DNA of 64,000 nucleotides from Pleurocapsa sp. PCC 7327. Its GTDB lineage: Bacteria; Cyanobacteriota; Cyanobacteriia; Cyanobacteriales; Microcystaceae. The notes beneath the pieces are model-generated. The model saw only the letters and a list, made by a program, of their open reading frames with translations. It made no database searches and had not been told where the DNA came from. Below are positions 1-64,000 of this stretch, piece by piece. The DNA is taken from assembly GCF_000317025.1 (NCBI RefSeq), contig NC_019689.1, positions 3,984,024 through 4,048,023 on the forward strand, read 5' to 3'. Numbering within the stretch: the first letter of the stretch is position 1; every line of letters starts with the position of its first letter. The translations under genes were made by a program, and so were the position numbers.

Positions 1-1660
1 TGTGGAGTTGCGCCAGCTTGCGGGAAAGGGTTAATCCTAAACCAGTGCCTTTATGTTTGCGACTCAAAGGATTGTTAATTTGTTGAAACGGTTGAAATAG
101 CTTTTCTCGATCGGCTGGCTCGATCCCAATACCAGTGTCGATTACGCAAAACTCCAGCCTATTTTCCTGGCGCTGAACTTTGAGCGTAACCGAACCAACT
201 TCAGTAAACTTGATAGCATTAGAAAGCAAGTTGACTAAAATCTGCTTAATGCGACGGCGATCGGCGTGGCAAAAATCGACGCCGGGGCAGATTTCTAGTC
301 GCAAGTCTAACCCTTGTTCTCTTGCTCGCGACTCTACCATAGAGAGGGAAGCGATACACAAATCCTCAACTGGTAATGTTTCTAGAAAAAGTTCTTCGCG
401 ATTGGCTTCAATTTTTGCAATATCTAAGAAATCATTGACTAAAGACAATAAGTGTTCGCCAGAAGCCGCAATAGCACTTACGTATTGCTGCTGTTTTGGA
501 TTGAGCGACCCATAAATTTCATCTTTTAACATGCGAGCAAAGCCTAAAATTCCCGTTAAAGGCGTGCGTAGCTCATGATTAATATGAGAGAGAAATTCAC
601 TTTTTGCTAGATTGGCAGCTTCAGATTGTTGCTTTTCTACTTCTAGGTTTTTAGCGCGTTCTTCCAGTTGTTTCAAGGTTTCTTGAGTTTGAGCGATATA
701 GAGAGCGATCGCAATTTGTTCGGCAATAGATTTAAGAATATTAATTTCTTCAAACGTAAAAGTTTTTCTAGAAATCGATTTTTGTAGGGCTAAACATCCA
801 AAAAGTTGTTCTTTAATAAAAATAGGAACGTTGGCGAAAGAAACTATTAGTTCGTTCAACTTGCAATTGAATTGGCCGACCTTACCTCGTTTTTTAAAGG
901 TCGGTATTTTTAATTCTTCCCACAGAGATATGTTTAAAGTTGATAGAAGAGGAATTTTATCGCTACTGCACCATTCTTTTTCAATTTGACTGGTCTTTTC
1001 ATCTAGTCGGAAAAGAACGACGCGATCGACCTGAAAGTTTTCACCTACTAAGGCAAGCGTTTCTGCTATGGCGATGTCTGGAGCGAGATTAGAGTTTAGT
1101 TTTCGCTCGATTTGCCAAAGTAATTCTTGTCGTAATTTCTGCTGTCGGATTTGCCGCTCTAACTGGGATTGAACGATTTCGATCGCGCATCGCTCGACTA
1201 GAAGGCGTACTAACTCTAATTGATGTTCGCTCCATTGACGATCGCGATCGCACGAATAGAGAAAAATTTCTCCTAAATAGGAATACTGATAGATGATGGG
1301 AACGAGTAAAAGCGAACGAATTCGCTCCGTTTTAACGGGATGTTGCACGAATAAAGGAAACAGGCAATCGCGATCGTAAAAAACGATCGGTCTGCCTTGG
1401 AGAAGTATCGGTTGATAATCGTCTACAATTCTCTGGGAGAGATCGAGCAAGTTGTCCGATACGAGTGTTGCTTGCGAGCGGTAGCAAAGTTTACTATTTT
1501 TCTCGCCATCAAAACACAACATCAAACAGTAACTAACCTCAAAGGTTTCGTTTAATAAATTGACTAGACTTTGAAGGCGTTCGTCTAAACCTTGGAGGTC
1601 TTCTGTTATTTCATCTGGCGAGTAACTTTTAGATTTTTTCTCAACTGGAGCCGCTTGCAT
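1..1660 (-). CDS. GAF-GAF sensor histidine kinase, 3' end outside the window
   Basis: Reading leftwards from the ATG at 1660 the frame stays open to the window edge, so the C-terminus is missing. Two GAF-like regions (about residues 20-165 and 170-320) precede a coiled linker and a HisKA domain. The phosphoacceptor H-box reads FLSHINHELRTPLTG, followed by the N-box LVNLLSNAIKF and the G-boxes DTGIGI and GTGLGL. No transmembrane segment is seen, so it is probably a soluble sensor whose GAF domains bind a ligand or chromophore. No Cys typical of a bilin lyase site was pinned down, so calling it a phytochrome would be unjustified. A receiver domain could follow off-window. Confidence 0.85.
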   Translation of the reverse strand, partial: MQAAPVEKKSKSYSPDEITEDLQGLDERLQSLVNLLNETFEVSYCLMLCFDGEKNSKLCYRSQATLVSDNLLDLSQRIVDDYQPILLQGRPIVFYDRDCLFPLFVQHPVKTERIRSLLLVPIIYQYSYLGEIFLYSCDRDRQWSEHQLELVRLLVERCAIEIVQSQLERQIRQQKLRQELLWQIERKLNSNLAPDIAIAETLALVGENFQVDRVVLFRLDEKTSQIEKEWCSSDKIPLLSTLNISLWEELKIPTFKKRGKVGQFNCKLNELIVSFANVPIFIKEQLFGCLALQKSISRKTFTFEEINILKSIAEQIAIALYIAQTQETLKQLEERAKNLEVEKQQSEAANLAKSEFLSHINHELRTPLTGILGFARMLKDEIYGSLNPKQQQYVSAIAASGEHLLSLVNDFLDIAKIEANREELFLETLPVEDLCIASLSMVESRAREQGLDLRLEICPGVDFCHADRRRIKQILVNLLSNAIKFTEVGSVTLKVQRQENRLEFCVIDTGIGIEPADREKLFQPFQQINNPLSRKHKGTGLGLTLSRKLAQLH

Positions 1661-1796
1661 TTTAGTCTTTTCTCGGTTAAAGATAAAGTTTTAAGAAGTT
1701 TGTGGAAGCGCGATCGAGAATTTCATTTTCACAAGTTCTTATTCTTCCGCTATGTAATTTAGAGTATTCTGGAGCCTTAAGCAAGAGAGTATTGCT

Positions 1797-2570
1797 TTAA
1801 AATTCTCGTCTGGAAAATATCAAGATTGCAATTGATAAAAGGAGTGCTGCATACAAAATTCCGTATATAGCGTTACTTACCAGTTCTTCAGAACTGGGCA
1901 ACAAGCCATATACGGCTTGATTTTTGAGGTTTAATCGCTCAAGATCTGGCAGAACTAAGTAAATCGCTTTAGTAATCGATTCTACTGTGACATTTTTACT
2001 CAAGGCACCGAGTTTGAGTAAATTACTGCTAATATGTCCCATTAAATAGATGCCGAAGCTAAAAAGCGTTGCCAAAATCGAACTGGTAAACGTGCCAAAA
2101 AGTATGGCAACGGCAATAAGTAACGCTAATTCGACTAATAAAAACAGTTGGGATACCAGAATCGTGCTTAAGGGATAGGAAATTTTCGATAGGCTCAAAA
2201 GTGCTAAATAAATAACTGTCATGATGGCTAACATGACAGTCAATACAGCAGATAGTCCCAGGTGTTTGCCAAGAATTAATTCTGCTCGACTGAGAGGTTT
2301 TGGAATCAACACTAGGACGGTGCGCTTTTCAATTTCTTTGTTGATTAGTCCCGTACCAACGAAGATAGCGACAATAGCACCTAAAAGCGCCATAGCACCG
2401 AGTCCCAAATCTAGGAAAATTTTTTCGTGGGTGCCGACAGAAATTTCTGGCAACAAACGGAGGGCGATCGCGAGCAGCAGGGCAAAAAATCCCACAAAAT
2501 AGAATATGCGATCGCGAATCGTCTCTCTAAACCCATTATTGGCAATCGTCCAGATTCTTGCTAAATTCAT
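1797..2570 (-). CDS. ABC-2 type transporter permease
   Basis: 257 residues with about six to seven hydrophobic segments. The pattern is that of ABC-2/NosY-like permeases: N-terminal cytosolic MNLARIWTIANNGFRETIRDR, then TM1, a charged loop with NKEIEKRTVLVLIPKPLSRAE, then a membrane-spanning C-terminal half. Such proteins pair with a separate ATPase, and none is adjacent here, so the ATP-binding subunit must be encoded elsewhere or shared. The substrate cannot be inferred. It is transcribed in the same direction as argC but is separated from it by about 160 bp containing a hairpin, so co-transcription is doubtful. Confidence 0.8.
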   Translation of the reverse strand: MNLARIWTIANNGFRETIRDRIFYFVGFFALLLAIALRLLPEISVGTHEKIFLDLGLGAMALLGAIVAIFVGTGLINKEIEKRTVLVLIPKPLSRAELILGKHLGLSAVLTVMLAIMTVIYLALLSLSKISYPLSTILVSQLFLLVELALLIAVAILFGTFTSSILATLFSFGIYLMGHISSNLLKLGALSKNVTVESITKAIYLVLPDLERLNLKNQAVYGLLPSSEELVSNAIYGILYAALLLSIAILIFSRREF

Positions 2571-2633
2571 AGGAATTTAACCGACCTCTAACCCAATCGT
2601 TTTTGCGTTAATTAACTTTGCTTCTATCTTAAT

Positions 2634-2656
2634 CCCAAAAGTAACGAGTTTTTGGG
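2634..2656. terminator. Weak terminator-like hairpin downstream of argC
   Basis: CCCAAAA and TTTTGGG form a 7-bp stem around a 9-nt loop between the argC stop and the ABC permease start. The AT-rich stem and flanking TTTG make this a weak call. Confidence 0.35.
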
Positions 2657-2734
2657 TTTGTCATGAAAAGTGAATTAGTTAAAGTTCAATTGAAGCCATT
2701 AGCAATTGTTTCGCTTAACGTTTTTTCGCTTGCA

Positions 2735-3793
2735 TTAGGGATAAAAACTGAGCTGAGGCAAGCCCAGAGTTTCCTGCCACCCCATCATTAAGTTCAAGCA
2801 TTGTACCGCTTGTCCCGACTGACCTTTAATTAAATTGTCAATAGCAGACAAAACAATGACGCGATCGGTGCGGGGATCGACTTCAATGCCGATGTAACAG
2901 AGATTTGTCCCGCAAGCCCACTTAGTTTGAGGATATACCCCAGTGGGCAATACTTTGATAAAGGGAGACGAGCGGTATGAGGCAGTATAGATCGTAATCA
3001 GATCTTCTCGAACCAATCCCGGATCTCGCATCGTCGCATAGACGGTTGACAGAATGCCCCGCACCATCGGAATCAGATGGGGAGTAAACTGGACTCTGAG
3101 CTCGTGTCCGGCTAACTCGCTGCAAATTTGCTCGATTTCCGGGGTATGGCGGTGCTTGGTCACGCCATAAGCCCCCAGAGAATTATATGCTTCTGCTAGC
3201 AATAAATTCGTTTTTGCCTGACGACCGCCGCCAGAAGTGCCGGATTTAGCGTCGATAATTGCCGTTTCTGGGACGATTAGCCCCTGTTTGAGCAAAGGAG
3301 CTAATGCTAGCAGACTGGCAGTGGGATAACAACCGGGACAGCCAATCAATTGCGCTTCTCGAATTTCGTCTCGATATAATTCTGGCAAGCCATAAACTGC
3401 CATAGCTGCCGTAGCGCGATCGCTGCGTTCTTTTTTGTACCAAGCGCTATAGGTTTCCAGATTGCTAAAGCGGTAGTCAGCCGATAAATCCAGGACTTTA
3501 CAGCCTTTTTCGATCAGTGTAGGCGCTATCTCGCAAGCAAGACCGTTAGGTAAACCAAGAAAGACAACCTGGCAGCGAGAAGCAACCTTATCCAAATCGA
3601 TCGGCTCGATGGTTAAATTGAAGCAGTGACCGAGATGGGGATAGAGTTCGGAATACGGCTTCCCAGCACTGCTATCGCCCCCAAGATAGACAATTTCTAC
3701 CTTGGGATGATCCAGCAACAGCCGCACCAGTTGCACGCCACCGTATCCAGAAGCCCCGATAATTCCTACTGCGATTTTGTCTGAATCCCTCAT
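2735..3793 (-). CDS. argC: N-acetyl-gamma-glutamyl-phosphate reductase
   Basis: Third enzyme of arginine synthesis: NADPH-dependent reduction of N-acetylglutamyl phosphate to the semialdehyde. The N-terminal Rossmann motif is [18 protein letters not shown]. The catalytic Cys lies in [18 protein letters not shown] around residue 153, and the His-containing stretch [11 protein letters not shown] follows. The length of 352 residues is normal for the family and the frame is intact. Neighbouring genes are not other arg genes, as is usual in cyanobacteria where arginine genes are scattered. Confidence 0.97.
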
Positions 3794-4172
3794 AGTTCCG
3801 ACTTCCTAGTCACCGCCCATATAGTTTAGCGTTGGCTGCATTTTAGTATCAAATCAAAACTTAAAATCGAAATTTTTTGATAAGGTTTAGCGATCTTGGC
3901 ACAAGTGAGAACGCTTGGTAAATTTGGGGGTATTCGACCAGTTTCTTGCCTCAAAAGCGATTTGCCAACGAGAAGCGACACTAACCACCTGTGACGTTCG
4001 TCACTGCGCTTTTTCCATCTCAATGTTTGCGACTCTCTACTAATTGATCCGCCTCCTAGAGCTACAATCAGAGGTAGAAATCTCGAACAACCTTCAGTTT
4101 TTGGTATAGCAGACCCATTATTAACTCTCCTGCTTCCTAAAACTGATAACTGATTACTGACAGCTGATAATA
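3794..4172. other. Intergenic region between divergent argC and ribBA
   Basis: This 379-bp region should hold both promoters. Its last 35 bases contain the iterated heptamer-like phrase CTGATAACTGATTACTGACA, a type of short tandem repeat common in cyanobacterial spacers. I see no conserved FMN riboswitch core and no credible small gene. Confidence 0.5.
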
Positions 4173-5843
4173 GTGGAAGCGCTTCAAAACATCCCCATTG
4201 AATTCGACCCCATCGACGCAGCGATCGCAGACATCAAAGCGGGGCGTATGGTCGTCGTTGTTGACGACGAAAACCGAGAGAACGAAGGCGATCTCATCTG
4301 TGCTGCCCAGTTCGCCACGCCGCAGACGATCAATTTTATGGCAGTGGAAGCGCGGGGACTGATCTGTCTGGCGATGACGGGAGAACGCCTAGACCAACTA
4401 GACTTACCCCTGATGGTCACCAAAAATACCGATAGCAATCAAACCGCCTTTACCGTCAGTATCGACGCTGCCCCTCATTTGGGAGTATCTACGGGAATTT
4501 CGGCAGAAGACCGCGCCCGCACCATTCAAGTAGCTATCAATCCGGCAACGCGCCCGGAGGATCTGACTCGTCCCGGTCATATCTTTCCCATCCGTGCTAA
4601 GGAAGGGGGTGTCTTGAAACGGGCAGGACATACCGAAGCGGCAGTGGATTTGGCAAGACTGGCGGGGCTGTACCCGGCAGGAGTCATCTGCGAAATCCAA
4701 AACTCCGATGGTTCGATGGCGCGATTGCCCCAGCTATTCGAGTATGCCAAGAAGCACGATCTAAAACTGATTAGCATTGCCGATTTAATTAGCTATCGTC
4801 TCAAACACGATCGCTTTGTCTATCGAGAAGCGGTGTGTCAATTTCCCAGTCAGTTCGGCACTTTCGTGCTTTATGCCTATCGCAATACCCTAGACGGGAC
4901 GGAACACGTTGCGATCGTCAAAGGCGATTCGTCTCAATTTCAAGACCATCCGGTAATGGTGCGGATGCATTCGGAATGTTTGACGGGCGATGCCTTGGGA
5001 TCGCTGCGCTGCGACTGTCGCATGCAATTACACGCCGCCCTAAAAATGATCGAGAATGCTGGTTTGGGCGTAGTCGTCTACCTGCGGCAGGAAGGACGCG
5101 GCATTGGCTTGATTAATAAGCTGAAGGCGTATTCCCTGCAAGATTTGGGCTTAGATACGGTGGAGGCTAACGAGCGCCTCGGCTTTCCAGCAGATTTGCG
5201 CGATTATGGTATGGGAGCGCAAATGCTCAACGATCTGGGCGTGAAAAAAATTCGCCTGATCACCAATAATCCTCGAAAAATTGCCGGGTTGAAGGGGTAT
5301 GGGTTGGAAGTGGTAGAACGAGTGCCCCTACTAATTGAGGCTAATGATTATAATTCTGGTTATTTAGCCACCAAAGCCCAAAAGTTAGGTCATTTGCTAT
5401 TGCAAACCTATCTAATTACAGTAGCGATCGAGTGGGAACCGGAAGTGCGATCGATCGCACAACGGTATGAAAGGCTAGAAAAATTGCGCTATTTAAGCCA
5501 ATCGGCGCAGTTGGTGCTACAAGAAGAAGTCAGACCAGTCGCGATCGCGCTGTTTGGCAATCCTTCTCTTATTTTTCACTTAGGTTTCGATCGCGCTCAT
5601 CTCGTCGCCCCAAATTGGTACAAAAATAGCCGTCATCCTTACGTACAAGCAATTAACAATATTTTGGATAATTTAGTCAGCTGGGAGCAAATTAAACGCC
5701 TTGAATTTCTAATTTCTTCAGGAGACGATCCCATGATGGGATTGCAAGTCAAGTTAGACCGACATACTTTTTCCCTCACTCAAAAACCTTCCGAACTTTG
5801 TTCTCAATTAGAACTGCAAACAATTTATAGTTTTGCTCGGTAA
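4173..5843 (+). CDS. ribBA: Bifunctional DHBP synthase / GTP cyclohydrolase II
   Basis: 556 residues, beginning at a GTG (4173). The N-terminal half (about 1-210) is 3,4-dihydroxy-2-butanone-4-phosphate synthase, with the acidic metal motif [11 protein letters not shown] and the later [11 protein letters not shown]. The second half (about 211-400) is GTP cyclohydrolase II, with the zinc-binding stretch [20 protein letters not shown] and the motif RQEGRGIGL. Both enzymes feed riboflavin synthesis. About 150 further residues follow with no recognised catalytic motif; cyanobacterial RibBA proteins often carry such an extension. All active-site motifs I can check are present. Confidence 0.95.
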
Positions 5844-5896
5844 ATCGAACGGCAAGTTAAATCATCGAAATATCTGATTCAATTTATGGTTAGATA

Positions 5897-6877
5897 ATGA
5901 AAAAATATTTAGATCGCGAAGCAAAAACTTTTGGCGACTGGGCATACTTAGCGATCGCCAAACACTTTAATAAAATCCTCAAACACGAAAATGAAGTTCT
6001 GAAAGACAAAGATCCAGAAGAATTACATCAAATGCGGGTAGGAATGCGACGCTTGAGAAGCGCGATCGCTGGATTTTCTCCTGCTTTAAATTTCCCCCAA
6101 AATGCGGATGAAAAAAGGGTCGGTCAAGTCGCGCGAATCTTGGGACAATTGCGAGACATTGATGTTTTAGGAGATCTTCTCAAAAATTGGTATCGGTCAG
6201 ATTTACCCCAAAAAGAACAAAAACAATTAGATAAAGCCTTAGAGGTTTTGGAAAAGCAACGAAAATCTGCTTTCAAACAAGTTAGAGAAATTTTAGAAGA
6301 TCGACTTTATATTAACCTCAAAGAAGCTTTTCAAAATTGGTTAGAAAATCCTACCTATCAAGAAATTGCCGAGATTGATATCAATAATATTTTACCCGAT
6401 CTCTTACTGCCTCAAGTTAGCAAACTGCTACTGCATCCAGGTTGGTTAGTAGGGATAAAATTTCAAGAAGGAAAAGTTCAATTTCCTGATGAATGGGACA
6501 AGAAACAAGTAGAAGAAATTTTAAATCGTCAAGGTACAACTCTCCATGATTTGAGAAAAGAAGCCAAGCGATCGCGCTACAATATGGAACTATTTACTCA
6601 GTTTTATAGCGATGCTTATCAAAATTATGTCAAAGATATCAAAGATTTACAAACTGTGCTTGGCGATATGCAAGATAGCTTTGTTTTAGCAGAGTTTCTC
6701 ACAGAAGTATTTGAAAAAGATTATTCTACTAAAATGCCCACTCTTACTGAGAAACTAGCAGAAATCCGCCATCATAAATGGCAAGAATGGAAAGAATTGC
6801 AGCGGAAATTTCTCAATCCTAAAAATCGAAAAGATTTACACCTAACTGTGCTGCGATCGAGCCAAGAAACCACTTAA
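5897..6877 (+). CDS. CHAD domain protein
   Basis: 326 residues, almost entirely alpha-helical and rich in Lys, Arg and Glu. The conserved-histidine helices of the CHAD family are visible twice: LHQMRVGMRRLRSAIAGF near residue 45 and LHDLRKEAKRSRYNME near residue 220. CHAD domains bind inorganic polyphosphate, and this protein has no fused CYTH or other catalytic domain, so it is likely a polyphosphate-binding protein rather than an enzyme. It lies 53 bp downstream of ribBA in the same orientation. That could mean co-transcription, but no functional link is evident. Confidence 0.85.
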   Translation: MKKYLDREAKTFGDWAYLAIAKHFNKILKHENEVLKDKDPEELHQMRVGMRRLRSAIAGFSPALNFPQNADEKRVGQVARILGQLRDIDVLGDLLKNWYRSDLPQKEQKQLDKALEVLEKQRKSAFKQVREILEDRLYINLKEAFQNWLENPTYQEIAEIDINNILPDLLLPQVSKLLLHPGWLVGIKFQEGKVQFPDEWDKKQVEEILNRQGTTLHDLRKEAKRSRYNMELFTQFYSDAYQNYVKDIKDLQTVLGDMQDSFVLAEFLTEVFEKDYSTKMPTLTEKLAEIRHHKWQEWKELQRKFLNPKNRKDLHLTVLRSSQETT

Positions 6878-6906
6878 TAATAAGGAGAGTAGGTCAATGG
6901 CGAGCG

Positions 6907-7700
6907 TTACTTCATGATTTCCCTCATTTTCTTGTCAGTCTTTTCGGTAAAAACAGCAGACAAGCTATTTTCCAAGCTATCTAGATAATTCTCCAGACTC
7001 CAGGCAAGCTTGCAACCTGCCGATCTTAGCTCGATGCCACAGATTAAGTCCTCTATCGTCTCAAACCGCAGCCTGACATCGTTAGGTAGCTGTTCCCGCA
7101 AGACCTGGGTAATAGCCTGTCGCGAGGCTTCTGGGAGCGCAAAACTATTTGCTTGCTACGATTACCTCGGCGACGTTGTGGTTTCTGGGAGAAGCAACGC
7201 TACAAAGTGCCTGTCGCTCTTCCCCAGTCAGTTTCTGGAATGCGCCGCAGGAAAACCGCGATCGCCCGTTGCTCTAGATCGGCATCGGCTAAGTCCCGCA
7301 AGGCTTGGCGGATTGCGGTCTGAATCTCCTGAAGCGCGCGATAGCGCAACTCTCGCAGAAAAGCACTTTGCTGGCGTTGGCTCGTCTCCTGCCAGCGAGA
7401 TTGCCTGGCATTGACTTCCTCGCGGACATTTTGTAACAAAACCTCTCGCATTTGCTCTACTTCAGCTTTCATCTGGGCGATCGCGGCTTCTCGCTGTTCG
7501 ACAAAAGCTTGTTGCAGTTGGCGATAGCGATCGCTTTCTTGTTTGGCAATCCGTACTTTCTCTCGCGCTTCTTGCATGTAGCCAGCGATTTTTTGCTCCC
7601 GTCGCTCCATCGCTCGCACGATCGGACCGTAAAGAAAGTGCTTGAGCAGTGCCAGCAAAATCAGAAAATTGACGATCTGGGCGACCAAGGTAATACCAAT
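6907..7700 (-). pseudogene. Remnant of alternative (N-type) ATP synthase subunit b
   Basis: Read leftwards, the first open piece (7688-7200) has the subunit b hydrophobic anchor VAQIVNFLILLALLKHFLYGP followed by a long amphipathic helix rich in Arg, Glu and Gln. The frame is then lost. Short pieces EVIVAS and NSFALPEASRQ occur in successive frames, and the C-terminal piece (7101-6907) reads RLRFETIEDLICGIELRS then KLAWSLENYLDSLE. That tail is typical of the long b subunit of N-ATPases. An in-frame TAG at about 7708 removes the true N-terminus. At least two to three frameshifts are needed to join the parts. No other N-ATPase genes are nearby, so this is a stranded relic. Confidence 0.8.
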
Positions 7701-7728
7701 TCTCTAAACTTCGACGACAGATAAAGCC

Positions 7729-7836
7729 TCAAGAATATAAGCCCGTCCCGTAAGCGATCGCTTCTTTAGCATTGACTTCTAGCTGGTGGCACTTTTTACA
7801 ACCCGTACTTAAAATCTCAACTTTAATAGGACTCAT
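7729..7836 (-). pseudogene. Truncated thioredoxin-like redox protein
   Basis: Starting at the ATG at 7836 the translation is MSPIKVEILSTGCKKCHQLE and continues NAKEAIA before running into unrelated residues and a stop. The CxxC motif CKKC after a short beta strand is the start of the small thioredoxin-like family (redox-active disulfide protein 2 type, about 75-80 residues) often found beside heavy-metal or arsenic permeases. Only about the first 28 residues remain, so the protein is not functional. Its likely partners are the decayed metal-resistance genes on the same strand at 8231-9626. Confidence 0.7.
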
Positions 7837-7915
7837 GGTTTGGGATCTCCCACGATTCAGCTGATAGTTGAAAAAGCTGCTAAAATGAACAGCTTGTAAC
7901 TTCAAAGGACAGATA

Positions 7916-8269
7916 ATGTATGTAGTGCGGTGCGGCAGTACCCGCAAAGCGGGATCGCTAGTTTATTTCATCCTGGCGGGACTTTGTGAAATCGGAGGCG
8001 GTTATTTAGTTTGGCTGTGGCTGCGGGAAGGCAGAAGTTTCCATTTTGCGCTTCTGGGTTGGGTAATTTTGATGCTCTACGGCATTGTCCCCACTCTGCA
8101 ACCCGCACACTTTGGGCGAGTTTATGCTGCTTATAGCAGATTTTTCATTCTCTTGTCTCTTCTGTGGGGTTGGCAGATCGATTGCATTCCTCCCGATCGC
8201 TTCGATGTTATCGGCTGTGCGATCGTCTTGTTAGGCGTGGGAGTTATTATGTATTTCCCCAGAGGGTAA
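7916..8269 (+). CDS. UPF0060 (YnfA-like) small membrane protein
   Basis: 117 residues with four hydrophobic segments. Recognisable family features are [19 protein letters not shown] near the N-terminus, [21 protein letters not shown] in the middle, and a final hydrophobic helix ending MYFPRG. Family proteins are about 108 residues and have the small multidrug-resistance-like fold; substrates are poorly known. The ATG at 7916 gives an atypical extension ([11 protein letters not shown]) before the expected start near residue 14, so the real start may be a downstream non-ATG codon. It lies among decayed metal-response genes on the opposite strand and its 3' end overlaps one of them. Confidence 0.8.
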
Positions 8270-8720
8270 AAATTGATTGACCACCTGACGGACATTCGCC
8301 AAACAGCAACTTCCCTGGGGATTGTTGATTTCACAGGCGCAGCGTCCGGCTTTGACGTGATGGCGGATGGAGGTTTCTGCGCTACTGTAACCCGTTTGCC
8401 TGATTTCTCGCTCGATCCGTTCCTTCGTCCAGTCAAAACAATAACAAACGGGTACATCTGAGGAGGCGCACTTTTGAAAAACGGGAACTTTCACTTGCTC
8501 AGTCTTGAAAACGCGACCGTTTGCATCAAAGTAAACAACCTGACAATCCGGTGCGGCGCAGAAAAAAGTAATCCGTCTTGGGATTGAGAGTTGCTAATGC
8601 CCTCGGTTTGAGCAAACTTTTCAGGGTAATGGTTGGCACTTGCCTGCTTTTGGTCCCACTAACAGGACAAGTTCTGTTGCCAGAAGTTGACAAAGATGGA
8701 CAACAACGAGTCTCGGTCAT
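8231..8720 (-). pseudogene. CopZ-like (2Fe-2S)-binding protein gene with a one-base frameshift
   Basis: The first part (from 8720) reads MTETRCCPSLSTSG then ITLKSLLKPRALATLNP and KTDYFF. In the next frame the sequence continues CAAPDCQVVYFDANGRVFK, then DVPVCYCFDWTKERIE, VKAGRCACEINNPQGSCC and LANVRQVV. This is the layout of the (2Fe-2S) CopZ N-terminal-like family, with its conserved Cys set. The break is in a run of six T on the coding strand near 8563; five T would restore one frame. It follows a MerR-type promoter (8862-8832) on the same strand. A sequencing error remains possible because only one base is involved. Confidence 0.75.
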
Positions 8721-8809
8721 GGTTTTTGCCTCTGGTAATAAGCGGTTAAATATCTAAGCTGCTTGGCATCAAGTGAATGGGGAAGTCGGGAGTGTGGGAA
8801 GTGTGGGAA

Positions 8810-8924
8810 ATACTTATTTTTGTTGTCTTCATGGTAAACTTTATACCTGGGTATAAGGTCAAGGGTTGGCAGCGAATTATGCTAATGTAAATTGCAGATT
8901 TGGCAGATCGATTCGTGTAATTGC
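8810..8924. repeat. Direct repeat copy A containing a MerR-type promoter
   Basis: This segment and 9636-9753 share the same order of blocks: ATACTTATTT, TGTTGTCTTCATGGTAAAC, the dyad, AAGGTCAAGGGTTGGC, AATTGCAGATTT and ATTCGTGTAATT, with scattered substitutions. The two copies are in the same orientation and flank the merR remnant. Confidence 0.8.
8832..8862 (-). promoter_or_regulatory. MerR-type promoter with 19-bp spacer
   Basis: On the minus strand a -35 box TTGACC (8862-8857) and a -10-like TTACCA (8837-8832) are separated by 19 bp holding the dyad TTATACCCAGGTATAAA. An overlong 19-bp spacer with a central dyad is the hallmark of promoters untwisted by MerR-family activators. It points at the frameshifted (2Fe-2S) protein gene starting at 8720. 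Confidence 0.75.
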
Positions 8925-8971
8925 CTGATGAGAGTCGTTTCCTAATCTAAAATCCAAAATCTAAAATGGCA

Positions 8972-9175
8972 TTAAGGCTTTTTCGCCTCGTCAATCGTGC
9001 CAATCGCGTACGGGGATTTCTCTGGATAGTCAAAAAACTCGTCGTTGAGGATGGGATCGCGCCCTGCCAATGCCGCCCCCAGTTCCGCTTTTTCCCAGCA
9101 TACGGCAGCCCGTGAGCGCTCTGTCGCAGCGTAAACCAAAAAGGATGATTTTGACAGTGGCAGCGATCGCGCCAA
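8972..9175 (-). pseudogene. Unrecognised gene remnant between merR and the second promoter
   Basis: An open frame of 67 codons lies between the merR remnant and promoter copy A. It includes AAVCWEKAELGAALAGRDP then LNDEFFDYPEKSPYAIG. A mutated second copy of the CWEKAELG-coding stretch occurs at 9752-9789, again on the minus strand, which suggests the frame was once coding. I do not recognise a family. Position between merR and a metal-binding protein suggests a metal-response gene, but this is inference only. Confidence 0.35.
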
Positions 9176-9188
9176 GAAGAAAGAACAG

Positions 9189-9626
9189 TTAGTCCCAGCA
9201 TGACGACTTAGGAGAATTTCTCGCCGCCGTAGCTTCTTCCAGCACTACGCACTCTTGAGTGAGTTCGGGGCGATCGAGATTTTGGCGACAGCGATTTAAT
9301 AGCGGTAAAAGTTCCTGGCGCAACGCTTGTAAATGGCGAATATTTTGGTCGATCTGCTCTAATTTCTTCAGGAGTCGCTCGTAGAGTGCTTGACAAGTCA
9401 GCGCTCGCCCGTTTTTGAGAACCAGAATCTCGCGAATTTCCTCCAGAGTTAAACCCAGGGACTTAGCGCGAGTAATGAAAGCAAGGCGATCAACATCCTC
9501 TTGACTGAAGAGACGGTAGCCCGACTCCGTACGCTGTGGCGGCGCGATCGGCCCGATCCGCTACCAGAAGTAGATAGTTTGGCGATTCAATCCCGACTGG
9601 CGGACGACTTCACCGATGCGTAGCAT
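9189..9626 (-). pseudogene. MerR-family regulator interrupted by an amber codon
   Basis: From the ATG at 9626 the frame reads MLRIGEVVRQSGLNRQTIYF then W, a TAG at 9563-9561, and RIGPIAPPQRTESGYRLF. It continues without further interruption through EDVDRLAFITRAKSLGLTL and the dimerisation helix to a stop at 9189. This is a complete heavy-metal MerR regulator of about 145 codons, except that the codon expected to be Glu in the family phrase YFYERIGL is a stop and the following Leu is Pro. Metal-sensing Cys candidates remain (LTCQAL, LNRCRQN, TQECVV). It sits directly under its own MerR-type promoter. Confidence 0.85.
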
Positions 9627-9635
9627 CTTAGTTGG

Positions 9636-9753
9636 ATACTTATTTCTGTTGTCTTCATGGTAAACCTTATATCTAAGTATAAGGTCAAGGGTTGGCGGCA
9701 ATTTATACCAAGTTATTTAAATTGCAGATTTAGCAGATTGATTCGTGTAATTC
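9636..9753. repeat. Direct repeat copy B containing a MerR-type promoter
   Basis: Second copy of the 8810-8924 segment. It is followed at 9752-9789 by a mutated copy of the segment found at 9078-9114 (CCCAGTTCCGCTTTTTCCCA). The region 9636-9790 thus looks like a duplication of about 8810-9114 with an internal deletion. Confidence 0.8.
9658..9688 (-). promoter_or_regulatory. MerR-type promoter upstream of the merR remnant
   Basis: Minus-strand TTGACC (9688-9683) and TTACCA (9663-9658) are separated by 19 bp with the dyad TTATACTTAGATATAAG. The merR remnant starts 32 bp further on, as expected for autoregulation. Confidence 0.75.
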
Positions 9754-9869
9754 CCAGTTCCGCTTTTTCCCAACATGCGACAGCCCATGAATGAGACGCG
9801 ATCGCTCTCCCTGCTGACAAAATTATCTATAATTCCTGACAGACTAGGAAAGGAGTTCGATCGCATCAA

Positions 9870-10754
9870 TTGAAGATTAGAGAAATAGACATAAATATTC
9901 AAGCTAAGCCTTTTGTTAAATGGGTCGGTGGTAAAACTCAACTACTGAGCGAACTAACAGCAAGAGTTCCTCGCGATTTCTCTCGATATTTTGAACCGTT
10001 TGTTGGTGGCGGGGCATTATTTTTTCATCTTTTGCCAGAGCAGTCTGTTCTCATCGATATCAACGAGGAATTGACCTTAACTTACAGAGTAATTAGAGAT
10101 CGAGTTGAAGAATTGATTGCCGATCTAAAGCAACACATTTACGAAAAAGACTACTATTACCAAATCAGGAATATCGATCGCACTGACGAATATAAGTCTT
10201 GGTCAGCAGTAAAAAGAGCAAGCCGACTGATCTACCTGAATAAAACCTGTTTTAACGGATTATACCGCGTGAACTCTAAAGGTCAATTTAATACGCCTCT
10301 AGGGAAGTATAAAAATCCCAAGATTGTTGACGAGACTAATTTGAGAGCTTGTAGCCAAGCACTTCAAAAAGCTCAGATTATCACTGGTTCATTCCTTGAA
10401 GTTGAAGAAAAAATTACCAGGGACGATTTTGTCTATTTCGATCCTCCCTATGCCCCGCTAAACGAGGGGCTGTCACCTGAATCGCATTCAGGTGCTTGTA
10501 AGCCCCGTGCTACGTCTAACTTTACAGGATACAGTCAGGATGGGTTCGATTTAGTAATGCAGTCGAGCCTGCGAGATTTGTGCGCTCGCCTTGATGCTAA
10601 GGGCGTTCGATTTATGGTTTCTAACTCCAATGCCCCACTGATTCTCGATCTCTACGACCATTATAAAATTGAGTTTGTCTATGCAACCAGAGCGATTAAT
10701 TCTAAAGGTCATCAGCGAGGTAAAATTCCTGAAGTGATAATTACCAACTATTAA
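9870..10754 (+). CDS. DNA adenine methylase (Dam/D12 class)
   Basis: 294 residues, from a TTG at 9870 with AGGAG about 15 bases upstream. The AdoMet-binding motif is KPFVKWVGGKTQLLSEL, followed by YFEPFVGGGALFFHL, and the catalytic motif is YFDPPYAPL. Such enzymes methylate the N6 of adenine in a short target, often GATC. Directly after DPPYAPL come about 15-17 extra residues (NEGLSPESHSGACKPRA) before the expected TSNFTGYSQDGFD. This insert is encoded by two palindromes and keeps the frame, but it lies in the loop next to the catalytic site, so activity is uncertain. No cognate restriction enzyme is adjacent. Confidence 0.85.
   Translation: MKIREIDINIQAKPFVKWVGGKTQLLSELTARVPRDFSRYFEPFVGGGALFFHLLPEQSVLIDINEELTLTYRVIRDRVEELIADLKQHIYEKDYYYQIRNIDRTDEYKSWSAVKRASRLIYLNKTCFNGLYRVNSKGQFNTPLGKYKNPKIVDETNLRACSQALQKAQIITGSFLEVEEKITRDDFVYFDPPYAPLNEGLSPESHSGACKPRATSNFTGYSQDGFDLVMQSSLRDLCARLDAKGVRFMVSNSNAPLILDLYDHYKIEFVYATRAINSKGHQRGKIPEVIITNY
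10452..10514. repeat. Palindromic in-frame insertion inside the methylase gene
   Basis: Two stem-forming sequences lie side by side: GCCCCGCTAAACGAGGGGC (10452-10470) and the 9-bp-armed palindrome at 10474-10494 (arms CACCTGAAT and ATTCAGGTG). AGCCCCGTGCTA follows at 10501 and resembles the left edge GCCCCGCTA. Length is close to a multiple of three relative to the expected uninterrupted gene. The style matches the palindrome arrays at 25401, 56684 and 61524. Confidence 0.7.
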
Positions 10755-10799
10755 AGGGAACCATATCATAAGGTAGGGCGATCGCGCTCAAATCGTTTT

Positions 10800-11426
10800 T
10801 TAAACCGACATAATCTGCTCGGGGCAGTCGATTTGCAAATGGCGATCGCCGAAAGGAGCATCGACCAATGCACAATGATGGGGGCGATCGCTATTGGGAT
10901 AGCGATTGGGCTGGAAAAAACGGCAAGTCACGCACATTTTCGCAATGGGAATTTGACCTGCCTCTTGCAGCTTGCGAATCATTTTAATCAGTCCCCGCAA
11001 GAAAACTGTTTGCTCCAATTCAGATAGTTCTCCCACAGCATCTAGTAACAAGTCAGACCAACAAGCAGTTTGAACGGCTAGCTGCTGTCCTTTCGGAGTC
11101 AGGGTAATCGCGATCGCCCGTTTATCTTCTGGCGATGGGGTTTTTTGCACCAAGCCTTTTTCTACTAATACCCGTACCGCATCACTAGCAGTCGCTGGCG
11201 TTACGGCTAAACCTTCTGCTACGGCAGACAAACCCATTCCTCCAGCTCCTTTGGCTTGTAACAACGAGAGAATTTGAACTTGAGTTGGGGAGAGTCCATA
11301 CCGTCCGGCATCTTGCCAAGATTGACTTTTGAGGGCAAGACTCACTTTAGATAGCCCGACTAGAATACGTTGTTCCGCAGAGTCGTGACAAAAGTCAGAA
11401 GGGTTGCCAGATTCATTTGTACTCAT
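10800..11426 (-). CDS. MarR-family regulator with C-terminal cysteine cluster
   Basis: 208 residues. The winged-helix DNA-binding part (about 30-145) includes LSPTQVQILSLLQ, the recognition helix TPATASDAVRVLVEKGLV and the wing SPEDKRAIAITLTPKG. The C-terminal 45 residues contain CVTCRFFQ, HHCALV and QIDCPE, four Cys with His in a pattern that could bind a metal or an iron-sulfur cluster. That would make it a redox, NO or metal sensor. Downstream on the same strand, in order of transcription, come off-target intergenic DNA and the dam gene on the other strand; upstream genes on the same strand are an HPP-family stub, a globin and a thioredoxin, which suggests a nitrosative or oxidative stress group. 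Confidence 0.85.
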   Translation of the reverse strand: MSTNESGNPSDFCHDSAEQRILVGLSKVSLALKSQSWQDAGRYGLSPTQVQILSLLQAKGAGGMGLSAVAEGLAVTPATASDAVRVLVEKGLVQKTPSPEDKRAIAITLTPKGQQLAVQTACWSDLLLDAVGELSELEQTVFLRGLIKMIRKLQEAGQIPIAKMCVTCRFFQPNRYPNSDRPHHCALVDAPFGDRHLQIDCPEQIMSV

Positions 11427-11449
11427 AGGGGTTGGCAGTCATGAACTAT

Positions 11450-11800
11450 TCATAACCAATGTCTGGGATAGCTTCTACCAGGTGCTGTGTTATTGAATAC
11501 AAAAGTCCACAAGACCATAATAACGGAGCCAACAAACACGGGAATAAACAAAAAACTCCAAGATGCATTGCTCATTACACCCACCAAAGTAACCGCGCCA
11601 CCTGGTGGGTGAAGGGTTCTCGTTAGTTTCATCAGCTTGATAGCCGTTGCCACGGCTAAACCCATAATCCAAGGCTCCGAACCACAATTTTGGACTAACA
11701 CGATACTCACCAACGCTCCCAGACAATTCCCGCCAATCACGTTACGGGGTTGAGCTAGAGGACTTTCAGATATGCCATATACTAGAACTTCTGAAAAACT
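11450..11800 (-). pseudogene. 5'-truncated HPP-family membrane protein
   Basis: The readable C-terminal part is EVLVYGISESPLAQPRN, then VIGGN, SEPWIMGLAVATAIKLM, the signature TRTLHPPGGAVTLVGVM and a last helix ending GRSYPRHWL. HPP-family proteins of cyanobacteria are about 180-200 residues with several helices, and some act in chloroplast/cyanobacterial nitrite transport. Here the N-terminal helices upstream of LVYGISESPLAQ are not found in any frame, so roughly the first half is deleted. A GTG at 11740 could start a 96-residue product, but it would lack the family's full membrane domain. Confidence 0.75.
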
Positions 11801-11963
11801 TATTCTTCCTTTTGCTCGAAGGAGTTGAGGTTTGGTGGGGGATCGGGCTTGGTTGCTGACTGAGTGAAGAAAATTTTGATGGCAGACTTTTCAAGTGCTG
11901 CCGTAACACAGATAAAAAATTAATTTCCATTGTTTTCGAGCAGGCAGAAGCTCTAAATCTTAA

Positions 11964-12401
11964 TTATGTCTCCACTGGTTTTAGGATCTCAGATGGATAA
12001 TCTGCACCCTCCAACATTAGTTGGGTTACACTCCCGTAGGCATCAATCCAAGCTTGCTTCAGTTCAGGTGTCCAGTCACTCCCCAACAACGCCTCAAATG
12101 TTTTTAGCAAAGCACCACCTACCATTGGATAGTGCTGCGGTAGCACGCCATATTGTACGTGACGAGTTCCTAATCCTTTCAAAGCATTCTCTAATACCTC
12201 TGGTTTGCGCAAAGCATCAACTACTAATACCAGAGAGGCAAAGAGTTTTTTGCCTTGTTCTTCCATGTGAGTATTAGCAAATAGGGGTTTAACGATTGGG
12301 TAGTCGGAGAATAGGTTGGCATAAAACTGAGTTGTGAACTCTGCTTCCCTTTGTTTGACTGACTCGAAACTTTGCTCTAGCAGATCGATTTTTAAAGACA
12401 T
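11964..12401 (-). CDS. Single-domain bacterial globin
   Basis: 145 residues from the ATG at 12401 (MSLKIDLLEQSFESVKQRE). The helical pattern is that of flavohaemoglobin-type globins: FYANLFSDYPIVKPLF holds the CD-corner Phe, and LGTRHVQYGVLPQHYPMVGG holds the probable proximal His. There is no reductase domain, as in single-domain globins that bind O2 or detoxify NO with an external reductase. It lies 36 bp downstream of a small thioredoxin-like gene on the same strand, so the two are probably co-transcribed. Confidence 0.9.
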   Translation of the reverse strand: MSLKIDLLEQSFESVKQREAEFTTQFYANLFSDYPIVKPLFANTHMEEQGKKLFASLVLVVDALRKPEVLENALKGLGTRHVQYGVLPQHYPMVGGALLKTFEALLGSDWTPELKQAWIDAYGSVTQLMLEGADYPSEILKPVET

Positions 12402-12437
12402 AGGTTGCAATTAGAGAAGTAGTAGTTGGTATCTTAT

Positions 12438-12677
12438 CTATAAAGCTTTGACATCCTCCAAGGATGCACCAAAGTTGATGTGAAAGGGCTTGCCCTCAAT
12501 TACTAATGCGGGAACAGACTTGACCTCTTGAGCTTCGGCTTCAGGTACTCGAGACTTATCCACGCCCAGATGAACCACTTCAACTTGATATTGAGTCGGA
12601 TCGAGCGCACGCACAAATTCGTTTTCCGCAGCAGCGCAAACGGCGCAGCCAGCATGGTAGAAAACTGCTTTTTTCAT
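12438..12677 (-). CDS. Small thioredoxin-like protein
   Basis: 79 residues: MKKAVFYHAGCAVCAAAENE begins with a beta strand and a CxxC motif (CAVC), followed by a helix, a second strand VEVVHLGVD and the cis-Pro region VKSVPALVIEG. This is a minimal thioredoxin or glutaredoxin fold, likely cytosolic. Gene order with the downstream globin suggests a redox partner role under nitrosative or oxidative stress, which is inference. The reading frame is intact. Confidence 0.8.
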   Translation of the reverse strand: MKKAVFYHAGCAVCAAAENEFVRALDPTQYQVEVVHLGVDKSRVPEAEAQEVKSVPALVIEGKPFHINFGASLEDVKAL

Positions 12678-12832
12678 ACATCCTTTGGGATAATAGTTAG
12701 GACTCCTAAATATTATTCAGATTGTTGCTACTGTGTCAAGAAGTCACTGGCTTGTTTGACAACGCCTTCTTTTCCATTAAGTTTAAGTAATGAAAAATAT
12801 TAGCTCAAAAGCTTAAAATGCGACCCGTGTTA

Positions 12833-12868
12833 AAAAACGGTAAGAGAAATTCAACTCCTACCGTTTTT
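12833..12868 (-). terminator. Intrinsic terminator of clpC
   Basis: AAAAACGGTAAGAG and CTCCTACCGTTTTT form a 14-bp stem with one wobble pair around an 8-nt loop, flanked by A on one side and T on the other. It is 48 bp past the clpC stop and could work in both directions. Confidence 0.8.
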
Positions 12869-12916
12869 AAATTAACTATTAAGGTTAGGCTTGTAGCTAA
12901 AAGCGCGATCGCAACC

Positions 12917-15382
12917 TCAATCAGTTGCTTGAGCTAAAAGCTGCTGCCTTTCGCCAAGAACGATCTTCACCTTGCCTTCCTCGTCGATATCGGCGACAGC
13001 TGTATCTCCTTCCTGGATGCGACCGGAAAGGATTTCTTCAGCCAGCACGTCTTCTAACAGACGCATAATAGCTCGACGTAAGGGTCTTGCCCCATAAGCG
13101 GGGTTGTAACCTTCTTCGACCAGACGTTCTTTGAACTTCTCGGTCACTTCTAGGTTGATATTTTGTTCCGTCAGTCGTGCAAAGACCTGCTTGAGGAGGA
13201 TATCGGCGATTTGCTTGACCTCTTCCTTGGTCAGTTGACGGAAGACGATGATTTCGTCGATCCGGTTGAGGAATTCAGGACGGAAGTACTGTTTGAGTTC
13301 CTCGTTAACTAAGGAGCGAATCCGATTGTACTGGGCTTCGGCTTGGTCTACTTCAAACTCGAATCCCAAGCGATCGCCGCCTTTTTCAATCACCTTCGAG
13401 CCGATGTTCGAGGTCATGATTAGCAGCGTATTCTTGAAGTCTACCGTCCGACCCTTGGCATCGGTCAAGCGACCGTCTTCGAGAATTTGCAGCAACATGT
13501 TGAAGACATCGGGATGCGCCTTTTCGATTTCGTCGAAGAGGACGACAGTATAAGGACGGCGACGCACAGCTTCGGTAAGCTGACCGCCTTCGTTATACCC
13601 GACATATCCCGGCGGCGAACCGATCAGCTTGGATACGGTATGGCGTTCCATGTACTCCGACATATCCAAACGGATCATTGCCTCTTCAGAACCGAAGAAG
13701 TAGGCAGCCAACGCCTTGGTCAGTTCTGTCTTACCGACTCCCGTGGGACCGGAGAAGATGAAGCTAGCAATGGGTCGGTTGGGGTTCTTCAGACCGACTC
13801 TGGCGCGACGAATAGCGCGAGAAACGGCTTTGACGGCATCTTCTTGACCGATGAGACGCTGGTGCAAGGTATCTTCCATGTGCAGTAGCTTCTCGGATTC
13901 GGTTTCCGTGAGCTTGTTAACCGGAACGCCAGTCCAAGAGGCGACGATGTTGGCGATTTCTTCTGCGGTGACGACGGGTTCGTCTCCTTCGCCTTCGTTC
14001 TTCTTAGAAGAGGCGATCGCCCGAATTTGTGACTTGATTTCCATTTCGCGATCGCGCAGCTCTCCCGCGCGATCGAAGTCCTGCGCCCTTACTGCATCGT
14101 CTTTTTGCTTGAGGATCTGACGCAGTTCTTTATCGAGTTCCTTAGCGGCTGGCGGCAGTTGCGAGTTGATCAAGCGCACGCGCGATCCGGCTTCGTCGAT
14201 AAGGTCGATCGCTTTATCTGGCAGATAGCGATCGCTGATGTAGCGATCCGAAAGCTTGGCTGCTGCCTCTAAAGCCTCGTCCAAAATCTTCAGCTTGTGG
14301 TGTTGTTCGTAGCGTTCTCTTAAGCCGTAGAGGATTTCGATCGTCTCTTCTACGGTAGGTTCGCCCACCATCACTGGTTGAAAGCGACGCTCTAGTGCTG
14401 CATCGCGTTCGATGTGCTTGCGGTACTCGTCGAGGGTAGTCGCGCCGATGCACTGCAATTCTCCTCTTGCCAAGGCGGGTTTGAGGATATTTGCCGCATC
14501 GATCGCGCCTTCGGCTGCACCCGCACCGATGAGGGTATGAACTTCGTCAATTACCAGAATCACGTTTCCGGCTTGACGGATTTCGTCCATAATTTTCTTG
14601 AGGCGTTCTTCAAATTCCCCGCGATACTTGGTTCCGGCGACCAGCAAGCCGATATCGAGCGTGACGACTCGCTTTTCTTCCAAGATATCGGGAACATCCT
14701 TGTTGGCGATGCGCTGTGCCAGACCTTCTGCGATCGCGGTCTTTCCCACCCCCGGTTCGCCAATGAGAACGGGATTGTTTTTGGTACGGCGACCTAAAAT
14801 CTGAATGACGCGCTCGATTTCTTTTTGCCGTCCTACAACGGGATCTAGCTTACCCTCGCTTGCCATTTGAGTGAGGTTAGAGCCAAATTCGTCCAAGGTT
14901 GGCGTTTTCGTGCGTCCTTGAGCGCCCGGTGTCGTCGAAACCTCAGCCGTTTCGCCCAGCATCCGAATCACCTGAGTCCGAACTTTGGCGAGGTCAACTC
15001 CTAGATTTTCCAAAACTCTAGCGGCAACCCCTTCTCCTTCCCGAATCAAGCCGAGAAGTAAGTGTTCTGTGCCGATGTAGTTGTGACCGAGTTGACGAGC
15101 TTCTTCGAGGGAAAGTTCGAGAACTCTCTTGGCTCTTGGGGTGAAAGGAATTTCCACCGCCACGAAACCGGACCCGCGACCAATGATCTTTTCGACTTCA
15201 ATCCGGGCATCTTTGAGATTGACCCCCATGGATTTTAGAACCTTGGCGGCAACGCCAGTCCCTTCGCCAATTAACCCAAGAAGTATTTGCTCCGTGCCTA
15301 CGAAATTATGTCCCAAGCGACGAGCTTCCTCTTGGGCGAGCATGATCACCTTTATAGCTTTTTCTGTGAAGCGTTCAAACAT
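12917..15382 (-). CDS. clpC: ATP-dependent Clp protease ATPase subunit ClpC
   Basis: 821 residues, normal for cyanobacterial and chloroplast ClpC. Domains in order: double Clp N-repeat (about 1-145), first AAA+ module with Walker A GEPGVGKT and Walker [12 protein letters not shown], a middle UVR-like stretch ([20 protein letters not shown]), and second AAA+ module with [15 protein letters not shown]. The C-terminal part has [20 protein letters not shown]. It unfolds substrates for the ClpP/ClpR protease and is essential in cyanobacteria. It stands alone, with its own terminator, and is well conserved without any odd substitution that I can see. Confidence 0.98.
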
Positions 15383-15542
15383 AACCTATATCCATCACCT
15401 GCTGCTTGCCCGTGTAAGCTGATTTTAGCAAAAGTCTTTTGAAAAATCTGTTTGTTTATTATTTATCGGCGAACTCTCGTTAATAAATCGTTCTCCGCGA
15501 ACAGTTAGTTTTTAGTTATTTCTCTTAGTTTCTCCGTTGTCT

Positions 15543-16196
15543 TTACGTTTCCTCCTTAAGTGTCCAGTGGTTTTGAGCGAGGCGAGTGCTAATTCGTTCG
15601 TGCCATATTTCTAGTTCTTTAGAGAATTCTGGTCGGTGCAAATCGCCTCGCCAGAGAATTAGAGCATCTTCCCCTGTTTTTTGATAGTAATTTTTGCGTC
15701 GTCCCGCTACTTTAAAACCAAATTTTTTGTAAAGAAATATGGCTACTTGATTGGATACTCTAACTTCTAATGTAGCGCGTTCCAGTTTGCGCTTGCATGC
15801 GTCTTTTAGCAAAGCGTACAGAAGTAGTTGTCCCAGTCCTTGTCCTTGATAGTCTGGATGAATCATCAACAGGGTAATGTGAGCTTCTTCTAAAATTGCC
15901 CAAAAGCAACCGAATCCGATTATTGATTCCTCAGAGGCGATTGTAGATACAGAGGAAGAGGAGGATGAAGAGACAGGAAGACAGGGAGATGAGGATGCTA
16001 AGGTATGGGATGATAAAAGAGCCTTATCTGCTTGTCTTGCGCGATCTAGGACTGATAAGGCTATTAGGCTGCTATTAGGACTGGCTAATTCTCGCTGATA
16101 TCCTTCTAACGTCCACAGTCCGCCCAAACAAAGTTTATCCAGTTCGAGTACCTGTATGAGCTGTTCGGTTTGAGGAGGCTTAAGCTTGAGTTCCAT
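15543..16196 (-). CDS. rimI: Ribosomal protein alanine N-acetyltransferase
   Basis: 217 residues with a GNAT fold. The acetyl-CoA-binding motif A is IHPDYQGQGLGQLLLYALL, followed by ERATLEVRVSNQVAIFLYKK and the terminal GFKVAGRRKNYY. RimI acetylates the N-terminus of ribosomal protein S18; family members are usually 150-190 residues. The excess length here is an insert of about 30 residues in the first half (about 15918-16018) that is extremely Ser-rich and low in complexity. It is encoded by a purine/pyrimidine-biased minisatellite-like run. The insert falls before the acetyl-CoA motif, probably in a surface loop. Confidence 0.85.
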   Translation of the reverse strand: MELKLKPPQTEQLIQVLELDKLCLGGLWTLEGYQRELASPNSSLIALSVLDRARQADKALLSSHTLASSSPCLPVSSSSSSSVSTIASEESIIGFGCFWAILEEAHITLLMIHPDYQGQGLGQLLLYALLKDACKRKLERATLEVRVSNQVAIFLYKKFGFKVAGRRKNYYQKTGEDALILWRGDLHRPEFSKELEIWHERISTRLAQNHWTLKEET

Positions 16197-16654
16197 CGAT
16201 AACGCATTTTCCGGTCAATATTCTCAGTACAATTGTACTTTAAAGTTTTTAGAAGAAGTAAGTAAACGAGTCCGATCTACAGCTCTTTTGAGTAATTACA
16301 TGTCTTATAAAAAAACATCGACTATCGAAAAATTACACTATTCTTCGATTGAAATTACGAAATTATATAAATATCATTTTTTATCATTCATTTTTTTATA
16401 ACAAAAATAAAATTTTAAATTCTTAATAAGCTCTCTATAAAAAACCTATTATTGTTAATAAAAAGTAAATTAAAAGATAAATTAAATATAAAAAAATACT
16501 GCGATGAGAATTTTACTAACAGGTTTTAAATCAAAAAATGACGGGAGCGATTCATCAGAGATAGTTATCCCACTCTCCCAAAATTTATATTTTAAGCGAA
16601 CAAGCACGTGGTCACAGCAGAATGACTTTGGAAAGAATGGCAAAAAATTAACAA

Positions 16655-16793
16655 GTTGTCCCAAAAGTATAAAATGTCGTGTCGAGCGTCGCGATCGCGA
16701 AGCGAAACATCTTAGCCTATCACTCCCAACAGATATTCTTCATTACGTTCTCCTGCACTCAGAATGATAAAATCGATTTTTCAGATGTCCTCT
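16655..16793 (-). mobile_element. MITE-like repeat, copy 1
   Basis: Read on the minus strand, this matches the 62269-62461 element block by block: GAGGACATC, GTGCAG, AACGTAA, GAAGAAT, TCTGTTGGGAG, AGATGTTTCGCTTCGCGATC and a terminal TTTTGGGACAAC. The ends are imperfect inverted repeats of the type GTTGTCCCAAAAGT. It has no coding capacity. Confidence 0.7.
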
Positions 16794-17352
16794 AAAATAT
16801 TTTGTAACTTTTGATAGAGCAGGCAATGCTTCAAGAAAAGAAAAAATCTTAGCGGATGGTCTTGTTAATTATTAGAGTACTCGATCGGGGCAAGAAAGCT
16901 TACTTAGTCTCATTATTAATGAGATATAATATCTAGCCAGAATTTCTAATGATTGCGGAACACATTTTTGCCATCAAATCTTTGACCACTGTCTTCGCTA
17001 GGGAAAACGCATAATTCTAATATGAAAGTTGGCTTGATTCACCTTGCAGTTTTATCAGAGCAAGTCATAAAATCTCGGTTGGAACTGCCATTTATACTGA
17101 TAGATATAGTCAAAAAGCTCTTTTACTAATTCTTGGTAGACTGCTCTAAATTTTAGAGATAGTTTGATTGACTTAAAGTTCGGTCGGGATGGAACTATTT
17201 AAGCTGTTTTTCTGTCTCTTACTAAAAGTGGCGATCGCATAAAAATAGAAATTATCTATACGCTCTATCCTTTTTAATTCTTATGATTTTGCCAAGAGAG
17301 GCAAGGTTCAATTGTACACTAAAGAACGGGACACTCTCTGTCTCCCGACTGT

Positions 17353-17388
17353 CGGTCGCGAATTTAGCTGCTCGCCGCTAACCGACCG
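17353..17388. promoter_or_regulatory. Hairpin in the lysA leader
   Basis: CGGTCG (17353-17358) pairs with CGACCG (17383-17388) and an inner TAGC pairs with GCTA. It ends 45 bp before the lysA start. There is no T-run after it on the plus strand, so it is not a standard terminator; a leader or mRNA-stability element is possible. Confidence 0.4.
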
Positions 17389-17433
17389 ATAAAAAATTGC
17401 AATCGAACACTAATCGACTGACAAGATTATCCT

Positions 17434-18873
17434 ATGATATCAACGGATCTCGGAACGCAGAATTCTGGACAACGATACTTGCCACAACCAACGGCAGAAC
17501 TAATATCAAGATCGCCTAATCAAGAATTACTACCTCTCACTGCCAAAGTCAACAGTCGTGACTGTCTAGAAATCGGCGGCTGCGATCTCATTACCTTAGT
17601 AGAGCAATTTGGTTCTCCTTTGTACGTTTTAGATGAATTTACTCTAAGAACCGCTTGCCGTCAGTATCGAGATGCCTTCAAACAGTATTATAGTGGCGAA
17701 TCTCAAGTCATTTATGCATCTAAAGCTTGGAGTTGTCTAGCTGTTTGCAGTATCGTCGCCAGTGAGGGATTGGGATTCGATGTAGTTTCGGGGGGAGAAC
17801 TGTATACAACCCTACAGGCACTCGAACAGATGGGCATAAAAGAGCGTGCTGGAGATAAAATTTACCTGCACGGAAATAATAAGTCGGTTGCCGAACTAGA
17901 GTTTGCAATCGCGACCAACTGCACAATTATTATTGATAACTGGCTGGAATTAGAAACACTGGTCAAATTGGGCGTAAATACCCAAAAACCGATTTGCGTG
18001 ATGCTGCGGCTGACACCCGGAATCGAGTGCCACACCCACGAGTATATTCGTACCGGACACCTAGATAGCAAATTTGGCTTCGATCCCAACCAACTAGAAG
18101 CCGTTTTTACCTATGTGAGCCAGCAACCTAAGCTCGATTGTATCGGCTTACACGCTCATATCGGCTCGCAAATTTTTGAGCGCCAACCCCATCAAGACTT
18201 GGCAGAAGTCTTGGTAGAGTGGTCGAAAAAAGCAAGCGAATATGGCTTGTCCGTCCGAGAATTAAACATTGGCGGAGGATTGGGAATTTGCTACACAGAA
18301 GCAGACGATCCCCCCAGTATCGAGGAATGGGTTAAAGCTGCCGCTCAAGCAGTTGAGAAGGCTTGCAAAGTCCAGCAGTTGCCCTTGCCAAAATTAATTG
18401 CCGAACCGGGACGGTCGCTAATTGGTTCGGCTTGCGTCACGGCTTACACCATTGGCAGCCGCAAGGAAGTTCCCGAAATTCGCACTTATATAGCCGTCGA
18501 TGGCGGCATGTCGGACAATCCGCGTCCGATTACCTATCAGTCGCTCTATCGAACTGTTGTAGCCAATCGGATGTCAGCGCCTTGGGAAGAAACTGTGACT
18601 ATTGCTGGCAAACACTGCGAATCGGGAGATATTCTGATTAAAGATGCTCGACTGCCCAAGACGCGATCGGGAGATATTCTGGTCGTAATGGGCACGGGAG
18701 CGTATAACTATAGTATGGCTTCCAATTATAATCGCTTGCCTCGTCCGGCAGCCGTTTTGGTCAATGAAGGAGAAGCCAATCTAATTCTTGAGCGAGAAAC
18801 TTACGAGGATCTCATTCGACAAGATCGCCTACCAGCCAGATTGGTGGAAGATACTTCGTCCGCGAATTTTTAA
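17434..18873 (+). CDS. lysA: Diaminopimelate decarboxylase
   Basis: 479 residues, catalysing the last step of lysine synthesis (meso-DAP to lysine) with PLP. The PLP lysine lies in VIYASKAWSC. Further family motifs are GLHAHIGSQIFE, ELNIGGGLGICY, AEPGRSLIG and the Cys-containing IAGKHCESGDIL contributed to the partner subunit's active site. The N-terminal 40 residues are an extension common in cyanobacterial LysA. It precedes cdaA and uppS by about 150 bp in the same direction, an arrangement linking lysine, c-di-AMP and cell-wall lipid synthesis. Confidence 0.95.
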   Translation: MISTDLGTQNSGQRYLPQPTAELISRSPNQELLPLTAKVNSRDCLEIGGCDLITLVEQFGSPLYVLDEFTLRTACRQYRDAFKQYYSGESQVIYASKAWSCLAVCSIVASEGLGFDVVSGGELYTTLQALEQMGIKERAGDKIYLHGNNKSVAELEFAIATNCTIIIDNWLELETLVKLGVNTQKPICVMLRLTPGIECHTHEYIRTGHLDSKFGFDPNQLEAVFTYVSQQPKLDCIGLHAHIGSQIFERQPHQDLAEVLVEWSKKASEYGLSVRELNIGGGLGICYTEADDPPSIEEWVKAAAQAVEKACKVQQLPLPKLIAEPGRSLIGSACVTAYTIGSRKEVPEIRTYIAVDGGMSDNPRPITYQSLYRTVVANRMSAPWEETVTIAGKHCESGDILIKDARLPKTRSGDILVVMGTGAYNYSMASNYNRLPRPAAVLVNEGEANLILERETYEDLIRQDRLPARLVEDTSSANF

Positions 18874-19021
18874 GGGGAAAGGATGGCATGCGCTTCCTAG
18901 AAGCATACTTTCAGATCTCCTCGTTGGGAAATATCTCCAGGATCGGGCGATCGATCGCACTCCTCCTACTTCGCCAACCTTTACTAATTCATAATTCATT
19001 CTCTAAAATTCATCATTACCC

Positions 19022-19939
19022 ATGTCGGGTTCTGCTCCTGGTCAAAGCTGGATTGTATCTTGGCTAATCCATAACGGTCTCGATATTGGATTAGTCCTAG
19101 TACTCACTTATCTAATGCTTCTCATTATTGGGGAGCGGCGAACCCTATGGATGGTGCGAGGACTAATTGTTTTAATGTTGGCAGCAGTACTCAGCGAGCG
19201 ACTCAAGCTAGAACTGCTCAAGTTTGTGCTAGAGAAGCTAGTGCTGGGAGCGGCTGTCGCCATGGCAGTGATCTTCCAGTCAGAATTCCGTCGATTTTTG
19301 GAGTTGTTAGGACGAGGACAGATTCTCCAATTGTTTCAGCGCCAGCGTTCTCTACCCAAACCCAATAATGTAATCGATGAAATTGTCGATGCTGTCAAAG
19401 AACTCTCGCAAAATCGAACCGGAGCTTTAATGGTTCTGGAAACATCGGGAACTATCGATATGCGAGTATTTGTCAATCCGGGAGTAAGTCTCAATGGTGA
19501 AGTTTCTAAAGAACTTTTGCAAACCATTTTTCAACCCAAAACCTTACTCCACGATGGAGCCGTTTTTATTCGCGGCTCTCGCATTGTTTCGGCTGGCGTA
19601 ATTTTACCGCTGTCGGAACGTACTGCCTCGCGGCAGTTGGGGACGCGCCACCGCGCAGCGATGGGAATCACCGAGCGAGTTGAAAATTGTATTTGTGTAG
19701 TTGTATCGGAAGAAACGGGTTCGATTTCTTTAGCAGAGAGAGGCAATCTCAACCGACCCTTAACTAGCAGTAAACTCAAGGAGCTATTAGAGGAGAGATT
19801 TTCTCCATCAGTAGAGAGAGAAGTCGTTGTTGCGCCTAGTTTGGGCGTGTTAAGCCGTACAATTGGCTTACAAGGACGAATATTATTAGAGCGTATATTT
19901 CATCTTCCGTCATCGAAGTCAAAAGAACAGAAGAAATGA
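19022..19939 (+). CDS. cdaA: Diadenylate cyclase, membrane type (CdaA)
   Basis: 305 residues. Three hydrophobic helices occupy the first 100 residues, followed by a DisA_N catalytic domain. The c-di-AMP synthase motifs are present: [18 protein letters not shown] (DGA) and [13 protein letters not shown] (RHR). It converts two ATP to c-di-AMP, a second messenger for osmotic balance, potassium transport and, in cyanobacteria, night survival. The stop overlaps the uppS start by 4 bases (ATGA), so the two are translationally coupled. Confidence 0.95.
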
Positions 19940-20685
19940 CAACTAAGCCAATCGCGTTACAAGAATTACCTGCCGATCTCGATAAAAGTCGTTTGCCTGG
20001 GCACGTCGCAGTCATTATGGATGGCAATGGTCGCTGGGCAAAGCAGCGAGGACTCCCCCGCATTATGGGACATCAAAGGGGGGTAGATACCTTAAAGGAT
20101 TTGCTGCGTTGCTGTAGGGATTGGGGCGTTCCAGCGCTCACTGCCTATGCATTTTCAACGGAAAATTGGGGACGACCGCTCGAAGAAGTCGAGTTTCTTA
20201 TGACGCTGTTCGAGCGGGTGTTGCGCAAAGAACTCAAGGAGATGATGGAAGAAAATGTGCGCATTCGCTTTGTGGGAAATTTAGAATCGCTACCGCCATC
20301 GCTTCAGGCAGAGATCGAGCGATCGATGGAAGAAACGAAAGATAATTTAGGAATTCAGTTTACGGTGGCGACTAATTATGGCGGACGGCAGGAGATCGTC
20401 CAAGCTTGTCGGGCGATCGCGGCTAAAGTCCGGCAAGGAGCGATCGATCCCGAAGCCATTGACGAAGCCTTAGTTGAACGCCATCTCTATACTTGTGGTC
20501 TTCCCTCTCCAGACTTACTTATCCGCACGAGCGGAGAAATGCGCATCAGCAATTTCTTGCTCTGGCAAATGGCTTATGCCGAAATTTACGTGACGCAAAC
20601 CCTTTGGCCCGACTTCGATCGCGCTCAATTTCACCAAGCGCTATCGGCTTATCAGCAAAGAGAGCGCCGTTTTGGGAAAGTTTGA
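19936..20685 (+). CDS. uppS: Isoprenyl transferase (undecaprenyl diphosphate synthase type)
   Basis: 249 residues. The cis-prenyltransferase motifs are [20 protein letters not shown] (catalytic Asp), [12 protein letters not shown] and the diphosphate-binding [18 protein letters not shown]. It builds the C55 lipid carrier for peptidoglycan and other surface polymers from FPP and IPP. It overlaps cdaA by 4 bases, a conserved order in cyanobacteria that couples c-di-AMP and envelope synthesis. Confidence 0.96.
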
Positions 20686-20724
20686 GGGAATAATCTAGAA
20701 GAAGCGAGAAAAACTCAATAACTG

Positions 20725-21069
20725 ATGCTGACATCCCGAAAAAAAACAGTAGACGTTCCCAAACGCCTTCCCGTTCTCTCAGAGGAAGAACTTATGGAAC
20801 AAGAGCGCATGCGAGACGTTCTCGTGTTGCTGGAGCATTTAGTAGAACGAGAGGAGACCACCCTTAAGCTTATCATAGACCGTCTCTATGATGTGGGTTC
20901 AGTTAATCTAATCAACAAAAAGTTTCCCAATCGACCCCGCCAGAGAAGGATAATGAAATCTATAGCTCGCATATTCAAGCCAGTTGCGAAAATCTATGCC
21001 CTGCGGTGGGTTAAAAAAAACTGTCCGCGACTGGTTACTAATTGGTTACAAACGAAGGTAAGATTCTAG
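20725..21069 (+). CDS. Conserved-looking small helical protein
   Basis: 114 residues, no recognised domain. The first half is acidic and helical (SEEELMEQERMRDVLVLLEH), the second strongly basic (NRPRQRRIMKSIARIFKP, ALRWVKKNCPRLV). It lies 39 bp after uppS in the same direction, so it is likely in the same transcript. A signal peptide is absent. The basic amphipathic tail could bind membrane lipids or nucleic acid, which is speculation. Confidence 0.65.
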   Translation: MLTSRKKTVDVPKRLPVLSEEELMEQERMRDVLVLLEHLVEREETTLKLIIDRLYDVGSVNLINKKFPNRPRQRRIMKSIARIFKPVAKIYALRWVKKNCPRLVTNWLQTKVRF

Positions 21070-21103
21070 CCGCTAGCGATAGCCATTAGCCCCAAAATGC
21101 ATC

Positions 21104-21328
21104 TCAGTCCAAAAGTTCAAAAGCGCTTACTTCCAGAACCGGACCAATCATCGCCACTGTCATTACGTCATCTCGCACTCGACCTTCGACTTTGACCTTG
21201 GCTCGATCTTGACACAACTCCTGCGGGGGGTCTTTGAGTTCGTAGGTTTCGCCAGCTTCGGTGACTATAGCCCAAGTTCCGAAACCAAAGTCTTGCCGCG
21301 CGATCGTGCCTGTAATGGTGATGCTCAT
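21104..21328 (-). CDS. Small OB-like beta protein of unknown function
   Basis: 74 residues, MSITITGTIARQDFGFGTWA then IVTEAGETYEL and VKVEGRVRDDVMTVAMIGP. The alternation of short beta strands and the GTI / VEGRV phrases suggests an OB-fold or small barrel. Its start overlaps the stop of the upstream subtilase gene by 4 bases (ATGA on the minus strand), so the two are translationally coupled. Confidence 0.7.
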   Translation of the reverse strand: MSITITGTIARQDFGFGTWAIVTEAGETYELKDPPQELCQDRAKVKVEGRVRDDVMTVAMIGPVLEVSAFELLD

Positions 21329-23088
21329 GCGAGTCGTTTTTCTCCTTGACTTGCTAAATAGGCTAACCCAAAGCAGAGTAGGGCATTAACGATCAGGAAG
21401 ATGCGGGCGATGGCTCCCGTCCCCAACCACAAAACAGCCGGAGACATAACAGCACTCACCGCCAGACAAGAAGCAACGCCGAGGGTCGTTCCGATGGCAA
21501 ACCACTTCCACTGGGGATGTCCCAACAACAGAGCGATTAGTAGGAAGGGAATCAAGGCGCTGGCAAAGAGGGGATTCAGCATCGGAGAGCCAACAATCGT
21601 ATTGCCCAATTCTGGAATCGAACTACTCGCCAATCGGAAGGGCCATTGAGGGAGATCGAGGATATATACGCCTCGGAGAAAGAACAATCCAGAACTTCCT
21701 AAAATCAGTCCGCTATTGAGCGCCCAATTCCAACCCAGGTAATTGCGCAAAAACCAGTAAAATAAATAGGATCCTATCACCATCAGAATTTTAGGCAACA
21801 GCGCCACCACCCCGCCATCAATCCAAAAACGGGGATTGAGATAGCCATTATCGCGAAGCCATCGGAAAAAGTCTTTCCAAGTTATTTTGCCTTTCAGAGC
21901 TAATTTGACGGCTGCCGTACTATCTAAGTGACCTGCCCCAAAATGATTGAAAGGATCTTCCGAGACGGTTCGAGCCGACTTTTGGAGGACACTTAGGACT
22001 TCATCGGGGTTGGAGATGCCAGAAGCTTTAATCAAAGCTGCGACCCCAGCGACGTGCGGGGCTGCCATACTCGTTCCCTGAAAACCCATAAAGACGGGTT
22101 GGTTGGTTCTGGGATCGATTGTCTCTTGCAGGATTTTACCGTCATTGCTGCCGCCAGGAGCTGCGATATCTACCGCTGCTCCATAGTTGGAATAAGGGGC
22201 TTTTTTCCCAGCTAAATCGGTGGCAGCAACGCCGATAACGTGAGGATAGCGAGCGGGATATTCTGCCGCATTGCGGTTGGAGTTCCCCGCTGCCGCCACG
22301 ATAACTACACCTTTTTGATGGGCATAGTCAATAGCTTCTTTCATCACCAGACTTTCGCCACCGCCACCCAAGCTCATATTAATTACGTCGGCACCCTTGT
22401 CTGCCGCAAAGCGAATGGCTTCAGCAATATCTGAGATGGTTCCGCTGCCGCCAGCCGATAGAACCTTGAGGGGCATAATTTTGGCTTTATAGGCAATCCC
22501 TGCTACTCCGTAATTGTTGTTGGTGGATTGGGCGATGGTTCCTGCTACGTGAGTGCCGTGACCGTTGTCATCTGCAGCATTAACTTTGTCATTTACGAAG
22601 TCGTAGCCTTCGACGAATTCCGTTTGCTGCAAGTCGGGAACGCGGCTGACTCCCGTGTCGATGACAGCAACGGTAACGCCCGCTCCTTTGGTGTCTTCCC
22701 ACGCTTGTTCTATGTTAATGCTGCGGAGATTCCACTGCTTGCCGTAGTCTGGGTCGTTGGGAACTTCAAAGGCTCGATAGATATAGTTAGGTTCGATATG
22801 TTTGACAAATTTTTTCAAGGGAGAATGCCGCAAGGCTTTTAGTAATTGCTCGTCGCCTTCGAGGGTGTAGATATTGTCGCTGACAGAAAAAATGCTGTTA
22901 AGCGTTGCAGTTTTGTTATATTTTTGCGCGATCGCTTGTAATTGCTCGCTAATCACTGTTGTTGGCAGATTATCTCGAAAGTCGAGCACGATCGAGCTAT
23001 ATTCTCCTTTATTGGCTAATCCCTTAAAGTTTGAGAGCGCAGCCCATAGCCCGACGAGAAATAAAACCAACAACAATAGCCTTCTCAT
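21325..23088 (-). CDS. Membrane-anchored subtilisin-like serine protease
   Basis: 587 residues. An N-terminal hydrophobic segment (MRRLLLLVLFLVGLWAALS) acts as signal or anchor, followed by a propeptide-like region to about 110. The S8 catalytic triad is complete: Asp in VAVIDTGVSR, His in NGHGTHVAGTIAQS, Ser in GTSMAAPHVAGVAALI. The oxyanion Asn lies in VVAAAGNSNRN. The last 170 residues carry about four to five hydrophobic helices, so the protease domain probably faces the periplasm or thylakoid lumen. Substrates are unknown. Confidence 0.9.
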   Translation of the reverse strand: MRRLLLLVLFLVGLWAALSNFKGLANKGEYSSIVLDFRDNLPTTVISEQLQAIAQKYNKTATLNSIFSVSDNIYTLEGDEQLLKALRHSPLKKFVKHIEPNYIYRAFEVPNDPDYGKQWNLRSINIEQAWEDTKGAGVTVAVIDTGVSRVPDLQQTEFVEGYDFVNDKVNAADDNGHGTHVAGTIAQSTNNNYGVAGIAYKAKIMPLKVLSAGGSGTISDIAEAIRFAADKGADVINMSLGGGGESLVMKEAIDYAHQKGVVIVAAAGNSNRNAAEYPARYPHVIGVAATDLAGKKAPYSNYGAAVDIAAPGGSNDGKILQETIDPRTNQPVFMGFQGTSMAAPHVAGVAALIKASGISNPDEVLSVLQKSARTVSEDPFNHFGAGHLDSTAAVKLALKGKITWKDFFRWLRDNGYLNPRFWIDGGVVALLPKILMVIGSYLFYWFLRNYLGWNWALNSGLILGSSGLFFLRGVYILDLPQWPFRLASSSIPELGNTIVGSPMLNPLFASALIPFLLIALLLGHPQWKWFAIGTTLGVASCLAVSAVMSPAVLWLGTGAIARIFLIVNALLCFGLAYLASQGEKRLA

Positions 23089-23219
23089 ACGCTTTTTTGC
23101 CTGCTACCAAAGCGCCAGTTCGACCATTAGCATAACTCATCTGTTTGCCCAATGGTATGTTCTGTGTCTCGATTTTACTGTTTCTTTACTTTATTATGAA
23201 ATGGTTTTCCATTCGATCG

Positions 23220-25019
23220 CTATTTTTTAACGATCCAATGCTGGGTCAAAAACTGAGTGGCTTCCGTGTCGCTCAATGGCTTGCTGAATCGATACCCCTG
23301 TATCTCTTGACATTGAAGTCGGCGCAGTAAGTCCAGTTGCTGTTGGGTTTCTACGCCTTCTGCTACTACTCTTAGGTTAAACGCCCGTCCCAAAGCGATC
23401 GCAGCAGAAATTATCCCCGTCTTCTTCGGGTTATCTTTGAGTTTGTTGACGCACGATTGAGCAATTTTGAGTTTATTGAAAGGAAATTCTTGCAGATAGC
23501 CAATGGCAGAATACCCAGTACCAAAATCGTCGATGGCAACGGGAACTCCTAGCTGGGATAATTGATGGAAAAGCTGGCGAGCCAAGTTCCCATTTTGCAC
23601 GATCGCCCCTTCTGTAATTTCTAACTCCAGCCAATAAGGTTCTAACCTGGCTTTGTCTAACACCTGGGCTACCATCTGCGTCAAATTGGGCTGTTGAAAT
23701 TGTCGGGGAGACAGGTTAACCGACATGGGCAGACGAGGCAACCCAGCAGCTTGCCAAGCGCGATTTTGACGGCAGGCTGTCTGTAGTACCCACTGGTTAA
23801 TGGGGACGATGAGAGACGTTTTCTCTGCCCAAGGGAGAAATTGATGGGGATAAATTATTCCCAGCTTGGGATGGTGCCATCGCATTAAGGCTTCCATGCC
23901 ATAGATTTCGCCCGTGTTGATATTGACTTGGGGCTGGTAATAAAGAGAGAATTCACCTCTTTCAAGCGCTTTGCGCAACAGCGATTCTACCCGCAACAGT
24001 TTGGGATCGGTTGGGGGAGTGCTGGGCGATCGCCTGCCATTGCTATTCTGCTTTTTATTGTCGTCTAAATTGTGTTCTGCGGTCTCGATCAGCGTTGCGC
24101 TATCTTCACCATTTTGGGGATAAATGGCGATCCCGATATGACATCTGAGATAAACTTGATGTTTTTCGATGGTAAAGGGGGCTTTGAGCGTATTGAGAAT
24201 TCTCTGACTGACTCTAACGGGATCGTCTGGAGTCTTAATCTGCCTCAGAAGAACTGTAAACTCGTCGCCTCCCCAGCGAGCGACGATATCGCCCGCGCGC
24301 AGGCAGTCATGCAATCGTTTGGAAAACTCTTTGAGTAAGCGATCGCCAACAGAATAGCCGAACTTGTTATTAATCGTTTCAAAGTGTTCTAAATCAAGAT
24401 AAATGACGGCCAGTTGCTGTTGTTTTTCTCTGGCATTCGTCAAGGCGATGGAAAGGTGTTCGTTGAATAGGGTGCGATCCGATAGCCCTGTCAGCCAATC
24501 CTGATGCGCGGGTTTGAGAACGGTATCTTCTCCGTCCGAGGTTTCTGGTAAAGTATCCGATAGCCTTAGCGTTGCTTGGTTGTGACGGCTTTGAGCCAAT
24601 TGACCATGTATCCCCGTCGCGATGCCATCGAGAGTAACAATCTCTTTGGGGTTGGGGGCTGAATTTCCGGATGCAATAACGTGATAGCTAGCATTAACAT
24701 CCCCGCCAAAATTAATTAAATCTCCATCTTGGAGTTCGTGAAATAAACTTTTTTTCCCATTGACAAATATGCCATTATGACTTTGATGCCCTTCTCCGTC
24801 TCCATCAATAATAAAAAAGGAATTTTTATCGGGATTGCCATGTTTTTTTAGAATTAAAGTGGCATGTCGGCGGGAAATTTGTTTGGAATAAATAACAATT
24901 GAATTGCTGGAATGACGGCCAATCGAATAGTGAGACTCTTCCAAAGGAATGCTCCGCCTTCCCTGTAAATCTTCAACAATCAATATATGACTAACTTGTG
25001 GGACTCGCTCCGATACCAT
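23220..25019 (-). CDS. FHA-GGDEF-EAL protein
   Basis: 599 residues. FHA domain at about 20-110 (YSIGRHSSNSIVIY, SRRHATLIL), then GGDEF at about 175-330 with DWLTGLSDRTLF and ARWGGDEFTVLL, then EAL at about 350-595 with MEALMRWHHP, LELEITEG, IDDFGTGYS and VVAEGVET. FHA binds phosphothreonine, so a Ser/Thr kinase may control its c-di-GMP turnover. No PAS domain is present, unlike the next two paralogues. One oddity: the conserved KID after DDFGTGYS reads KLKIAQSC (Asp to Ala). Confidence 0.92.
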   Translation of the reverse strand: MVSERVPQVSHILIVEDLQGRRSIPLEESHYSIGRHSSNSIVIYSKQISRRHATLILKKHGNPDKNSFFIIDGDGEGHQSHNGIFVNGKKSLFHELQDGDLINFGGDVNASYHVIASGNSAPNPKEIVTLDGIATGIHGQLAQSRHNQATLRLSDTLPETSDGEDTVLKPAHQDWLTGLSDRTLFNEHLSIALTNAREKQQQLAVIYLDLEHFETINNKFGYSVGDRLLKEFSKRLHDCLRAGDIVARWGGDEFTVLLRQIKTPDDPVRVSQRILNTLKAPFTIEKHQVYLRCHIGIAIYPQNGEDSATLIETAEHNLDDNKKQNSNGRRSPSTPPTDPKLLRVESLLRKALERGEFSLYYQPQVNINTGEIYGMEALMRWHHPKLGIIYPHQFLPWAEKTSLIVPINQWVLQTACRQNRAWQAAGLPRLPMSVNLSPRQFQQPNLTQMVAQVLDKARLEPYWLELEITEGAIVQNGNLARQLFHQLSQLGVPVAIDDFGTGYSAIGYLQEFPFNKLKIAQSCVNKLKDNPKKTGIISAAIALGRAFNLRVVAEGVETQQQLDLLRRLQCQEIQGYRFSKPLSDTEATQFLTQHWIVKK

Positions 25020-25532
25020 CCCAGCCTCCTGAGTGCTGATTTTAACTTATTAGATAAACAATAAAAATCTTGTTATGCTAATTTATTCAATCGTAGAGAA
25101 TTTTGCGTCAATTCGTAAGAGCATACTGAGGTTTTTACCAAATCTTTAAACTACTACGCCAATTTTTTAAATTTCTCATGAAGCTGACTTCAGTTACTTA
25201 AGTGATTGCGTAAAAATACTGAGATCGACGAGAATGATTTGGAGTAAGTAGTTATATCGTTTTGAGAAATTCTTGCTGCAAATCCCCTTTTTTTCTCCCA
25301 CACTTCTTACTCTCCCATCTCCAATCGTCTGTAGCAAGGATTAGACCTATTGCTTTAAGCAAAGATGCTAATCCAAATACAGGGAAAGGTTAAAGAAAGC
25401 CAGAGAATAAATTCTCTGTCTAATCCCTTAAGTCCTATAAGACAGACTTAAATTTTGAGCCAAGAAATTCATTTCTTGGTTAACTGCTTCTGCAAGAAGT
25501 CTATTTATGTAATTGATATAGCGCCAAATTGA
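25020..25532. other. Intergenic region with palindrome array 1
   Basis: 513 bp between two paralogous FHA-GGDEF-EAL genes. It carries promoter DNA for the left gene and, at 25349-25500, a set of short palindromes. No gene is supported. Confidence 0.5.
25350..25498. repeat. Short-palindrome array 1
   Basis: Includes TTGCTTTAAGCAA (25350-25362), CAGAGAATAAATTCTCTG (25401-25418), an imperfect AAGTC...GACTT pair (25430-25449), and CCAAGAAATTCATTTCTTGG (25460-25479). The last recurs almost unchanged at 56781-56800. Confidence 0.7.
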
Positions 25533-27632
25533 TTACGCTTCCACCCGACTGTGGACTAAAAATTGAGTGGCATCTTCTGGCTTCAAAGGGCGGCTAAACC
25601 AATACCCTTGAACTTCTTCGCATTGCAGGCGTTGTAAGATTTCGAATTGTTGGAGATTTTCCACCCCTTCTGCGACAATTCTCAAATTAAAGCTGCGTCC
25701 CGAAGCAACGATCGCCCTAACCATTGCGCTATCCTGGGGATTGTCCTTTAGGATTTGGATGAGAGAGCGATCGATTTTGAGCGTATGAAAAGAAAATTTT
25801 TGCAGATAGTTAAGAGAAGCCTGCCCGGTGCCAAAATCGTCTAGAGCGAAGCGAATGCCTATCTGATGCAACGCTTGAAGCGTCTGAAGAGCATAATCGG
25901 AATTGTGCGCGATCGCGGCTTCTGTAATTTCTATCTCCAGCCACTGAGGCTCCAATTTCGTTTCTTCTAGGGTTCGCATCACCATTTTGACGAAATTGAG
26001 TTGATGAAACTGGCGAAGCGAGAAATTCACGGCTACAGGCACCAATTGCAAGCCCGCTTCTTGCCAAAGGCGATTTTGCTTGCAAGCAGTCTGTAAAACC
26101 CACTCGCTCAAGGGTACGATGAGGTCGGTTTCTTCAGCTAGAGGGATTAATTTGACCGGCGAAACCTGTCCTAATTCGGGATGAGACCAACGCAGAAGCG
26201 CCTCCATCCCTGTCAGCGCATTGGTTTTGACATTTGCCTGAGGTTGATAGTGCAAAGATAGCTCGTTCTTGTTTAGTGCTTGGCGCAGTAGGCCTTCTAG
26301 TTTCAGCAGCAGAGAGGCTTTGGAAGCCATGCTAGAACTGTAGAATCGATAGCGATCGCGACCTTGTTCTTTAGCGCGATAAAGGGCAACATCGGCACGT
26401 TTGACGAGGGTTTCTGCGTCTTGACCGTCCTGGGGATAAAGCGCGATTCCGATGCTACTTTTGATGTATATTTGATTTTCGGAGATCTCGAAAGGCAGCT
26501 TTAATTCGTTGAGAATTCGTTGGGCGAGTTTGATCGTATCCTCGGCGCTGCGAATTTGCGGCAGCAGGATCGTAAACTCGTCACCGCCCCAGCGAGCTAA
26601 GGTATCTCCTCCCCGCAAACAGGCGCTCAAGCGTTTGGCAAAGCTTTGCAAGAGGCGATCGCCAATTGTGTGACCGAGCGTATCGTTAATATTTTTAAAC
26701 CCATCGAGATCGAGAAACATAACTGCCATCAGGTTGCGATTCCGTTTGGCATTGGCAAGAGCGATCGCGAGTTGTTCGTTAAAAAAGGCTCGGTTGGGCA
26801 GATTGGTAAGCGAGTCGTGAAAGGCTTGATACTGAAGGTTTTCTTGGGCGCGTTTTCGTTCGGTGACATCGAACAGATAACTTCTAATTAGCTTGTTTTC
26901 CGAAAGGAAGTGAACGTATTGTTCGTAAACTTCCTCCCCAACTTTTACCTCTCGCAACAGCAAGTTCCCCTCAACATTGGGCGCTTGAGCGAGCAAGCCC
27001 ATCAAAATCGGATGTTCGAGACTTGCCCGCTGCATGTTGCTAAATTTGATGCTGGCGGCTGGGTTGAGATAGGTGAGATTTCCCTCATAATCGATCTCGA
27101 TAATGGGATTGGGACTTAGTTCGGGAAAAGAAGCCAATCGCATCAGGTCATCGCGATCGAATTGTTCGAGCTTTTCGGATTCGATCGCGGTCGATTTACA
27201 ATTATCACTCCAGGAAATCGTTGCCTCGCTCAACGACTCTACCTTGGCAGATTCGATGGGGTTGAACAAAGCAATGTCTATAGCATTAGACAGGATATAG
27301 TAACTCAGTTTTGCCTTGTTGCCGAGTAAAATGACATCGCCATGTTTGAGGTTATGGGATTCACAACGCTTTCCATTAATAATTAAGCCATTTGTACTTT
27401 TATTTCCTTCTAAATCCCCGTCAATAATTCGATAGAAATAGCTATCGTGACGGGGAGATTTTTTGATTCGTAATAAAGTGGCATGATGGCGAGAAACAAT
27501 GCGATCGTAAATGACAATATCGTTGCTTGACTCCCGACCGACCGAATAAGTCGATTGCTCCAGAACAACGATACGCCTAGCCTTTTGATCTTCGATGACT
27601 AAAACATGGCGGAAGGGCTGTAGACTTTCCAT
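25533..27632 (-). CDS. FHA-PAS-GGDEF-EAL protein
   Basis: 699 residues. FHA (about 22-110; YSVGRESSNDIVIYDR, SRHHATLL), a PAS-like domain (about 165-265; SPNPIIEIDYEGNLTYLNP), GGDEF with DSLTNLPNRAFF and ARWGGDEFTILL, EAL with MEALLRWSHPE, LEIEITEA, LDDFGTGQASLNYL, KIDRSLI and IVAEGVEN. All EAL and GGDEF signature residues I can check are present, so it may both make and degrade c-di-GMP. Its paralogues lie on either side in the same direction. Confidence 0.93.
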   Translation of the reverse strand: MESLQPFRHVLVIEDQKARRIVVLEQSTYSVGRESSNDIVIYDRIVSRHHATLLRIKKSPRHDSYFYRIIDGDLEGNKSTNGLIINGKRCESHNLKHGDVILLGNKAKLSYYILSNAIDIALFNPIESAKVESLSEATISWSDNCKSTAIESEKLEQFDRDDLMRLASFPELSPNPIIEIDYEGNLTYLNPAASIKFSNMQRASLEHPILMGLLAQAPNVEGNLLLREVKVGEEVYEQYVHFLSENKLIRSYLFDVTERKRAQENLQYQAFHDSLTNLPNRAFFNEQLAIALANAKRNRNLMAVMFLDLDGFKNINDTLGHTIGDRLLQSFAKRLSACLRGGDTLARWGGDEFTILLPQIRSAEDTIKLAQRILNELKLPFEISENQIYIKSSIGIALYPQDGQDAETLVKRADVALYRAKEQGRDRYRFYSSSMASKASLLLKLEGLLRQALNKNELSLHYQPQANVKTNALTGMEALLRWSHPELGQVSPVKLIPLAEETDLIVPLSEWVLQTACKQNRLWQEAGLQLVPVAVNFSLRQFHQLNFVKMVMRTLEETKLEPQWLEIEITEAAIAHNSDYALQTLQALHQIGIRFALDDFGTGQASLNYLQKFSFHTLKIDRSLIQILKDNPQDSAMVRAIVASGRSFNLRIVAEGVENLQQFEILQRLQCEEVQGYWFSRPLKPEDATQFLVHSRVEA

Positions 27633-27709
27633 CGACGACAGATGAAGGGGAAGAGAAAGGGGTTGTCTATAGAATTCCCGGAACTGATTTCAATCTATCA
27701 CTTACAAAG

Positions 27710-30211
27710 TTAAACGGGTTTATACTCTGGATGCACTGCCCCGATCAGCAATTGAGTTGCTTCGTCTTTAGGCAGGGGACGACCGAACCAATACCCTTGC
27801 ACTTGTTCGCACTGAAGACTGCGCAACAAATCGAGTTGCTGCTGTGTTTCTACTCCTACGGCAACCACTCTCAAATTGAAGCCGCGTCCTAGCGCGATCG
27901 CTGCCGAGATAATCCCGCGTTCCTGGGGATTGCCCCTGAGATCGCGAATGAAGGCGCGATCGATCTTAAGGGTACGGAAAGCAAATTGTTTGAGATAGCC
28001 CAAGGATGAAAAGCCCGTGCCAAAATCCTCTAGGGCGATGCGAACCCCTAGGTTTTGCAGATCTCGCAGCGTCGTTTGCGCGACTTCTAGATTTTCTCTT
28101 AGCCTGACTTCGGTAATCTCCAACTCCAGCCATTGGGGATCGAGTCCGGTTTTGTCAACGATTCTGGCAACGACTTCAGCAAGATTCGGCTGTTTTAATT
28201 CCCTGGCGGAAAGGTTAACGCTGATGGGGATGGGAGGCAAACCCGCCCGCTGCCAAGCCAGATTTTGCTCGCAGGCAGTTTCGATTGCCCATTTGCCGAT
28301 GTGGATCATCAGGTCGGTTTTTTCCGCCAAGGGAATGAATTTAGCGGGAGAGACAACGCCCAATTCAGGATGCTGCCAGCGCAAGAGTGCCTCCATGCCA
28401 GTCACTTCGCCCGTCGCCAGTTGCACTTGAGGCTGGTAGTGCAGATAGAATTCTTTGCGCTCCAGAGCTTGATACAGTAGGGTTTCCAGCTTCACGATCA
28501 GGGAAGCTTCGGAGGTCATGTTGGGATTGTAGAACTGATAGTGATTTCGCCCTAGATCCTTGGTGCGATAGAGGGCAGCATCGGCATTTTTCAGCAGCGT
28601 TTCTGCATCCTGCCCGTCTTGGGGATAGACGGCAATCCCGATACTGGTTTTGATATTCAGTTGATGCTTGTCTATTTCAAAAGGCTTCTTAAGAACGTCA
28701 AAAATTCTCTGGGCCAGTCTGACGGTATCGTCGGCACTTCTGATTTTTGGCAAGAGCACGGTAAATTCATCTCCGCCCCAGCGGGCGATGATATCGCCCT
28801 CTCGCACGCACGATTCCAGACGCTGGGAAAAGTTTTGTAGAAGGCGATCGCCGATGCTATGACCGAGGGTATCGTTGACGTTCTTGAAGGAGTCGAGATC
28901 GAGGAACATGACTGCCATCAGTTGCTCTTGTTGTTTAGCGCGCTCGATCGCCGCAGCTAATTGTTTTGTAAACTGAGTACGGTTGGGGAGATTGGTCAGC
29001 GCATCGTGAAAGGCTTGATAGCGTAGCATTTCTTGCGATTTTTTCCGTTCGCTGATATCCCGCACGGCGAAGCAGAAAATCTCTTTATTGTCGTAGTTGT
29101 CGGTACGGCTGATATTGGCTTCGACGCTAACGAAAGAACCGTCTTTGCGACGATGCTCGGACTCGGCTACGAAATGGGGTCGATCCGAACCGATTTGCTG
29201 AAGTTCGCCTTCTAGAGTTTCGCGATCGCCGCTAACGATATCGTATAGTGTCAGGTTAGACAGTTCTTCTGGGGGATATCCGAGTAAATTACAATAAGCC
29301 GGATTGGCTTCGATAATTTGTTTGGTTTGAGCATCTACTACGAAAATTCCTTCTGATGCTCGCTGGACTATGAATTTGTATCGTTCCTCGCTATTTTTGA
29401 AACCGACTTCGAGTTTTTTATACTTAGTAACGTCAAAAATGTAGCTTCTAATAACTTTATTGTCGATTAAATAGTGAATGTGTTGTTCAAAAATTTCGCG
29501 ATCGACTCGGACTTCGCGAATTAGGGAAGTGCCTTCTCGATACTGAGATTGGGTGAGAATGTCTTTGAGAATGGGATGTTCTAGTTGTCGTTCTTGAAGG
29601 TCGGGAAACTTGACGCTAGCAGACGGATTGAGATAATTAATTTTTCCTTGAAAATCAATTTCAATAATCGGATTGGGGCTAAATTCTGCTAGAGAAGATA
29701 ATCTGGCTAAGTCTTTTTGATGGACGAGTTCGGAGGGATGGGATAAGGCAATCGTCTTTTTTGCATCGATGTCATCGCTTTGGGTGTCTCGGCTAAAATT
29801 TGCGATCGGTGGCTTAGGTCTTTCAGCTTGTTCGCCTGCTTTAAGCAAGTAAAGTTCTGAAGCGGTAGAGATGATATGATAGCTCGCTTTTGATTTATTG
29901 CCAAACCAAATTAAATCTCCGTGTTTTAAGTCGTGAGAGAGGCAGCGCTTGCCATTAACGCTGATTCCATTCGTGCTTCTTTTTCCCTGCGAATCGCCGT
30001 CAACTACTCGATAAAAATAGCGATCGCTATCTTCAAGGTCGGCTACTTGAACGAGCGTGGCATGATGGCGAGAGACTTGGCGATCGTATAAAACAATGGC
30101 ACAGTTAGGGTCGCGACCGATAGAATAAGTTTCGTCTTTGAGGGAGATAATGCGTCTCGACTTCTGATCTTCAATAACCAGGATATGACGAACTTCCTGC
30201 GGATTAGTCAT
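27710..30211 (-). CDS. FHA-PAS-PAS-GGDEF-EAL protein with altered EAL site
   Basis: 833 residues: FHA (YSIGRDPNCAIVLYDR), PAS 1 (SPNPIIEIDFQGKINYLNP), PAS 2 with PAC (IFVVDAQTKQIIEANPAY, SEHRRKDGSFVSVEAN), GGDEF (ARWGGDEFTVLL intact), and EAL. MEALLRW and LELEITE remain, but the usual DDFGTG reads EDFGTG and the usual AEGVET reads AVGVET. The second change removes a conserved metal/catalytic Glu, so phosphodiesterase activity is probably lost or weak. It may therefore be mainly a cyclase or a c-di-GMP sensor. Confidence 0.92.
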   Translation of the reverse strand: MTNPQEVRHILVIEDQKSRRIISLKDETYSIGRDPNCAIVLYDRQVSRHHATLVQVADLEDSDRYFYRVVDGDSQGKRSTNGISVNGKRCLSHDLKHGDLIWFGNKSKASYHIISTASELYLLKAGEQAERPKPPIANFSRDTQSDDIDAKKTIALSHPSELVHQKDLARLSSLAEFSPNPIIEIDFQGKINYLNPSASVKFPDLQERQLEHPILKDILTQSQYREGTSLIREVRVDREIFEQHIHYLIDNKVIRSYIFDVTKYKKLEVGFKNSEERYKFIVQRASEGIFVVDAQTKQIIEANPAYCNLLGYPPEELSNLTLYDIVSGDRETLEGELQQIGSDRPHFVAESEHRRKDGSFVSVEANISRTDNYDNKEIFCFAVRDISERKKSQEMLRYQAFHDALTNLPNRTQFTKQLAAAIERAKQQEQLMAVMFLDLDSFKNVNDTLGHSIGDRLLQNFSQRLESCVREGDIIARWGGDEFTVLLPKIRSADDTVRLAQRIFDVLKKPFEIDKHQLNIKTSIGIAVYPQDGQDAETLLKNADAALYRTKDLGRNHYQFYNPNMTSEASLIVKLETLLYQALERKEFYLHYQPQVQLATGEVTGMEALLRWQHPELGVVSPAKFIPLAEKTDLMIHIGKWAIETACEQNLAWQRAGLPPIPISVNLSARELKQPNLAEVVARIVDKTGLDPQWLELEITEVRLRENLEVAQTTLRDLQNLGVRIALEDFGTGFSSLGYLKQFAFRTLKIDRAFIRDLRGNPQERGIISAAIALGRGFNLRVVAVGVETQQQLDLLRSLQCEQVQGYWFGRPLPKDEATQLLIGAVHPEYKPV

Positions 30212-30371
30212 CTTAGATTAACGGCGAGCAAGGATTACAATGATAGAGTTCCCTAAAATCCTCGGTCTATAACACTATAGAGTAGCAAAATCCTGAAGTT
30301 TTTCTTCACAAAGCCGATCCATCTGCCAAGACGATCCGAGTTTACCGGACTTTCTACCTATCGCGATAGAT

Positions 30372-31133
30372 ATGGACAATTCCAACAGCTTTATCTTACA
30401 GCTACTCGGCGTTTCCAATTTACTGGAGGAGCAAACCGATCTAGAGCAGGGTTTGCGAGAAGTTGCCTCTCTAACAGCCCAAATACTCGACGCACAACGC
30501 TGCTCGATTATGCTGCTGTCCGAGTCGCCAACGCAAGACAATGACGGCTACCACCTGCGAGTTTTTACTCACTATGGCAACCTGCCTCAATCGGCTTACC
30601 AACAAATAACGTCGCTCAATGAGGGAATTGCTGGCTACGTCGCCGCTACGGGCAAACCGCTATTGATTGAGGATATTACCCAGTCGCAATTTGTTGAGGC
30701 TGCCCGCTATCTAAATGAAGCGAATAAGAGTTTAATTTCTGCCCCCATTCCATTTGGAGAGCAGACCATTGGCGTCATTAATGTCAGCATTCCGTTAAAT
30801 GGAAAAAGTTTTAAAGAGCAAGATTTAGAAACCCTCAAACTTTTTGCTTTATTTATCGGAAAATCCATTCGCATTGCTCAGATGCAAGCAATCTTGCGTT
30901 CTAGATTCGTCGAGAGGGCTGTCGTTCGAGAATTGGCAGAAATTTCCTCAGAAGAGGCGATCGCGATCGCTCCCAATCCCACAAAATTAGCCAAAATCGT
31001 AGCCAAATCCTTTTATAAGGAACTCACTAAAGCGGGTTTTGGAGCCAATCAAATTATCGAAATCGCCACCGAAGTCCTCGATTTACTGCAAAAGAATATC
31101 GACCAGTATAAAAAGAGACTTTCGCGGGAGTGA
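30372..31133 (+). CDS. GAF domain protein
   Basis: 253 residues. A GAF domain spans about 15-175: LEQGLREVASLTAQILDAQ, RCSIMLLSESP, NEGIAGYVAATGKPLLIEDI and SAPIPFGEQTIGVINVS are in the usual order. No kinase, cyclase or other output domain follows; the C-terminal 75 residues are helical. It may act as a stand-alone sensor or an adaptor. It is divergent from the FHA-GGDEF-EAL cluster, sharing the spacer 30212-30371. Confidence 0.85.
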   Translation: MDNSNSFILQLLGVSNLLEEQTDLEQGLREVASLTAQILDAQRCSIMLLSESPTQDNDGYHLRVFTHYGNLPQSAYQQITSLNEGIAGYVAATGKPLLIEDITQSQFVEAARYLNEANKSLISAPIPFGEQTIGVINVSIPLNGKSFKEQDLETLKLFALFIGKSIRIAQMQAILRSRFVERAVVRELAEISSEEAIAIAPNPTKLAKIVAKSFYKELTKAGFGANQIIEIATEVLDLLQKNIDQYKKRLSRE

Positions 31134-31137
31134 CCAA

Positions 31138-31174
31138 AACAGTTATCAGCAATCACTATTTACTGATAACTGTT
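31138..31174. terminator. Hairpin between convergent GAF gene and flv2
   Basis: AACAGTTATCAG (31138-31149) and CTGATAACTGTT (31163-31174) are perfect 12-bp inverted arms around a 13-nt loop. It sits between two convergent gene ends, so a bidirectional terminator is likely, though the T-run is short. Confidence 0.6.
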
Positions 31175-31186
31175 GACCGAACGCTG

Positions 31187-32929
31187 CTAATAACTCGCCA
31201 TCTTGCGGTGAACGATCGCGGTAACGCCGTCGGATTCGATTACGTCGCCTCGACTGATAGTGGCGTAGACTAACCAGCGATCGCCGCATTGCATCCGATT
31301 TTGTACCGTGCATTCAAGATAGGCAAGTGCTTCGTTGAGAATGAGACGGCCATTTTCAGCTGTTTGCGTGTCAAGCTGAGCAAACGGGTTTTCTCCTGGC
31401 GTAGCGCGATAGGAGAAGTGCCGTCTGAGGTTGCGTCCCTCTTTGAGAATGTTGAGGACGAAGCGATCGCCAGGATGAATCATCATCTCGGCATTTTGGT
31501 CTTCGGCGACGGCAAGCATCAAACCTGGCGGATTGAAAGTGGCTTGGGATACCCAAGAAGTGAGAATCCCATGGTGAGTTTCGCCGCGTCGGGTAGTAAC
31601 GACGCACAAAGACCCGATGATACGCGCGACTGCTTGTTCGGTGCGATCGGCTTGCGCTTCGCTTAGCCCCTGACGAGGAGTCTGTAGCTTCTTCGTTTTC
31701 TTCAGCTTCTGAGCAAATTCTGCTCCTGCATCTTCGCACTCTTGCAAAATTGTCGGCGTGGGACTAAAGCGAACGCGGATGGTTTCAAAGCCAAAGCGAT
31801 AATTGGCATCTCGCAGCTTGCCCTCAATCAAGTCGATCGCTTCTCCACTCCAGCCATAGGAGCCAAACACCCCAGCTAGCTTAGTTTTTGCCGCTGCCGC
31901 CAGCACGATCCCCAGCGCCGTCTGAATTTGGACTGGGGCGTGACCGCCTAGGGTGGGAGAGCCGATAATAAAAGCATCGCAAGCTTCAACAGCACGAGTA
32001 ATGTCGGCGGGATCTGCCAGTTCGCAGTTAATCGACTCGACTGCTACTCCACCTTGCAGGAGTCCTTGCGCGATCGCGCTAGCAAGGGCAGTCGTATTGC
32101 CATAGGCAGAAGCGTAGAGCAAGGCAACCCGCAATTCTCTAGTTTTCTGTTGCTGGCACCAGTCGCGGTAATCGTAGGTAAAGCGACTAAGGCTATAGCG
32201 AACCAGTGGTCCGTGACTGGGAGCGTAGCACCTCGCCGAGAAAGATGTCAATTTGTCTAGTGCCGCCTCTACTTGTTTTGCCTGGGTTGCATGGAGGCAG
32301 TCGAAGTAGTAAAGCCTATCTTCGTCTAGCTGCTTCCAGTTTTCATCCCAGATAGCATCGTCGCAGACGTGAACGCCAAAGAACTTATCGGTATATAAAA
32401 TGCGGGTTTGGGGATCGTAAGTGCATAGTCCATCTGCCCAACGGGGAGTCGGCACGGTGACGAACTGTAATTCATGTCCTCGTCCCAAGTCCAGGCTATC
32501 TTCCGAACGAACGATCTCAATTTTCGACTCCCAGGCAGGAAAAGTGGCTTTGAGTGCGTTGGCACCCGGTCGAGAACCAATCAACTTCGCCTGGGGCGCT
32601 TCATCGAGCAAAACTTTTAGGGTTGCCATGCGGTTGGGATTGACGTGACCGAGGATGACATAATCCAAAGCGGCTAAATCCAGATGCTGCCGCAAGTGTT
32701 GCAAGTAAATTTGGGTAAACGATTCTCCTGGGGGGTCGATGAGGGCAGTTTTTTCGGAACGAATGAGGTAGGAATTTGCCGTCGTTCCCCGTTGGCGAGC
32801 ATATTCTACTTCAAACTTGAGGCGATCCCAAGTACGCGATCGCAAAACGATGGTTTCTTTAGCGATTTCGGCGACTTGAACGTCGCGAGGACGAGTTGTT
32901 GTAGTCGATAAAGTTTGGGAGGACATCAT
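31187..32929 (-). CDS. flv2: Flavodiiron protein Flv2
   Basis: 580 residues: metallo-beta-lactamase-like domain, flavodoxin domain (LLYASAYGNTTALASAIAQG) and C-terminal flavin-reductase domain, the cyanobacterial class C layout. In place of the iron-ligand motif HxExDH it has GHVNPNRMATLK, the neutral-ligand version of the Flv1/Flv2 type. Its operon partners decide the name: it follows flv4 and the sll0218-type membrane protein, the known flv4-2 operon that safely diverts electrons from photosystem II at low CO2 and high light. It should form a heterodimer with Flv4. Confidence 0.9.
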   Translation of the reverse strand: MMSSQTLSTTTTRPRDVQVAEIAKETIVLRSRTWDRLKFEVEYARQRGTTANSYLIRSEKTALIDPPGESFTQIYLQHLRQHLDLAALDYVILGHVNPNRMATLKVLLDEAPQAKLIGSRPGANALKATFPAWESKIEIVRSEDSLDLGRGHELQFVTVPTPRWADGLCTYDPQTRILYTDKFFGVHVCDDAIWDENWKQLDEDRLYYFDCLHATQAKQVEAALDKLTSFSARCYAPSHGPLVRYSLSRFTYDYRDWCQQQKTRELRVALLYASAYGNTTALASAIAQGLLQGGVAVESINCELADPADITRAVEACDAFIIGSPTLGGHAPVQIQTALGIVLAAAAKTKLAGVFGSYGWSGEAIDLIEGKLRDANYRFGFETIRVRFSPTPTILQECEDAGAEFAQKLKKTKKLQTPRQGLSEAQADRTEQAVARIIGSLCVVTTRRGETHHGILTSWVSQATFNPPGLMLAVAEDQNAEMMIHPGDRFVLNILKEGRNLRRHFSYRATPGENPFAQLDTQTAENGRLILNEALAYLECTVQNRMQCGDRWLVYATISRGDVIESDGVTAIVHRKMASY

Positions 32930-33126
32930 GATAATTTTGGATTTAAGATTTTGGATTGGGAGGTTTGATGGTTGACAGCTGATGGCGGCTTATACCTTTT
33001 CTAAAAAAGAACGCTACAGATGCTCGAGGAAAAAGCCTTGCACCCAGAGCTGCTAACTAATTGCGAACTGATAATTGCCAACCGACGCGGACTTCCACGA
33101 AGTGGAGGAGCATCGGCGAATTGGCA

Positions 33127-33660
33127 TTAGTCTTGGTAATGCCTGTTTGATTCGATCATTTCCTTCATTTCCTTCGCCATGCGCTTTTTATGGCGTTTGG
33201 CGATCTCTTGCTCTGGGTCGATTCCATCAAATGTTGGTGGCAGCCAAACCCTAACTATCAGCAGTACTCCTAGCACGAGTAAGAAAGCACAAGTCGCTAA
33301 AACCTGGCTCCAATTGGTTTCCAGTACGCCTCGCACGATAATTTCTCGCAGAACCGAGACAATAGCGACTTCTACGGCAACGCCGATGGAGACTCTCTGT
33401 TCTTTGAGGTAAATAATCAGCAGTCGGAATAACTCGACCAAAATCAACAAAAATAAGATATCGGCAGTAACAGCCTGAAACTCTAATGGTGGCAGCAAGG
33501 AGACAAACATCTCCCTTATCTCTAGCACCATGAAGCTAAACAGACCGATGCACAGACAAATAACAATCAAGTCTTGAACGAGTTCGAGGGCGAAGACGAT
33601 GCGACTCAGGCTCAACCAGCTATACCGTTGCATTGACGAATTTTTGAGGTTTTCGTGCAT
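33127..33660 (-). CDS. Sll0218-like membrane protein of the flv4-2 operon
   Basis: About 177 residues from the ATG at 33660; a GTG at 33684 and an ATG at 33633 are alternatives and none has a clear ribosome site. Four hydrophobic segments are visible (IVICLCIGLFSFMVLEI, ADILFLLILVELFRLLIIYL, VEVAIVSVLREIIVRGV, ATCAFLLVLGVLLIVRVW), the PsiE-type pattern, then a charged tail RHKKRMAKEMKEMIE. It lies between flv4 and flv2 exactly as sll0218 does in Synechocystis, where it stabilises a photosystem II-linked complex. Confidence 0.85.
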   Translation of the reverse strand: MHENLKNSSMQRYSWLSLSRIVFALELVQDLIVICLCIGLFSFMVLEIREMFVSLLPPLEFQAVTADILFLLILVELFRLLIIYLKEQRVSIGVAVEVAIVSVLREIIVRGVLETNWSQVLATCAFLLVLGVLLIVRVWLPPTFDGIDPEQEIAKRHKKRMAKEMKEMIESNRHYQD

Positions 33661-33694
33661 GATGAAAATACAATAAATGACCAATGACCAATGA

Positions 33695-35425
33695 CTAATA
33701 GTGGTTTCCGACTTTGCGATGGTGGACGGCAGTCAGGGCATCTGGTTTCGCCACTCGTCCGGTTGTCACAGTGCTGTAAATAACCCAGTGGTCGCTGCAC
33801 TCCATGCGACTATTCACTTCGCATTCCATATAAGCAAGGGCATCTGCCAAAATCGGGGCACCATTGCTGGCAGGATAGGTTTTGAGGCCAGTAAAGCGAT
33901 CGCTGCCGGAAGGTAAGCGCTTGAGAAAATGTCTCATCAGTTTTTGGTAATTGCCTTCCTCTAGGACATTGAGAACGAAGCGATCGCCTGCGTGTAAGAT
34001 TGACTCGATGGCGCGGTCTTTAGCGACTGCAATGGCGACTCCCAAAGGTTCGAGACTGGCTTGCATTACCCAAGAAGCAACCATAGCGCTAGAAAGATCG
34101 CCTTTTTTAGCGCTAATAATGTAAAGTCCGCTGCTGATTCGTCCCAGGGCACGCTCTAAATGGTTATCGAGGGATTTGATTTGCTTGATGGTACGATCTC
34201 TTGTCAGCGACTGACCTAAATGGGTTCCAGCTTCTTCGCAAGCTTGCTCGATGATTGGATTGGGCGCTTGTTTGAGCAAAATCGGCGGAAACGCTTCTGT
34301 TAATCCAATTTCCTGAAACTTGTTGCGCAGGGGAAAAATTGGCTCGTCTTCGCCGCCGCCGGACTCAAACAATCCGACAGATTGCTTGCCGTGCGCGGCA
34401 GCTAAAATCGTACTCAGGGCGGCGTGGGCTGCGATCGAAGACTGGGGAGGCATGCCGATGACCAATCCCTTCGCCTGGTTGACTAATTCCCGCACTTCAT
34501 GGGGGTCTACTTCATTCAAATTTACCAGCTCTACGGCTACCTCAGTCCTGGTAATGCCCTGGGCGATCGATCGCGCGACGCGATCGCTAAAGCCGTAATC
34601 TTCGACATAGAATAGAGCCACGAGCGTATCCGTTTTTGCCTGCTCTTGACTCCAGCTTTGATAGCGCTCTACCCAGTCTGGGATGTGATGTTGCAGCAGC
34701 GGTCCGTGTCCGGTGGCGATCGTTGCTAGCTCCAGTTTTTCTATCCGTTTTAAGGCGGACAGCACCGAACGAGCATTGGGACCCATTAGGCAATCATAGT
34801 AATATTTAAAGTCTTCTTCGATAAGATCTGGCTCCTCGTCAAACGTATAGTCGTCGCAATAGTGCATGCCAAACACGTCGCAGGTGAAGAGGATTCGCGT
34901 CTTGGCATCATAGGTAAAGATTGTATCGGGCCAGTGTAAATTGGGGGCAGAGACGAATGTTAACTCGTGTCCGTTGCCTAAGTCGATGCGATCGCCATTC
35001 TTAACCATCTGGTATTTGAAAGGCTGATGTACCATGTTTTCTAGAAACTGAATCGCCACTTTTGCCCCGACCACGGTAACGTTTGGCGCTAGTTGCAAGA
35101 TTTCTTTTACCAAGCCGCTGTGGTCGGGTTCGGTATGGCTGACAACGAGATAATCTGGGGTAGCAGGATCGATTAGCCCACTCAGGACATCCAGGTACAA
35201 TTGCTCGAATTTGCGGTGAGAGGTATCGATGAGAGCAGTTTTCTCTCCCCTAATCAGAAAGGAATTGTAAGTCGTTCCGTTCCGCAGACCGAATTCGATG
35301 TCGAAGCGATCGCGATCCCAGTCGAGCGAGCGAATGGCGATCGTTCGGTCGCCGATCTCGACGGTTTGCATCGTCAAGCGACTTGACGGACGAGTACTTT
35401 GAGAACGCGCAGTCAGTGCAACCAT
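33695..35425 (-). CDS. flv4: Flavodiiron protein Flv4
   Basis: 576 residues with the same three-domain layout as flv2. The canonical diiron motif is intact: VSHTEPDHSGLVKEI, then CDVFGMHYCDDYTF and ATGHGPLLQHH. The flavodoxin part (LFYVEDYGFSDRVARSIAQG) and the flavin-reductase domain follow. It is first in the operon, with a 233-bp upstream spacer that should carry the promoter. In the model strain this operon is induced by low CO2 and repressed by an antisense RNA to flv4; whether that antisense exists here cannot be judged from sequence. Confidence 0.93.
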   Translation of the reverse strand: MVALTARSQSTRPSSRLTMQTVEIGDRTIAIRSLDWDRDRFDIEFGLRNGTTYNSFLIRGEKTALIDTSHRKFEQLYLDVLSGLIDPATPDYLVVSHTEPDHSGLVKEILQLAPNVTVVGAKVAIQFLENMVHQPFKYQMVKNGDRIDLGNGHELTFVSAPNLHWPDTIFTYDAKTRILFTCDVFGMHYCDDYTFDEEPDLIEEDFKYYYDCLMGPNARSVLSALKRIEKLELATIATGHGPLLQHHIPDWVERYQSWSQEQAKTDTLVALFYVEDYGFSDRVARSIAQGITRTEVAVELVNLNEVDPHEVRELVNQAKGLVIGMPPQSSIAAHAALSTILAAAHGKQSVGLFESGGGEDEPIFPLRNKFQEIGLTEAFPPILLKQAPNPIIEQACEEAGTHLGQSLTRDRTIKQIKSLDNHLERALGRISSGLYIISAKKGDLSSAMVASWVMQASLEPLGVAIAVAKDRAIESILHAGDRFVLNVLEEGNYQKLMRHFLKRLPSGSDRFTGLKTYPASNGAPILADALAYMECEVNSRMECSDHWVIYSTVTTGRVAKPDALTAVHHRKVGNHY

Positions 35426-35658
35426 AAAGTGTTGTCTCCAAAACTTGAACGAGCGATCGTAAGTTGGCTTAATCTTTCTTTATCCTTGCTTAGAACACTG
35501 AATTTGTAAAATGTCAATTCGTAAAGATAATTATTAGCAAAAATTATATATTTGCAGGCAATAGTTGCTTTTAAGTTATCTATAGATCTAAACTTGACAA
35601 ACGCGAGTAAGACAGCACAAGCTTAAAGGAAACTTAAAAATGGTGAATTTTCGGGTTA

Positions 35659-37071
35659 ATGCTGCCCCTACTCTCCTCAGTCATAATCGCTCAAGCTGCT
35701 ACACCGCCATCCTTAACGCAGCAGCAATATATCATACAATCCCAGGAGATCCGCTCCTTACCCGGACAACTGAATGACGTTTTAGTCTTCAACAGCAACA
35801 GTCCCGAAGTCGTCCAAGCTAAAGGCATTCTCTTATCCACCTTTCCATTGGCTGGCATGCAATTTCCTAGCGCTCACCTAGGACTTACCCTAGAAGGACG
35901 TTTCGATCTCTTTACCCATCACATCGCCAGACCACAGGAACAGAGGCGGACGCTCTATCAAGGCGTTATCGTTTACAACCCCAGCGAACAACTGGTAAGG
36001 CTGAGAGTTTTGCAAGGGGCTAACTATCTGACCGAACCCGATGCGCCTTTCATCAATCTCCCCGCTATTGTTGAGGATCGCTGGGGTCGAGTGTTTTCCG
36101 GACCGGGATCTAGATTGATGGGAGATATTTTGCGAGGGATCGGGCACTCGAATTTTCCCACTCAAATCTTGATTCCTCCCTATCAGACTCGCATGCTCTT
36201 TAACTTGCCGATTACGACTGGTAGCGCCCGTTCTACCTTCATGCGCTTGGAAAGCGACGGTCCCATATACATGGCAAATCTAGCCATGTACCAGGTTCCC
36301 AACCTTCCCGAAACGGCATCCAAGACCAAGGATAGGAGCAACGCCCGCACGATTTCTTTCCGCGCCCCGACTTTAGAGGAATGGCAGAAAATCCTGGTTG
36401 AAGGAAGATTAGTCGTCCCCAGAGACAGACCGCCAACGCCACTACACGCTATAGACGATCCGAGGATCGAGAAAATCATTTACGGTCGCGTGGCTGGTAT
36501 CTCTGTCGGTTCGGAATGGATAGGCACGTTAGTCGATCCGGGTACGTCCAATCTGAGCATCCCCGAACGAGGAAAAGCCTTTTCCTATCCCCTGAGTACG
36601 GTCAATCGAGGCACTCACGGAACTCGACAAATACAAAGCGCCCCAATGCAAGTACGCTATCCCGATACAGCTTTCCGCGCTCACGGCAATTATGCAGTGC
36701 ACTACAATTTGACCCTACCGCTAATTAACAACACCGATAAACGGCAAACCGTAGCGCTATCGATACAAACGCCGCTCAAACAGGATAAGTATTCGGATCG
36801 CCTATTTTTCCTAAAAGCGCCAAGAGGACAAGTATTTTTCCGAGGAACGATACGAGTTGAGTATAAAGGCGATAGCGGGCTAATCGAACGACGATATTTC
36901 CATATCGTCCAGCGACAGGGACAGCAAGGACAGCCATTCTTAACTCTGAATTTGCAGCCGGGAGAGTCGCGCGAAGTGAATATAGACTTACTTTATCCTC
37001 CCGATGCCACGCCGCCCCAGGTATTGACGGTGCAAACGATGGATTACTTCATGGCTCCCCTGCGTCGATAA
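35659..37071 (+). CDS. DUF3370 family exported protein
   Basis: 470 residues. The short N-terminal hydrophobic stretch LPLLSSVIIAQAATPP looks like a signal peptide with an AQA cleavage site, so the mature protein is probably periplasmic or outer-membrane linked. It is rich in beta strands, with phrases such as LRVLQGANYLTEPDAPF, IIYGRVAGISVGSEW and HYNLTLPLINNT typical of DUF3370, a cyanobacterial family of unknown function. The start is a plausible ATG, though a longer signal could begin at a non-ATG codon. It converges with the helicase gene, only 17 bp apart. Confidence 0.8.
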   Translation: MLPLLSSVIIAQAATPPSLTQQQYIIQSQEIRSLPGQLNDVLVFNSNSPEVVQAKGILLSTFPLAGMQFPSAHLGLTLEGRFDLFTHHIARPQEQRRTLYQGVIVYNPSEQLVRLRVLQGANYLTEPDAPFINLPAIVEDRWGRVFSGPGSRLMGDILRGIGHSNFPTQILIPPYQTRMLFNLPITTGSARSTFMRLESDGPIYMANLAMYQVPNLPETASKTKDRSNARTISFRAPTLEEWQKILVEGRLVVPRDRPPTPLHAIDDPRIEKIIYGRVAGISVGSEWIGTLVDPGTSNLSIPERGKAFSYPLSTVNRGTHGTRQIQSAPMQVRYPDTAFRAHGNYAVHYNLTLPLINNTDKRQTVALSIQTPLKQDKYSDRLFFLKAPRGQVFFRGTIRVEYKGDSGLIERRYFHIVQRQGQQGQPFLTLNLQPGESREVNIDLLYPPDATPPQVLTVQTMDYFMAPLRR

Positions 37072-37088
37072 TCTAAGATAGGTCTAAT

Positions 37089-38684
37089 TTATTCGCTCTT
37101 TTGTTCGTCAATGACTCGTTTGAGCGAATTTTTGTTGAAAGCTGGAAAAATTAGAAAGGGGAATTGTTCTTTTGCCGTCCGTAGCTCGTCAAAAATCGGA
37201 TTTTCTAGTCCTGTCACTACGCACCAAACGCGGGCGCGAGTCATAGCAACAAAGGCTTCGTTGCGCTTTTGCAGTTCGTTTTCTTTCTTCCATGCCGAAG
37301 GCTGAGTAGCGCAGTGGAAGCGACAGGCATACACTTTCCAAGCTTCATTCCCTTTAGCGCGATAAATGTTAGCAATCGTGACGCAATCCGGTTTGCCGAA
37401 CTCGCTGGGGTCGCTATCCGTGCCGACAATGCAACTTTTGACGCCGTAATATTTTAGAGCCTCTTGCAGGCGACAGAAATAATCCTGCTCTTTTTCTGCG
37501 GCGATCGCTGTTATCATTAGGTCTGACGGAGCGAGTCCCGCTTGCAAGTCCTTGGCAACCTGCTGGGCAATCCATTCCTGTTCTTCTGACTCGTCATGAA
37601 AAGTTTGGAGCGCGAGCAGATCTTTTATTCCTTCTCGAACTTCAAAATTCTCGCGATCGATCGGATGAGGGCTTTTCTCAACTTGACGTTCGATTTTGAC
37701 TTGTTTTCTGGCTTTGACGCTGGCATCGCTAAAGTCACCTTCGAGTACGTTATAGCCTAATTTTTTCCACTCTTGCTGATTGCTAACTCCCTGCAATACG
37801 CCTCCTTGACGCAAAAGTCCCATATTGACGGCATGGGCAGCCATTAGTAACGATTTAGGCGTTCGATAGCACCGATTTAAATTTTCTGACTTGCGGATAT
37901 TCGTTCCTTCATAAAAGAAGGAACCGTTACTTGCCAATCCCAGATCGACTACGGGAGTCCCGTCGGGATTGCGACCGAAAATTTTAGTGGCATCTGGAAC
38001 GATTAAAGAGTCTATTCCTTGAGCTTCATCATACGCCCAATAGAGTCGTTTGGGTTCGCTCAAAGTATTGCGAGCGAGTCGATAAAATGACGCTGGTAAA
38101 TCTTGAGCTTCATCGATTAAGATAACGTCGTAGAGAATAGGAAAATTTGTAATTTCTATTTCGAGAATATTACAAACATATTTAAAAGCTCCTCCAGGAG
38201 AAACTTTGCCAATTTCATTTTCAACATCTTTGACGGTTTTGGGCTGCATTCCACACTCAATGGCTAACCGCCGATAAAAACCATCTCGTTCTTTGCCTCC
38301 CCAGGCATGTAAGACTTTTAAATTATCCCAATTGGGTTCTCTTCCCTCGCTGAGTTCGCCATAATATGTACTAATGCGTTCTTTGATTTGGTTGTAAAGC
38401 GATCGCGTAAAAAAGACAAAAGCAAGTTTCCAGTCGGGATGTTCGTAATGGATTTTGGCTGCGCGTTTGACTAAAAGAATCGTTTTCCCCGTTCCTGCCA
38501 ATCCTCGAATGCGCTGCGGCCCATCGGGATATTTAGAAGCAATTTCTTGTTGCTGCTCGTCTAATATTTTGAGGGAAGATTCGAGATAGCAAATGACTCT
38601 AAGTGGACTATCAGCAGGCATTCCTTCTGGGATTTGACGAGAAGATCCGGAAGGTAGAGTTTCCGCAACAGTATTCTCAACCAT
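37089..38684 (-). CDS. Superfamily I DNA/RNA helicase
   Basis: 531 residues. Walker A RIRGLAGTGKTILLVKRA is at residues about 58-75 and Walker B YDVILIDEAQDLPASFYRL at about 190-208. Later motifs are NLNRCYRTPKSLLMAAH, VTIANIYRAKGNEAWKVY and NEAFVAMTRARVWCVVTG, the UvrD-like motifs IV-VI. No nuclease domain is visible. The ATG at 38684 has GGAG 7 bases upstream. It is third on the minus strand behind two coiled-coil genes (gap 169 bp), facing a divergent XRE-ImmA pair. This grouping suggests a defence or DNA-repair role, not housekeeping. Confidence 0.88.
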   Translation of the reverse strand: MVENTVAETLPSGSSRQIPEGMPADSPLRVICYLESSLKILDEQQQEIASKYPDGPQRIRGLAGTGKTILLVKRAAKIHYEHPDWKLAFVFFTRSLYNQIKERISTYYGELSEGREPNWDNLKVLHAWGGKERDGFYRRLAIECGMQPKTVKDVENEIGKVSPGGAFKYVCNILEIEITNFPILYDVILIDEAQDLPASFYRLARNTLSEPKRLYWAYDEAQGIDSLIVPDATKIFGRNPDGTPVVDLGLASNGSFFYEGTNIRKSENLNRCYRTPKSLLMAAHAVNMGLLRQGGVLQGVSNQQEWKKLGYNVLEGDFSDASVKARKQVKIERQVEKSPHPIDRENFEVREGIKDLLALQTFHDESEEQEWIAQQVAKDLQAGLAPSDLMITAIAAEKEQDYFCRLQEALKYYGVKSCIVGTDSDPSEFGKPDCVTIANIYRAKGNEAWKVYACRFHCATQPSAWKKENELQKRNEAFVAMTRARVWCVVTGLENPIFDELRTAKEQFPFLIFPAFNKNSLKRVIDEQKSE

Positions 38685-38853
38685 TTAATTTCTCCGTATA
38701 GTGTTTCCTCTAAGTATTCCCAACGAAGAGCAAGAAATTACTATTTTTGGAAACAGATTCGATGCCAAATGTTTTGTTTGACAAAGCTCCTCGATAGATT
38801 TCATGGATAATATGAATTCCCTAAGAGTTAAGTTATTCAAAACTCAGGTTAAA

Positions 38854-39942
38854 CTACTTGTTTTTTGGCTGATTTTTAGCTTGTTCGAGAGCAATTTCTT
38901 TAATAGCCTCGAATGAATTGCGATTGGAAGCACCTTCAATCGCTTTAACTGCCAAATCTTGTACTTGTTTGAGTGCGGCATTGAGTTGTTGAGACAAGTT
39001 TTGAATTCTAGCCTGCTGATTTTGAATAGTTTGTTCTAACGCTCCAATTCGCAGTTCGTAATTGCGTTTTTCTCCTTCAATTTCTTTAGCTCGCAAATCG
39101 GCTCTCACTTTGGCTTGATAGTTGCCAATACCTTTTCCTTCTCCTTGAGCTTGTTCGATCTTTTTCTTGAGTTCTTGCTCGAAAGCTTCTACTTTTTGTT
39201 TTGCCTCGGCATATTGTTTTTCTTTCTCGATAATGCTTTCTTCTCTTTGTTTCCACTGCTTTTCTTGTGCTTGACGAGCTTCGTCTAATTCTTTGTAGAG
39301 ATTTTTCTTTTGCTGCTGATATTCTTCTTCGCTTAAATCTCTTTCCAACTCCAAGTTATACCAATATTCTTCTTCATCTCGCTGGCGTGCTTTTTGATAA
39401 AATTCATTGCGTTCTTTGAGCTGACGAGCATAAGTTTCTTGCTCTTTTTGCCAAGCTTTTTTTAAGGCTATAATTTGTTGCTCTAGCGTCTCTCGCTGCT
39501 GGCTAATTTCTTCTTCAAATGCTTTTGCACTTTCTTCATAGGATGCAACTAAAGTATCTAAAGTGTCTTCTTCGACTGATTCTATCTCGTGTAATTCTTC
39601 TAATTTTTGTAGTTCTTCGGCTACCTCAGTTTGCAGTTCTTCAAGGAATGAAGCTTCGGCGATAAGTTGTTCTGATAAATGACTAACTGCGCTACCAAAT
39701 CCTACTTGTAGTTTTTCTAGATTTTGAATAATTTGGTTAATGTTATTTTGGGTTATCGAACTCATAACTTTTTGTTTTTCTTCTTTATCTTTATATGCTA
39801 TTGAAGATTCTTGAGATTCAGTTTTTCTTTCTCGTTCGATTTTTTTGAGTTGCGATTCTAGGGTTGTTTTTTCTTTTTTTAATTCTTCAAAAGCTTCTAT
39901 TAATTCAGCTTTTGTACTCTTGGACGTTACTTTAGCAACCAT
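38854..39942 (-). CDS. Long coiled-coil protein B
   Basis: About 362 residues from the ATG at 39942, which has AGGAG 8 bases upstream. Nearly the whole protein is Glu, Lys and Gln-rich helix with heptads. It has no Walker motif, membrane segment or recognised domain. It is a paralogue of protein A (39973-40962): both share the phrase pattern NINQIIQNLEKLQVGFG / VSHLSEQL near residue 70-95 and end QVQDLAVKAIEGAS. SMC hinge and head domains are absent. It probably forms filaments or a scaffold with its paralogue. Confidence 0.8.
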   Translation of the reverse strand: MVAKVTSKSTKAELIEAFEELKKEKTTLESQLKKIERERKTESQESSIAYKDKEEKQKVMSSITQNNINQIIQNLEKLQVGFGSAVSHLSEQLIAEASFLEELQTEVAEELQKLEELHEIESVEEDTLDTLVASYEESAKAFEEEISQQRETLEQQIIALKKAWQKEQETYARQLKERNEFYQKARQRDEEEYWYNLELERDLSEEEYQQQKKNLYKELDEARQAQEKQWKQREESIIEKEKQYAEAKQKVEAFEQELKKKIEQAQGEGKGIGNYQAKVRADLRAKEIEGEKRNYELRIGALEQTIQNQQARIQNLSQQLNAALKQVQDLAVKAIEGASNRNSFEAIKEIALEQAKNQPKNK

Positions 39943-39972
39943 CAATAAATCTCCTAATGAATGTTAATTAAA

Positions 39973-40962
39973 TTAATTAGCAGAGGTTCCATTGCCTTGA
40001 AATGCTCTTATTGCCAAGTTCTGTGCTTGAGTCGTGACTTTTTGTAATTCGGCAGTGAGTTCAGCTATCTGTTCGATTTGTTTTTGAATGGCGGCATCAA
40101 GAGATTGAATCTTGAATTCATATCCTTGTTTAGTTAATTCCCACTCTTTTTCAAAGAGATCGGCTTTGACTTTGGCATCTCTTTCTGCCTCTTTAATGGC
40201 TTCTACTCTGGCTTGATTGATTTCCTGTTTAATCGTTTCTTCAAAGCCTTCTATTTTTTTTTGATTGACTTTAAATTCTTCTTCATTATCTGCCAAGAAT
40301 TTTTCTCGCTCTTGCCAAACTTTTTCTTTGTCTTGATTAGCTTCTTGCAGTTCTCTTTCTTGTTGTCGCTTGGATTCTTCGTACTCATTCATTTCGATCT
40401 TGCGATCGCGTTCAATTTGATATTGATAATCGGACAATTCTTGTTCTCTTTGTTTCGCAATTAATTCGGCTGCTTCTGAGACTCTTGCCTCGAATTCTTG
40501 CTGTTCTTTTTCCCAAGCTTTGCGAGTTTGAGTTATTTCTTTCTCTAGGGATTCTCGCTGGCTATTGGTCTTATTTTCTAGGATTTTTAGCTGTTCTTGA
40601 TGCTCTTGTCTTAAAAGATACAATGCATCAGCCACTAAACGCACTTTATGAACTTGCTCTAACTGTTCTTTTTTGACTGCTATAGCTCGCTTGAGTTCAT
40701 CTAATTTAGAAGATTCCTCGACTAAGCGATCGGAAAGATTATTAATAGTACGACCAAAATCTAATTGCAGAGAAGCCATTGTATTGACTATGTTGTCAAC
40801 TGTATAGTCAGTAGCTTTTTCTAGTAGTTGTTTGCTCTTTTCTTTTTCGGCTTCTTCTTCTTTGGTCGCGACTTTCGATTCAACTTTTTTCTGTTCGGAT
40901 AACAGTTTGGCAAAAGCTGCCATAATTTGCTCTTTGCTCTCTTTGGGAGCAAGGTTACTCAT
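39973..40962 (-). CDS. Long coiled-coil protein A
   Basis: 329 residues from the ATG at 40962, supported by GGAG 8 bases upstream; an upstream frame extension is not believable. It begins MSNLAPKESKEQIMAAFAKL and is then almost entirely charged coiled coil. The region NIVNTMASLQLDFG / INNLSDRL matches protein B, and the tail TTQAQNLAIRAFQG matches protein B's QVQDLAVKAIEG. The gene is first on the minus strand behind two repeated operator-like sites and is followed 30 bp later by protein B. Function is unknown. Confidence 0.8.
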   Translation of the reverse strand: MSNLAPKESKEQIMAAFAKLLSEQKKVESKVATKEEEAEKEKSKQLLEKATDYTVDNIVNTMASLQLDFGRTINNLSDRLVEESSKLDELKRAIAVKKEQLEQVHKVRLVADALYLLRQEHQEQLKILENKTNSQRESLEKEITQTRKAWEKEQQEFEARVSEAAELIAKQREQELSDYQYQIERDRKIEMNEYEESKRQQERELQEANQDKEKVWQEREKFLADNEEEFKVNQKKIEGFEETIKQEINQARVEAIKEAERDAKVKADLFEKEWELTKQGYEFKIQSLDAAIQKQIEQIAELTAELQKVTTQAQNLAIRAFQGNGTSAN

Positions 40963-41054
40963 AAGGATAATTCTCCAAAAATTGTCAAAAAATTTATTTT
41001 GCGGGCAATCTTTTTGATTGCTACGATTGACTGAAAATGAATTGCAGAGCTTGC

Positions 41055-41106
41055 TTGATTTTTTCGTCAACAAAACTATTATATCTCTTGTTGATTTTTT
41101 CGTCAA
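41055..41106. promoter_or_regulatory. Paired 16-bp operator-like sites between divergent units
   Basis: TTGATTTTTTCGTCAA occurs exactly at 41055-41070 and 41091-41106, 36 bp apart centre to centre. The flanks mirror each other (GC before the first copy, GC after the second). The AT-rich stretch ACTATTATAT between them could be a -10. This is where an XRE repressor would control both directions. Confidence 0.7.
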
Positions 41107-41143
41107 GCAAGATTAAAATAAAAAATAGATTAAGGAAAAAAAC

Positions 41144-41485
41144 GTGAATCAAAGCTTTGGTCATCTTATTCGTCAAGCACGAAAAGACAAGGGATATAGC
41201 CAACGGGAACTAGCCGAAAAATTGGGGCTAGATTTCACCTATTTATCCAAACTAGAGAACAACCGAGCCGATTATCCGCCAAAAGAAGAGGTAATCAGAG
41301 CGCTAGCAACTCATTTAGATTTAGATGCTGAAGAATTAATCTTCTTGTCCGGACGCATCCCCCAAAACGATGAAGAAGTTCTCAAACAACACTATAAAAA
41401 CATGCCTACTCTGTTTCGGAGAATGCGAGAAAACCCTGAATTTGCCCAAAAGGTGTTTCAAGCAGCGCAAGAAGCAGACCAATAG
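41144..41485 (+). CDS. XRE-family transcriptional regulator
   Basis: 113 residues from a GTG at 41144 with AAGGA upstream. The N-terminal HTH is classical: FGHLIRQARKDKGYSQRELA, then EKLGLDFTYLSKLENNRADYP. The C-terminal 45 residues are helical and unlike a sensor domain. It is followed 8 bp later by an ImmA-type protease. In phage and ICE systems that pair forms a repressor and its inactivating protease, so this protein probably represses the divergent coiled-coil/helicase operon through the sites at 41055-41106. Confidence 0.9.
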   Translation: MNQSFGHLIRQARKDKGYSQRELAEKLGLDFTYLSKLENNRADYPPKEEVIRALATHLDLDAEELIFLSGRIPQNDEEVLKQHYKNMPTLFRRMRENPEFAQKVFQAAQEADQ

Positions 41486-41493
41486 GAGTTACT

Positions 41494-42162
41494 ATGACAA
41501 ACATCTTCAGACCGTATCGTTTCATTCCCAAACAAGAGATTGAAGCTGAGGCAACCGAGATTTTGCGCAGAATGCAGCAAACGCCTAACTATTCTCCCAA
41601 ATGGGCTTTAGATGCGAGTCGAGTGGCTGAATTTCTGGGATTAGATGTAGTTTGGGACAGCATACCGAGCGATCGCGATGGTACGATAGCAGCAAGGATT
41701 CTCCCCCTAGAACGCCCGATCGAAATTAATGAAGATATTCCTAAATTGCGAGGAGGGTTTGGGGAATCCACCATTGCCCATGAAATCGGACATTGGGTGT
41801 TGCACGTCAATCCAGAAGCGATAAAACGGTGCTTAGAGTTGCACGAGCAAGGAAAAGACATAAGAGTAGAACCGTTATTGTGCCGCAGTGATACTCATCT
41901 GAACGGCATAGAGTGGCAGGCGCAACATTTTGCCAGTTGCCTGTTGATGCCGCAATACAAGTTAGAAGAAGTTAGACAAGGGCGAGATTTAACCAAATGG
42001 TCGCATCTATACGAAATTGCCGAAGAGTTAGGCGTTACCATTTCTAATCTCATCCATCGTTTAAAAGATCTGGACTGGATTTGTCTGTCCGAACATTCCC
42101 GTCAAATCGAGTTAGGCGAGTCAAAGTTGCCTAGGAGAAAGAGAGTGAGTTTAACAGGGTAG
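41494..42162 (+). CDS. ImmA/IrrE-family metallopeptidase
   Basis: 222 residues. The zinc motif HEIGH is at residues 96-100 (ESTIAHEIGHWVLHV), and a likely third ligand region QAQHFASCLLMPQ lies near residue 150, as in the family. The C-terminal part includes IAEELGVTISNLIHRLKDL, a winged-helix-like segment. Such proteins cleave XRE-type repressors or other DNA-bound regulators after DNA damage or infection. It is co-directional and nearly contiguous with the XRE gene (8 bp). Confidence 0.9.
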   Translation: MTNIFRPYRFIPKQEIEAEATEILRRMQQTPNYSPKWALDASRVAEFLGLDVVWDSIPSDRDGTIAARILPLERPIEINEDIPKLRGGFGESTIAHEIGHWVLHVNPEAIKRCLELHEQGKDIRVEPLLCRSDTHLNGIEWQAQHFASCLLMPQYKLEEVRQGRDLTKWSHLYEIAEELGVTISNLIHRLKDLDWICLSEHSRQIELGESKLPRRKRVSLTG

Positions 42163-42209
42163 GACAGCGATCGCAATTTCGCTCGAAACGCTGAGCAATA
42201 GGAACATCT

Positions 42210-43697
42210 CTACGGCAACCACTGAGGACGAAAGCCCCGCATCGGCAACTCCTCTAATTTGGGTTCGGCACCGCCAGGTGCATCCGCAGGGGGAGGAATC
42301 AGCAACCAAAGACGACTCTCGCGCATCGTTTCTCCTGAACTGGTTATTAATGGGTCGGCTGAATGGGTACTATTGGCGGTAACGATGCGATCGAAAAGAA
42401 TGCCGAGTCCATCAGGGGCAAGACTAATTTTCATATCCCGATAATCGGGTAAAGCTACTAGGGGTATGACTTGAGAGGTCTTGATGTCGATTTTGGCAAG
42501 GTAGGGTTCTTCCCGATATTCTTCTCCTTCGATTAACTGAGTTAACAAGCAGAAGAGATGGGTATCTGTGGGATCGAACTGACAATCGAGAATCGAACCT
42601 TTGATATTGAGGAGTTCTTTTTGTACGCCTTGGTTGTTAACATAAAAAAGCGATCGCGTGTAGCGCAATTTAGCATTATCCATATTAAAATTCACCATCG
42701 CCGCCGCCGAACCATTCCGCGAAAAGCTGAGAACTTTACCAAATTTGGGCAAAAACTCGATCGCTTGAGCGTCCGATTGCAAGGGAATAATGCCAATTCC
42801 CTGTCCTTGTGCCACCGCTAGCGTTTGTCCGTCAGGCGCAATCAGAAATTCTCCGCCTGGGGCATTGAGGCGTTCTGGATTTCCCGCTTTTTTGAGTACC
42901 CACAAGTCAAAATCCGCTGGATTTTTGCGATTGACTCGCCCAACAACGATGGTTTTTCCATCGGAGGATAAATCGAATTGATTATTTTGATAGTCTTTGT
43001 TGTCTAGGATTAACTCTACTGGTTGAGAGCGTTCGGAGGCATTCTCCCGTATCTGAGTAGATACGCGATAAAGTTGCAGGTTCCTTAAGGTGTCGTTGCC
43101 TCGATGGCGTTGGGCAGCTGAAAATAAAATGCGATCGCCTTCCGGATAGAATTTAAAATCCGCTACCACTAAATCGCGAGGGGTAAGGATCGCTTTTTTG
43201 TTTTGAGTTAAGTTGTAGAGAATTAATCTGCCCCGTTCGTGCCCCAAAGTTCCGATGTAAGCAAAAGCGCGATCGCGACTGCGAAATTGACCGACGAAAG
43301 GCTTTATTTCTTGTCCCGCTTCCTCTTTGCCTCGAAAATGCTCTCTGGCATTCTTGAGCTTAACTTGATAGGCTTCTCCGTAGGGAACGGGTGCGTCTAG
43401 GGTATAGGCAAGTCTTCGTCCTGCCCAGCTTATCTTACCCGGTAGCGGAGGATTGATGACGAGATTTTTTTCGACACTTTCTCGATCCATCGGGCGATCG
43501 AAATCCAGGATAAATGCTCGATCCTCTGCCCCGACTGTTTTATTGTGCCAACTAAACTCGCGCACTCGCGGTTTCATTCCGAAAACACAATTCGTTCCGC
43601 AAGCTTGCCCTCCCAAAACCACTCCGCCGATGACTAGGGTGAGAATTAAAATTAGGGTAAGTGCAATCTTATCGATCGGTTGTAAGCTTTTCCACAT
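42210..43697 (-). CDS. Membrane-anchored Ig-like / beta-propeller protein
   Basis: 495 residues. A single N-terminal helix (IALTLILILTLVIGGVVLGG) is followed by two nearby Cys (GQACGTNCVFG), an Ig-like (Big_5-type) region (FILDFDRPMDRESVEKNLVI) and then repeated beta-propeller-like blades with phrases such as FKFYPEGDRILFSAAQ, FDLSSDGKTIVVGRVN and LAPDGLGILFDRI. It probably extends into the periplasm. I do not know its function; the N-terminal anchor plus TolB-like blades suggests binding of envelope components. Confidence 0.75.
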   Translation of the reverse strand: MWKSLQPIDKIALTLILILTLVIGGVVLGGQACGTNCVFGMKPRVREFSWHNKTVGAEDRAFILDFDRPMDRESVEKNLVINPPLPGKISWAGRRLAYTLDAPVPYGEAYQVKLKNAREHFRGKEEAGQEIKPFVGQFRSRDRAFAYIGTLGHERGRLILYNLTQNKKAILTPRDLVVADFKFYPEGDRILFSAAQRHRGNDTLRNLQLYRVSTQIRENASERSQPVELILDNKDYQNNQFDLSSDGKTIVVGRVNRKNPADFDLWVLKKAGNPERLNAPGGEFLIAPDGQTLAVAQGQGIGIIPLQSDAQAIEFLPKFGKVLSFSRNGSAAAMVNFNMDNAKLRYTRSLFYVNNQGVQKELLNIKGSILDCQFDPTDTHLFCLLTQLIEGEEYREEPYLAKIDIKTSQVIPLVALPDYRDMKISLAPDGLGILFDRIVTANSTHSADPLITSSGETMRESRLWLLIPPPADAPGGAEPKLEELPMRGFRPQWLP

Positions 43698-44004
43698 CTA
43701 ATCAGTTATCAACTATTCGTTAATTAGTTACTAGTTATTAGTTAGTAGTTAGTGGTTTTTCCTCAGATCGCTTTCGGGCTGTTTCGAGCAATCTCGGTCA
43801 GCAGGGAAAAATTCGAGCGCGATTTGTTGTTATCCGAGGTTCTTCTTGACGCGATCGCTTCTGTGGATATTGTCTCAAATTTTTCTGCAATAGAAACGAT
43901 TGAGGCTAAATTTACATGAGGATTTAACCTAAATATTGTTTAAGCATAAAGAGGTCATAGCAGTTGCCAATTAAAATTGGAGAAATTGGGGAAAGGCTTT
44001 TCCT
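43698..44004. other. Intergenic region upstream of the P-type ATPase pair
   Basis: 307 bp between divergent genes. It begins with iterated TTAGTTA/AGTTATTAG-type short repeats (43700-43755). The remainder holds no recognised gene or RNA and should contain the ATPase promoter. Confidence 0.45.
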
Positions 44005-45291
44005 ATGAGATTTAATTGGCTTAACCGTGCGGTTTTGCATCGATTTCTAGAACGGCTGCCTCGCTCAAGAAGAGTTTCTCAAGCAACGCCAGCATTCTCT
44101 ACAGCACTATCAGCAAAACTTCTCGATATTGCTCGTCAGGATGTTCCCACTGTCTTGCGATCGCTCGATACCTCTCCAGACGGTTTGACTGAGGAAGAAT
44201 CCCGCGATCGTTTAGAGGAATGCAGTTTAAATGAGATTGCCCGCGAAAAGCCCCCCAAGTGGTACATCCAGTTCCTAAAAACGTTTCACAATCCCTTAGT
44301 CATTCTCTTGATATCGCTGGCAATTATTTCTTGGGTGAAAGGCGATCTCGAAGCATCAGCCATCATCTTAATGATGGTGATTTTCAGCGTAATTCTGCGT
44401 TTCTCTCAGGAGTTTCGCTCCAGCCTTGCGGCGGAAAAACTGCGGGAAATGGTCAGAACAACTGCAACTGTAAGTCGGAGAGAGTTGAGTCCGGATATTT
44501 CCTCAGAAGTCCTGCAAAAATACCAAGTCGCGCTCCATTCACGTCCTCCAAAAAGAAAAGAAATTCCTATCAAGTTCTTAGTTCCTGGGGATATCATTTA
44601 TCTGTCCGCTGGAGATATGATCCCAGCGGATGTAAGGCTTATTTCAGCCAAAGATTTGTTTATCAGCCAGGGAGCGCTGACGGGGGAGTCTCTGCCAGTC
44701 GAGAAACAGCCGACCTTACCTGATAGTCAAACCCAGATCGCAAACCCATTGGAACTTGCGAATATTTGTTTTCTAGGCACCACTATTGTTAGCGGTACGG
44801 TTACCGCAGTGTTAGTAGAAACGGGGAGCAATACATACCTGGGTGCGATAGCCAAAACCGTTGTCGGTCAAAAAGCGATGACAAGTTTCGATCGGGGGGT
44901 GAATGATGTTAGCTTGCTGCTGCTGCGCTTCATGCTGGTAATTGCTCCTGCGGTTTTTCCGACGATCAATGGTTTTCTCAAAGGCAATTGGACTGAGGCA
45001 TTCTTTTTTGCCCTCTCAGTTGCCGTGGGGTTAACGCCGGATATGCTCCCCATGATTGTAACGGCTAATTTAGCGCGAGGCGCGATCGCCATGTCCGAGA
45101 AAAAAGTCATCTTCAAAAACATCGACTCCATTCAGAGCTTTGACGCAATGGATATCCTGTGTACCGATAAAACCGGAACCCTCGCTCAAGACCGGATCGT
45201 GCTAGAGATGCACCTGGACATTAATGGCGAAGAAAGCGAGGAAGTTCTGGAGTTGCTACAGTGCTGCTCCAATCGAGTAGAGGAGGTATGA
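44005..45291 (+). CDS. Truncated Mg2+-type P-type ATPase (MgtA-like)
   Basis: 428 residues. It starts like MgtA (RFLERLPRSRRVS, LTEEESRDRLEECSLNEIAR), has TM1-TM4, the actuator motif GALTGESLPVEKQ (TGES at residues 226-229), the TM4 motif ALSVAVGLTPDMLPMIVT and the phosphorylation motif CTDKTGTLAQDRI (Asp388). Shortly after, the homology stops at LDINGEESEEVLE and an unrelated CCSNRVEEV ends the protein. The nucleotide-binding domain, GDGxNDAP motif and TM5-10 are missing; normal MgtA is about 900 residues. It ends one base before the next ATPase gene. Confidence 0.9.
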   Translation: MRFNWLNRAVLHRFLERLPRSRRVSQATPAFSTALSAKLLDIARQDVPTVLRSLDTSPDGLTEEESRDRLEECSLNEIAREKPPKWYIQFLKTFHNPLVILLISLAIISWVKGDLEASAIILMMVIFSVILRFSQEFRSSLAAEKLREMVRTTATVSRRELSPDISSEVLQKYQVALHSRPPKRKEIPIKFLVPGDIIYLSAGDMIPADVRLISAKDLFISQGALTGESLPVEKQPTLPDSQTQIANPLELANICFLGTTIVSGTVTAVLVETGSNTYLGAIAKTVVGQKAMTSFDRGVNDVSLLLLRFMLVIAPAVFPTINGFLKGNWTEAFFFALSVAVGLTPDMLPMIVTANLARGAIAMSEKKVIFKNIDSIQSFDAMDILCTDKTGTLAQDRIVLEMHLDINGEESEEVLELLQCCSNRVEEV

Positions 45292-45292
45292 C

Positions 45293-48052
45293 ATGAGCAA
45301 CTGGTACCAATTAGAGATTTCAGAAGTTCTGCAAAAACTGGACAGCGATGCATCCTATGGACTGAGCGCAACAGAAGCCAATCGTCGTTTCAAGGAGTGC
45401 GGTTTCAACGAACTCATCGAGCAAGGACTAAAGAACCCATGGCAAATATTGTGGGAACAATTAACTGAGGCGCTGACGATTATCTTACTCGTTGCTGCGG
45501 TTATCTCGGTTTTTTTGGGCGACTACAAAGATGGCTTGGGCATTATTGCTATTGTCGTACTTATTACTTTCTTGGGGTTTAGCCAAGAATATCAGGCGCA
45601 AAAAGCGATCGCTTCTCTCAAACAGCTAGCAGTACCTGCGGTTAAAGTTCGCCGCAACGGTTGCATGCAGGAAATTTCAGCTCGTTATTTGGTGCCGGGA
45701 GATATCGTGCTGCTAGAAGCTGGAGAGCTAGTGCCAGCCGACTGTCGTTTAATCGACAGCTTGAGCTTGCGAGTATCTGAATCTGCCCTCACTGGCATAC
45801 CCGAACCAGTAGACAAAGACCCAGAAGCCCTCCCAGGAAAAGACTTGGCACTGGGCAAGCGGCGCAACGCGCTCTATATGGGGACTGCCGTCACCTATGG
45901 GCGAGGAGAGGCAGTCGTCACTGAAACTGGTATGGCGACTGAGTTGGGTCGCATTGCCAGCGCGATCGAGACCATAGAGCCAGAACCAACTCCGCTACAA
46001 AAGCGCCTGTCTCAGTTGGTTCGGGAATTGGCGATCGCATCCCTGGTTCTTGTAGGAGCGATCCTCTCTCTAGGACTACTGCGGGGAGAGAACGCGCAGT
46101 TAATGTTCCTAACTGCCGTAACCCTGGTAGTAGCAGCTTTGCCCGAAGGTTTGCCAGCCGTAGTAACCATTGCGCTGGTGCTAGGAGCACAGAAGATGCT
46201 CAAACGGCACGCTCTCGTCCACCACCTACCCGCTGTAGAAGCGCTTGGCTCGGTCACGACCATTTGCTCTGGCAAGACGGGCACCCTAACTCAGAACCGC
46301 ATGACCGTGACCGTACTTGACGTGGCAGGGCATCGCTTAGACTTGACTGCCCGTCTGCGCTCTTATTCCCCGATGCTGGATGCCGAAGAACGGCCTTTTC
46401 TGCTGAGCCAGCCGCCAGCGCTATCCTTTCTGCTGGCTGGCGGGACGTTGTGTAGCGATGCCCAGCTAGAACCCGACCCGGAAGAGCCACGCTGCTTTCA
46501 TGCGGTGGGAGATCCGACCGAGGGAGCTTTGGTGATGGCTGCCGCTCGTCAGGGACTTTGGAAAGCCGAACTGGAACAGAGCCTTAAGCGCGTGACCATG
46601 GTGCCTTTCGACTCTAGACGGCAGCGAATGACTACCGTTCACCAATTCCCCGCCGCCCTTTCTCAAGTCCCCATCGCTTTGGAGATGGTCTGGTATTGGA
46701 GTCGAGCGATCGAAGCAGCAAACTATGTTGCCTTTACCAAAGGCAAGATCGGCAGCTTATTAGAAGTCTGCGATTGGGTTTGGGTAGAGGGGGGAGCGAT
46801 GCGACTCGATGGCAACTGGCGCGAACGGATTGACACGGCCAAGCACCAACTCACCCACAAGGGATTGCGCGTTTTGGGCATTGCCTTTCGACTTTTGCCG
46901 TCTTACCCAGTCGATGGCTGGGAGGACTTGGAGCGAGACTTGATATTCATTGGCTTGGTGGGGATGAATGACCCGATGCGACCAGAAGCCAGAGTTGCTA
47001 TCGAAACCTGCAAAAAGGCTGGCATCCGTCCGGTGCTGGTTACAGGCGATCGCCCCCGAAATGCTTGGCATCTCGCCCAGGAGTTAGACATAGCGAGCGA
47101 TCGCCGTCTCCTAACCGATAAAGAGCTTAACTGCCTGTCCGAGCGCGAATTGGAAGACTTGGTAGAACAGATTTCCATTTATGCGAGAGTTTCTCCACAA
47201 CAGAAGTTTCGCATCGTTCGAGCAATGCAAAAACAGGGGCACATCGTCGCCATGACTGGCGATGGCGTAAACGATGCACCCGCTCTGAAGGCGGCTGATA
47301 TTGGTGTAGCGATGGGCATTAGCGGCACTGACATTGCCAGGGAGGCAGCGGATCTGGTTTTGCTAGACGACAATTTTGCTACCATCGTGGCCGCCGTGAA
47401 AGAGGGACGAGTAATTTACGATAACATTCGCAAGTTTATCAAGTATCTCTTAAGTAGCAATGTTGGCGAACTCTGGGTAATGCTACTAGCTCCCTTTTTA
47501 GGAATGCCCTTGCCACTGATGCCCCTCCAGATTCTCTGGATTAACTTGGCTACTGACGGTTTACCAGCCTTAGCTTTGGGCTTGGAACCGGCAGAGCGAG
47601 AGACCATGAATCGTCCGCCTTACTCTCCCAAAGAAAATATTTTCGGTCGAGGGATGGGAAGGGATATTATCTGGATCGGGTTGTTGATGGGGCTGGTATC
47701 CCTCGGCACGGGCTATTGGTATTGGCGTGCCAAACGCGCCGACTGGCAGACCATGCTGTTTACCGTCCTAACTCTTTCGCAGATGGGCAATGCCTTAGCA
47801 GTTCGATCGGAACGAGACTCGCTTTTCTGCATTGGATTGCTGTCCAACAAGCCGCTTTTGGGAGCAGTTATTCTGACGCTGGGGCTGCAACTGGCAGTCG
47901 TCTACATTCCCTTTTTTGAGAAGCTCTTTGCGACAGTAGCTATGCCCGCAATAGACTTAGCCCTCAGCTTAGTTTTGAGTAGCGTGGTTTTCTGGGCTGT
48001 GGAGTTGGAAAAATGGTTGCTCCGCCGCGCTACAGTTAGATTATCAATATAA
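45293..48052 (+). CDS. Ca2+/PacL-type P-type ATPase lacking catalytic Asp and Glu
   Basis: 919 residues, full-length type IIA/PacL layout with an N-terminal cation-ATPase domain, TM1-10, the PEGLP motif ([16 protein letters not shown]), nucleotide-binding domain and hinge motif [18 protein letters not shown]. Two signature positions are changed. The actuator TGES reads TGIP (residues 167-170; [11 protein letters not shown]), and DKTGT reads GKTGT (Gly327 in [15 protein letters not shown]; codon GGC where GAC is expected). The KGAP-like nucleotide motif reads FTKGKIGS. A phosphorylation cycle should be impossible on its own. The frame is otherwise undamaged over 2.76 kb. Its ATG lies one base after the truncated MgtA stop. 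Confidence 0.92.
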
Positions 48053-48327
48053 GATATGACGCTAAATTTAGAACGATCGCTTTTAACGACTGCGCGATCG
48101 CAATTTAAATTTTTGATCGCTTTTTCAACATACCATTTCTCCGATTTTCCCGGATATTTAGCTCTTGCTTGAATCAACACGCGTCTGGCTAGTTCTTTGT
48201 TGCCGCTAGCTGCCGCTAGTAAATTGCGATCGATTCCATCAATCGGTTTTGAATTGTTCCAAATTAACCAGATAATGAATATAGTTAATCCAATTAGCAG
48301 TGCAATTTGAATAGAAGTCACGTTCAA
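47902..48327 (-). CDS. Small membrane protein with an antisense-derived tail
   Basis: 141 residues. The first 75 look real: an N-terminal helix (IQIALLIGLTIFIIWLIWN), then a compact charged domain GIDRNLLAAASGNKELARRV and YPGKSEKWYVEKAIKNLN, a pattern common in small cyanobacterial proteins that end near here. The remaining 60 residues (low-complexity, basic) are encoded antisense to the end of the P-type ATPase gene, which suggests that the original stop was lost and the frame now reads on. Function is unknown. Confidence 0.55.
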   Translation of the reverse strand: MNVTSIQIALLIGLTIFIIWLIWNNSKPIDGIDRNLLAAASGNKELARRVLIQARAKYPGKSEKWYVEKAIKNLNCDRAVVKSDRSKFSVISYIDNLTVARRSNHFSNSTAQKTTLLKTKLRAKSIAGIATVAKSFSKKGM

Positions 48328-48427
48328 GCCTCGCGTATTTGAGTTTACATTCTTAGCATTCCCAGATAGATCGATCGATTTAGCATGGCCCGATCTCGGA
48401 TTCTGGATTGGGATTTTCCAGAATCTA

Positions 48428-48655
48428 TTATAGGTTTGTTTGGCTTAAAATCCAACGAGTTACTGCGCCTCGATCTTCTGATAAACTGCGTTTAAGGGTG
48501 TCTTGAATAAGCTCCATAGTTAAACCTGGTAACTCCTGTGAAGTTTGGATGGACTTGCTACCTCGATCGGCAATAGCAAAAGCTGTTATTTCATCTCGAT
48601 TAACAGCTACTACCCAATATTCTTGGACATTCATTTGCTCGTAAAGAAGTGGAAT
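48428..48655 (-). pseudogene. 5'-truncated Uma2 (DUF820) family gene
   Basis: The readable product is LLYEQMNVQEYWVVAVN then RDEITAFAIADRGSKSIQ, TSQELPGLTMELIQDTL and a tail GAVTRWILSQTNL. This is the C-terminal half of a Uma2-type PD-(D/E)XK protein of the kind abundant in cyanobacteria. The N-terminal half with the catalytic residues is missing, and the frame meets a stop near 48660. The Dnd-island helicase frame begins 22 bp beyond on the other strand, so the break coincides with an island border. Confidence 0.7.
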
Positions 48656-48681
48656 ATTAGCTCTTTAATTGTCTTTAATAT

Positions 48682-50751
48682 TTGAAAAATAAATTGAGCC
48701 TAGATAAGTTAGATATTCAAGAAGATTATCGTAGCGATCGCGATAATCTCATTCAAGATTTTTATATTCCTTGTTTAGAACGCACAACTGTTTATAGTCG
48801 GGCAGTTGGCTTTTTTTCCAGTTCTTCTCTCATTGCTATTTCAAAAGTACTTACCGCTTTAATTAGATCTAGGGGAAAGATGCGGTTAGTAGCTTCTCCC
48901 TATTTAAGTCCAGAAGATATAGCAGCGATTGAGATGGGACTGAAACAACGAGAAGAAGTCATAACCAAAGCGATTTTACGGGAGTTCGATCGAGAGTTTG
49001 AAAAGGTTGTTGAAGATAGATTAGCTTGTTTGGCTTGGTTGTTGAGTCAAGGAATCTTTGAAATCAAACTCGCAGTTCCCCAGAAGATCGACGAACAGGG
49101 ACTTTACCACGAAAAATTTGGGATTTTTAGCGATTCTATCGGGAATTGCGTTGCTTTTATCGGTTCTGCCAATGAGAGTTTATCGGGGTTTGCCAGCAAT
49201 TTTGAATATATTGAAGTGTTTCGTTCTTGGAAGGAAGGCGAACAGACGCGAGTTCAACGGAAAGTCGAAGATTTTCAGAGGTTGTGGTCAAATAAAACCT
49301 CGAAAGTAGAGGTAATGAACTTTCCCGAAGCTGCAAAGCGATCGCTTTTAAGATATCGTCCTAGTAGTCCGCCGAAGTATGAAGAAATAGACGCGGGGAT
49401 TGGAAAAGGTTGGCGGTTCAAAGAGACTGGTGAGAATTACAGGATACAGAAAAATGCCCTTAAAGTTGAGTTGCGTCCCCTTCAAGTTGATGCAGTAGAC
49501 GCGTTTGAGAGGGGAAATTATCGCGGCATTTTGGCGATGGCGACGGGGACGGGGAAAACTTTGACGGCGTTGGCTTGCGCGACTCGTTTGGATAATCTAG
49601 ATTTGATTATCATTGGCGTACCGACCAAGGAATTGGCAAATCAGTGGAGGGAGGAAATAGAAACAAAAACTAGCTTTCGATTGCCGATTATTGCAACGGG
49701 CAAGGCGCAACATTAGCGAGAAATCCTGTTTCGGAAGTTGCGTTTGATTTACCATCAAGAATTACCTCGCGAACGACTTCCCGTTATCGTTGTCGGTACT
49801 TATAGCGAACTGTCTAAATCGACAGTTGCAAATTTAATTAGCGATGCGGGAGGATTGCCGGAACGATCTTTACTAATAGCGGATGAAGTTTACGCAACGG
49901 GGGCAGAAGTTTATCGGCGAATTTTACGAGGGGACTTTTGCTATCGTCCGGGACTGTCGGCGACTCCCATTCGTTCCTACGACGAAGAGGGAACGGGAAT
50001 TGTCTTGGGCTATTTTGGCGGAATTGTTTATGAGTTTATTTTAGAAGATGCGATCGCAGCAGGAATTCTCTGCGAATACGATTACTATGTCTATGTCGCG
50101 GCTTTAAGTGAAGAAGAACACGAAAAGTTTTAGCAGTTAACTGCAAAAATTGCTGCTTTACTCAATCAAGACGATCGCGAGCGCACTCATCATTTAACGA
50201 TACAACGAGCAAAAATTATCAAGTCTGCGACTGCCAAAATAAATATCCTAGATCGCATCCTGACCGACCATCCGCCGCAGCAAGCGATGATTTATTGTGC
50301 GGACATCGACGGGGCAACTCAGATTAGTTACAGCTTAGCCCAACGCGGATTTAACGTTGCGCGTTATTCTTCCCAAGACAGCGATCGCAAGAAAATCTTA
50401 GCAAATTTTGCCAGTGGCTATCTGGATGCTTTAGTAGCGGTGAAATGTTTGGATGAAGGGGTAGATATTCCATCCGTCCATCAGGCGATAATTCTAGCCA
50501 GCGATGCGACAGAACGCCAATTTATCCAGCGTCGGGGAAGAATTCTCAGGGTTACGCCTAAAAAATCAGTAGCCACCTTAATTGACGTTCTCGTCGTTCC
50601 TCCTTTAGGAGACGAATCGGTAAAATTGATGGAATCGGAGATTCAACGAATCAAACACTTTGCCCGTTCCTCCCGCAATCGCACTTCAGTCATTATCAAT
50701 TTAATCGAAGAACTGAAACACTACAAGATTACTTATTCAGATTTAACATGA
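48682..50751 (+). pseudogene. PLD-nuclease / SF2 helicase of the Dnd island, two in-frame amber stops
   Basis: About 690 codons in one frame from a TTG at 48682. The N-terminal phospholipase D-like part includes LYHEKFGIFSD and AFIGSANESLSG (HxK...N). The helicase part has Walker A ILAMATGTGKTLTALA, LLIADEVYATGAE, LSATPIRSYDEEGTG and QFIQRRGRILRV. Two TAG codons (49714-49716 and 50131-50133) interrupt the frame; both fit single-base changes, from Trp and from Gln or Glu. No frameshifts are needed. This PLD-helicase type is associated with DNA phosphorothioation loci as a candidate restriction factor. Confidence 0.85.
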
Positions 50752-50969
50752 AACCAACTACCGTTTATTTACCAGAAGAAACAGAAGCTAACCTTCAACA
50801 ACTTGCTAAGAAAACCGGGCGTTCTCCAGAAGAACTCATTCAAAAAGCTATTGAAAACTACTTGGCTAAACAGACTTTCTCGTTACCAAAATCTGTGGGG
50901 ATGGGTGCAAGCGGTATGTCAAATTTAGCCGAGAGAAGTGAGGAACTGCTGTGGAAGGAAGAATCATAG
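50748..50969 (+). CDS. Ribbon-helix-helix antitoxin
   Basis: 73 residues: KPTTVYLPEETEANLQQLAK begins with the RHH strand and continues KTGRSPEELIQKAIENYLAK. The C-terminal tail GMSNLAERSEELLWKEES would bind the toxin. The ATG overlaps the helicase stop by 4 bases and the gene overlaps the following PIN toxin by about 19 bases (toxin GTG at 50951), the usual antitoxin-toxin order. The antitoxin is intact although its toxin is destroyed. Confidence 0.85.
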   Translation: MKPTTVYLPEETEANLQQLAKKTGRSPEELIQKAIENYLAKQTFSLPKSVGMGASGMSNLAERSEELLWKEES

Positions 50970-51400
50970 CCGATACCAGTGGAATTATCGCTTTTTTAGA
51001 CCGAGATGACCGACCTGGTTGAGCAACAAAACTCAAATCGCCCTCACCCCAATCCCTCTCCCAGAGCGGGAGAGGGGCTTTTAACCTAAGACTTTTGTCT
51101 GAAGTCCCTTCGCCCCTTGTGAGAGAAGAGATTTAGGGATGAGGGGACAAAGATTTGTCAGTCAACCAGGATGACCGACACCATACAACAGCAGTTGAAA
51201 TCGTCAGAACAAGAAAGATTGTGATTCCAGTTACTGTCCTTGCTGAAGGATACTTGGCTTATCTTTCTGTAGACTTAAAAGATTTAACTAGAACCGATCG
51301 GATAATGAAACGTTATAGAGACTTTCCTTTGGGTCTAGTTGATACTAGCCTAGTTGCTTTAGCAGAATGTTATCAAATCAAACAAATTTTAACCATCTAG
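50951..51400 (+). pseudogene. PIN-domain (VapC-type) toxin interrupted by a MITE
   Basis: The first part reads VEGRIIADTSGIIAFLDRDD, with the catalytic Asp and Asp-rich start of a PIN domain. After removing the 155-bp element (51015-51169) and one copy of the 10-bp target, the frame continues RHHTTAVEIVRTRKIVIPV then EGYLAYLSVDLKDLTR and LGLVDTSLVALAECYQIKQ. The central segment between the two is shorter than the family norm and the end stops at ILTI, before the usual DRRHF. So there is an insertion, an internal deletion and a short C-terminus. Confidence 0.85.
51005..51179. mobile_element. 155-bp MITE with 10-bp target duplication
   Basis: The element occupies 51015-51169. It begins CTGGTTGAGCAACAAA and ends with the inverse of CTGGTTGACTGACAAA, so the terminal inverted repeats match at the outer 8 bp and most of the next 10. 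GATGACCGAC is duplicated at 51005-51014 and 51170-51179. The interior has the widespread motif CCCTCACCCCAATCCCTCTC followed by GAGAGGGG, which can form a hairpin. There is no transposase. Confidence 0.88.
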
Positions 51401-51434
51401 AACTTTTGCCGTAAGTCATAAGCGATTGAGTTGA

Positions 51435-51638
51435 GTGAAGCGCGATCGCATAGTTGTTGAGAATACTATTGAAATTATGATGGAAATTGAACAAAAACTA
51501 AAACAATTGGCTAAGAAACATAAAATTCCAGAAGAATTATTAAAAGAAGCGATCGCCCTAGAAAAAGAAAGAATCATGTACGCCAATCGCCAATGCGTCC
51601 CTAAACTTCTCAAAGCGATCGCGCGGTACGCAGAATAA
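51435..51638 (+). CDS. Small helical protein at the start of the dnd genes
   Basis: 67 residues (GTG at 51435; an ATG at 51477 is another start). Highly charged and helical: MMEIEQKLKQLAKKHKIPEE then LLKEAIALEKERIMYANR. It precedes dndD by about 65 bp in the same direction. Very small proteins of this type occur directly upstream of dnd genes in cyanobacteria, and I place it there on position and composition only. Confidence 0.55.
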   Translation: MKRDRIVVENTIEIMMEIEQKLKQLAKKHKIPEELLKEAIALEKERIMYANRQCVPKLLKAIARYAE

Positions 51639-51703
51639 ACCTCCTTAGCGTCCTCTTTTGCGCCTTTGCGTGAGAAAAAACAAACCTATGTAATTGATAT
51701 AAT

Positions 51704-53628
51704 ATGGGACTGCGCCTCAAACAAATTCGCCTTAAAAACTGGAAATGCTACCGCGAACAAATTATTCGATTTAATCTAAATACAGATAAAAACATTTGGA
51801 TTATTTTTGGACAAAATGGCTATGGAAGAACCTCGCTTCTGGAAGCGATTATCTGGTACTTGTATGGAAACGAAGGTGTTTTGACTAAAAAATTACCCGA
51901 TTATTTCAATCGAATCGCTCTCAAAAAACGAAAGCCATTAGAATTATTAGTCCAACTAAACTTTGAAGAAAATGGGAAAATTATTTTATCAGTCGAGAGG
52001 CAACCTGGAGTTTGCGAGGAATGACTCCTAATGTTGTGGTAAGCGAACCGACCTTTTATGAAGATGGAACGCAGAGAAAAATCCATGGGAATATATAGAT
52101 AGTTTATTACCCAAGTCGTGTAAAGAATTTTTCTTCTTCGATGGGGTAGAAATACAACGCTACGCACAACTAACGCAAACAGAGGAAACTCGCAATGCGA
52201 TCGAGCAGATCTTAGGAATTCCCGAACTGAAAAACCTGCGAGACGATGCCGACAAAGCTTTACACCAGATAGAAAAAGACTTAAATAAAGCATCGGTAGC
52301 GAATCAAGATTTGAAGCAAAAAACCGAACGACTGGAGAAGCTTCAAGAAGAGATCGAACTAACAACAGGTCAACTTCAAATTGCCAAAAAAAAGCCTTAC
52401 AGAAGCTATTAAAATTTATGAAGACTGTCAAGAAAGGGCACGGCAGATAGAAGATTTACATGACAAATTACAAGAGATCGATAAAAAAGAACAAGAGAAA
52501 CGTTATTTAGAAACAAATCTTGAAAATGCTGAAAAAGAAGTTGAAAGTGCCTTCAGAAAAGTTTCCATTCCGCTAATGCGAGAATTCGTTCAGGAAGTTT
52601 ATGATGACCTGCAACGAAAAAGTATTAAAAAGACAGGATTATCGTTTTCACTCAAGCAACTACGCGACCTTCTCAATAGCGATCGCTGTTTGTGCGGTCG
52701 GTGTATGGACGACCAGTCTCGCGATTACATTCGCCAGCAGCTGGAAGAGTTAAAAAACATAGGAAATTTGACCCAAGAAATTATCGAACACGATGAGTTA
52801 CGGAATCGATTATCGGGATTGTTACAGGATCGACCTCTCGATCTGGATGGGTTATTGTTGAAACGCGATCGCATTCGGGACGATTTAGACGAACCCAAAC
52901 AAAGCATTGCCAATCTTAAACAGGATACCAATGGACTAAAACGATCCGAAGTCGAGGAAACTTGGCGCAGAGTTGGCGCACAAGAAAAAAATGTCGAGGC
53001 AATTGGGGAGAGAATTAATCGCCTCAGCAGAGAAATCGAACAGAAAAAACAAGAAGCGGATCGCCTGCGTCGAGAAATAGAAACGCTAGCGGATCGCGAT
53101 CGAGAAACTGCTACCTTAGTCAAACAGGTTAGATTAGCTGAAGGACTGCGCGATGCCGAGAACGAACTGATTGAATGGTATATCGATGACCGCAAGCAAA
53201 CGATTGAAACTCAAACCTCCGATCTTCACCGTCAAGTGACAAATAAACCAGATGAGTATCGAGGAGTCGCGATCGCGCCTAATTATACTTTAAGAGTCAA
53301 GACGGTTACAGGAGAACTCCTCAACCCAGAAAGTTTAAGTGCAGGCGAAAAAGAAGCTTTAGCTTTTGCTTTTATTACTGGGTTAAATTTAGCCTCAGAA
53401 ACCGCTGCGCCATTGATTATGGATACCCCCTTTGGTCATCTGAATATACAGCATCAAAAAAACATTATTAATGCGCTTCCCAACATTCCCTCTCAGGTGA
53501 TAGTGTTGGCTACGGACAGAGATTTACCCGACTATCTGCTACATGAGTTGCGTCCTCACGTGGCAGAAATTCTCACGATTTCCCGCAATGCGATGGAGGA
53601 TATGTCAATTGTAGAGGTACGAGAATGA
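51704..53628 (+). pseudogene. dndD: dndD: DNA phosphorothioation ATPase, frameshifted
   Basis: Pieces in three frames make an SMC-like ATPase. The N-terminal piece has LRLKQIRLKNWKCYREQ and Walker A FGQNGYGRTSLLEAI, where the usual GKT/GKS Lys is Arg42. Next come TWSLRGMTPNVVV, then WEYIDSLLPKSCKEFFFFDG in another frame, then from 52381 a long coiled coil with zinc-hook CLCGRCMDD and the C-terminal ATPase half (NPESLSAGEKEALAFAFI, LIMDTPFGHLN). Frameshifts lie near 52005, near 52075 and in a run of eight A at 52385-52392; seven A would restore the third. The downstream partner overlaps its stop by 4 bases. Confidence 0.88.
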
Positions 53629-54032
53629 AGCGGATAGACCCCGCAACAACTATTCGTCCAACGCCTGAAGCGAATGGATATCTCAAGGTACTCAAAAATA
53701 ATGGTGCGTTTGGTCGCATGGTGGATGCGTATTTGTTTGCTGCTGCTTACGCGATTAAAAATAATGTCGATGTTGCTTCAATACCGTCTCAAGGTCGCCA
53801 AGATCTAATTAATACAGGCATTGTAGATGATGAGGTTCGTCTTTCTTTAGAGGCGGGAATTCATGCGATTTGCAAGCGCAACAGTCGATCTGAACCTACA
53901 GATAGTCGAGAAATAATGGAAATTTTGACCCAGTATGCAGAAGCGGGACTTAAATTATTAAAGCAGCGCTGGGAAGGCAAAGTAGGGATTCAAATACAGG
54001 ATGATGTTCGGAGGATTATTAATCACTCATGA
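53625..54032 (+). CDS. Dnd-associated small protein (DndE position)
   Basis: 135 residues. It overlaps the dndD stop by 4 bases and the next gene's start by 4 bases, so it is part of the same coupled unit. The sequence RPTPEANGYLKVLKNNGAFG then MVDAYLFAAAYAIKNNVDV and a long C-terminal helix resembles small dnd-system-associated proteins more than the classical DndE helical protein, but I cannot separate the two by eye. The frame is intact. Confidence 0.6.
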   Translation: MKRIDPATTIRPTPEANGYLKVLKNNGAFGRMVDAYLFAAAYAIKNNVDVASIPSQGRQDLINTGIVDDEVRLSLEAGIHAICKRNSRSEPTDSREIMEILTQYAEAGLKLLKQRWEGKVGIQIQDDVRRIINHS

Positions 54033-54607
54033 ACATACGTACTCTCTACATACCAAAAACTCTAAAAATTACTCAAGAACAATTTGAACAACTCGCCAGA
54101 GAAAATCGAGACAGACATCTCGAAAAGTCGGCGACTGGAGAACTCATTATTATGCCACCGATGAGAGGGAATACAGGCAGACGGAATATAGAAATTGAAG
54201 GACAACTTTGGTTTTGGAATCGACAAACAAAATTAGGCGTTGCTTTTAATTGTTCGACAGCTTTTCATCTGCCAAATGGTGCTGACCTTTCTCCTGATGC
54301 TGCTTGGATTAGTCAACAGAAGTGGGATACACTGACTCCCGAACAACAAGATACTTTTCCTCCTCTGTGTCCCGACTTTGCTATAGAGTTGCGATCTAAA
54401 ACAGATAATATGGAACCTTTGCGTCAAAAAATGCAGGAGTATCTAGATAATGGATTGCGTTTGGGATGGTTAATCGATACGAAGAATAGAAAGGTGAAAG
54501 TTTCTCGTCAAGATCGACCTGTAGAAGTGTTGGAGAATCCAATAAGTTTATCGGGAGAGGATGTGCTTCCTGGTTTCAGTTTGGATTTGCAAGGGGGGTG
54601 GAGTTGA
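54029..54607 (+). CDS. Uma2 (DUF820) family restriction-like protein
   Basis: 192 residues. Typical Uma2 order: helix with LTQEQFEQLAREN-like start (KITQEQFEQLARENRD), GELIIMPPMRGNTGRRN, GVAFNCSTAFHLPNGADLSP and the catalytic strand PDFAIELRSKTD (PD-ExK-like). The fold belongs to the PD-(D/E)XK nuclease superfamily, with no proven role. Its insertion between the DndE-like gene and dndC is odd, but the 4-base overlap on its left suggests it is part of the operon. It is a different subtype from the truncated Uma2 at 48428. Confidence 0.8.
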   Translation: MNIRTLYIPKTLKITQEQFEQLARENRDRHLEKSATGELIIMPPMRGNTGRRNIEIEGQLWFWNRQTKLGVAFNCSTAFHLPNGADLSPDAAWISQQKWDTLTPEQQDTFPPLCPDFAIELRSKTDNMEPLRQKMQEYLDNGLRLGWLIDTKNRKVKVSRQDRPVEVLENPISLSGEDVLPGFSLDLQGGWS

Positions 54608-54667
54608 GGGAGAGGAAGGCGCGATCGCGTTTAATAAAGATATGATTCTGCCAATAGGAGTTTGACC

Positions 54668-54764
54668 AAACTGAGAGCTTCAAGAAGGATATTGTTGCGA
54701 TCGCAACAATATCCTTCAGGATTTTTATATTCCTTGCTTGGAACGAGCAACAGTAATTACCTAA
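54668..54764 (+). pseudogene. Decayed second copy of the Dnd helicase N-terminus
   Basis: The frame LQEGYCCDRNNILQDFYIPCL then ERATVIT and a stop matches the start of the helicase at 48682, which reads IQEDYRSDRDNLIQDFYIPC then LERTTVYSR. The nucleotide block GGATTTTTATATTCCTTGCT has a close twin at 48755-48775. Only about 28 codons remain. It marks a partial duplication or the scar of a second helicase gene between dndE-Uma2 and dndC. Confidence 0.8.
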
Positions 54765-55130
54765 GTTCAAAACGAATTATTAAGCATTGGTTGGCGGTGG
54801 GGTAAATGTACCTCATCGTAGAGCGCGTGATATAGGGTTTCTAAATAAATCGTAAAATCATTTTATCGTGCGACGACCAACAGGAGTCGCGAGCGAGACG
54901 TTTGCGCAAAGCGAAGTGCCGAAAAGGTCGGATCGCACTACTTTTTACAAATCAAATAGACTTGCTATAGAACGCAGCAGATAAAATGAGCTTGTTGGTA
55001 ATGGTATTTTGAAAAGTAAATGAGGACAACTGCGTTGTTATGGTGTTGCTTTCAATTTAAAGAAATTGTTGTGTCTTTCTCCTGCATATCCGATATAAAG
55101 CGTAAGACTAAATTTTAGGAGTTTTTGGAC
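54765..55130. other. Gap upstream of dndC
   Basis: About 365 bp. No gene recognised. It has the purine-pyrimidine stretch GCGAAGTGCCGAAAAGG and promoter-scale AT-rich DNA. A ribosome site AGGAG at 55117 belongs to dndC. Confidence 0.45.
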
Positions 55131-56675
55131 ATGACGGCAACCCAACCATCTCTATTTCCGTCTCGGACTGTAACTGAGTTGGTAGAAGATATCAAGAAGC
55201 TGACTCAAGAAATCCAGGAGTTGTATTGTCAAGATGCTATTCCCTGGATTATAGGAGTGTCGTGGGGAAAGGATAGCACAGCAGTCTTACAACTTGTCTG
55301 GAATGCGATCGCCGCTTTACCAATAGAAAAGCGACATAAATCTATTCACGTTATAACCACGGATACTTTAGTAGAGAATCCGATTGTTGTTGCCTGGGTA
55401 CGTAAATCAATACGGCAACTTAAAACAGCAGCAAAAAAACAACAAATACCACTAGAAGCTCATTTACTTTATCCAGAGGTTAAAGATAGATACTGGGTAG
55501 GTCTAATTGGAAAAGGTTATCCGGCACCACGCTTAAAATTTCGATGGTGTACTGGGAGACTAAAAATTAATTCGTCTAACCGATTTATCCGTGATGTTAT
55601 ACGTACCTGTGGCGAGACGATTCTTATATTAGGCACTCGAAAAGCTGAAAGTTCCAGACGTGCTGCCGTAATGGAAAAATTAGAAGCAAAGCGAGTACGC
55701 GATCGCTTAAGTCCTAATGCCAGTCTTCCCAATTCCCTGGTTTACAGTCCTATTGAAGACTGGCGTACTGATGAAGTTTGGTTGTACTTAATGCAATGGG
55801 AGAATCCTTGGGGCAATAGCAACAAAGATTTACTTGCCATATATAGAGGAGCAACAGCAGATAATGAATGTCCTTTAGTTGTAGATACTTCAACTCCGAG
55901 TTGCGGCAGTTCTCGATTTGGTTGCTGGGTTTGTACACTGGTTGATAGTGATAAATCTTTATCAGCAATGATCCAAAATGACGAGGAGAAAGAATGGTTA
56001 CAACCGCTAGTAGATCTTCGTCTTGAACTAGATATAGAAAACGATCGCGATAAAAGAGACTTCCGTAGAATCTACGGTAAGGTAGAACTATTTGAACGGA
56101 ATGTAGAAGGTGAAATATCTATCGAACCCATTCCCGGTCCTTATACAAAATACTGGCGGGAACATTGGTTAAGACGAGTCCTCGAAGCACAAGTTAAAGT
56201 CCGTCAAAATGCACCTGAAGAATTTCAAGACATTACCTTAATTACTCCAGAAGAATTGAGTGAAATTCGACGCATCTGGTTAGAAGAAAAACACGAATTT
56301 GATGACAGCTTACCTCGCATTTATGAAGAAGTGACAGGCGAACCTTTTCACGATCGAAGACCTGGAGCAAGTACTAGCTTATTAGGTAGCGATGAATGGG
56401 ATGTATTAGAAGAAATTTGTAGCGACGATGCCATGCACTTAGAATTAATGGCAAGACTCCTCGACACCGAACGCCAATATTACACCAAATCTCGCCGGGT
56501 CGGAATTTATGAAACTCTAGAAAAATGTTTTGAAAGCAGTTCTCGTTCAAAAAAAGAAGCGATAGAAAATGCACATTTAAAACGGAATTTGAAATCTGCT
56601 GCGGGTGAGGGAGATATTAATAAGGTAAAGCAGCTTACCTGGGCAAATATTAAATTCTCGAAGAAAGAGAAATAA
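55131..56675 (+). CDS. dndC: DndC: DNA phosphorothioation sulfurtransferase
   Basis: 514 residues from the ATG at 55131 (AGGAG 9 bases upstream; an upstream TTG is less likely). The PP-loop pyrophosphatase motif reads IGVSWGKDSTAVLQL. Cys that could hold the Fe-S cluster lie in FRWCTGRLKI, DNECPLVV, PSCGSSRFGCWVCTLV. The family (PAPS reductase-like) transfers sulfur to the DNA backbone with the DndD/DndE complex. The frame is complete, unlike the helicase, toxin and dndD. It is separated from them by 360 bp and probably has its own promoter. Confidence 0.93.
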   Translation: MTATQPSLFPSRTVTELVEDIKKLTQEIQELYCQDAIPWIIGVSWGKDSTAVLQLVWNAIAALPIEKRHKSIHVITTDTLVENPIVVAWVRKSIRQLKTAAKKQQIPLEAHLLYPEVKDRYWVGLIGKGYPAPRLKFRWCTGRLKINSSNRFIRDVIRTCGETILILGTRKAESSRRAAVMEKLEAKRVRDRLSPNASLPNSLVYSPIEDWRTDEVWLYLMQWENPWGNSNKDLLAIYRGATADNECPLVVDTSTPSCGSSRFGCWVCTLVDSDKSLSAMIQNDEEKEWLQPLVDLRLELDIENDRDKRDFRRIYGKVELFERNVEGEISIEPIPGPYTKYWREHWLRRVLEAQVKVRQNAPEEFQDITLITPEELSEIRRIWLEEKHEFDDSLPRIYEEVTGEPFHDRRPGASTSLLGSDEWDVLEEICSDDAMHLELMARLLDTERQYYTKSRRVGIYETLEKCFESSSRSKKEAIENAHLKRNLKSAAGEGDINKVKQLTWANIKFSKKEK

Positions 56676-56683
56676 ACCTGCTG

Positions 56684-56800
56684 CTAGGGATTTAAATCCC
56701 TAGCTAATAGCAAAAGTCCTCTTAAGAGGATTTAAACGATTACAAAATTTTAGTCCATTTAAATGGACTTGCACTATTAGCCAAGAAATTAATTTCTTGG
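56684..56800. repeat. Short-palindrome array 2
   Basis: Perfect palindromes in a row: CTAGGGATTTAAATCCCTAG (56684-56703), TCCTCTTAAGAGGA (56717-56730), AGTCCATTTAAATGGACT (56752-56769) and CCAAGAAATTAATTTCTTGG (56781-56800). Spacers are 11-22 bp. Confidence 0.85.
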
Positions 56801-56968
56801 CGAGTGATGAAACAAACTAGAATTCTAGTGCTTAGGAGGATCGCCTTGATGATTATCTTCTTCTAAAGATGCGATCGCTGTTTCTGATTGATGATGTTCT
56901 TTCTGATTAAGAATATAAGTCAACTCCCGCTTGGGAATTAATTCCCACGCTTATCGCAAAAGTCCGCT

Positions 56969-56999
56969 TAAGAGGACATCCCAAAAGTCTATTTTGTCG
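56969..56999 (+). mobile_element. Truncated MITE end, copy 3
   Basis: TAAGAGGACATCCCAAAAGT then CTATTTTGTC matches the left end of the 62269 element. Nothing after TTGTC matches, so this is an end fragment. Confidence 0.6.
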
Positions 57000-57083
57000 A
57001 TCGCGAAATAGTCAATAGTCATTTATCCTTTGCATTTTTGCCAATAACGAATGACCAATGACAAAGGACAAATGACCAATTGA

Positions 57084-57596
57084 TTAACTAGCTAAAACCA
57101 AGTTAACATCATTCGTTCCTTCGGTTTCTCCCTGACCCGATTTAATCTGTTTGCCATTGACTTCGACGGCAAACGGCGTGTTAGCCAGGTTGATATTATA
57201 ATCCGTCTTTTGATCGGTGTAGCCAACGCTAGCAATCATATCGCGTCCCGATTCATTGTAGATGAACGCTAACATCTGGTTCTTGTTTTGTTCGTTGTCG
57301 CGTGCCCAGATAACCATGTAATCTTCTCCCTGATATTCAAAGACTTTGGGCGGACGATTGGCAACGTAACGACCGGGTTTACCAAAGCTTTTGTCGAGAA
57401 AGTCCTGTACGGAACTGGGTTCTACTACAGCATAGGCAACCTCTTGGTTAGAGGTTGCTTGTTGGTCTCCTTGACTTTCATCGACTTTTTCTTCTTGACC
57501 CCGATTGCGTAGATAGTCAACAGCGGCTTTTGTTCCGATGGCACCGACGGCTGCTATACCTGCGCCGATGAGTATGTTACGAAGTTTATTACTCAT
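57084..57596 (-). CDS. Hypothetical protein with N-terminal membrane segment
   Basis: 170 residues. The N-terminus LRNILIGAGIAAVGAIGTKA is a hydrophobic Gly-rich segment, then an acidic/Gln linker and a small alpha-beta domain: VQDFLDKSFGKPGRYV, FEYQGEDYMVIWARDNEQN, IASVGYTDQKTDYNIN. No family recognised. The hydrophobic start could be a signal anchor. Confidence 0.65.
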   Translation of the reverse strand: MSNKLRNILIGAGIAAVGAIGTKAAVDYLRNRGQEEKVDESQGDQQATSNQEVAYAVVEPSSVQDFLDKSFGKPGRYVANRPPKVFEYQGEDYMVIWARDNEQNKNQMLAFIYNESGRDMIASVGYTDQKTDYNINLANTPFAVEVNGKQIKSGQGETEGTNDVNLVLAS

Positions 57597-57835
57597 GATT
57601 TTTCCTCAAAATTCAGCAATTACGGCGGTATTAATTTTCTATTACTTCACAATCTTCTAACTTCTTCCCAAAGATATATCAGCTTACGCAGCAGAACACA
57701 AGACTGTTAAAGGTTTGCGATCGCGCTTTTGAAAAGCTTACCTTTAAAATTGAGATAATTAATATCTACAAGCCAAATCGTGATAAAATTCCTTTTACCA
57801 TTTAAGAAAAAATTGTTGGAAAGGTAAATAGATAG

Positions 57836-57973
57836 ATGGAAGCTGCAATGCTGTTAGCAAAACTACCCGAAGCTTACCAAATTTTCGATCCTCTGGTAGA
57901 TGTTCTGCCGCTCATTCCTCTGTTCTTTCTGTTACTTGCTTTTGTATGGCAAGCTGCTGTTGGATTCAGATAA
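57836..57973 (+). CDS. psbK: Photosystem II protein K
   Basis: 45 residues: [20 protein letters not shown] then [20 protein letters not shown] and AVGFR. The mature protein starts after the short leader; KLPEAY, the single helix and the ending WQAAVGFR are diagnostic. A ribosome site GGAAAGG lies 12 bases upstream. PsbK is a single-helix subunit beside CP43. A terminator follows at 57999, so it is monocistronic. Confidence 0.97.
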
Positions 57974-57998
57974 ACTGTTGCATTCGATGAAAAGATTG

Positions 57999-58030
57999 GG
58001 GCATCCGTCGAGGGTGCCCTTCTATTCTTC
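57999..58030 (+). terminator. Terminator of psbK
   Basis: GGGCATCC and GGGTGCCC form an 8-bp stem (one G-T pair) with a 5-nt loop, followed by TTCTATTCTTCTTC. Confidence 0.8.
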
Positions 58031-58183
58031 TTCAATTTTCTAAAACAGAGAAAGCCTCTTCGTTTTCTGTTTTCTCCCTATAACTGGTAGGCTTCTGCCT
58101 TCAATCTTTGTGAGTGCGCTTTGAGTTAAAGAGAAGCTGACGGAATGCTAAATTAGTGCAATGGCGATCGATGCTCAATAGTC

Positions 58184-58906
58184 ATGGTAATTGACGAAGA
58201 AGTAAAATCCCTAATTCAAGCAGTCGATAAAGCCGATTCTGCTGAGGGATTATTAGAAGCTGTAAAAGCGTTGGTGGCAGTTCGTCACGAAGCAGCCATT
58301 CCCACGCTGATTGAAGTTCTCGGTTATAACAATCCGGGTGCAGCCGTTGCCGCAGTAGAGGGATTGATCGATATAGGAGAAGCTGCTGTCTCTCATCTGT
58401 TAGAAAAAATAGATGGCTACAATTATGGAGCCAGAGCTTGGGCAACTCGTGCTTTAGCTGGGATTGGCGACCCACGCGCTCTCGATCTCCTATTAGATGC
58501 AGCCAGTAATGATTTTTCCTTAAGCGTGCGTCGGGCAGCAGCAAAGGGACTCGGCAGTATTCGTTGGTCAAATTTACCAGCCGAGGAAGTTTTACCTGCC
58601 CAAAATAAGGTTCTCGATACTCTCTTGCTCGTTTCTCAGGATGTGGAATGGGTAGTGCGTTACGGAGCGGTTGTGGGATTGCAATCGCTTTCTAGTGCTA
58701 CGGCTAAAACTCTGCCCCATTTTGAGAAACAAATTTTAGCTCGATTTGAACAGATGCTGGAAATAGAGCCAGAATTGATCGTTCGCGTCCGCGTGCAGTT
58801 AGCCTTACAGCAGATTGAGGAAAAGACTGGGAGACGGGGAGACGGGGGGAAAGACAATGCAGGGGGGAAAGGGGAAGAGGGAAAGGGAAAAGATCTATAT
58901 CTATAA
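58184..58906 (+). CDS. cpcF: HEAT-repeat phycobilin lyase, CpcF-like
   Basis: 240 residues of HEAT repeats. The phrases PTLIEVLGYNNPGAAVAAVE, LLEKIDGYNYGARAWATRAL and AGIGDPRALDLLLDAASNDF are those of the CpcE/CpcF lyase family that attaches phycocyanobilin to phycocyanin alpha; CpcF is about 210 residues. A NblB-type HEAT protein is the alternative. The C-terminal 30 residues (TGRRGDGGKDNAGGKGEEGK) come from a G-rich minisatellite run (GGGAGACGGGGAGACGGGG) and are surely a late extension. No cpcE is adjacent. Confidence 0.7.
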   Translation: MVIDEEVKSLIQAVDKADSAEGLLEAVKALVAVRHEAAIPTLIEVLGYNNPGAAVAAVEGLIDIGEAAVSHLLEKIDGYNYGARAWATRALAGIGDPRALDLLLDAASNDFSLSVRRAAAKGLGSIRWSNLPAEEVLPAQNKVLDTLLLVSQDVEWVVRYGAVVGLQSLSSATAKTLPHFEKQILARFEQMLEIEPELIVRVRVQLALQQIEEKTGRRGDGGKDNAGGKGEEGKGKDLYL

Positions 58907-59103
58907 ACATTTCCCCTTTACCCAAAACCCCCTTTCCCAAACCTTTGTGTTTCTCATGTAACCTTTTACCCTAATCCCAATAACCAATGACAAAGGACAA
59001 TTGACTAATCTCCAATCCTTTTATCCAAAAGGGTTTCTAATTAAAAATGCCCGCAAGCTTTAGCCTGGGGCGATTGATTGAAAAAATTTTGTTCATTAGG
59101 TTG

Positions 59104-60726
59104 CTATTGCTTGAAATTATTCAACCATTCTCGCAATTGTTCGCTTGCTAACTCTCTTCCTCCCAAACCGAAGGCGAGCGCGATCGCAGCAGCAATACCG
59201 CCAACCAGTATGCCAAAGGCTAAATTGACAATATTGGGAGCAATTCCCATTTGTTGTAATGCCATTGCCGAAACTAAGACGACAATACTAATTCGAGCCG
59301 TCTGTGCGACAAACCTCGCCTGACGAGTTCCGCCGCTCGCAATCAAATTAAAAGCGAGATTTGCCAGATATAAGCCGATCGCAAATACCACCACGGCAAC
59401 GAGAACTTGACCCGCAATCACTAGCAAACCGCCGACTAACGCTTGTAGCACTTGTATTTGTAGGATATCTACCGCCGTCAAGGTAGCGATCGCCATAATT
59501 GCCACCAAGACAATAATTCCTACCAATTCTGATGGCGTGCGCCTTTGGGGAGGGACAACTTCTACGCCAGGTTCGGGTGGAGGGGGTGAAAGCGCGGCAA
59601 GACCCAACCATTGAAAAACGTTATTGAAGCCGATGCTAGTGAGGATGTTAGTAACTATCTCAGCGATATACCGTCCGCCAACATAAGCAAGCGCTAAAAC
59701 CACTGCGGCTGCAAAAAGCCTGGGCAAAAGGTTCAGAACCTGGTTGAGCATTTGCGTGGCTGGCGCGGAAATTGCTTGAATTTGAAGGGCATCTAAGGCA
59801 GTAATAGCAACGGGAATCAAAATCAAAACATAGACGATCGTGCCTAGAATCTGAGACAAAGGCTGGCGGCCAGCCGTCGCCGATAGTCCAAATCTCTCTC
59901 CAACTCGATCTGTGCCTACAGCAGCTAAAAGATTTGTCACCACCCGGCGCACTATCTGAGCAATCAGCCAACCTACCGCACCAATAAGGATAGCTGCTAA
60001 AACATTGGGCAGAATTGCCAAAATTTCATTGAGCAGCGACTGTATCGGAACTAGCGTTCCCTCTAAGTTAAGAGCGCTCAGAATAGATGGCAAAAAGAGC
60101 AAAAAGATAAACCAATAAAGCGCGTTAGCGATGGTTTCGCTCAAGGCAATCTGGTTTTGTTGAGTCTCATCGCTGATTTGCTGGTTTAATCGCTCGTCGA
60201 TTCGCAATCCCGTAAGGATTCTTACGACTACGAATTTAGTTATCGTCGCCAGTATCCAGGCAATGCCTAACAAAATTACTGCCCCTAACAGTTGCGGCAA
60301 AAAGCTAGTAATCCTTGCTAGCAGAGAATTAAGAGGTTGGGAAACCGCCTCAAGCTGAAGGGCATTTAAAAAAGCAACAATGGCAAAGAGAAGGATCAGC
60401 CAAAACACTAGATCGCCTACCCATTTTTCTACAGGCAGGGATTCTCCTTGCTGCCTTCCACCTATCCAATTGGCAATTTGGTTATCAATCTGGGTTCGAT
60501 TGAGAAGTTTGCGAGTGATTCCTCTAGCAATTAGAGCCACCACCCAACCAACGATTAAGATCAGAATCGCTTTAATTAGGGTGAAAACGTCTTGCCCTAA
60601 TATTTGAGAAATTTGTGCGTTCAATGGTAATGGTTGCTGATTCTGTCCGGATATCTGTGCCAGGATAATCGGCATTAGTATTAGTTTGGGTGCTATGAAG
60701 CCTGTTAGGTAAGTCATTTCTCCCAA
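59104..60726 (-). CDS. Multi-helix membrane protein (TM_helix / MscS-related)
   Basis: 540 residues with at least ten hydrophobic helices arranged as repeating units of the type PLNSLLARITSFLPQLLGAV, SLLNEILAILPNVLAAILIG, MLNQVLNLLPRLFAAAVVL, each followed by GIAWILATITK / GAVGWLIAQIVRR. This is the conserved-TM-helix repeat of CmpX-like proteins related to MscS channels, which are thought to stabilise membranes under mechanical stress. A C-terminal part with LAFGLGGRELASEQLREW resembles the last MscS channel helix. Confidence 0.8.
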   Translation of the reverse strand: MGEMTYLTGFIAPKLILMPIILAQISGQNQQPLPLNAQISQILGQDVFTLIKAILILIVGWVVALIARGITRKLLNRTQIDNQIANWIGGRQQGESLPVEKWVGDLVFWLILLFAIVAFLNALQLEAVSQPLNSLLARITSFLPQLLGAVILLGIAWILATITKFVVVRILTGLRIDERLNQQISDETQQNQIALSETIANALYWFIFLLFLPSILSALNLEGTLVPIQSLLNEILAILPNVLAAILIGAVGWLIAQIVRRVVTNLLAAVGTDRVGERFGLSATAGRQPLSQILGTIVYVLILIPVAITALDALQIQAISAPATQMLNQVLNLLPRLFAAAVVLALAYVGGRYIAEIVTNILTSIGFNNVFQWLGLAALSPPPPEPGVEVVPPQRRTPSELVGIIVLVAIMAIATLTAVDILQIQVLQALVGGLLVIAGQVLVAVVVFAIGLYLANLAFNLIASGGTRQARFVAQTARISIVVLVSAMALQQMGIAPNIVNLAFGILVGGIAAAIALAFGLGGRELASEQLREWLNNFKQ

Positions 60727-60844
60727 AGTTTATTTTGGCTTTAATATACCTGGTTTGATTGGGTTAGGCAAAATTTTGCCAAATTAACTCTAGATAGCAA
60801 TAATTTGTATTATCCTACACAAAGAAGCACTTACAGATCTCAGT

Positions 60845-61036
60845 TTGAATGATACAAAAATTTACTTGCATTGGAGGGAATTAATCCGTTCGGCAATCGC
60901 TAGTTATTTTATAGTATCTCTTTTTCTTCTTTTAAACCTTCAAGAATTTGGCATACTTCCGATTGTATTGGTGTTAATAGTACTTGTAGTATTTTTGATT
61001 ACCACTATTTGCCAAGGTCTAGGAACAGGGATATGA
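60845..61036 (+). CDS. Small two-helix membrane protein
   Basis: 63 residues, SIASYFIVSLFLLLNL-type segment and ILPIVLVLIVLVVFLITTI. Start by ATG or GTG upstream is not certain. Its stop overlaps the next start by 4 bases (ATGA at 61033), so it is likely a translationally coupled partner of the pentapeptide protein. Confidence 0.5.
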   Translation: MNDTKIYLHWRELIRSAIASYFIVSLFLLLNLQEFGILPIVLVLIVLVVFLITTICQGLGTGI

Positions 61037-61497
61037 GTAGGGATAGTGGCATTAACAGTAACTATACTGATAGCAGTGCTAGCGGTATGGGGGGAGCGAA
61101 GTCCGGGGCATTAGTAGTAGGAATTATTGGAACGGGTGCGCTACTCGATCTTGCTTGCCTTAGAACAACTTATCTTCAAAACGCAAAATTAAGGTACTTA
61201 TTAATTACTGGTAAAGGACAGAATAAAAACTTCAATCGCCAAGGTTTGCAAGGTATTAATCTACAGGAATTTGAGCTAACAGGCGCTAGTTTTGTAGATG
61301 CAGATCTTAGCCAAGTTAACTTGCAGGAAACCAAATTATTTGAAGCAAAGCTAGTACGAACAAATCTAGACCAAGCTAACTTAAGTAATGCTCGTCTTAC
61401 CGGAGCGTATATTGAAAACTGGGGAATTACGAGGAAAACTAGATTTGATGGAGTTCGATGCGAATACGTTATTAGCCCATTCAGCCTGAAAACCTGA
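61033..61497 (+). CDS. Pentapeptide repeat protein
   Basis: 154 residues from the ATG at 61033. After a Ser/Gly-rich linker and one hydrophobic segment (SGALVVGIIGTGALLDLA), the C-terminal half has A(D/N)LSXX-type pentapeptide repeats: LQEFELTGASFVDADLSQV, NLQETKLFEAKLVRTNLDQA, NLSNARLTGAYIENW. The quadrilateral helix fold is expected; function is unknown. It is probably membrane-tethered with the small protein before it. Confidence 0.8.
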   Translation: MSRDSGINSNYTDSSASGMGGAKSGALVVGIIGTGALLDLACLRTTYLQNAKLRYLLITGKGQNKNFNRQGLQGINLQEFELTGASFVDADLSQVNLQETKLFEAKLVRTNLDQANLSNARLTGAYIENWGITRKTRFDGVRCEYVISPFSLKT

Positions 61498-61523
61498 GAT
61501 CTTGTAGTAGTTGCATCATCCGC

Positions 61524-61630
61524 CGGGGAATTAATTCCCCGTCTCGTATATCAAGTCCATTTTAATGGACTGAAACACTTCTTTAGTCGTCTTGAGACGA
61601 TTTTATATATGAAGCAGCGATTTTAATCGA
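61524..61630. repeat. Short-palindrome array 3
   Basis: CGGGGAATTAATTCCCCG (61524-61541), AGTCCATTTTAATGGACT (61554-61571), TCGTCTTGAGACGA (61587-61600) and GCGATTTTAATCGA (61617-61630), imperfect in the centre. The AGTCCATT...AATGGACT unit is shared with array 2. Confidence 0.8.
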
Positions 61631-61755
61631 GGGACGGTCATTGACCAATAGTACAAGACTCAGTTGTCGGCGTTAAAGGGCGAAGATGATAAACATCTCC
61701 ACCCCAACAATTGTCAGCTAGTGAGCAACGTCTAAGAAGGATTTAATCTTTCAGC

Positions 61756-62049
61756 TTAGTATCGCTTCGAGTAGTTGCTATTGCTACGACCGTTGTCGCC
61801 ATTGTTTTCGCGAGGTTTCGCTTGATTGACTTTCATCTCGCGACCGTACCACTCAGCCCCATCGAGGGCTTCAATGGCAGATGTTTCTTCAGCTGCCGTT
61901 TCCATTTCTACAAAAGCAAAGCCGCGCATGCGACCCGTTTCGCGGTCGGTGGGAATGTGAACTCGTTTGACAGAACCATATTCCGCAAATACGGAATTAA
62001 GATCTGCTTGTGTAACCTCGTAAGATAAGTTACCTACAAAAATAGACAT
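61756..62049 (-). CDS. RRM-type RNA-binding protein (Rbp)
   Basis: 97 residues from the ATG at 62049 with AGGAG 7 bases upstream. RNP2 reads MSIFVGNLSYEVT and RNP1 RMRGFAFVEMETA, and the tail is Gly/Asn/Arg-rich (NNGDNGRSNSNYSKRY). Cyanobacterial Rbp proteins bind RNA, and several are induced by cold or direct thylakoid mRNA localisation. A longer upstream reading is not supported. Confidence 0.93.
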   Translation of the reverse strand: MSIFVGNLSYEVTQADLNSVFAEYGSVKRVHIPTDRETGRMRGFAFVEMETAAEETSAIEALDGAEWYGREMKVNQAKPRENNGDNGRSNSNYSKRY

Positions 62050-62680
62050 AGATTGTCTCCTAGATCGGAAGGTGTGTAGAGATTGAGATTTCGGAGAGAA
62101 TCCTGCCAAGACTAAATCAGAAAAACCTGTCAATACTAATAACAAACTCTGCTACCGATATTTTTCTCAATTGATATTATCATCATAGCACTAAATTTTT
62201 GTTTTGCTCCTGAGCGTAAACATCAAGAATTTTCTGGCGTAAATCAATCGAATTACAATCCAGGCTCTAAGAGGACATCCCAAAAGTCCATTTTGTCATT
62301 TCCAGTGCAGTAAAACGTAACGAAGAATCTCTGTTTGGAGTTGGTCTACTCAGATGTTTCGCTTCGCGATCGCTACGCTCAACATGACGAAGTGCTTTTC
62401 AGGCTCCGCCGTCTCGCGGCGGAGTACCTTGCACCTTCTATACTTCTGGGACAACCTCTAAACAACGTACTTGGCAACTAGAAAAAGCAAAAGAAATTTT
62501 GCTTGGCTAGCGATCGCTCCAAACTCCAATCGTACTGGCACGTAATTTAGGCAGAACGGGACAATCTATTGAGGTAAAAACTCTCGCTCGGTTAACCAAA
62601 GAAGATGTCAACTTGCAAACAAAAGTTAAGCGATCGAAGCGCCCAAAAACTTCGAGGCAAGATTTTATATCGTTTTGATA
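62050..62680. other. Intergenic region with MITE copy 2
   Basis: 631 bp between rbp and hemN. 62269-62461 is a repeat element (next entry). 62462-62680 includes AGTGGCACG-like DNA with no convincing gene; the fragment reading ARNLGRTGQSIEVKTLARL then TKEDVNLQTKVK near 62540-62630 could be a short remnant of a plus-strand gene. Confidence 0.45.
62269..62461 (+). mobile_element. MITE-like repeat, copy 2 (longest)
   Basis: Begins TAAGAGGACATCCCAAAAGT and ends ACTTCTGGGACAACCTCTAA. The inverse of the end is TTAGAGGTTGTCCCAGAAGT, so 20-bp ends match at about 15 positions. TA lies at both edges, as in IS630/mariner-type elements. A perfect hairpin GCTCCGCC...GGCGGAG sits at 62403-62422. No open frame. 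Confidence 0.75.
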
Positions 62681-64000
62681 TTATACGGCTTGGGAAAACC
62701 GATCGCTTTGCTGAGTCCTAAGATAGATATCGAACACGGATGCAATGTTTCTAATCAGCAACCGTCCCGCCGGAGTCACTCGAATGAGATCGCCTCTGAG
62801 TTCGAGCAACCCGTCTGCCTCTAGCAAGCGTAAATTATACCGTTCTTTCAAGAAATACTCTTTCCAGTCGAGGTCAAAGCCGAGATGATATTTGTCTTCA
62901 ATATCATCTGGTGAAAGCTGAAATTGACACATTAACTCCATAATCGCGGTTCGACGAATGATGTCGTCTCGACTGAGAGTGACTCCCCTTTCGATTGGTA
63001 ATTCTTGTGCGTCGATCGCTCGATCGTATCGCTTTAACCGTTTATGGTTTTGCACGTAAACATCTTGCAACATACTAATGGAAGTCATGCCAAAACCAAG
63101 TAAATCGGATTCTGGCTGGGTGGTGTATCCTTGAAAGTTGCGATGCAATTGCCCGTTTCGCTGGGCGATCGCTAGTTCGTCATTGGGTTTGGCAAAATGA
63201 TCCATGCCAATGAATACGTAACCATTCCCAGTCAATTCCTCAATGGTCATTTTGAGAATATTCAGCTTTTCGGCAGACTGTGGCAAAGCTTCTTGAGGAA
63301 TGCGCCGTTGAATGGGTTTCATCCAAGGCACGTAAGCAAAATTAAAGACGGCAATGCGATCGGGATCGAGGTCAATCGTCTTACGAACCGTGTCCTTAAA
63401 TGTCTCTAAGGTTTGATAGGGTAACCCATAGATTAAATCGACGTTGACACTCTCAAATCCTGCTGAACGAATCCAATCCATTGCCCCAAACAACATTGCT
63501 TCTGGTTGAATGCGGTTGACGGCTTGTTGCACTCTGGGATTAAAGTCTTGAATCCCGAAACTAATGCGGTTAAATCCTAAGTTTCTTAAAAAGAGGATAT
63601 AGTCTTTGTCTAAAAAACGAGGATTAACCTCGATGGAAACTTCGGCGTTGGGAGCGAATTGAAAATATTGATTCAATGTCGTCCAAAGGGCTTCAATCTG
63701 TTTCAAGGAAAGGTAATTGGGCGTACCGCCACCCCAATGAAGTTGGCAAACTTGGCGATCGCGATCCACGAGAGTGGCCATTTGTTGAATATGGCGACTG
63801 ATGTAATTGAGATAAAGCTCCGCTATCTGCTTGCGTTGGGTAATAACCGTATTGCAACCACAGAAATAGCAGGCGGTCTCGCAAAAGGGAATATGACAGT
63901 AAAGCGATAGAGGTGTCTTTTTGCGATTCCCCACAGCGATCGCCGCTCTAAAATCAATTTCTTCAAAGGCTTCTTTCAGTTCCGTTGCGGGTGGGTAGCT
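62681..64000 (-). CDS. hemN: Oxygen-independent coproporphyrinogen III oxidase, 5' end outside
   Basis: The frame continues to the window edge (SYPPATELKEAFEEIDF), so the first 20 or so residues are missing; 439 residues are seen. The radical-SAM motif CxxxCxxC reads CHIPFCETACYFCGCN, followed by QLHWGGGTPNYL and SVNVDLIYGLPYQT. It converts coproporphyrinogen III to protoporphyrinogen IX under micro-oxic conditions, while HemF works in air. This is the true HemN type (GYTTQPESDLLGFGMTSIS) rather than the HemW homologue. Confidence 0.95.
   Translation of the reverse strand, partial: SYPPATELKEAFEEIDFRAAIAVGNRKKTPLSLYCHIPFCETACYFCGCNTVITQRKQIAELYLNYISRHIQQMATLVDRDRQVCQLHWGGGTPNYLSLKQIEALWTTLNQYFQFAPNAEVSIEVNPRFLDKDYILFLRNLGFNRISFGIQDFNPRVQQAVNRIQPEAMLFGAMDWIRSAGFESVNVDLIYGLPYQTLETFKDTVRKTIDLDPDRIAVFNFAYVPWMKPIQRRIPQEALPQSAEKLNILKMTIEELTGNGYVFIGMDHFAKPNDELAIAQRNGQLHRNFQGYTTQPESDLLGFGMTSISMLQDVYVQNHKRLKRYDRAIDAQELPIERGVTLSRDDIIRRTAIMELMCQFQLSPDDIEDKYHLGFDLDWKEYFLKERYNLRLLEADGLLELRGDLIRVTPAGRLLIRNIASVFDIYLRTQQSDRFSQAV

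Follow-up and report, generated by a model that had tools for sequence, protein, structure and literature searches.

An XRE-ImmA switch probably controls a conserved pair of filament-type coiled-coil proteins in cyanobacteria

Introduction

Switches made of an XRE repressor and an ImmA-type metalloprotease are familiar from mobile elements, DNA repair and immunity. In a 64,000-nucleotide stretch of DNA from Pleurocapsa sp. PCC 7327 (the window), such a pair faces two genes for long coiled-coil proteins, here called A and B, which are followed by a gene for an SF1 helicase. Which of these genes does the switch control, and what could the product be for? The initial annotation had proposed that XRE-ImmA induces two coiled-coil scaffolds which load the helicase, in defence against phages or replication stress. 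Here, the locus is compared with its relatives in other genomes and with known regulator-protease systems.

Results

All five predicted genes are open reading frames at the positions first assigned to them (Table 1). The XRE and protease genes on the plus strand, 8 bp apart, were confirmed, as were the separate ribosome-binding sites of A and B. Two gene starts were corrected: A most likely begins behind the GGAG at 40976-40973 rather than at TTG 41106, which lies within an operator copy, and the ATG listed for B is its most likely start. The helicase gene lies on the same strand as B, 169 bp after it. Decayed islands had been described on both sides of the locus. On the right this holds, as matches to PbeA are split over three separate ORFs and that to PbeC is confined to the C-terminal part of its models, with DndC nearly full-length; this remnant island is 6 kb and more away. 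The nearest genes on the left side are of ordinary kinds (DUF3370, flavodiiron-type flavoproteins).

Table 1. Features of the locus, in positions of the window
Feature	Position	Strand	Description
Helicase	37089-38684	-	SF1 (UvrD-like) core, 531 aa
Coiled-coil B	38854-39942 (ORF to 39945)	-	ATG 39942 behind AGGAG; likely ZacK orthologue by gene order
Coiled-coil A	39973-40962	-	ATG 40962 behind GGAG; likely ZicK orthologue by gene order
Operator copy 2	41055..41070	.	identical to copy 1, 36 bp from copy 1, just past the -10 box
Predicted promoter	41078..41106	-	TTGACG-17-TATAAT, 11/12, towards the coiled-coil genes
Operator copy 1	41091..41106	.	TTGATTTTTTCGTCAA; the -35 box TTGACG (minus strand) of the promoter for A and B lies inside it
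XRE repressor	41144-41485	+	113 aa; HTH_3
HEIGH protease	41494-42162	+	ImmA/IrrE/CapP-type metalloprotease, Peptidase_M78, 222 aa

The regulator matched HTH_3 in Pfam (5e-14), and its structure model shows an N-terminal HTH followed by three C-terminal helices. The adjoining protease carries the HEIGH (HExxH) motif and matched Peptidase_M78 (7.5e-9), the match ending at residue 191 of 222, with no long C-terminal sensor domain. Its structure model was too poor for use (pLDDT 46.8). The combination of XRE repressor and M78 protease is that of PprI(IrrE)-DdrO in Deinococcus, and Foldseek, run with the XRE model, matched full-length DdrO chains (6jq1, E 5e-3; 6rnx, 7e-3), with none of its matches reaching E 0.001. 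In contrast to that system, the apparent target here is the coiled-coil pair and not DNA-repair genes, there are few operators, and the protease leaves no room for the C-terminal GAF-like domain of PprI. CapP-CapH of CBASS is also similar: both PADLOC models were matched (capH 2.9e-11, capP 1.5e-15), and CapP is the best relative of the protease profile among solved structures (E 7e-4). However, the XRE scores better with HTH_VI (1.5e-14) than with capH, and neither a CD-NTase/cyclase nor a CBASS effector was found among the scanned neighbours. In the case of ImmA-ImmR of ICEBs1 the XRE and M78 genes are likewise adjacent, but no integrase or conjugation gene was among the neighbours scanned here.

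The helicase matched UvrD-helicase in Pfam (6.6e-9) and PADLOC PDLC03002 (6e-100), as well as NF053713 below its cut-off (2.5e-27). It keeps its Walker motifs, GLAGTGKT and LIDEAQD. It shares the helicase core with the STM2767/COG3972-type NERD-UvrD helicases but, in the alignment, is without the N-terminal extension that two longer relatives carry and that we read as nuclease-like (NERD-like). These kept motifs, the PDLC03002 match and the position after B are what the proposal of a scaffold-loaded helicase has in its favour, together with a 56% identical relative in one other family (genome G083) whose start is 2.4 kb from that of B. There, however, a short-chain dehydrogenase lies between pair and helicase. 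A relative of at least 50% identity was found near the pair at 1 of the 121 loci with 3.9 kb downstream, plus Hydrococcus rivularis, and at neither of two other Hydrococcus-like loci (L033, L034); around the close helicases of G134, G121, G104 and G149, XRE and coiled-coil genes are both missing within about 5 kb. By these counts the five genes do not co-occur, and the helicase was rejected as a member of the conserved unit. It is a local passenger, an acquired neighbour in Pleurocapsa and Hydrococcus rivularis. Gene order thereby largely refutes the scaffold-helicase reading, to which we give hardly any credence.

The coiled-coil pair itself is well conserved. Alignment of A with B in hhalign (100%, 329 columns) confirmed that they are paralogues over nearly their whole length; they are arranged in tandem and originated from one old duplication. 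Neither matched a Pfam family at its cut-off. Of 243 genomes of the order, 158 have the pair, which is present in most genomes of many families; a scan of named genomes returned four loci. This distribution, and a best PADLOC match for A or B of only E 0.06, speak against the antiviral system first suggested. Some phage sequences resemble the pair, namely PHROG 29668 (1.8e-17 with B, 1.7e-13 with A) and gp268 of Bacillus phage G (8e-6 with A, 0.3 with B, the latter by tblastn). This likeness may reflect coiled-coil composition, by which coiled coils match each other, and we keep it as a lead. A mobile or phage origin was rejected, since phages searched with B gave nothing at 1e-5; the one plasmid record with a relative, a 1.2-Mb Kovacikia plasmid, was also counted against it. 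On viral contigs, no relative was confirmed for the A and B alignments, nor for protein Y of the operon described below.

The chromosomal neighbours of the pair point to its identity. In Anabaena PCC 7120, we take alr4504 and alr4505 to be ZicK and ZacK, filament proteins that form heteropolymers. ZicK and ZacK also interact with MreB and have a part in trichome shape. At 17 of 19 Nostocaceae-like loci, A is divergent from sphR and within 2.5 kb of it, and the A and B proteins there share about half of their residues with those of Pleurocapsa. As sphR is all4503 in PCC 7118/7120 (PMC7564538), the next genes are alr4504/alr4505; the tandem pair beside sphR, at this position, was found at the Nostocaceae-like loci sampled here. 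The coiled-coil pair therefore most likely corresponds to ZicK and ZacK, which are described as interdependent heteropolymers in vitro and in vivo (PMC7766704) that interact with SepJ and associate with the elongasome (PMC8262864). The filament role in the initial proposal agrees with this literature, in contrast to the place it gave to the helicase. Provided that these gene names are right, the two coiled-coil genes fall into an established family that is not tied to the helicase. The ZicK/ZacK phenotype stems from the family of the Nostocaceae-like loci, none of the 19 of which has an XRE near the pair, and among the literature matches listed there was no link of ZicK/ZacK to XRE or ImmA.

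Outside the Nostocaceae-like loci the neighbour of the pair is often XRE-ImmA. At 119 pair loci with at least 5.3 kb upstream, we found XRE and ImmA at 39, XRE alone at 14, SphR at 10 and none of these at 56; two families (14 loci) keep the XRE without an adjacent ImmA. XRE and operator are absent from many pair loci, including the Nostocaceae-like ones (XRE near the pair in 0/19), and an XRE orthologue is missing from 60 of the 158 genomes in which the pair was matched. Of 20 loci fetched with the XRE away from an intact pair, one was decayed and left out; a full-length ImmA adjoins the XRE in 18 of the other 19.

The intergenic region between XRE and its divergent neighbour holds a palindrome, TTGA-N8-TCAA, usually in two or three copies. 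In 54 of 56 XRE-side intergenic regions 139 sites were counted, against 0.7 expected from shuffles, while other spacers from 0 to 15 gave 0-3 sites each. The palindrome overlaps the promoter, with a -35 box inside the operator and a -10 box 16-18 nt on, at 54 of 56 loci (control mean 11.3), and this architecture is maintained across families. Operators also occur in trans. Where the XRE is away from the pair, an operator directly precedes the XRE gene at 15 of 19 loci. Before the pair, it was found in 22 of 31 genomes with an XRE orthologue elsewhere and in 0 of 39 without one, a comparison that rests on three families, so that Fisher's p of 2e-11 overstates independence, and in which the second group takes in weaker XRE matches (best E above 1e-37, a line drawn by us). 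No operator was found before the pair in the other 9 of the 31; in two of these, on broken contigs, genes of a three-gene operon, X-Y-Z, precede the pair, and an operator is not expected there.

The operator is nearly unique in the genome. In Pleurocapsa the double operator occurs once and the exact 16-mer only twice; genome G121 has the double operator at the promoter of the pair and at that of the XRE, and nowhere else. The double pattern was unmatched in 10 of 22 genomes, partly through other copy spacing, and one of the 22 gave a hit with the reversed control. When up to two mismatches were allowed, the 16-mer had 16 matches in Pleurocapsa, counting the two exact ones, and its reversed control had just as many (16); we therefore claim no further regulon. 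Altogether, sequence evidence places one operator at both the repressor's own and the target promoter; adjacency and this shared operator support the link of XRE-ImmA with the pair that the initial annotation had drawn.

In some families X-Y-Z looks like a second target of the XRE. Y had no Pfam, PHROG or solved relative, X and Z matched nothing in PHROG and Pfam families only below the cut-off, and distant Y homologues sit on plasmids.

Discussion

We consider it quite probable that a dedicated XRE-ImmA switch controls a conserved, heteropolymer-forming coiled-coil pair of the ZicK/ZacK type. Upon the gene order, the operators, their overlap with the promoter, their occurrence in trans and their near-uniqueness, all established directly, the following mechanism could be built. 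XRE dimers would bind the two or three palindromes, which overlie the -35 box and start region of the promoter of the pair, and repress that promoter, acting at their own promoter too and, in some families, at X-Y-Z. Under stress, ImmA would cleave or inactivate XRE, and filament subunits would be made. Cleavage is suggested by analogy with PprI-DdrO and CapP-CapH, where the protease is described as cleaving the repressor (PMC10904395), and by the same analogy the signal is probably DNA damage or single-stranded DNA. The benefit may be a reinforced cell or filament shape under stress. The rise of Alr4505 under BMAA, detailed below, and the kinship of the protease profile with CapP also count in favour of the switch. 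However, the BMAA induction in Nostocaceae probably does not run via this XRE, because no XRE lies near the pair at the Nostocaceae-like loci.

How far the filaments serve protection has to be weighed. A switch that senses DNA damage or phage, in which ImmA destroys XRE and ZicK/ZacK-type filaments, with X-Y-Z, give physical protection to the chromosome or the cell filament, is a tentative and rather doubtful extension. If true, its output would be a damage-induced cytoskeleton, an intermediate-filament-like heteropolymer; we know of no case in which a cytoskeleton is the output of an XRE-ImmA switch. We hold it unlikely that the pair (with X-Y-Z where present) is mainly a filament for protection or defence, induced by stress or phage, with a secondary role in cell shape. 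Regulators of this type do control CBASS, integrative elements and DNA repair, the phage likeness of the pair and the plasmid-borne Y homologues fit, and under BMAA Alr4505 rises (6.67-, 3.57- and 20-fold) together with RecA (3.03 and 3.7, in the same table; PMC7354497, PMC8147232). Against this reading stand the presence of the pair in most genomes of many families, the possible compositional origin of the phage likeness, and the scanned neighbours, among which we recognised neither a nuclease or cyclase nor a known effector, except in the remnant island at least 6 kb to the right.

We regard it as very improbable that XRE-ImmA only happens to lie next to the pair, as a selfish module of the toxin-antitoxin kind. 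Xre-COG2856 pairs are listed as candidate toxin-antitoxin systems (PMC2701414), and the pair is unmatched in 18 of the 116 genomes that have an XRE orthologue, from which it follows that the XRE has or had other work. However, operators precede the pair in families with XRE-ImmA elsewhere, and the promoter architecture is common to families.

Returning to the switch and its coiled-coil pair, the locus gives the impression of a cytoskeleton under stress control and not of a new antiviral system; a regulator-protease pair beside unknown genes is by itself no proof of antiviral defence. The conserved target of XRE-ImmA here is most likely a cytoskeletal filament pair. With operator, repressor and protease named, when and why cyanobacteria make such filaments becomes directly testable.

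Gene content of the locus and position of the helicase

All five genes that the initial annotation had placed in one system are present and open in the window sequence, as it had described, and their divergent layout was likewise borne out: the XRE regulator and its protease (ImmA) run rightward, and both coiled-coil genes (A, B) run leftward, as does the SF1 UvrD-like helicase. GGAG-type sites, also part of that description, were seen before the starts of both A and B (table below). The nearest named relative found was Hydrococcus rivularis, whose B is 95% identical to that of the window.

The neighborhood was surveyed in DNA around B from 136 of 158 Cyanobacteriales genomes with a B match; left aside were the window's own genome, genomes matched weakly or on short contigs, and some ordinary ones, 22 in all. 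The proposed co-occurrence of the helicase with the coiled-coil pair did not hold up. Besides Hydrococcus rivularis, which has the same gene order as the window, helicase included, only one (G083) of the 121 loci that extend 3.9 kb or more downstream has a helicase near the pair at 50% identity or better, and there a dehydrogenase separates the two. Two Hydrococcus-like loci (L033, L034) have no helicase at that position, and close helicase relatives in four genomes (G134, G121, G104, G149) sit apart from XRE and the pair. On the other side, two of the six order genomes with a long helicase match of at least 50% carry it near the pair, more than we would expect by chance, and for this we have no explanation. 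On the locus counts the helicase was rejected as a member of the unit; it is a passenger.

The pair of coiled-coil genes is ancient and found in many genomes. B was matched in 158/243 genomes of the order (E 1e-3) and in 153/217 genomes of a second family, which looks like Nostocaceae, its name being inferred in part from gene order. In a class-wide draw at a stricter E of 1e-20, 30/291 genomes matched, 14 of the 30 outside the order. Where 1.2 kb or more of upstream sequence was available, A precedes B within 1.7 kb on the same strand in 129/132 loci, and lies within 3.1 kb of it in the remaining three. In a tree built from 57 rows of these loci, the paralogues A and B are parted by a 100/100 branch. 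Likenesses to other proteins were also seen: A resembles gp268 of the jumbo Bacillus phage G (L258; 257 residues, E 8e-6), and almost the full length of both A and B is matched by PHROG 29668.

Coordinates of features in the window and of one operator-like site elsewhere
Feature	Location	Observation
A	40962	most likely start
B	39942	most likely start
821-aa protein	12917-15382	PADLOC matches PDC-M37B and DolB; weaker TRIP13 and IetA
428-aa P-type ATPase ORF	44005-45291	only N-terminal and E1-E2 domains matched
Longer P-type ATPase	45293-48052	all main domains; directly follows the preceding ORF
Pbe/Dnd-type island	48682-56675	remnant
PbeA matches	48682-56675	three separate ORFs within this range
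PbeC	48682-56675	within this range; matched over C-terminal part of its models only
DndC	48682-56675	within this range; nearly full-length
Operator-like site (L250)	G000:C1:2356578-2356593	single site TTGACGAAATAGTCAA, which may be due to chance; a 131-aa ORF, PIN-like to the eye, begins 39 bp past the first base of the site

Operators beside XRE and at a distance

A palindrome, TTGA-N8-TCAA, separates XRE from the nearest divergent gene (A or, if present, X of the three-gene operon X-Y-Z) in 54/56 loci, window included. These 56 XRE-side regions hold 139 such sites, against 0.7 expected from shuffles, and other spacers from 0 to 15 gave at most 3 sites each. The spacing between neighboring copies is mostly 34-43 bp (54 cases) or 23-25 bp (29 cases), with two cases of about 100 bp. 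In the window, a promoter towards A (an 11-of-12 match) has its -10 box between two identical copies spaced 36 bp apart and its -35 box within the first of them. A -35 box that lies within an operator and is followed 16-18 nt on by a -10 box occurs in 54/56 loci, compared with a mean of 11.3 when the downstream letters were shuffled. Judged from these promoters, the XRE regulator is predicted to belong to the coiled-coil pair.

Twenty loci were then taken around XRE located away from an intact pair. XRE is present in 19, of which, by manual count, 18 have an adjoining full-length ImmA and 15 an operator directly before XRE. The twentieth (L238, genome G016) is decayed: remnants of A and ImmA adjoin an operator, and no B ORF was recognized. 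In three families (f5, f19, f20) the pair is unlinked to XRE, yet still preceded by an operator. Overall, an operator precedes the pair in 22/31 loci with an XRE orthologue elsewhere and in 0/39 without one (p = 2e-11, a value made too small by the relatedness of the genomes). Eleven of 81 loci were dropped from this contrast for too little upstream sequence; among them, two operators were seen at L185, whose genome has XRE, and one site at L204, whose genome lacks it, but the latter within a mis-cut 5.9-kb stretch. Searched genome-wide, the double operator was matched in 12/22 chosen genomes, at one place each except in G121, which has it at the promoter of XRE as well as at that of the pair; the reversed control gave a match in 1/22. 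The window's genome has it once, and there the exact 16-mer occurs only as the two copies beside A described above. The operator distribution thus suggests that the link between XRE and the pair also holds at a distance.

Not all loci fit. Neither XRE nor SphR stands beside the pair in 56/119 loci, and in 14 loci of f9 and f13 XRE has no ImmA nearby. The XRE orthologue is absent from 60/158 genomes with a pair match, and the pair match from 18/116 genomes with the orthologue. No operator precedes the pair in any of the seven loci tested from four families with XRE elsewhere (f11, f17, f28, f32). Separately, distant relatives of Y (about 33%) were noted on plasmids of Gloeocapsa (14 kb) and Microcystis (148 kb) (L239, L240), the former with a divergent HTH gene upstream.

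Identity of the pair

In the Nostocaceae-like family, XRE is near the pair in 0/19 loci; instead, sphR is divergent from A within 2.5 kb in 17/19 and at 2.9 kb in one more. It likewise adjoins the pair at five f17 and five f33 loci of the order draw. In Nostoc PCC 7118/7120, all4501, all4502 and all4503 are given as phoU, sphS and sphR (PMC7564538). Since all4503 is sphR, the next pair is alr4504/alr4505. These we take to be ZicK and ZacK, as reportedly named by Springstein et al. (FEBS J 2021). The coiled-coil pair is very probably ZicK/ZacK. ZicK and ZacK strictly depend on each other to form heteropolymers and may stabilize the trichome (PMC7766704), and they are elongasome-associated partners of SepJ (PMC8262864).

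Proposed switch and stress response

In the XRE model (mean pLDDT 81, falling off towards the C-terminus), an HTH domain is followed by three C-terminal helices. Its Foldseek matches include full-length DdrO chains and the DNA-binding domains of CapH and ImmR, none below E 0.001, and the protease profile matched CapP best (E 7e-4). PprI is activated by single-stranded DNA, as is cleavage of CapH by CapP (PMC10904395). By analogy with these systems, ImmA is predicted to cleave XRE upon damage, which would release the pair.

In Nostoc PCC 7120 under BMAA, Alr4505 rises 6.67-, 3.57- and 20-fold (PMC7354497, PMC8147232), and one table lists it together with RecA (up 3.03 and 3.7). Because the Nostocaceae-like relatives lack XRE at the locus, the pair in Nostoc PCC 7120 is probably stress-induced by another route; the BMAA authors put Alr4505 under NtcA. 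From a network database, one BMAA paper also cites DNA recombination and toxin-antitoxin partners. Among the matches listed, which did not cover the primary ZicK/ZacK paper, no literature linked ZicK/ZacK or alr4504/alr4505 to XRE or ImmA. The type of switch is already known; as far as we can see, a coiled-coil pair as its output is new.
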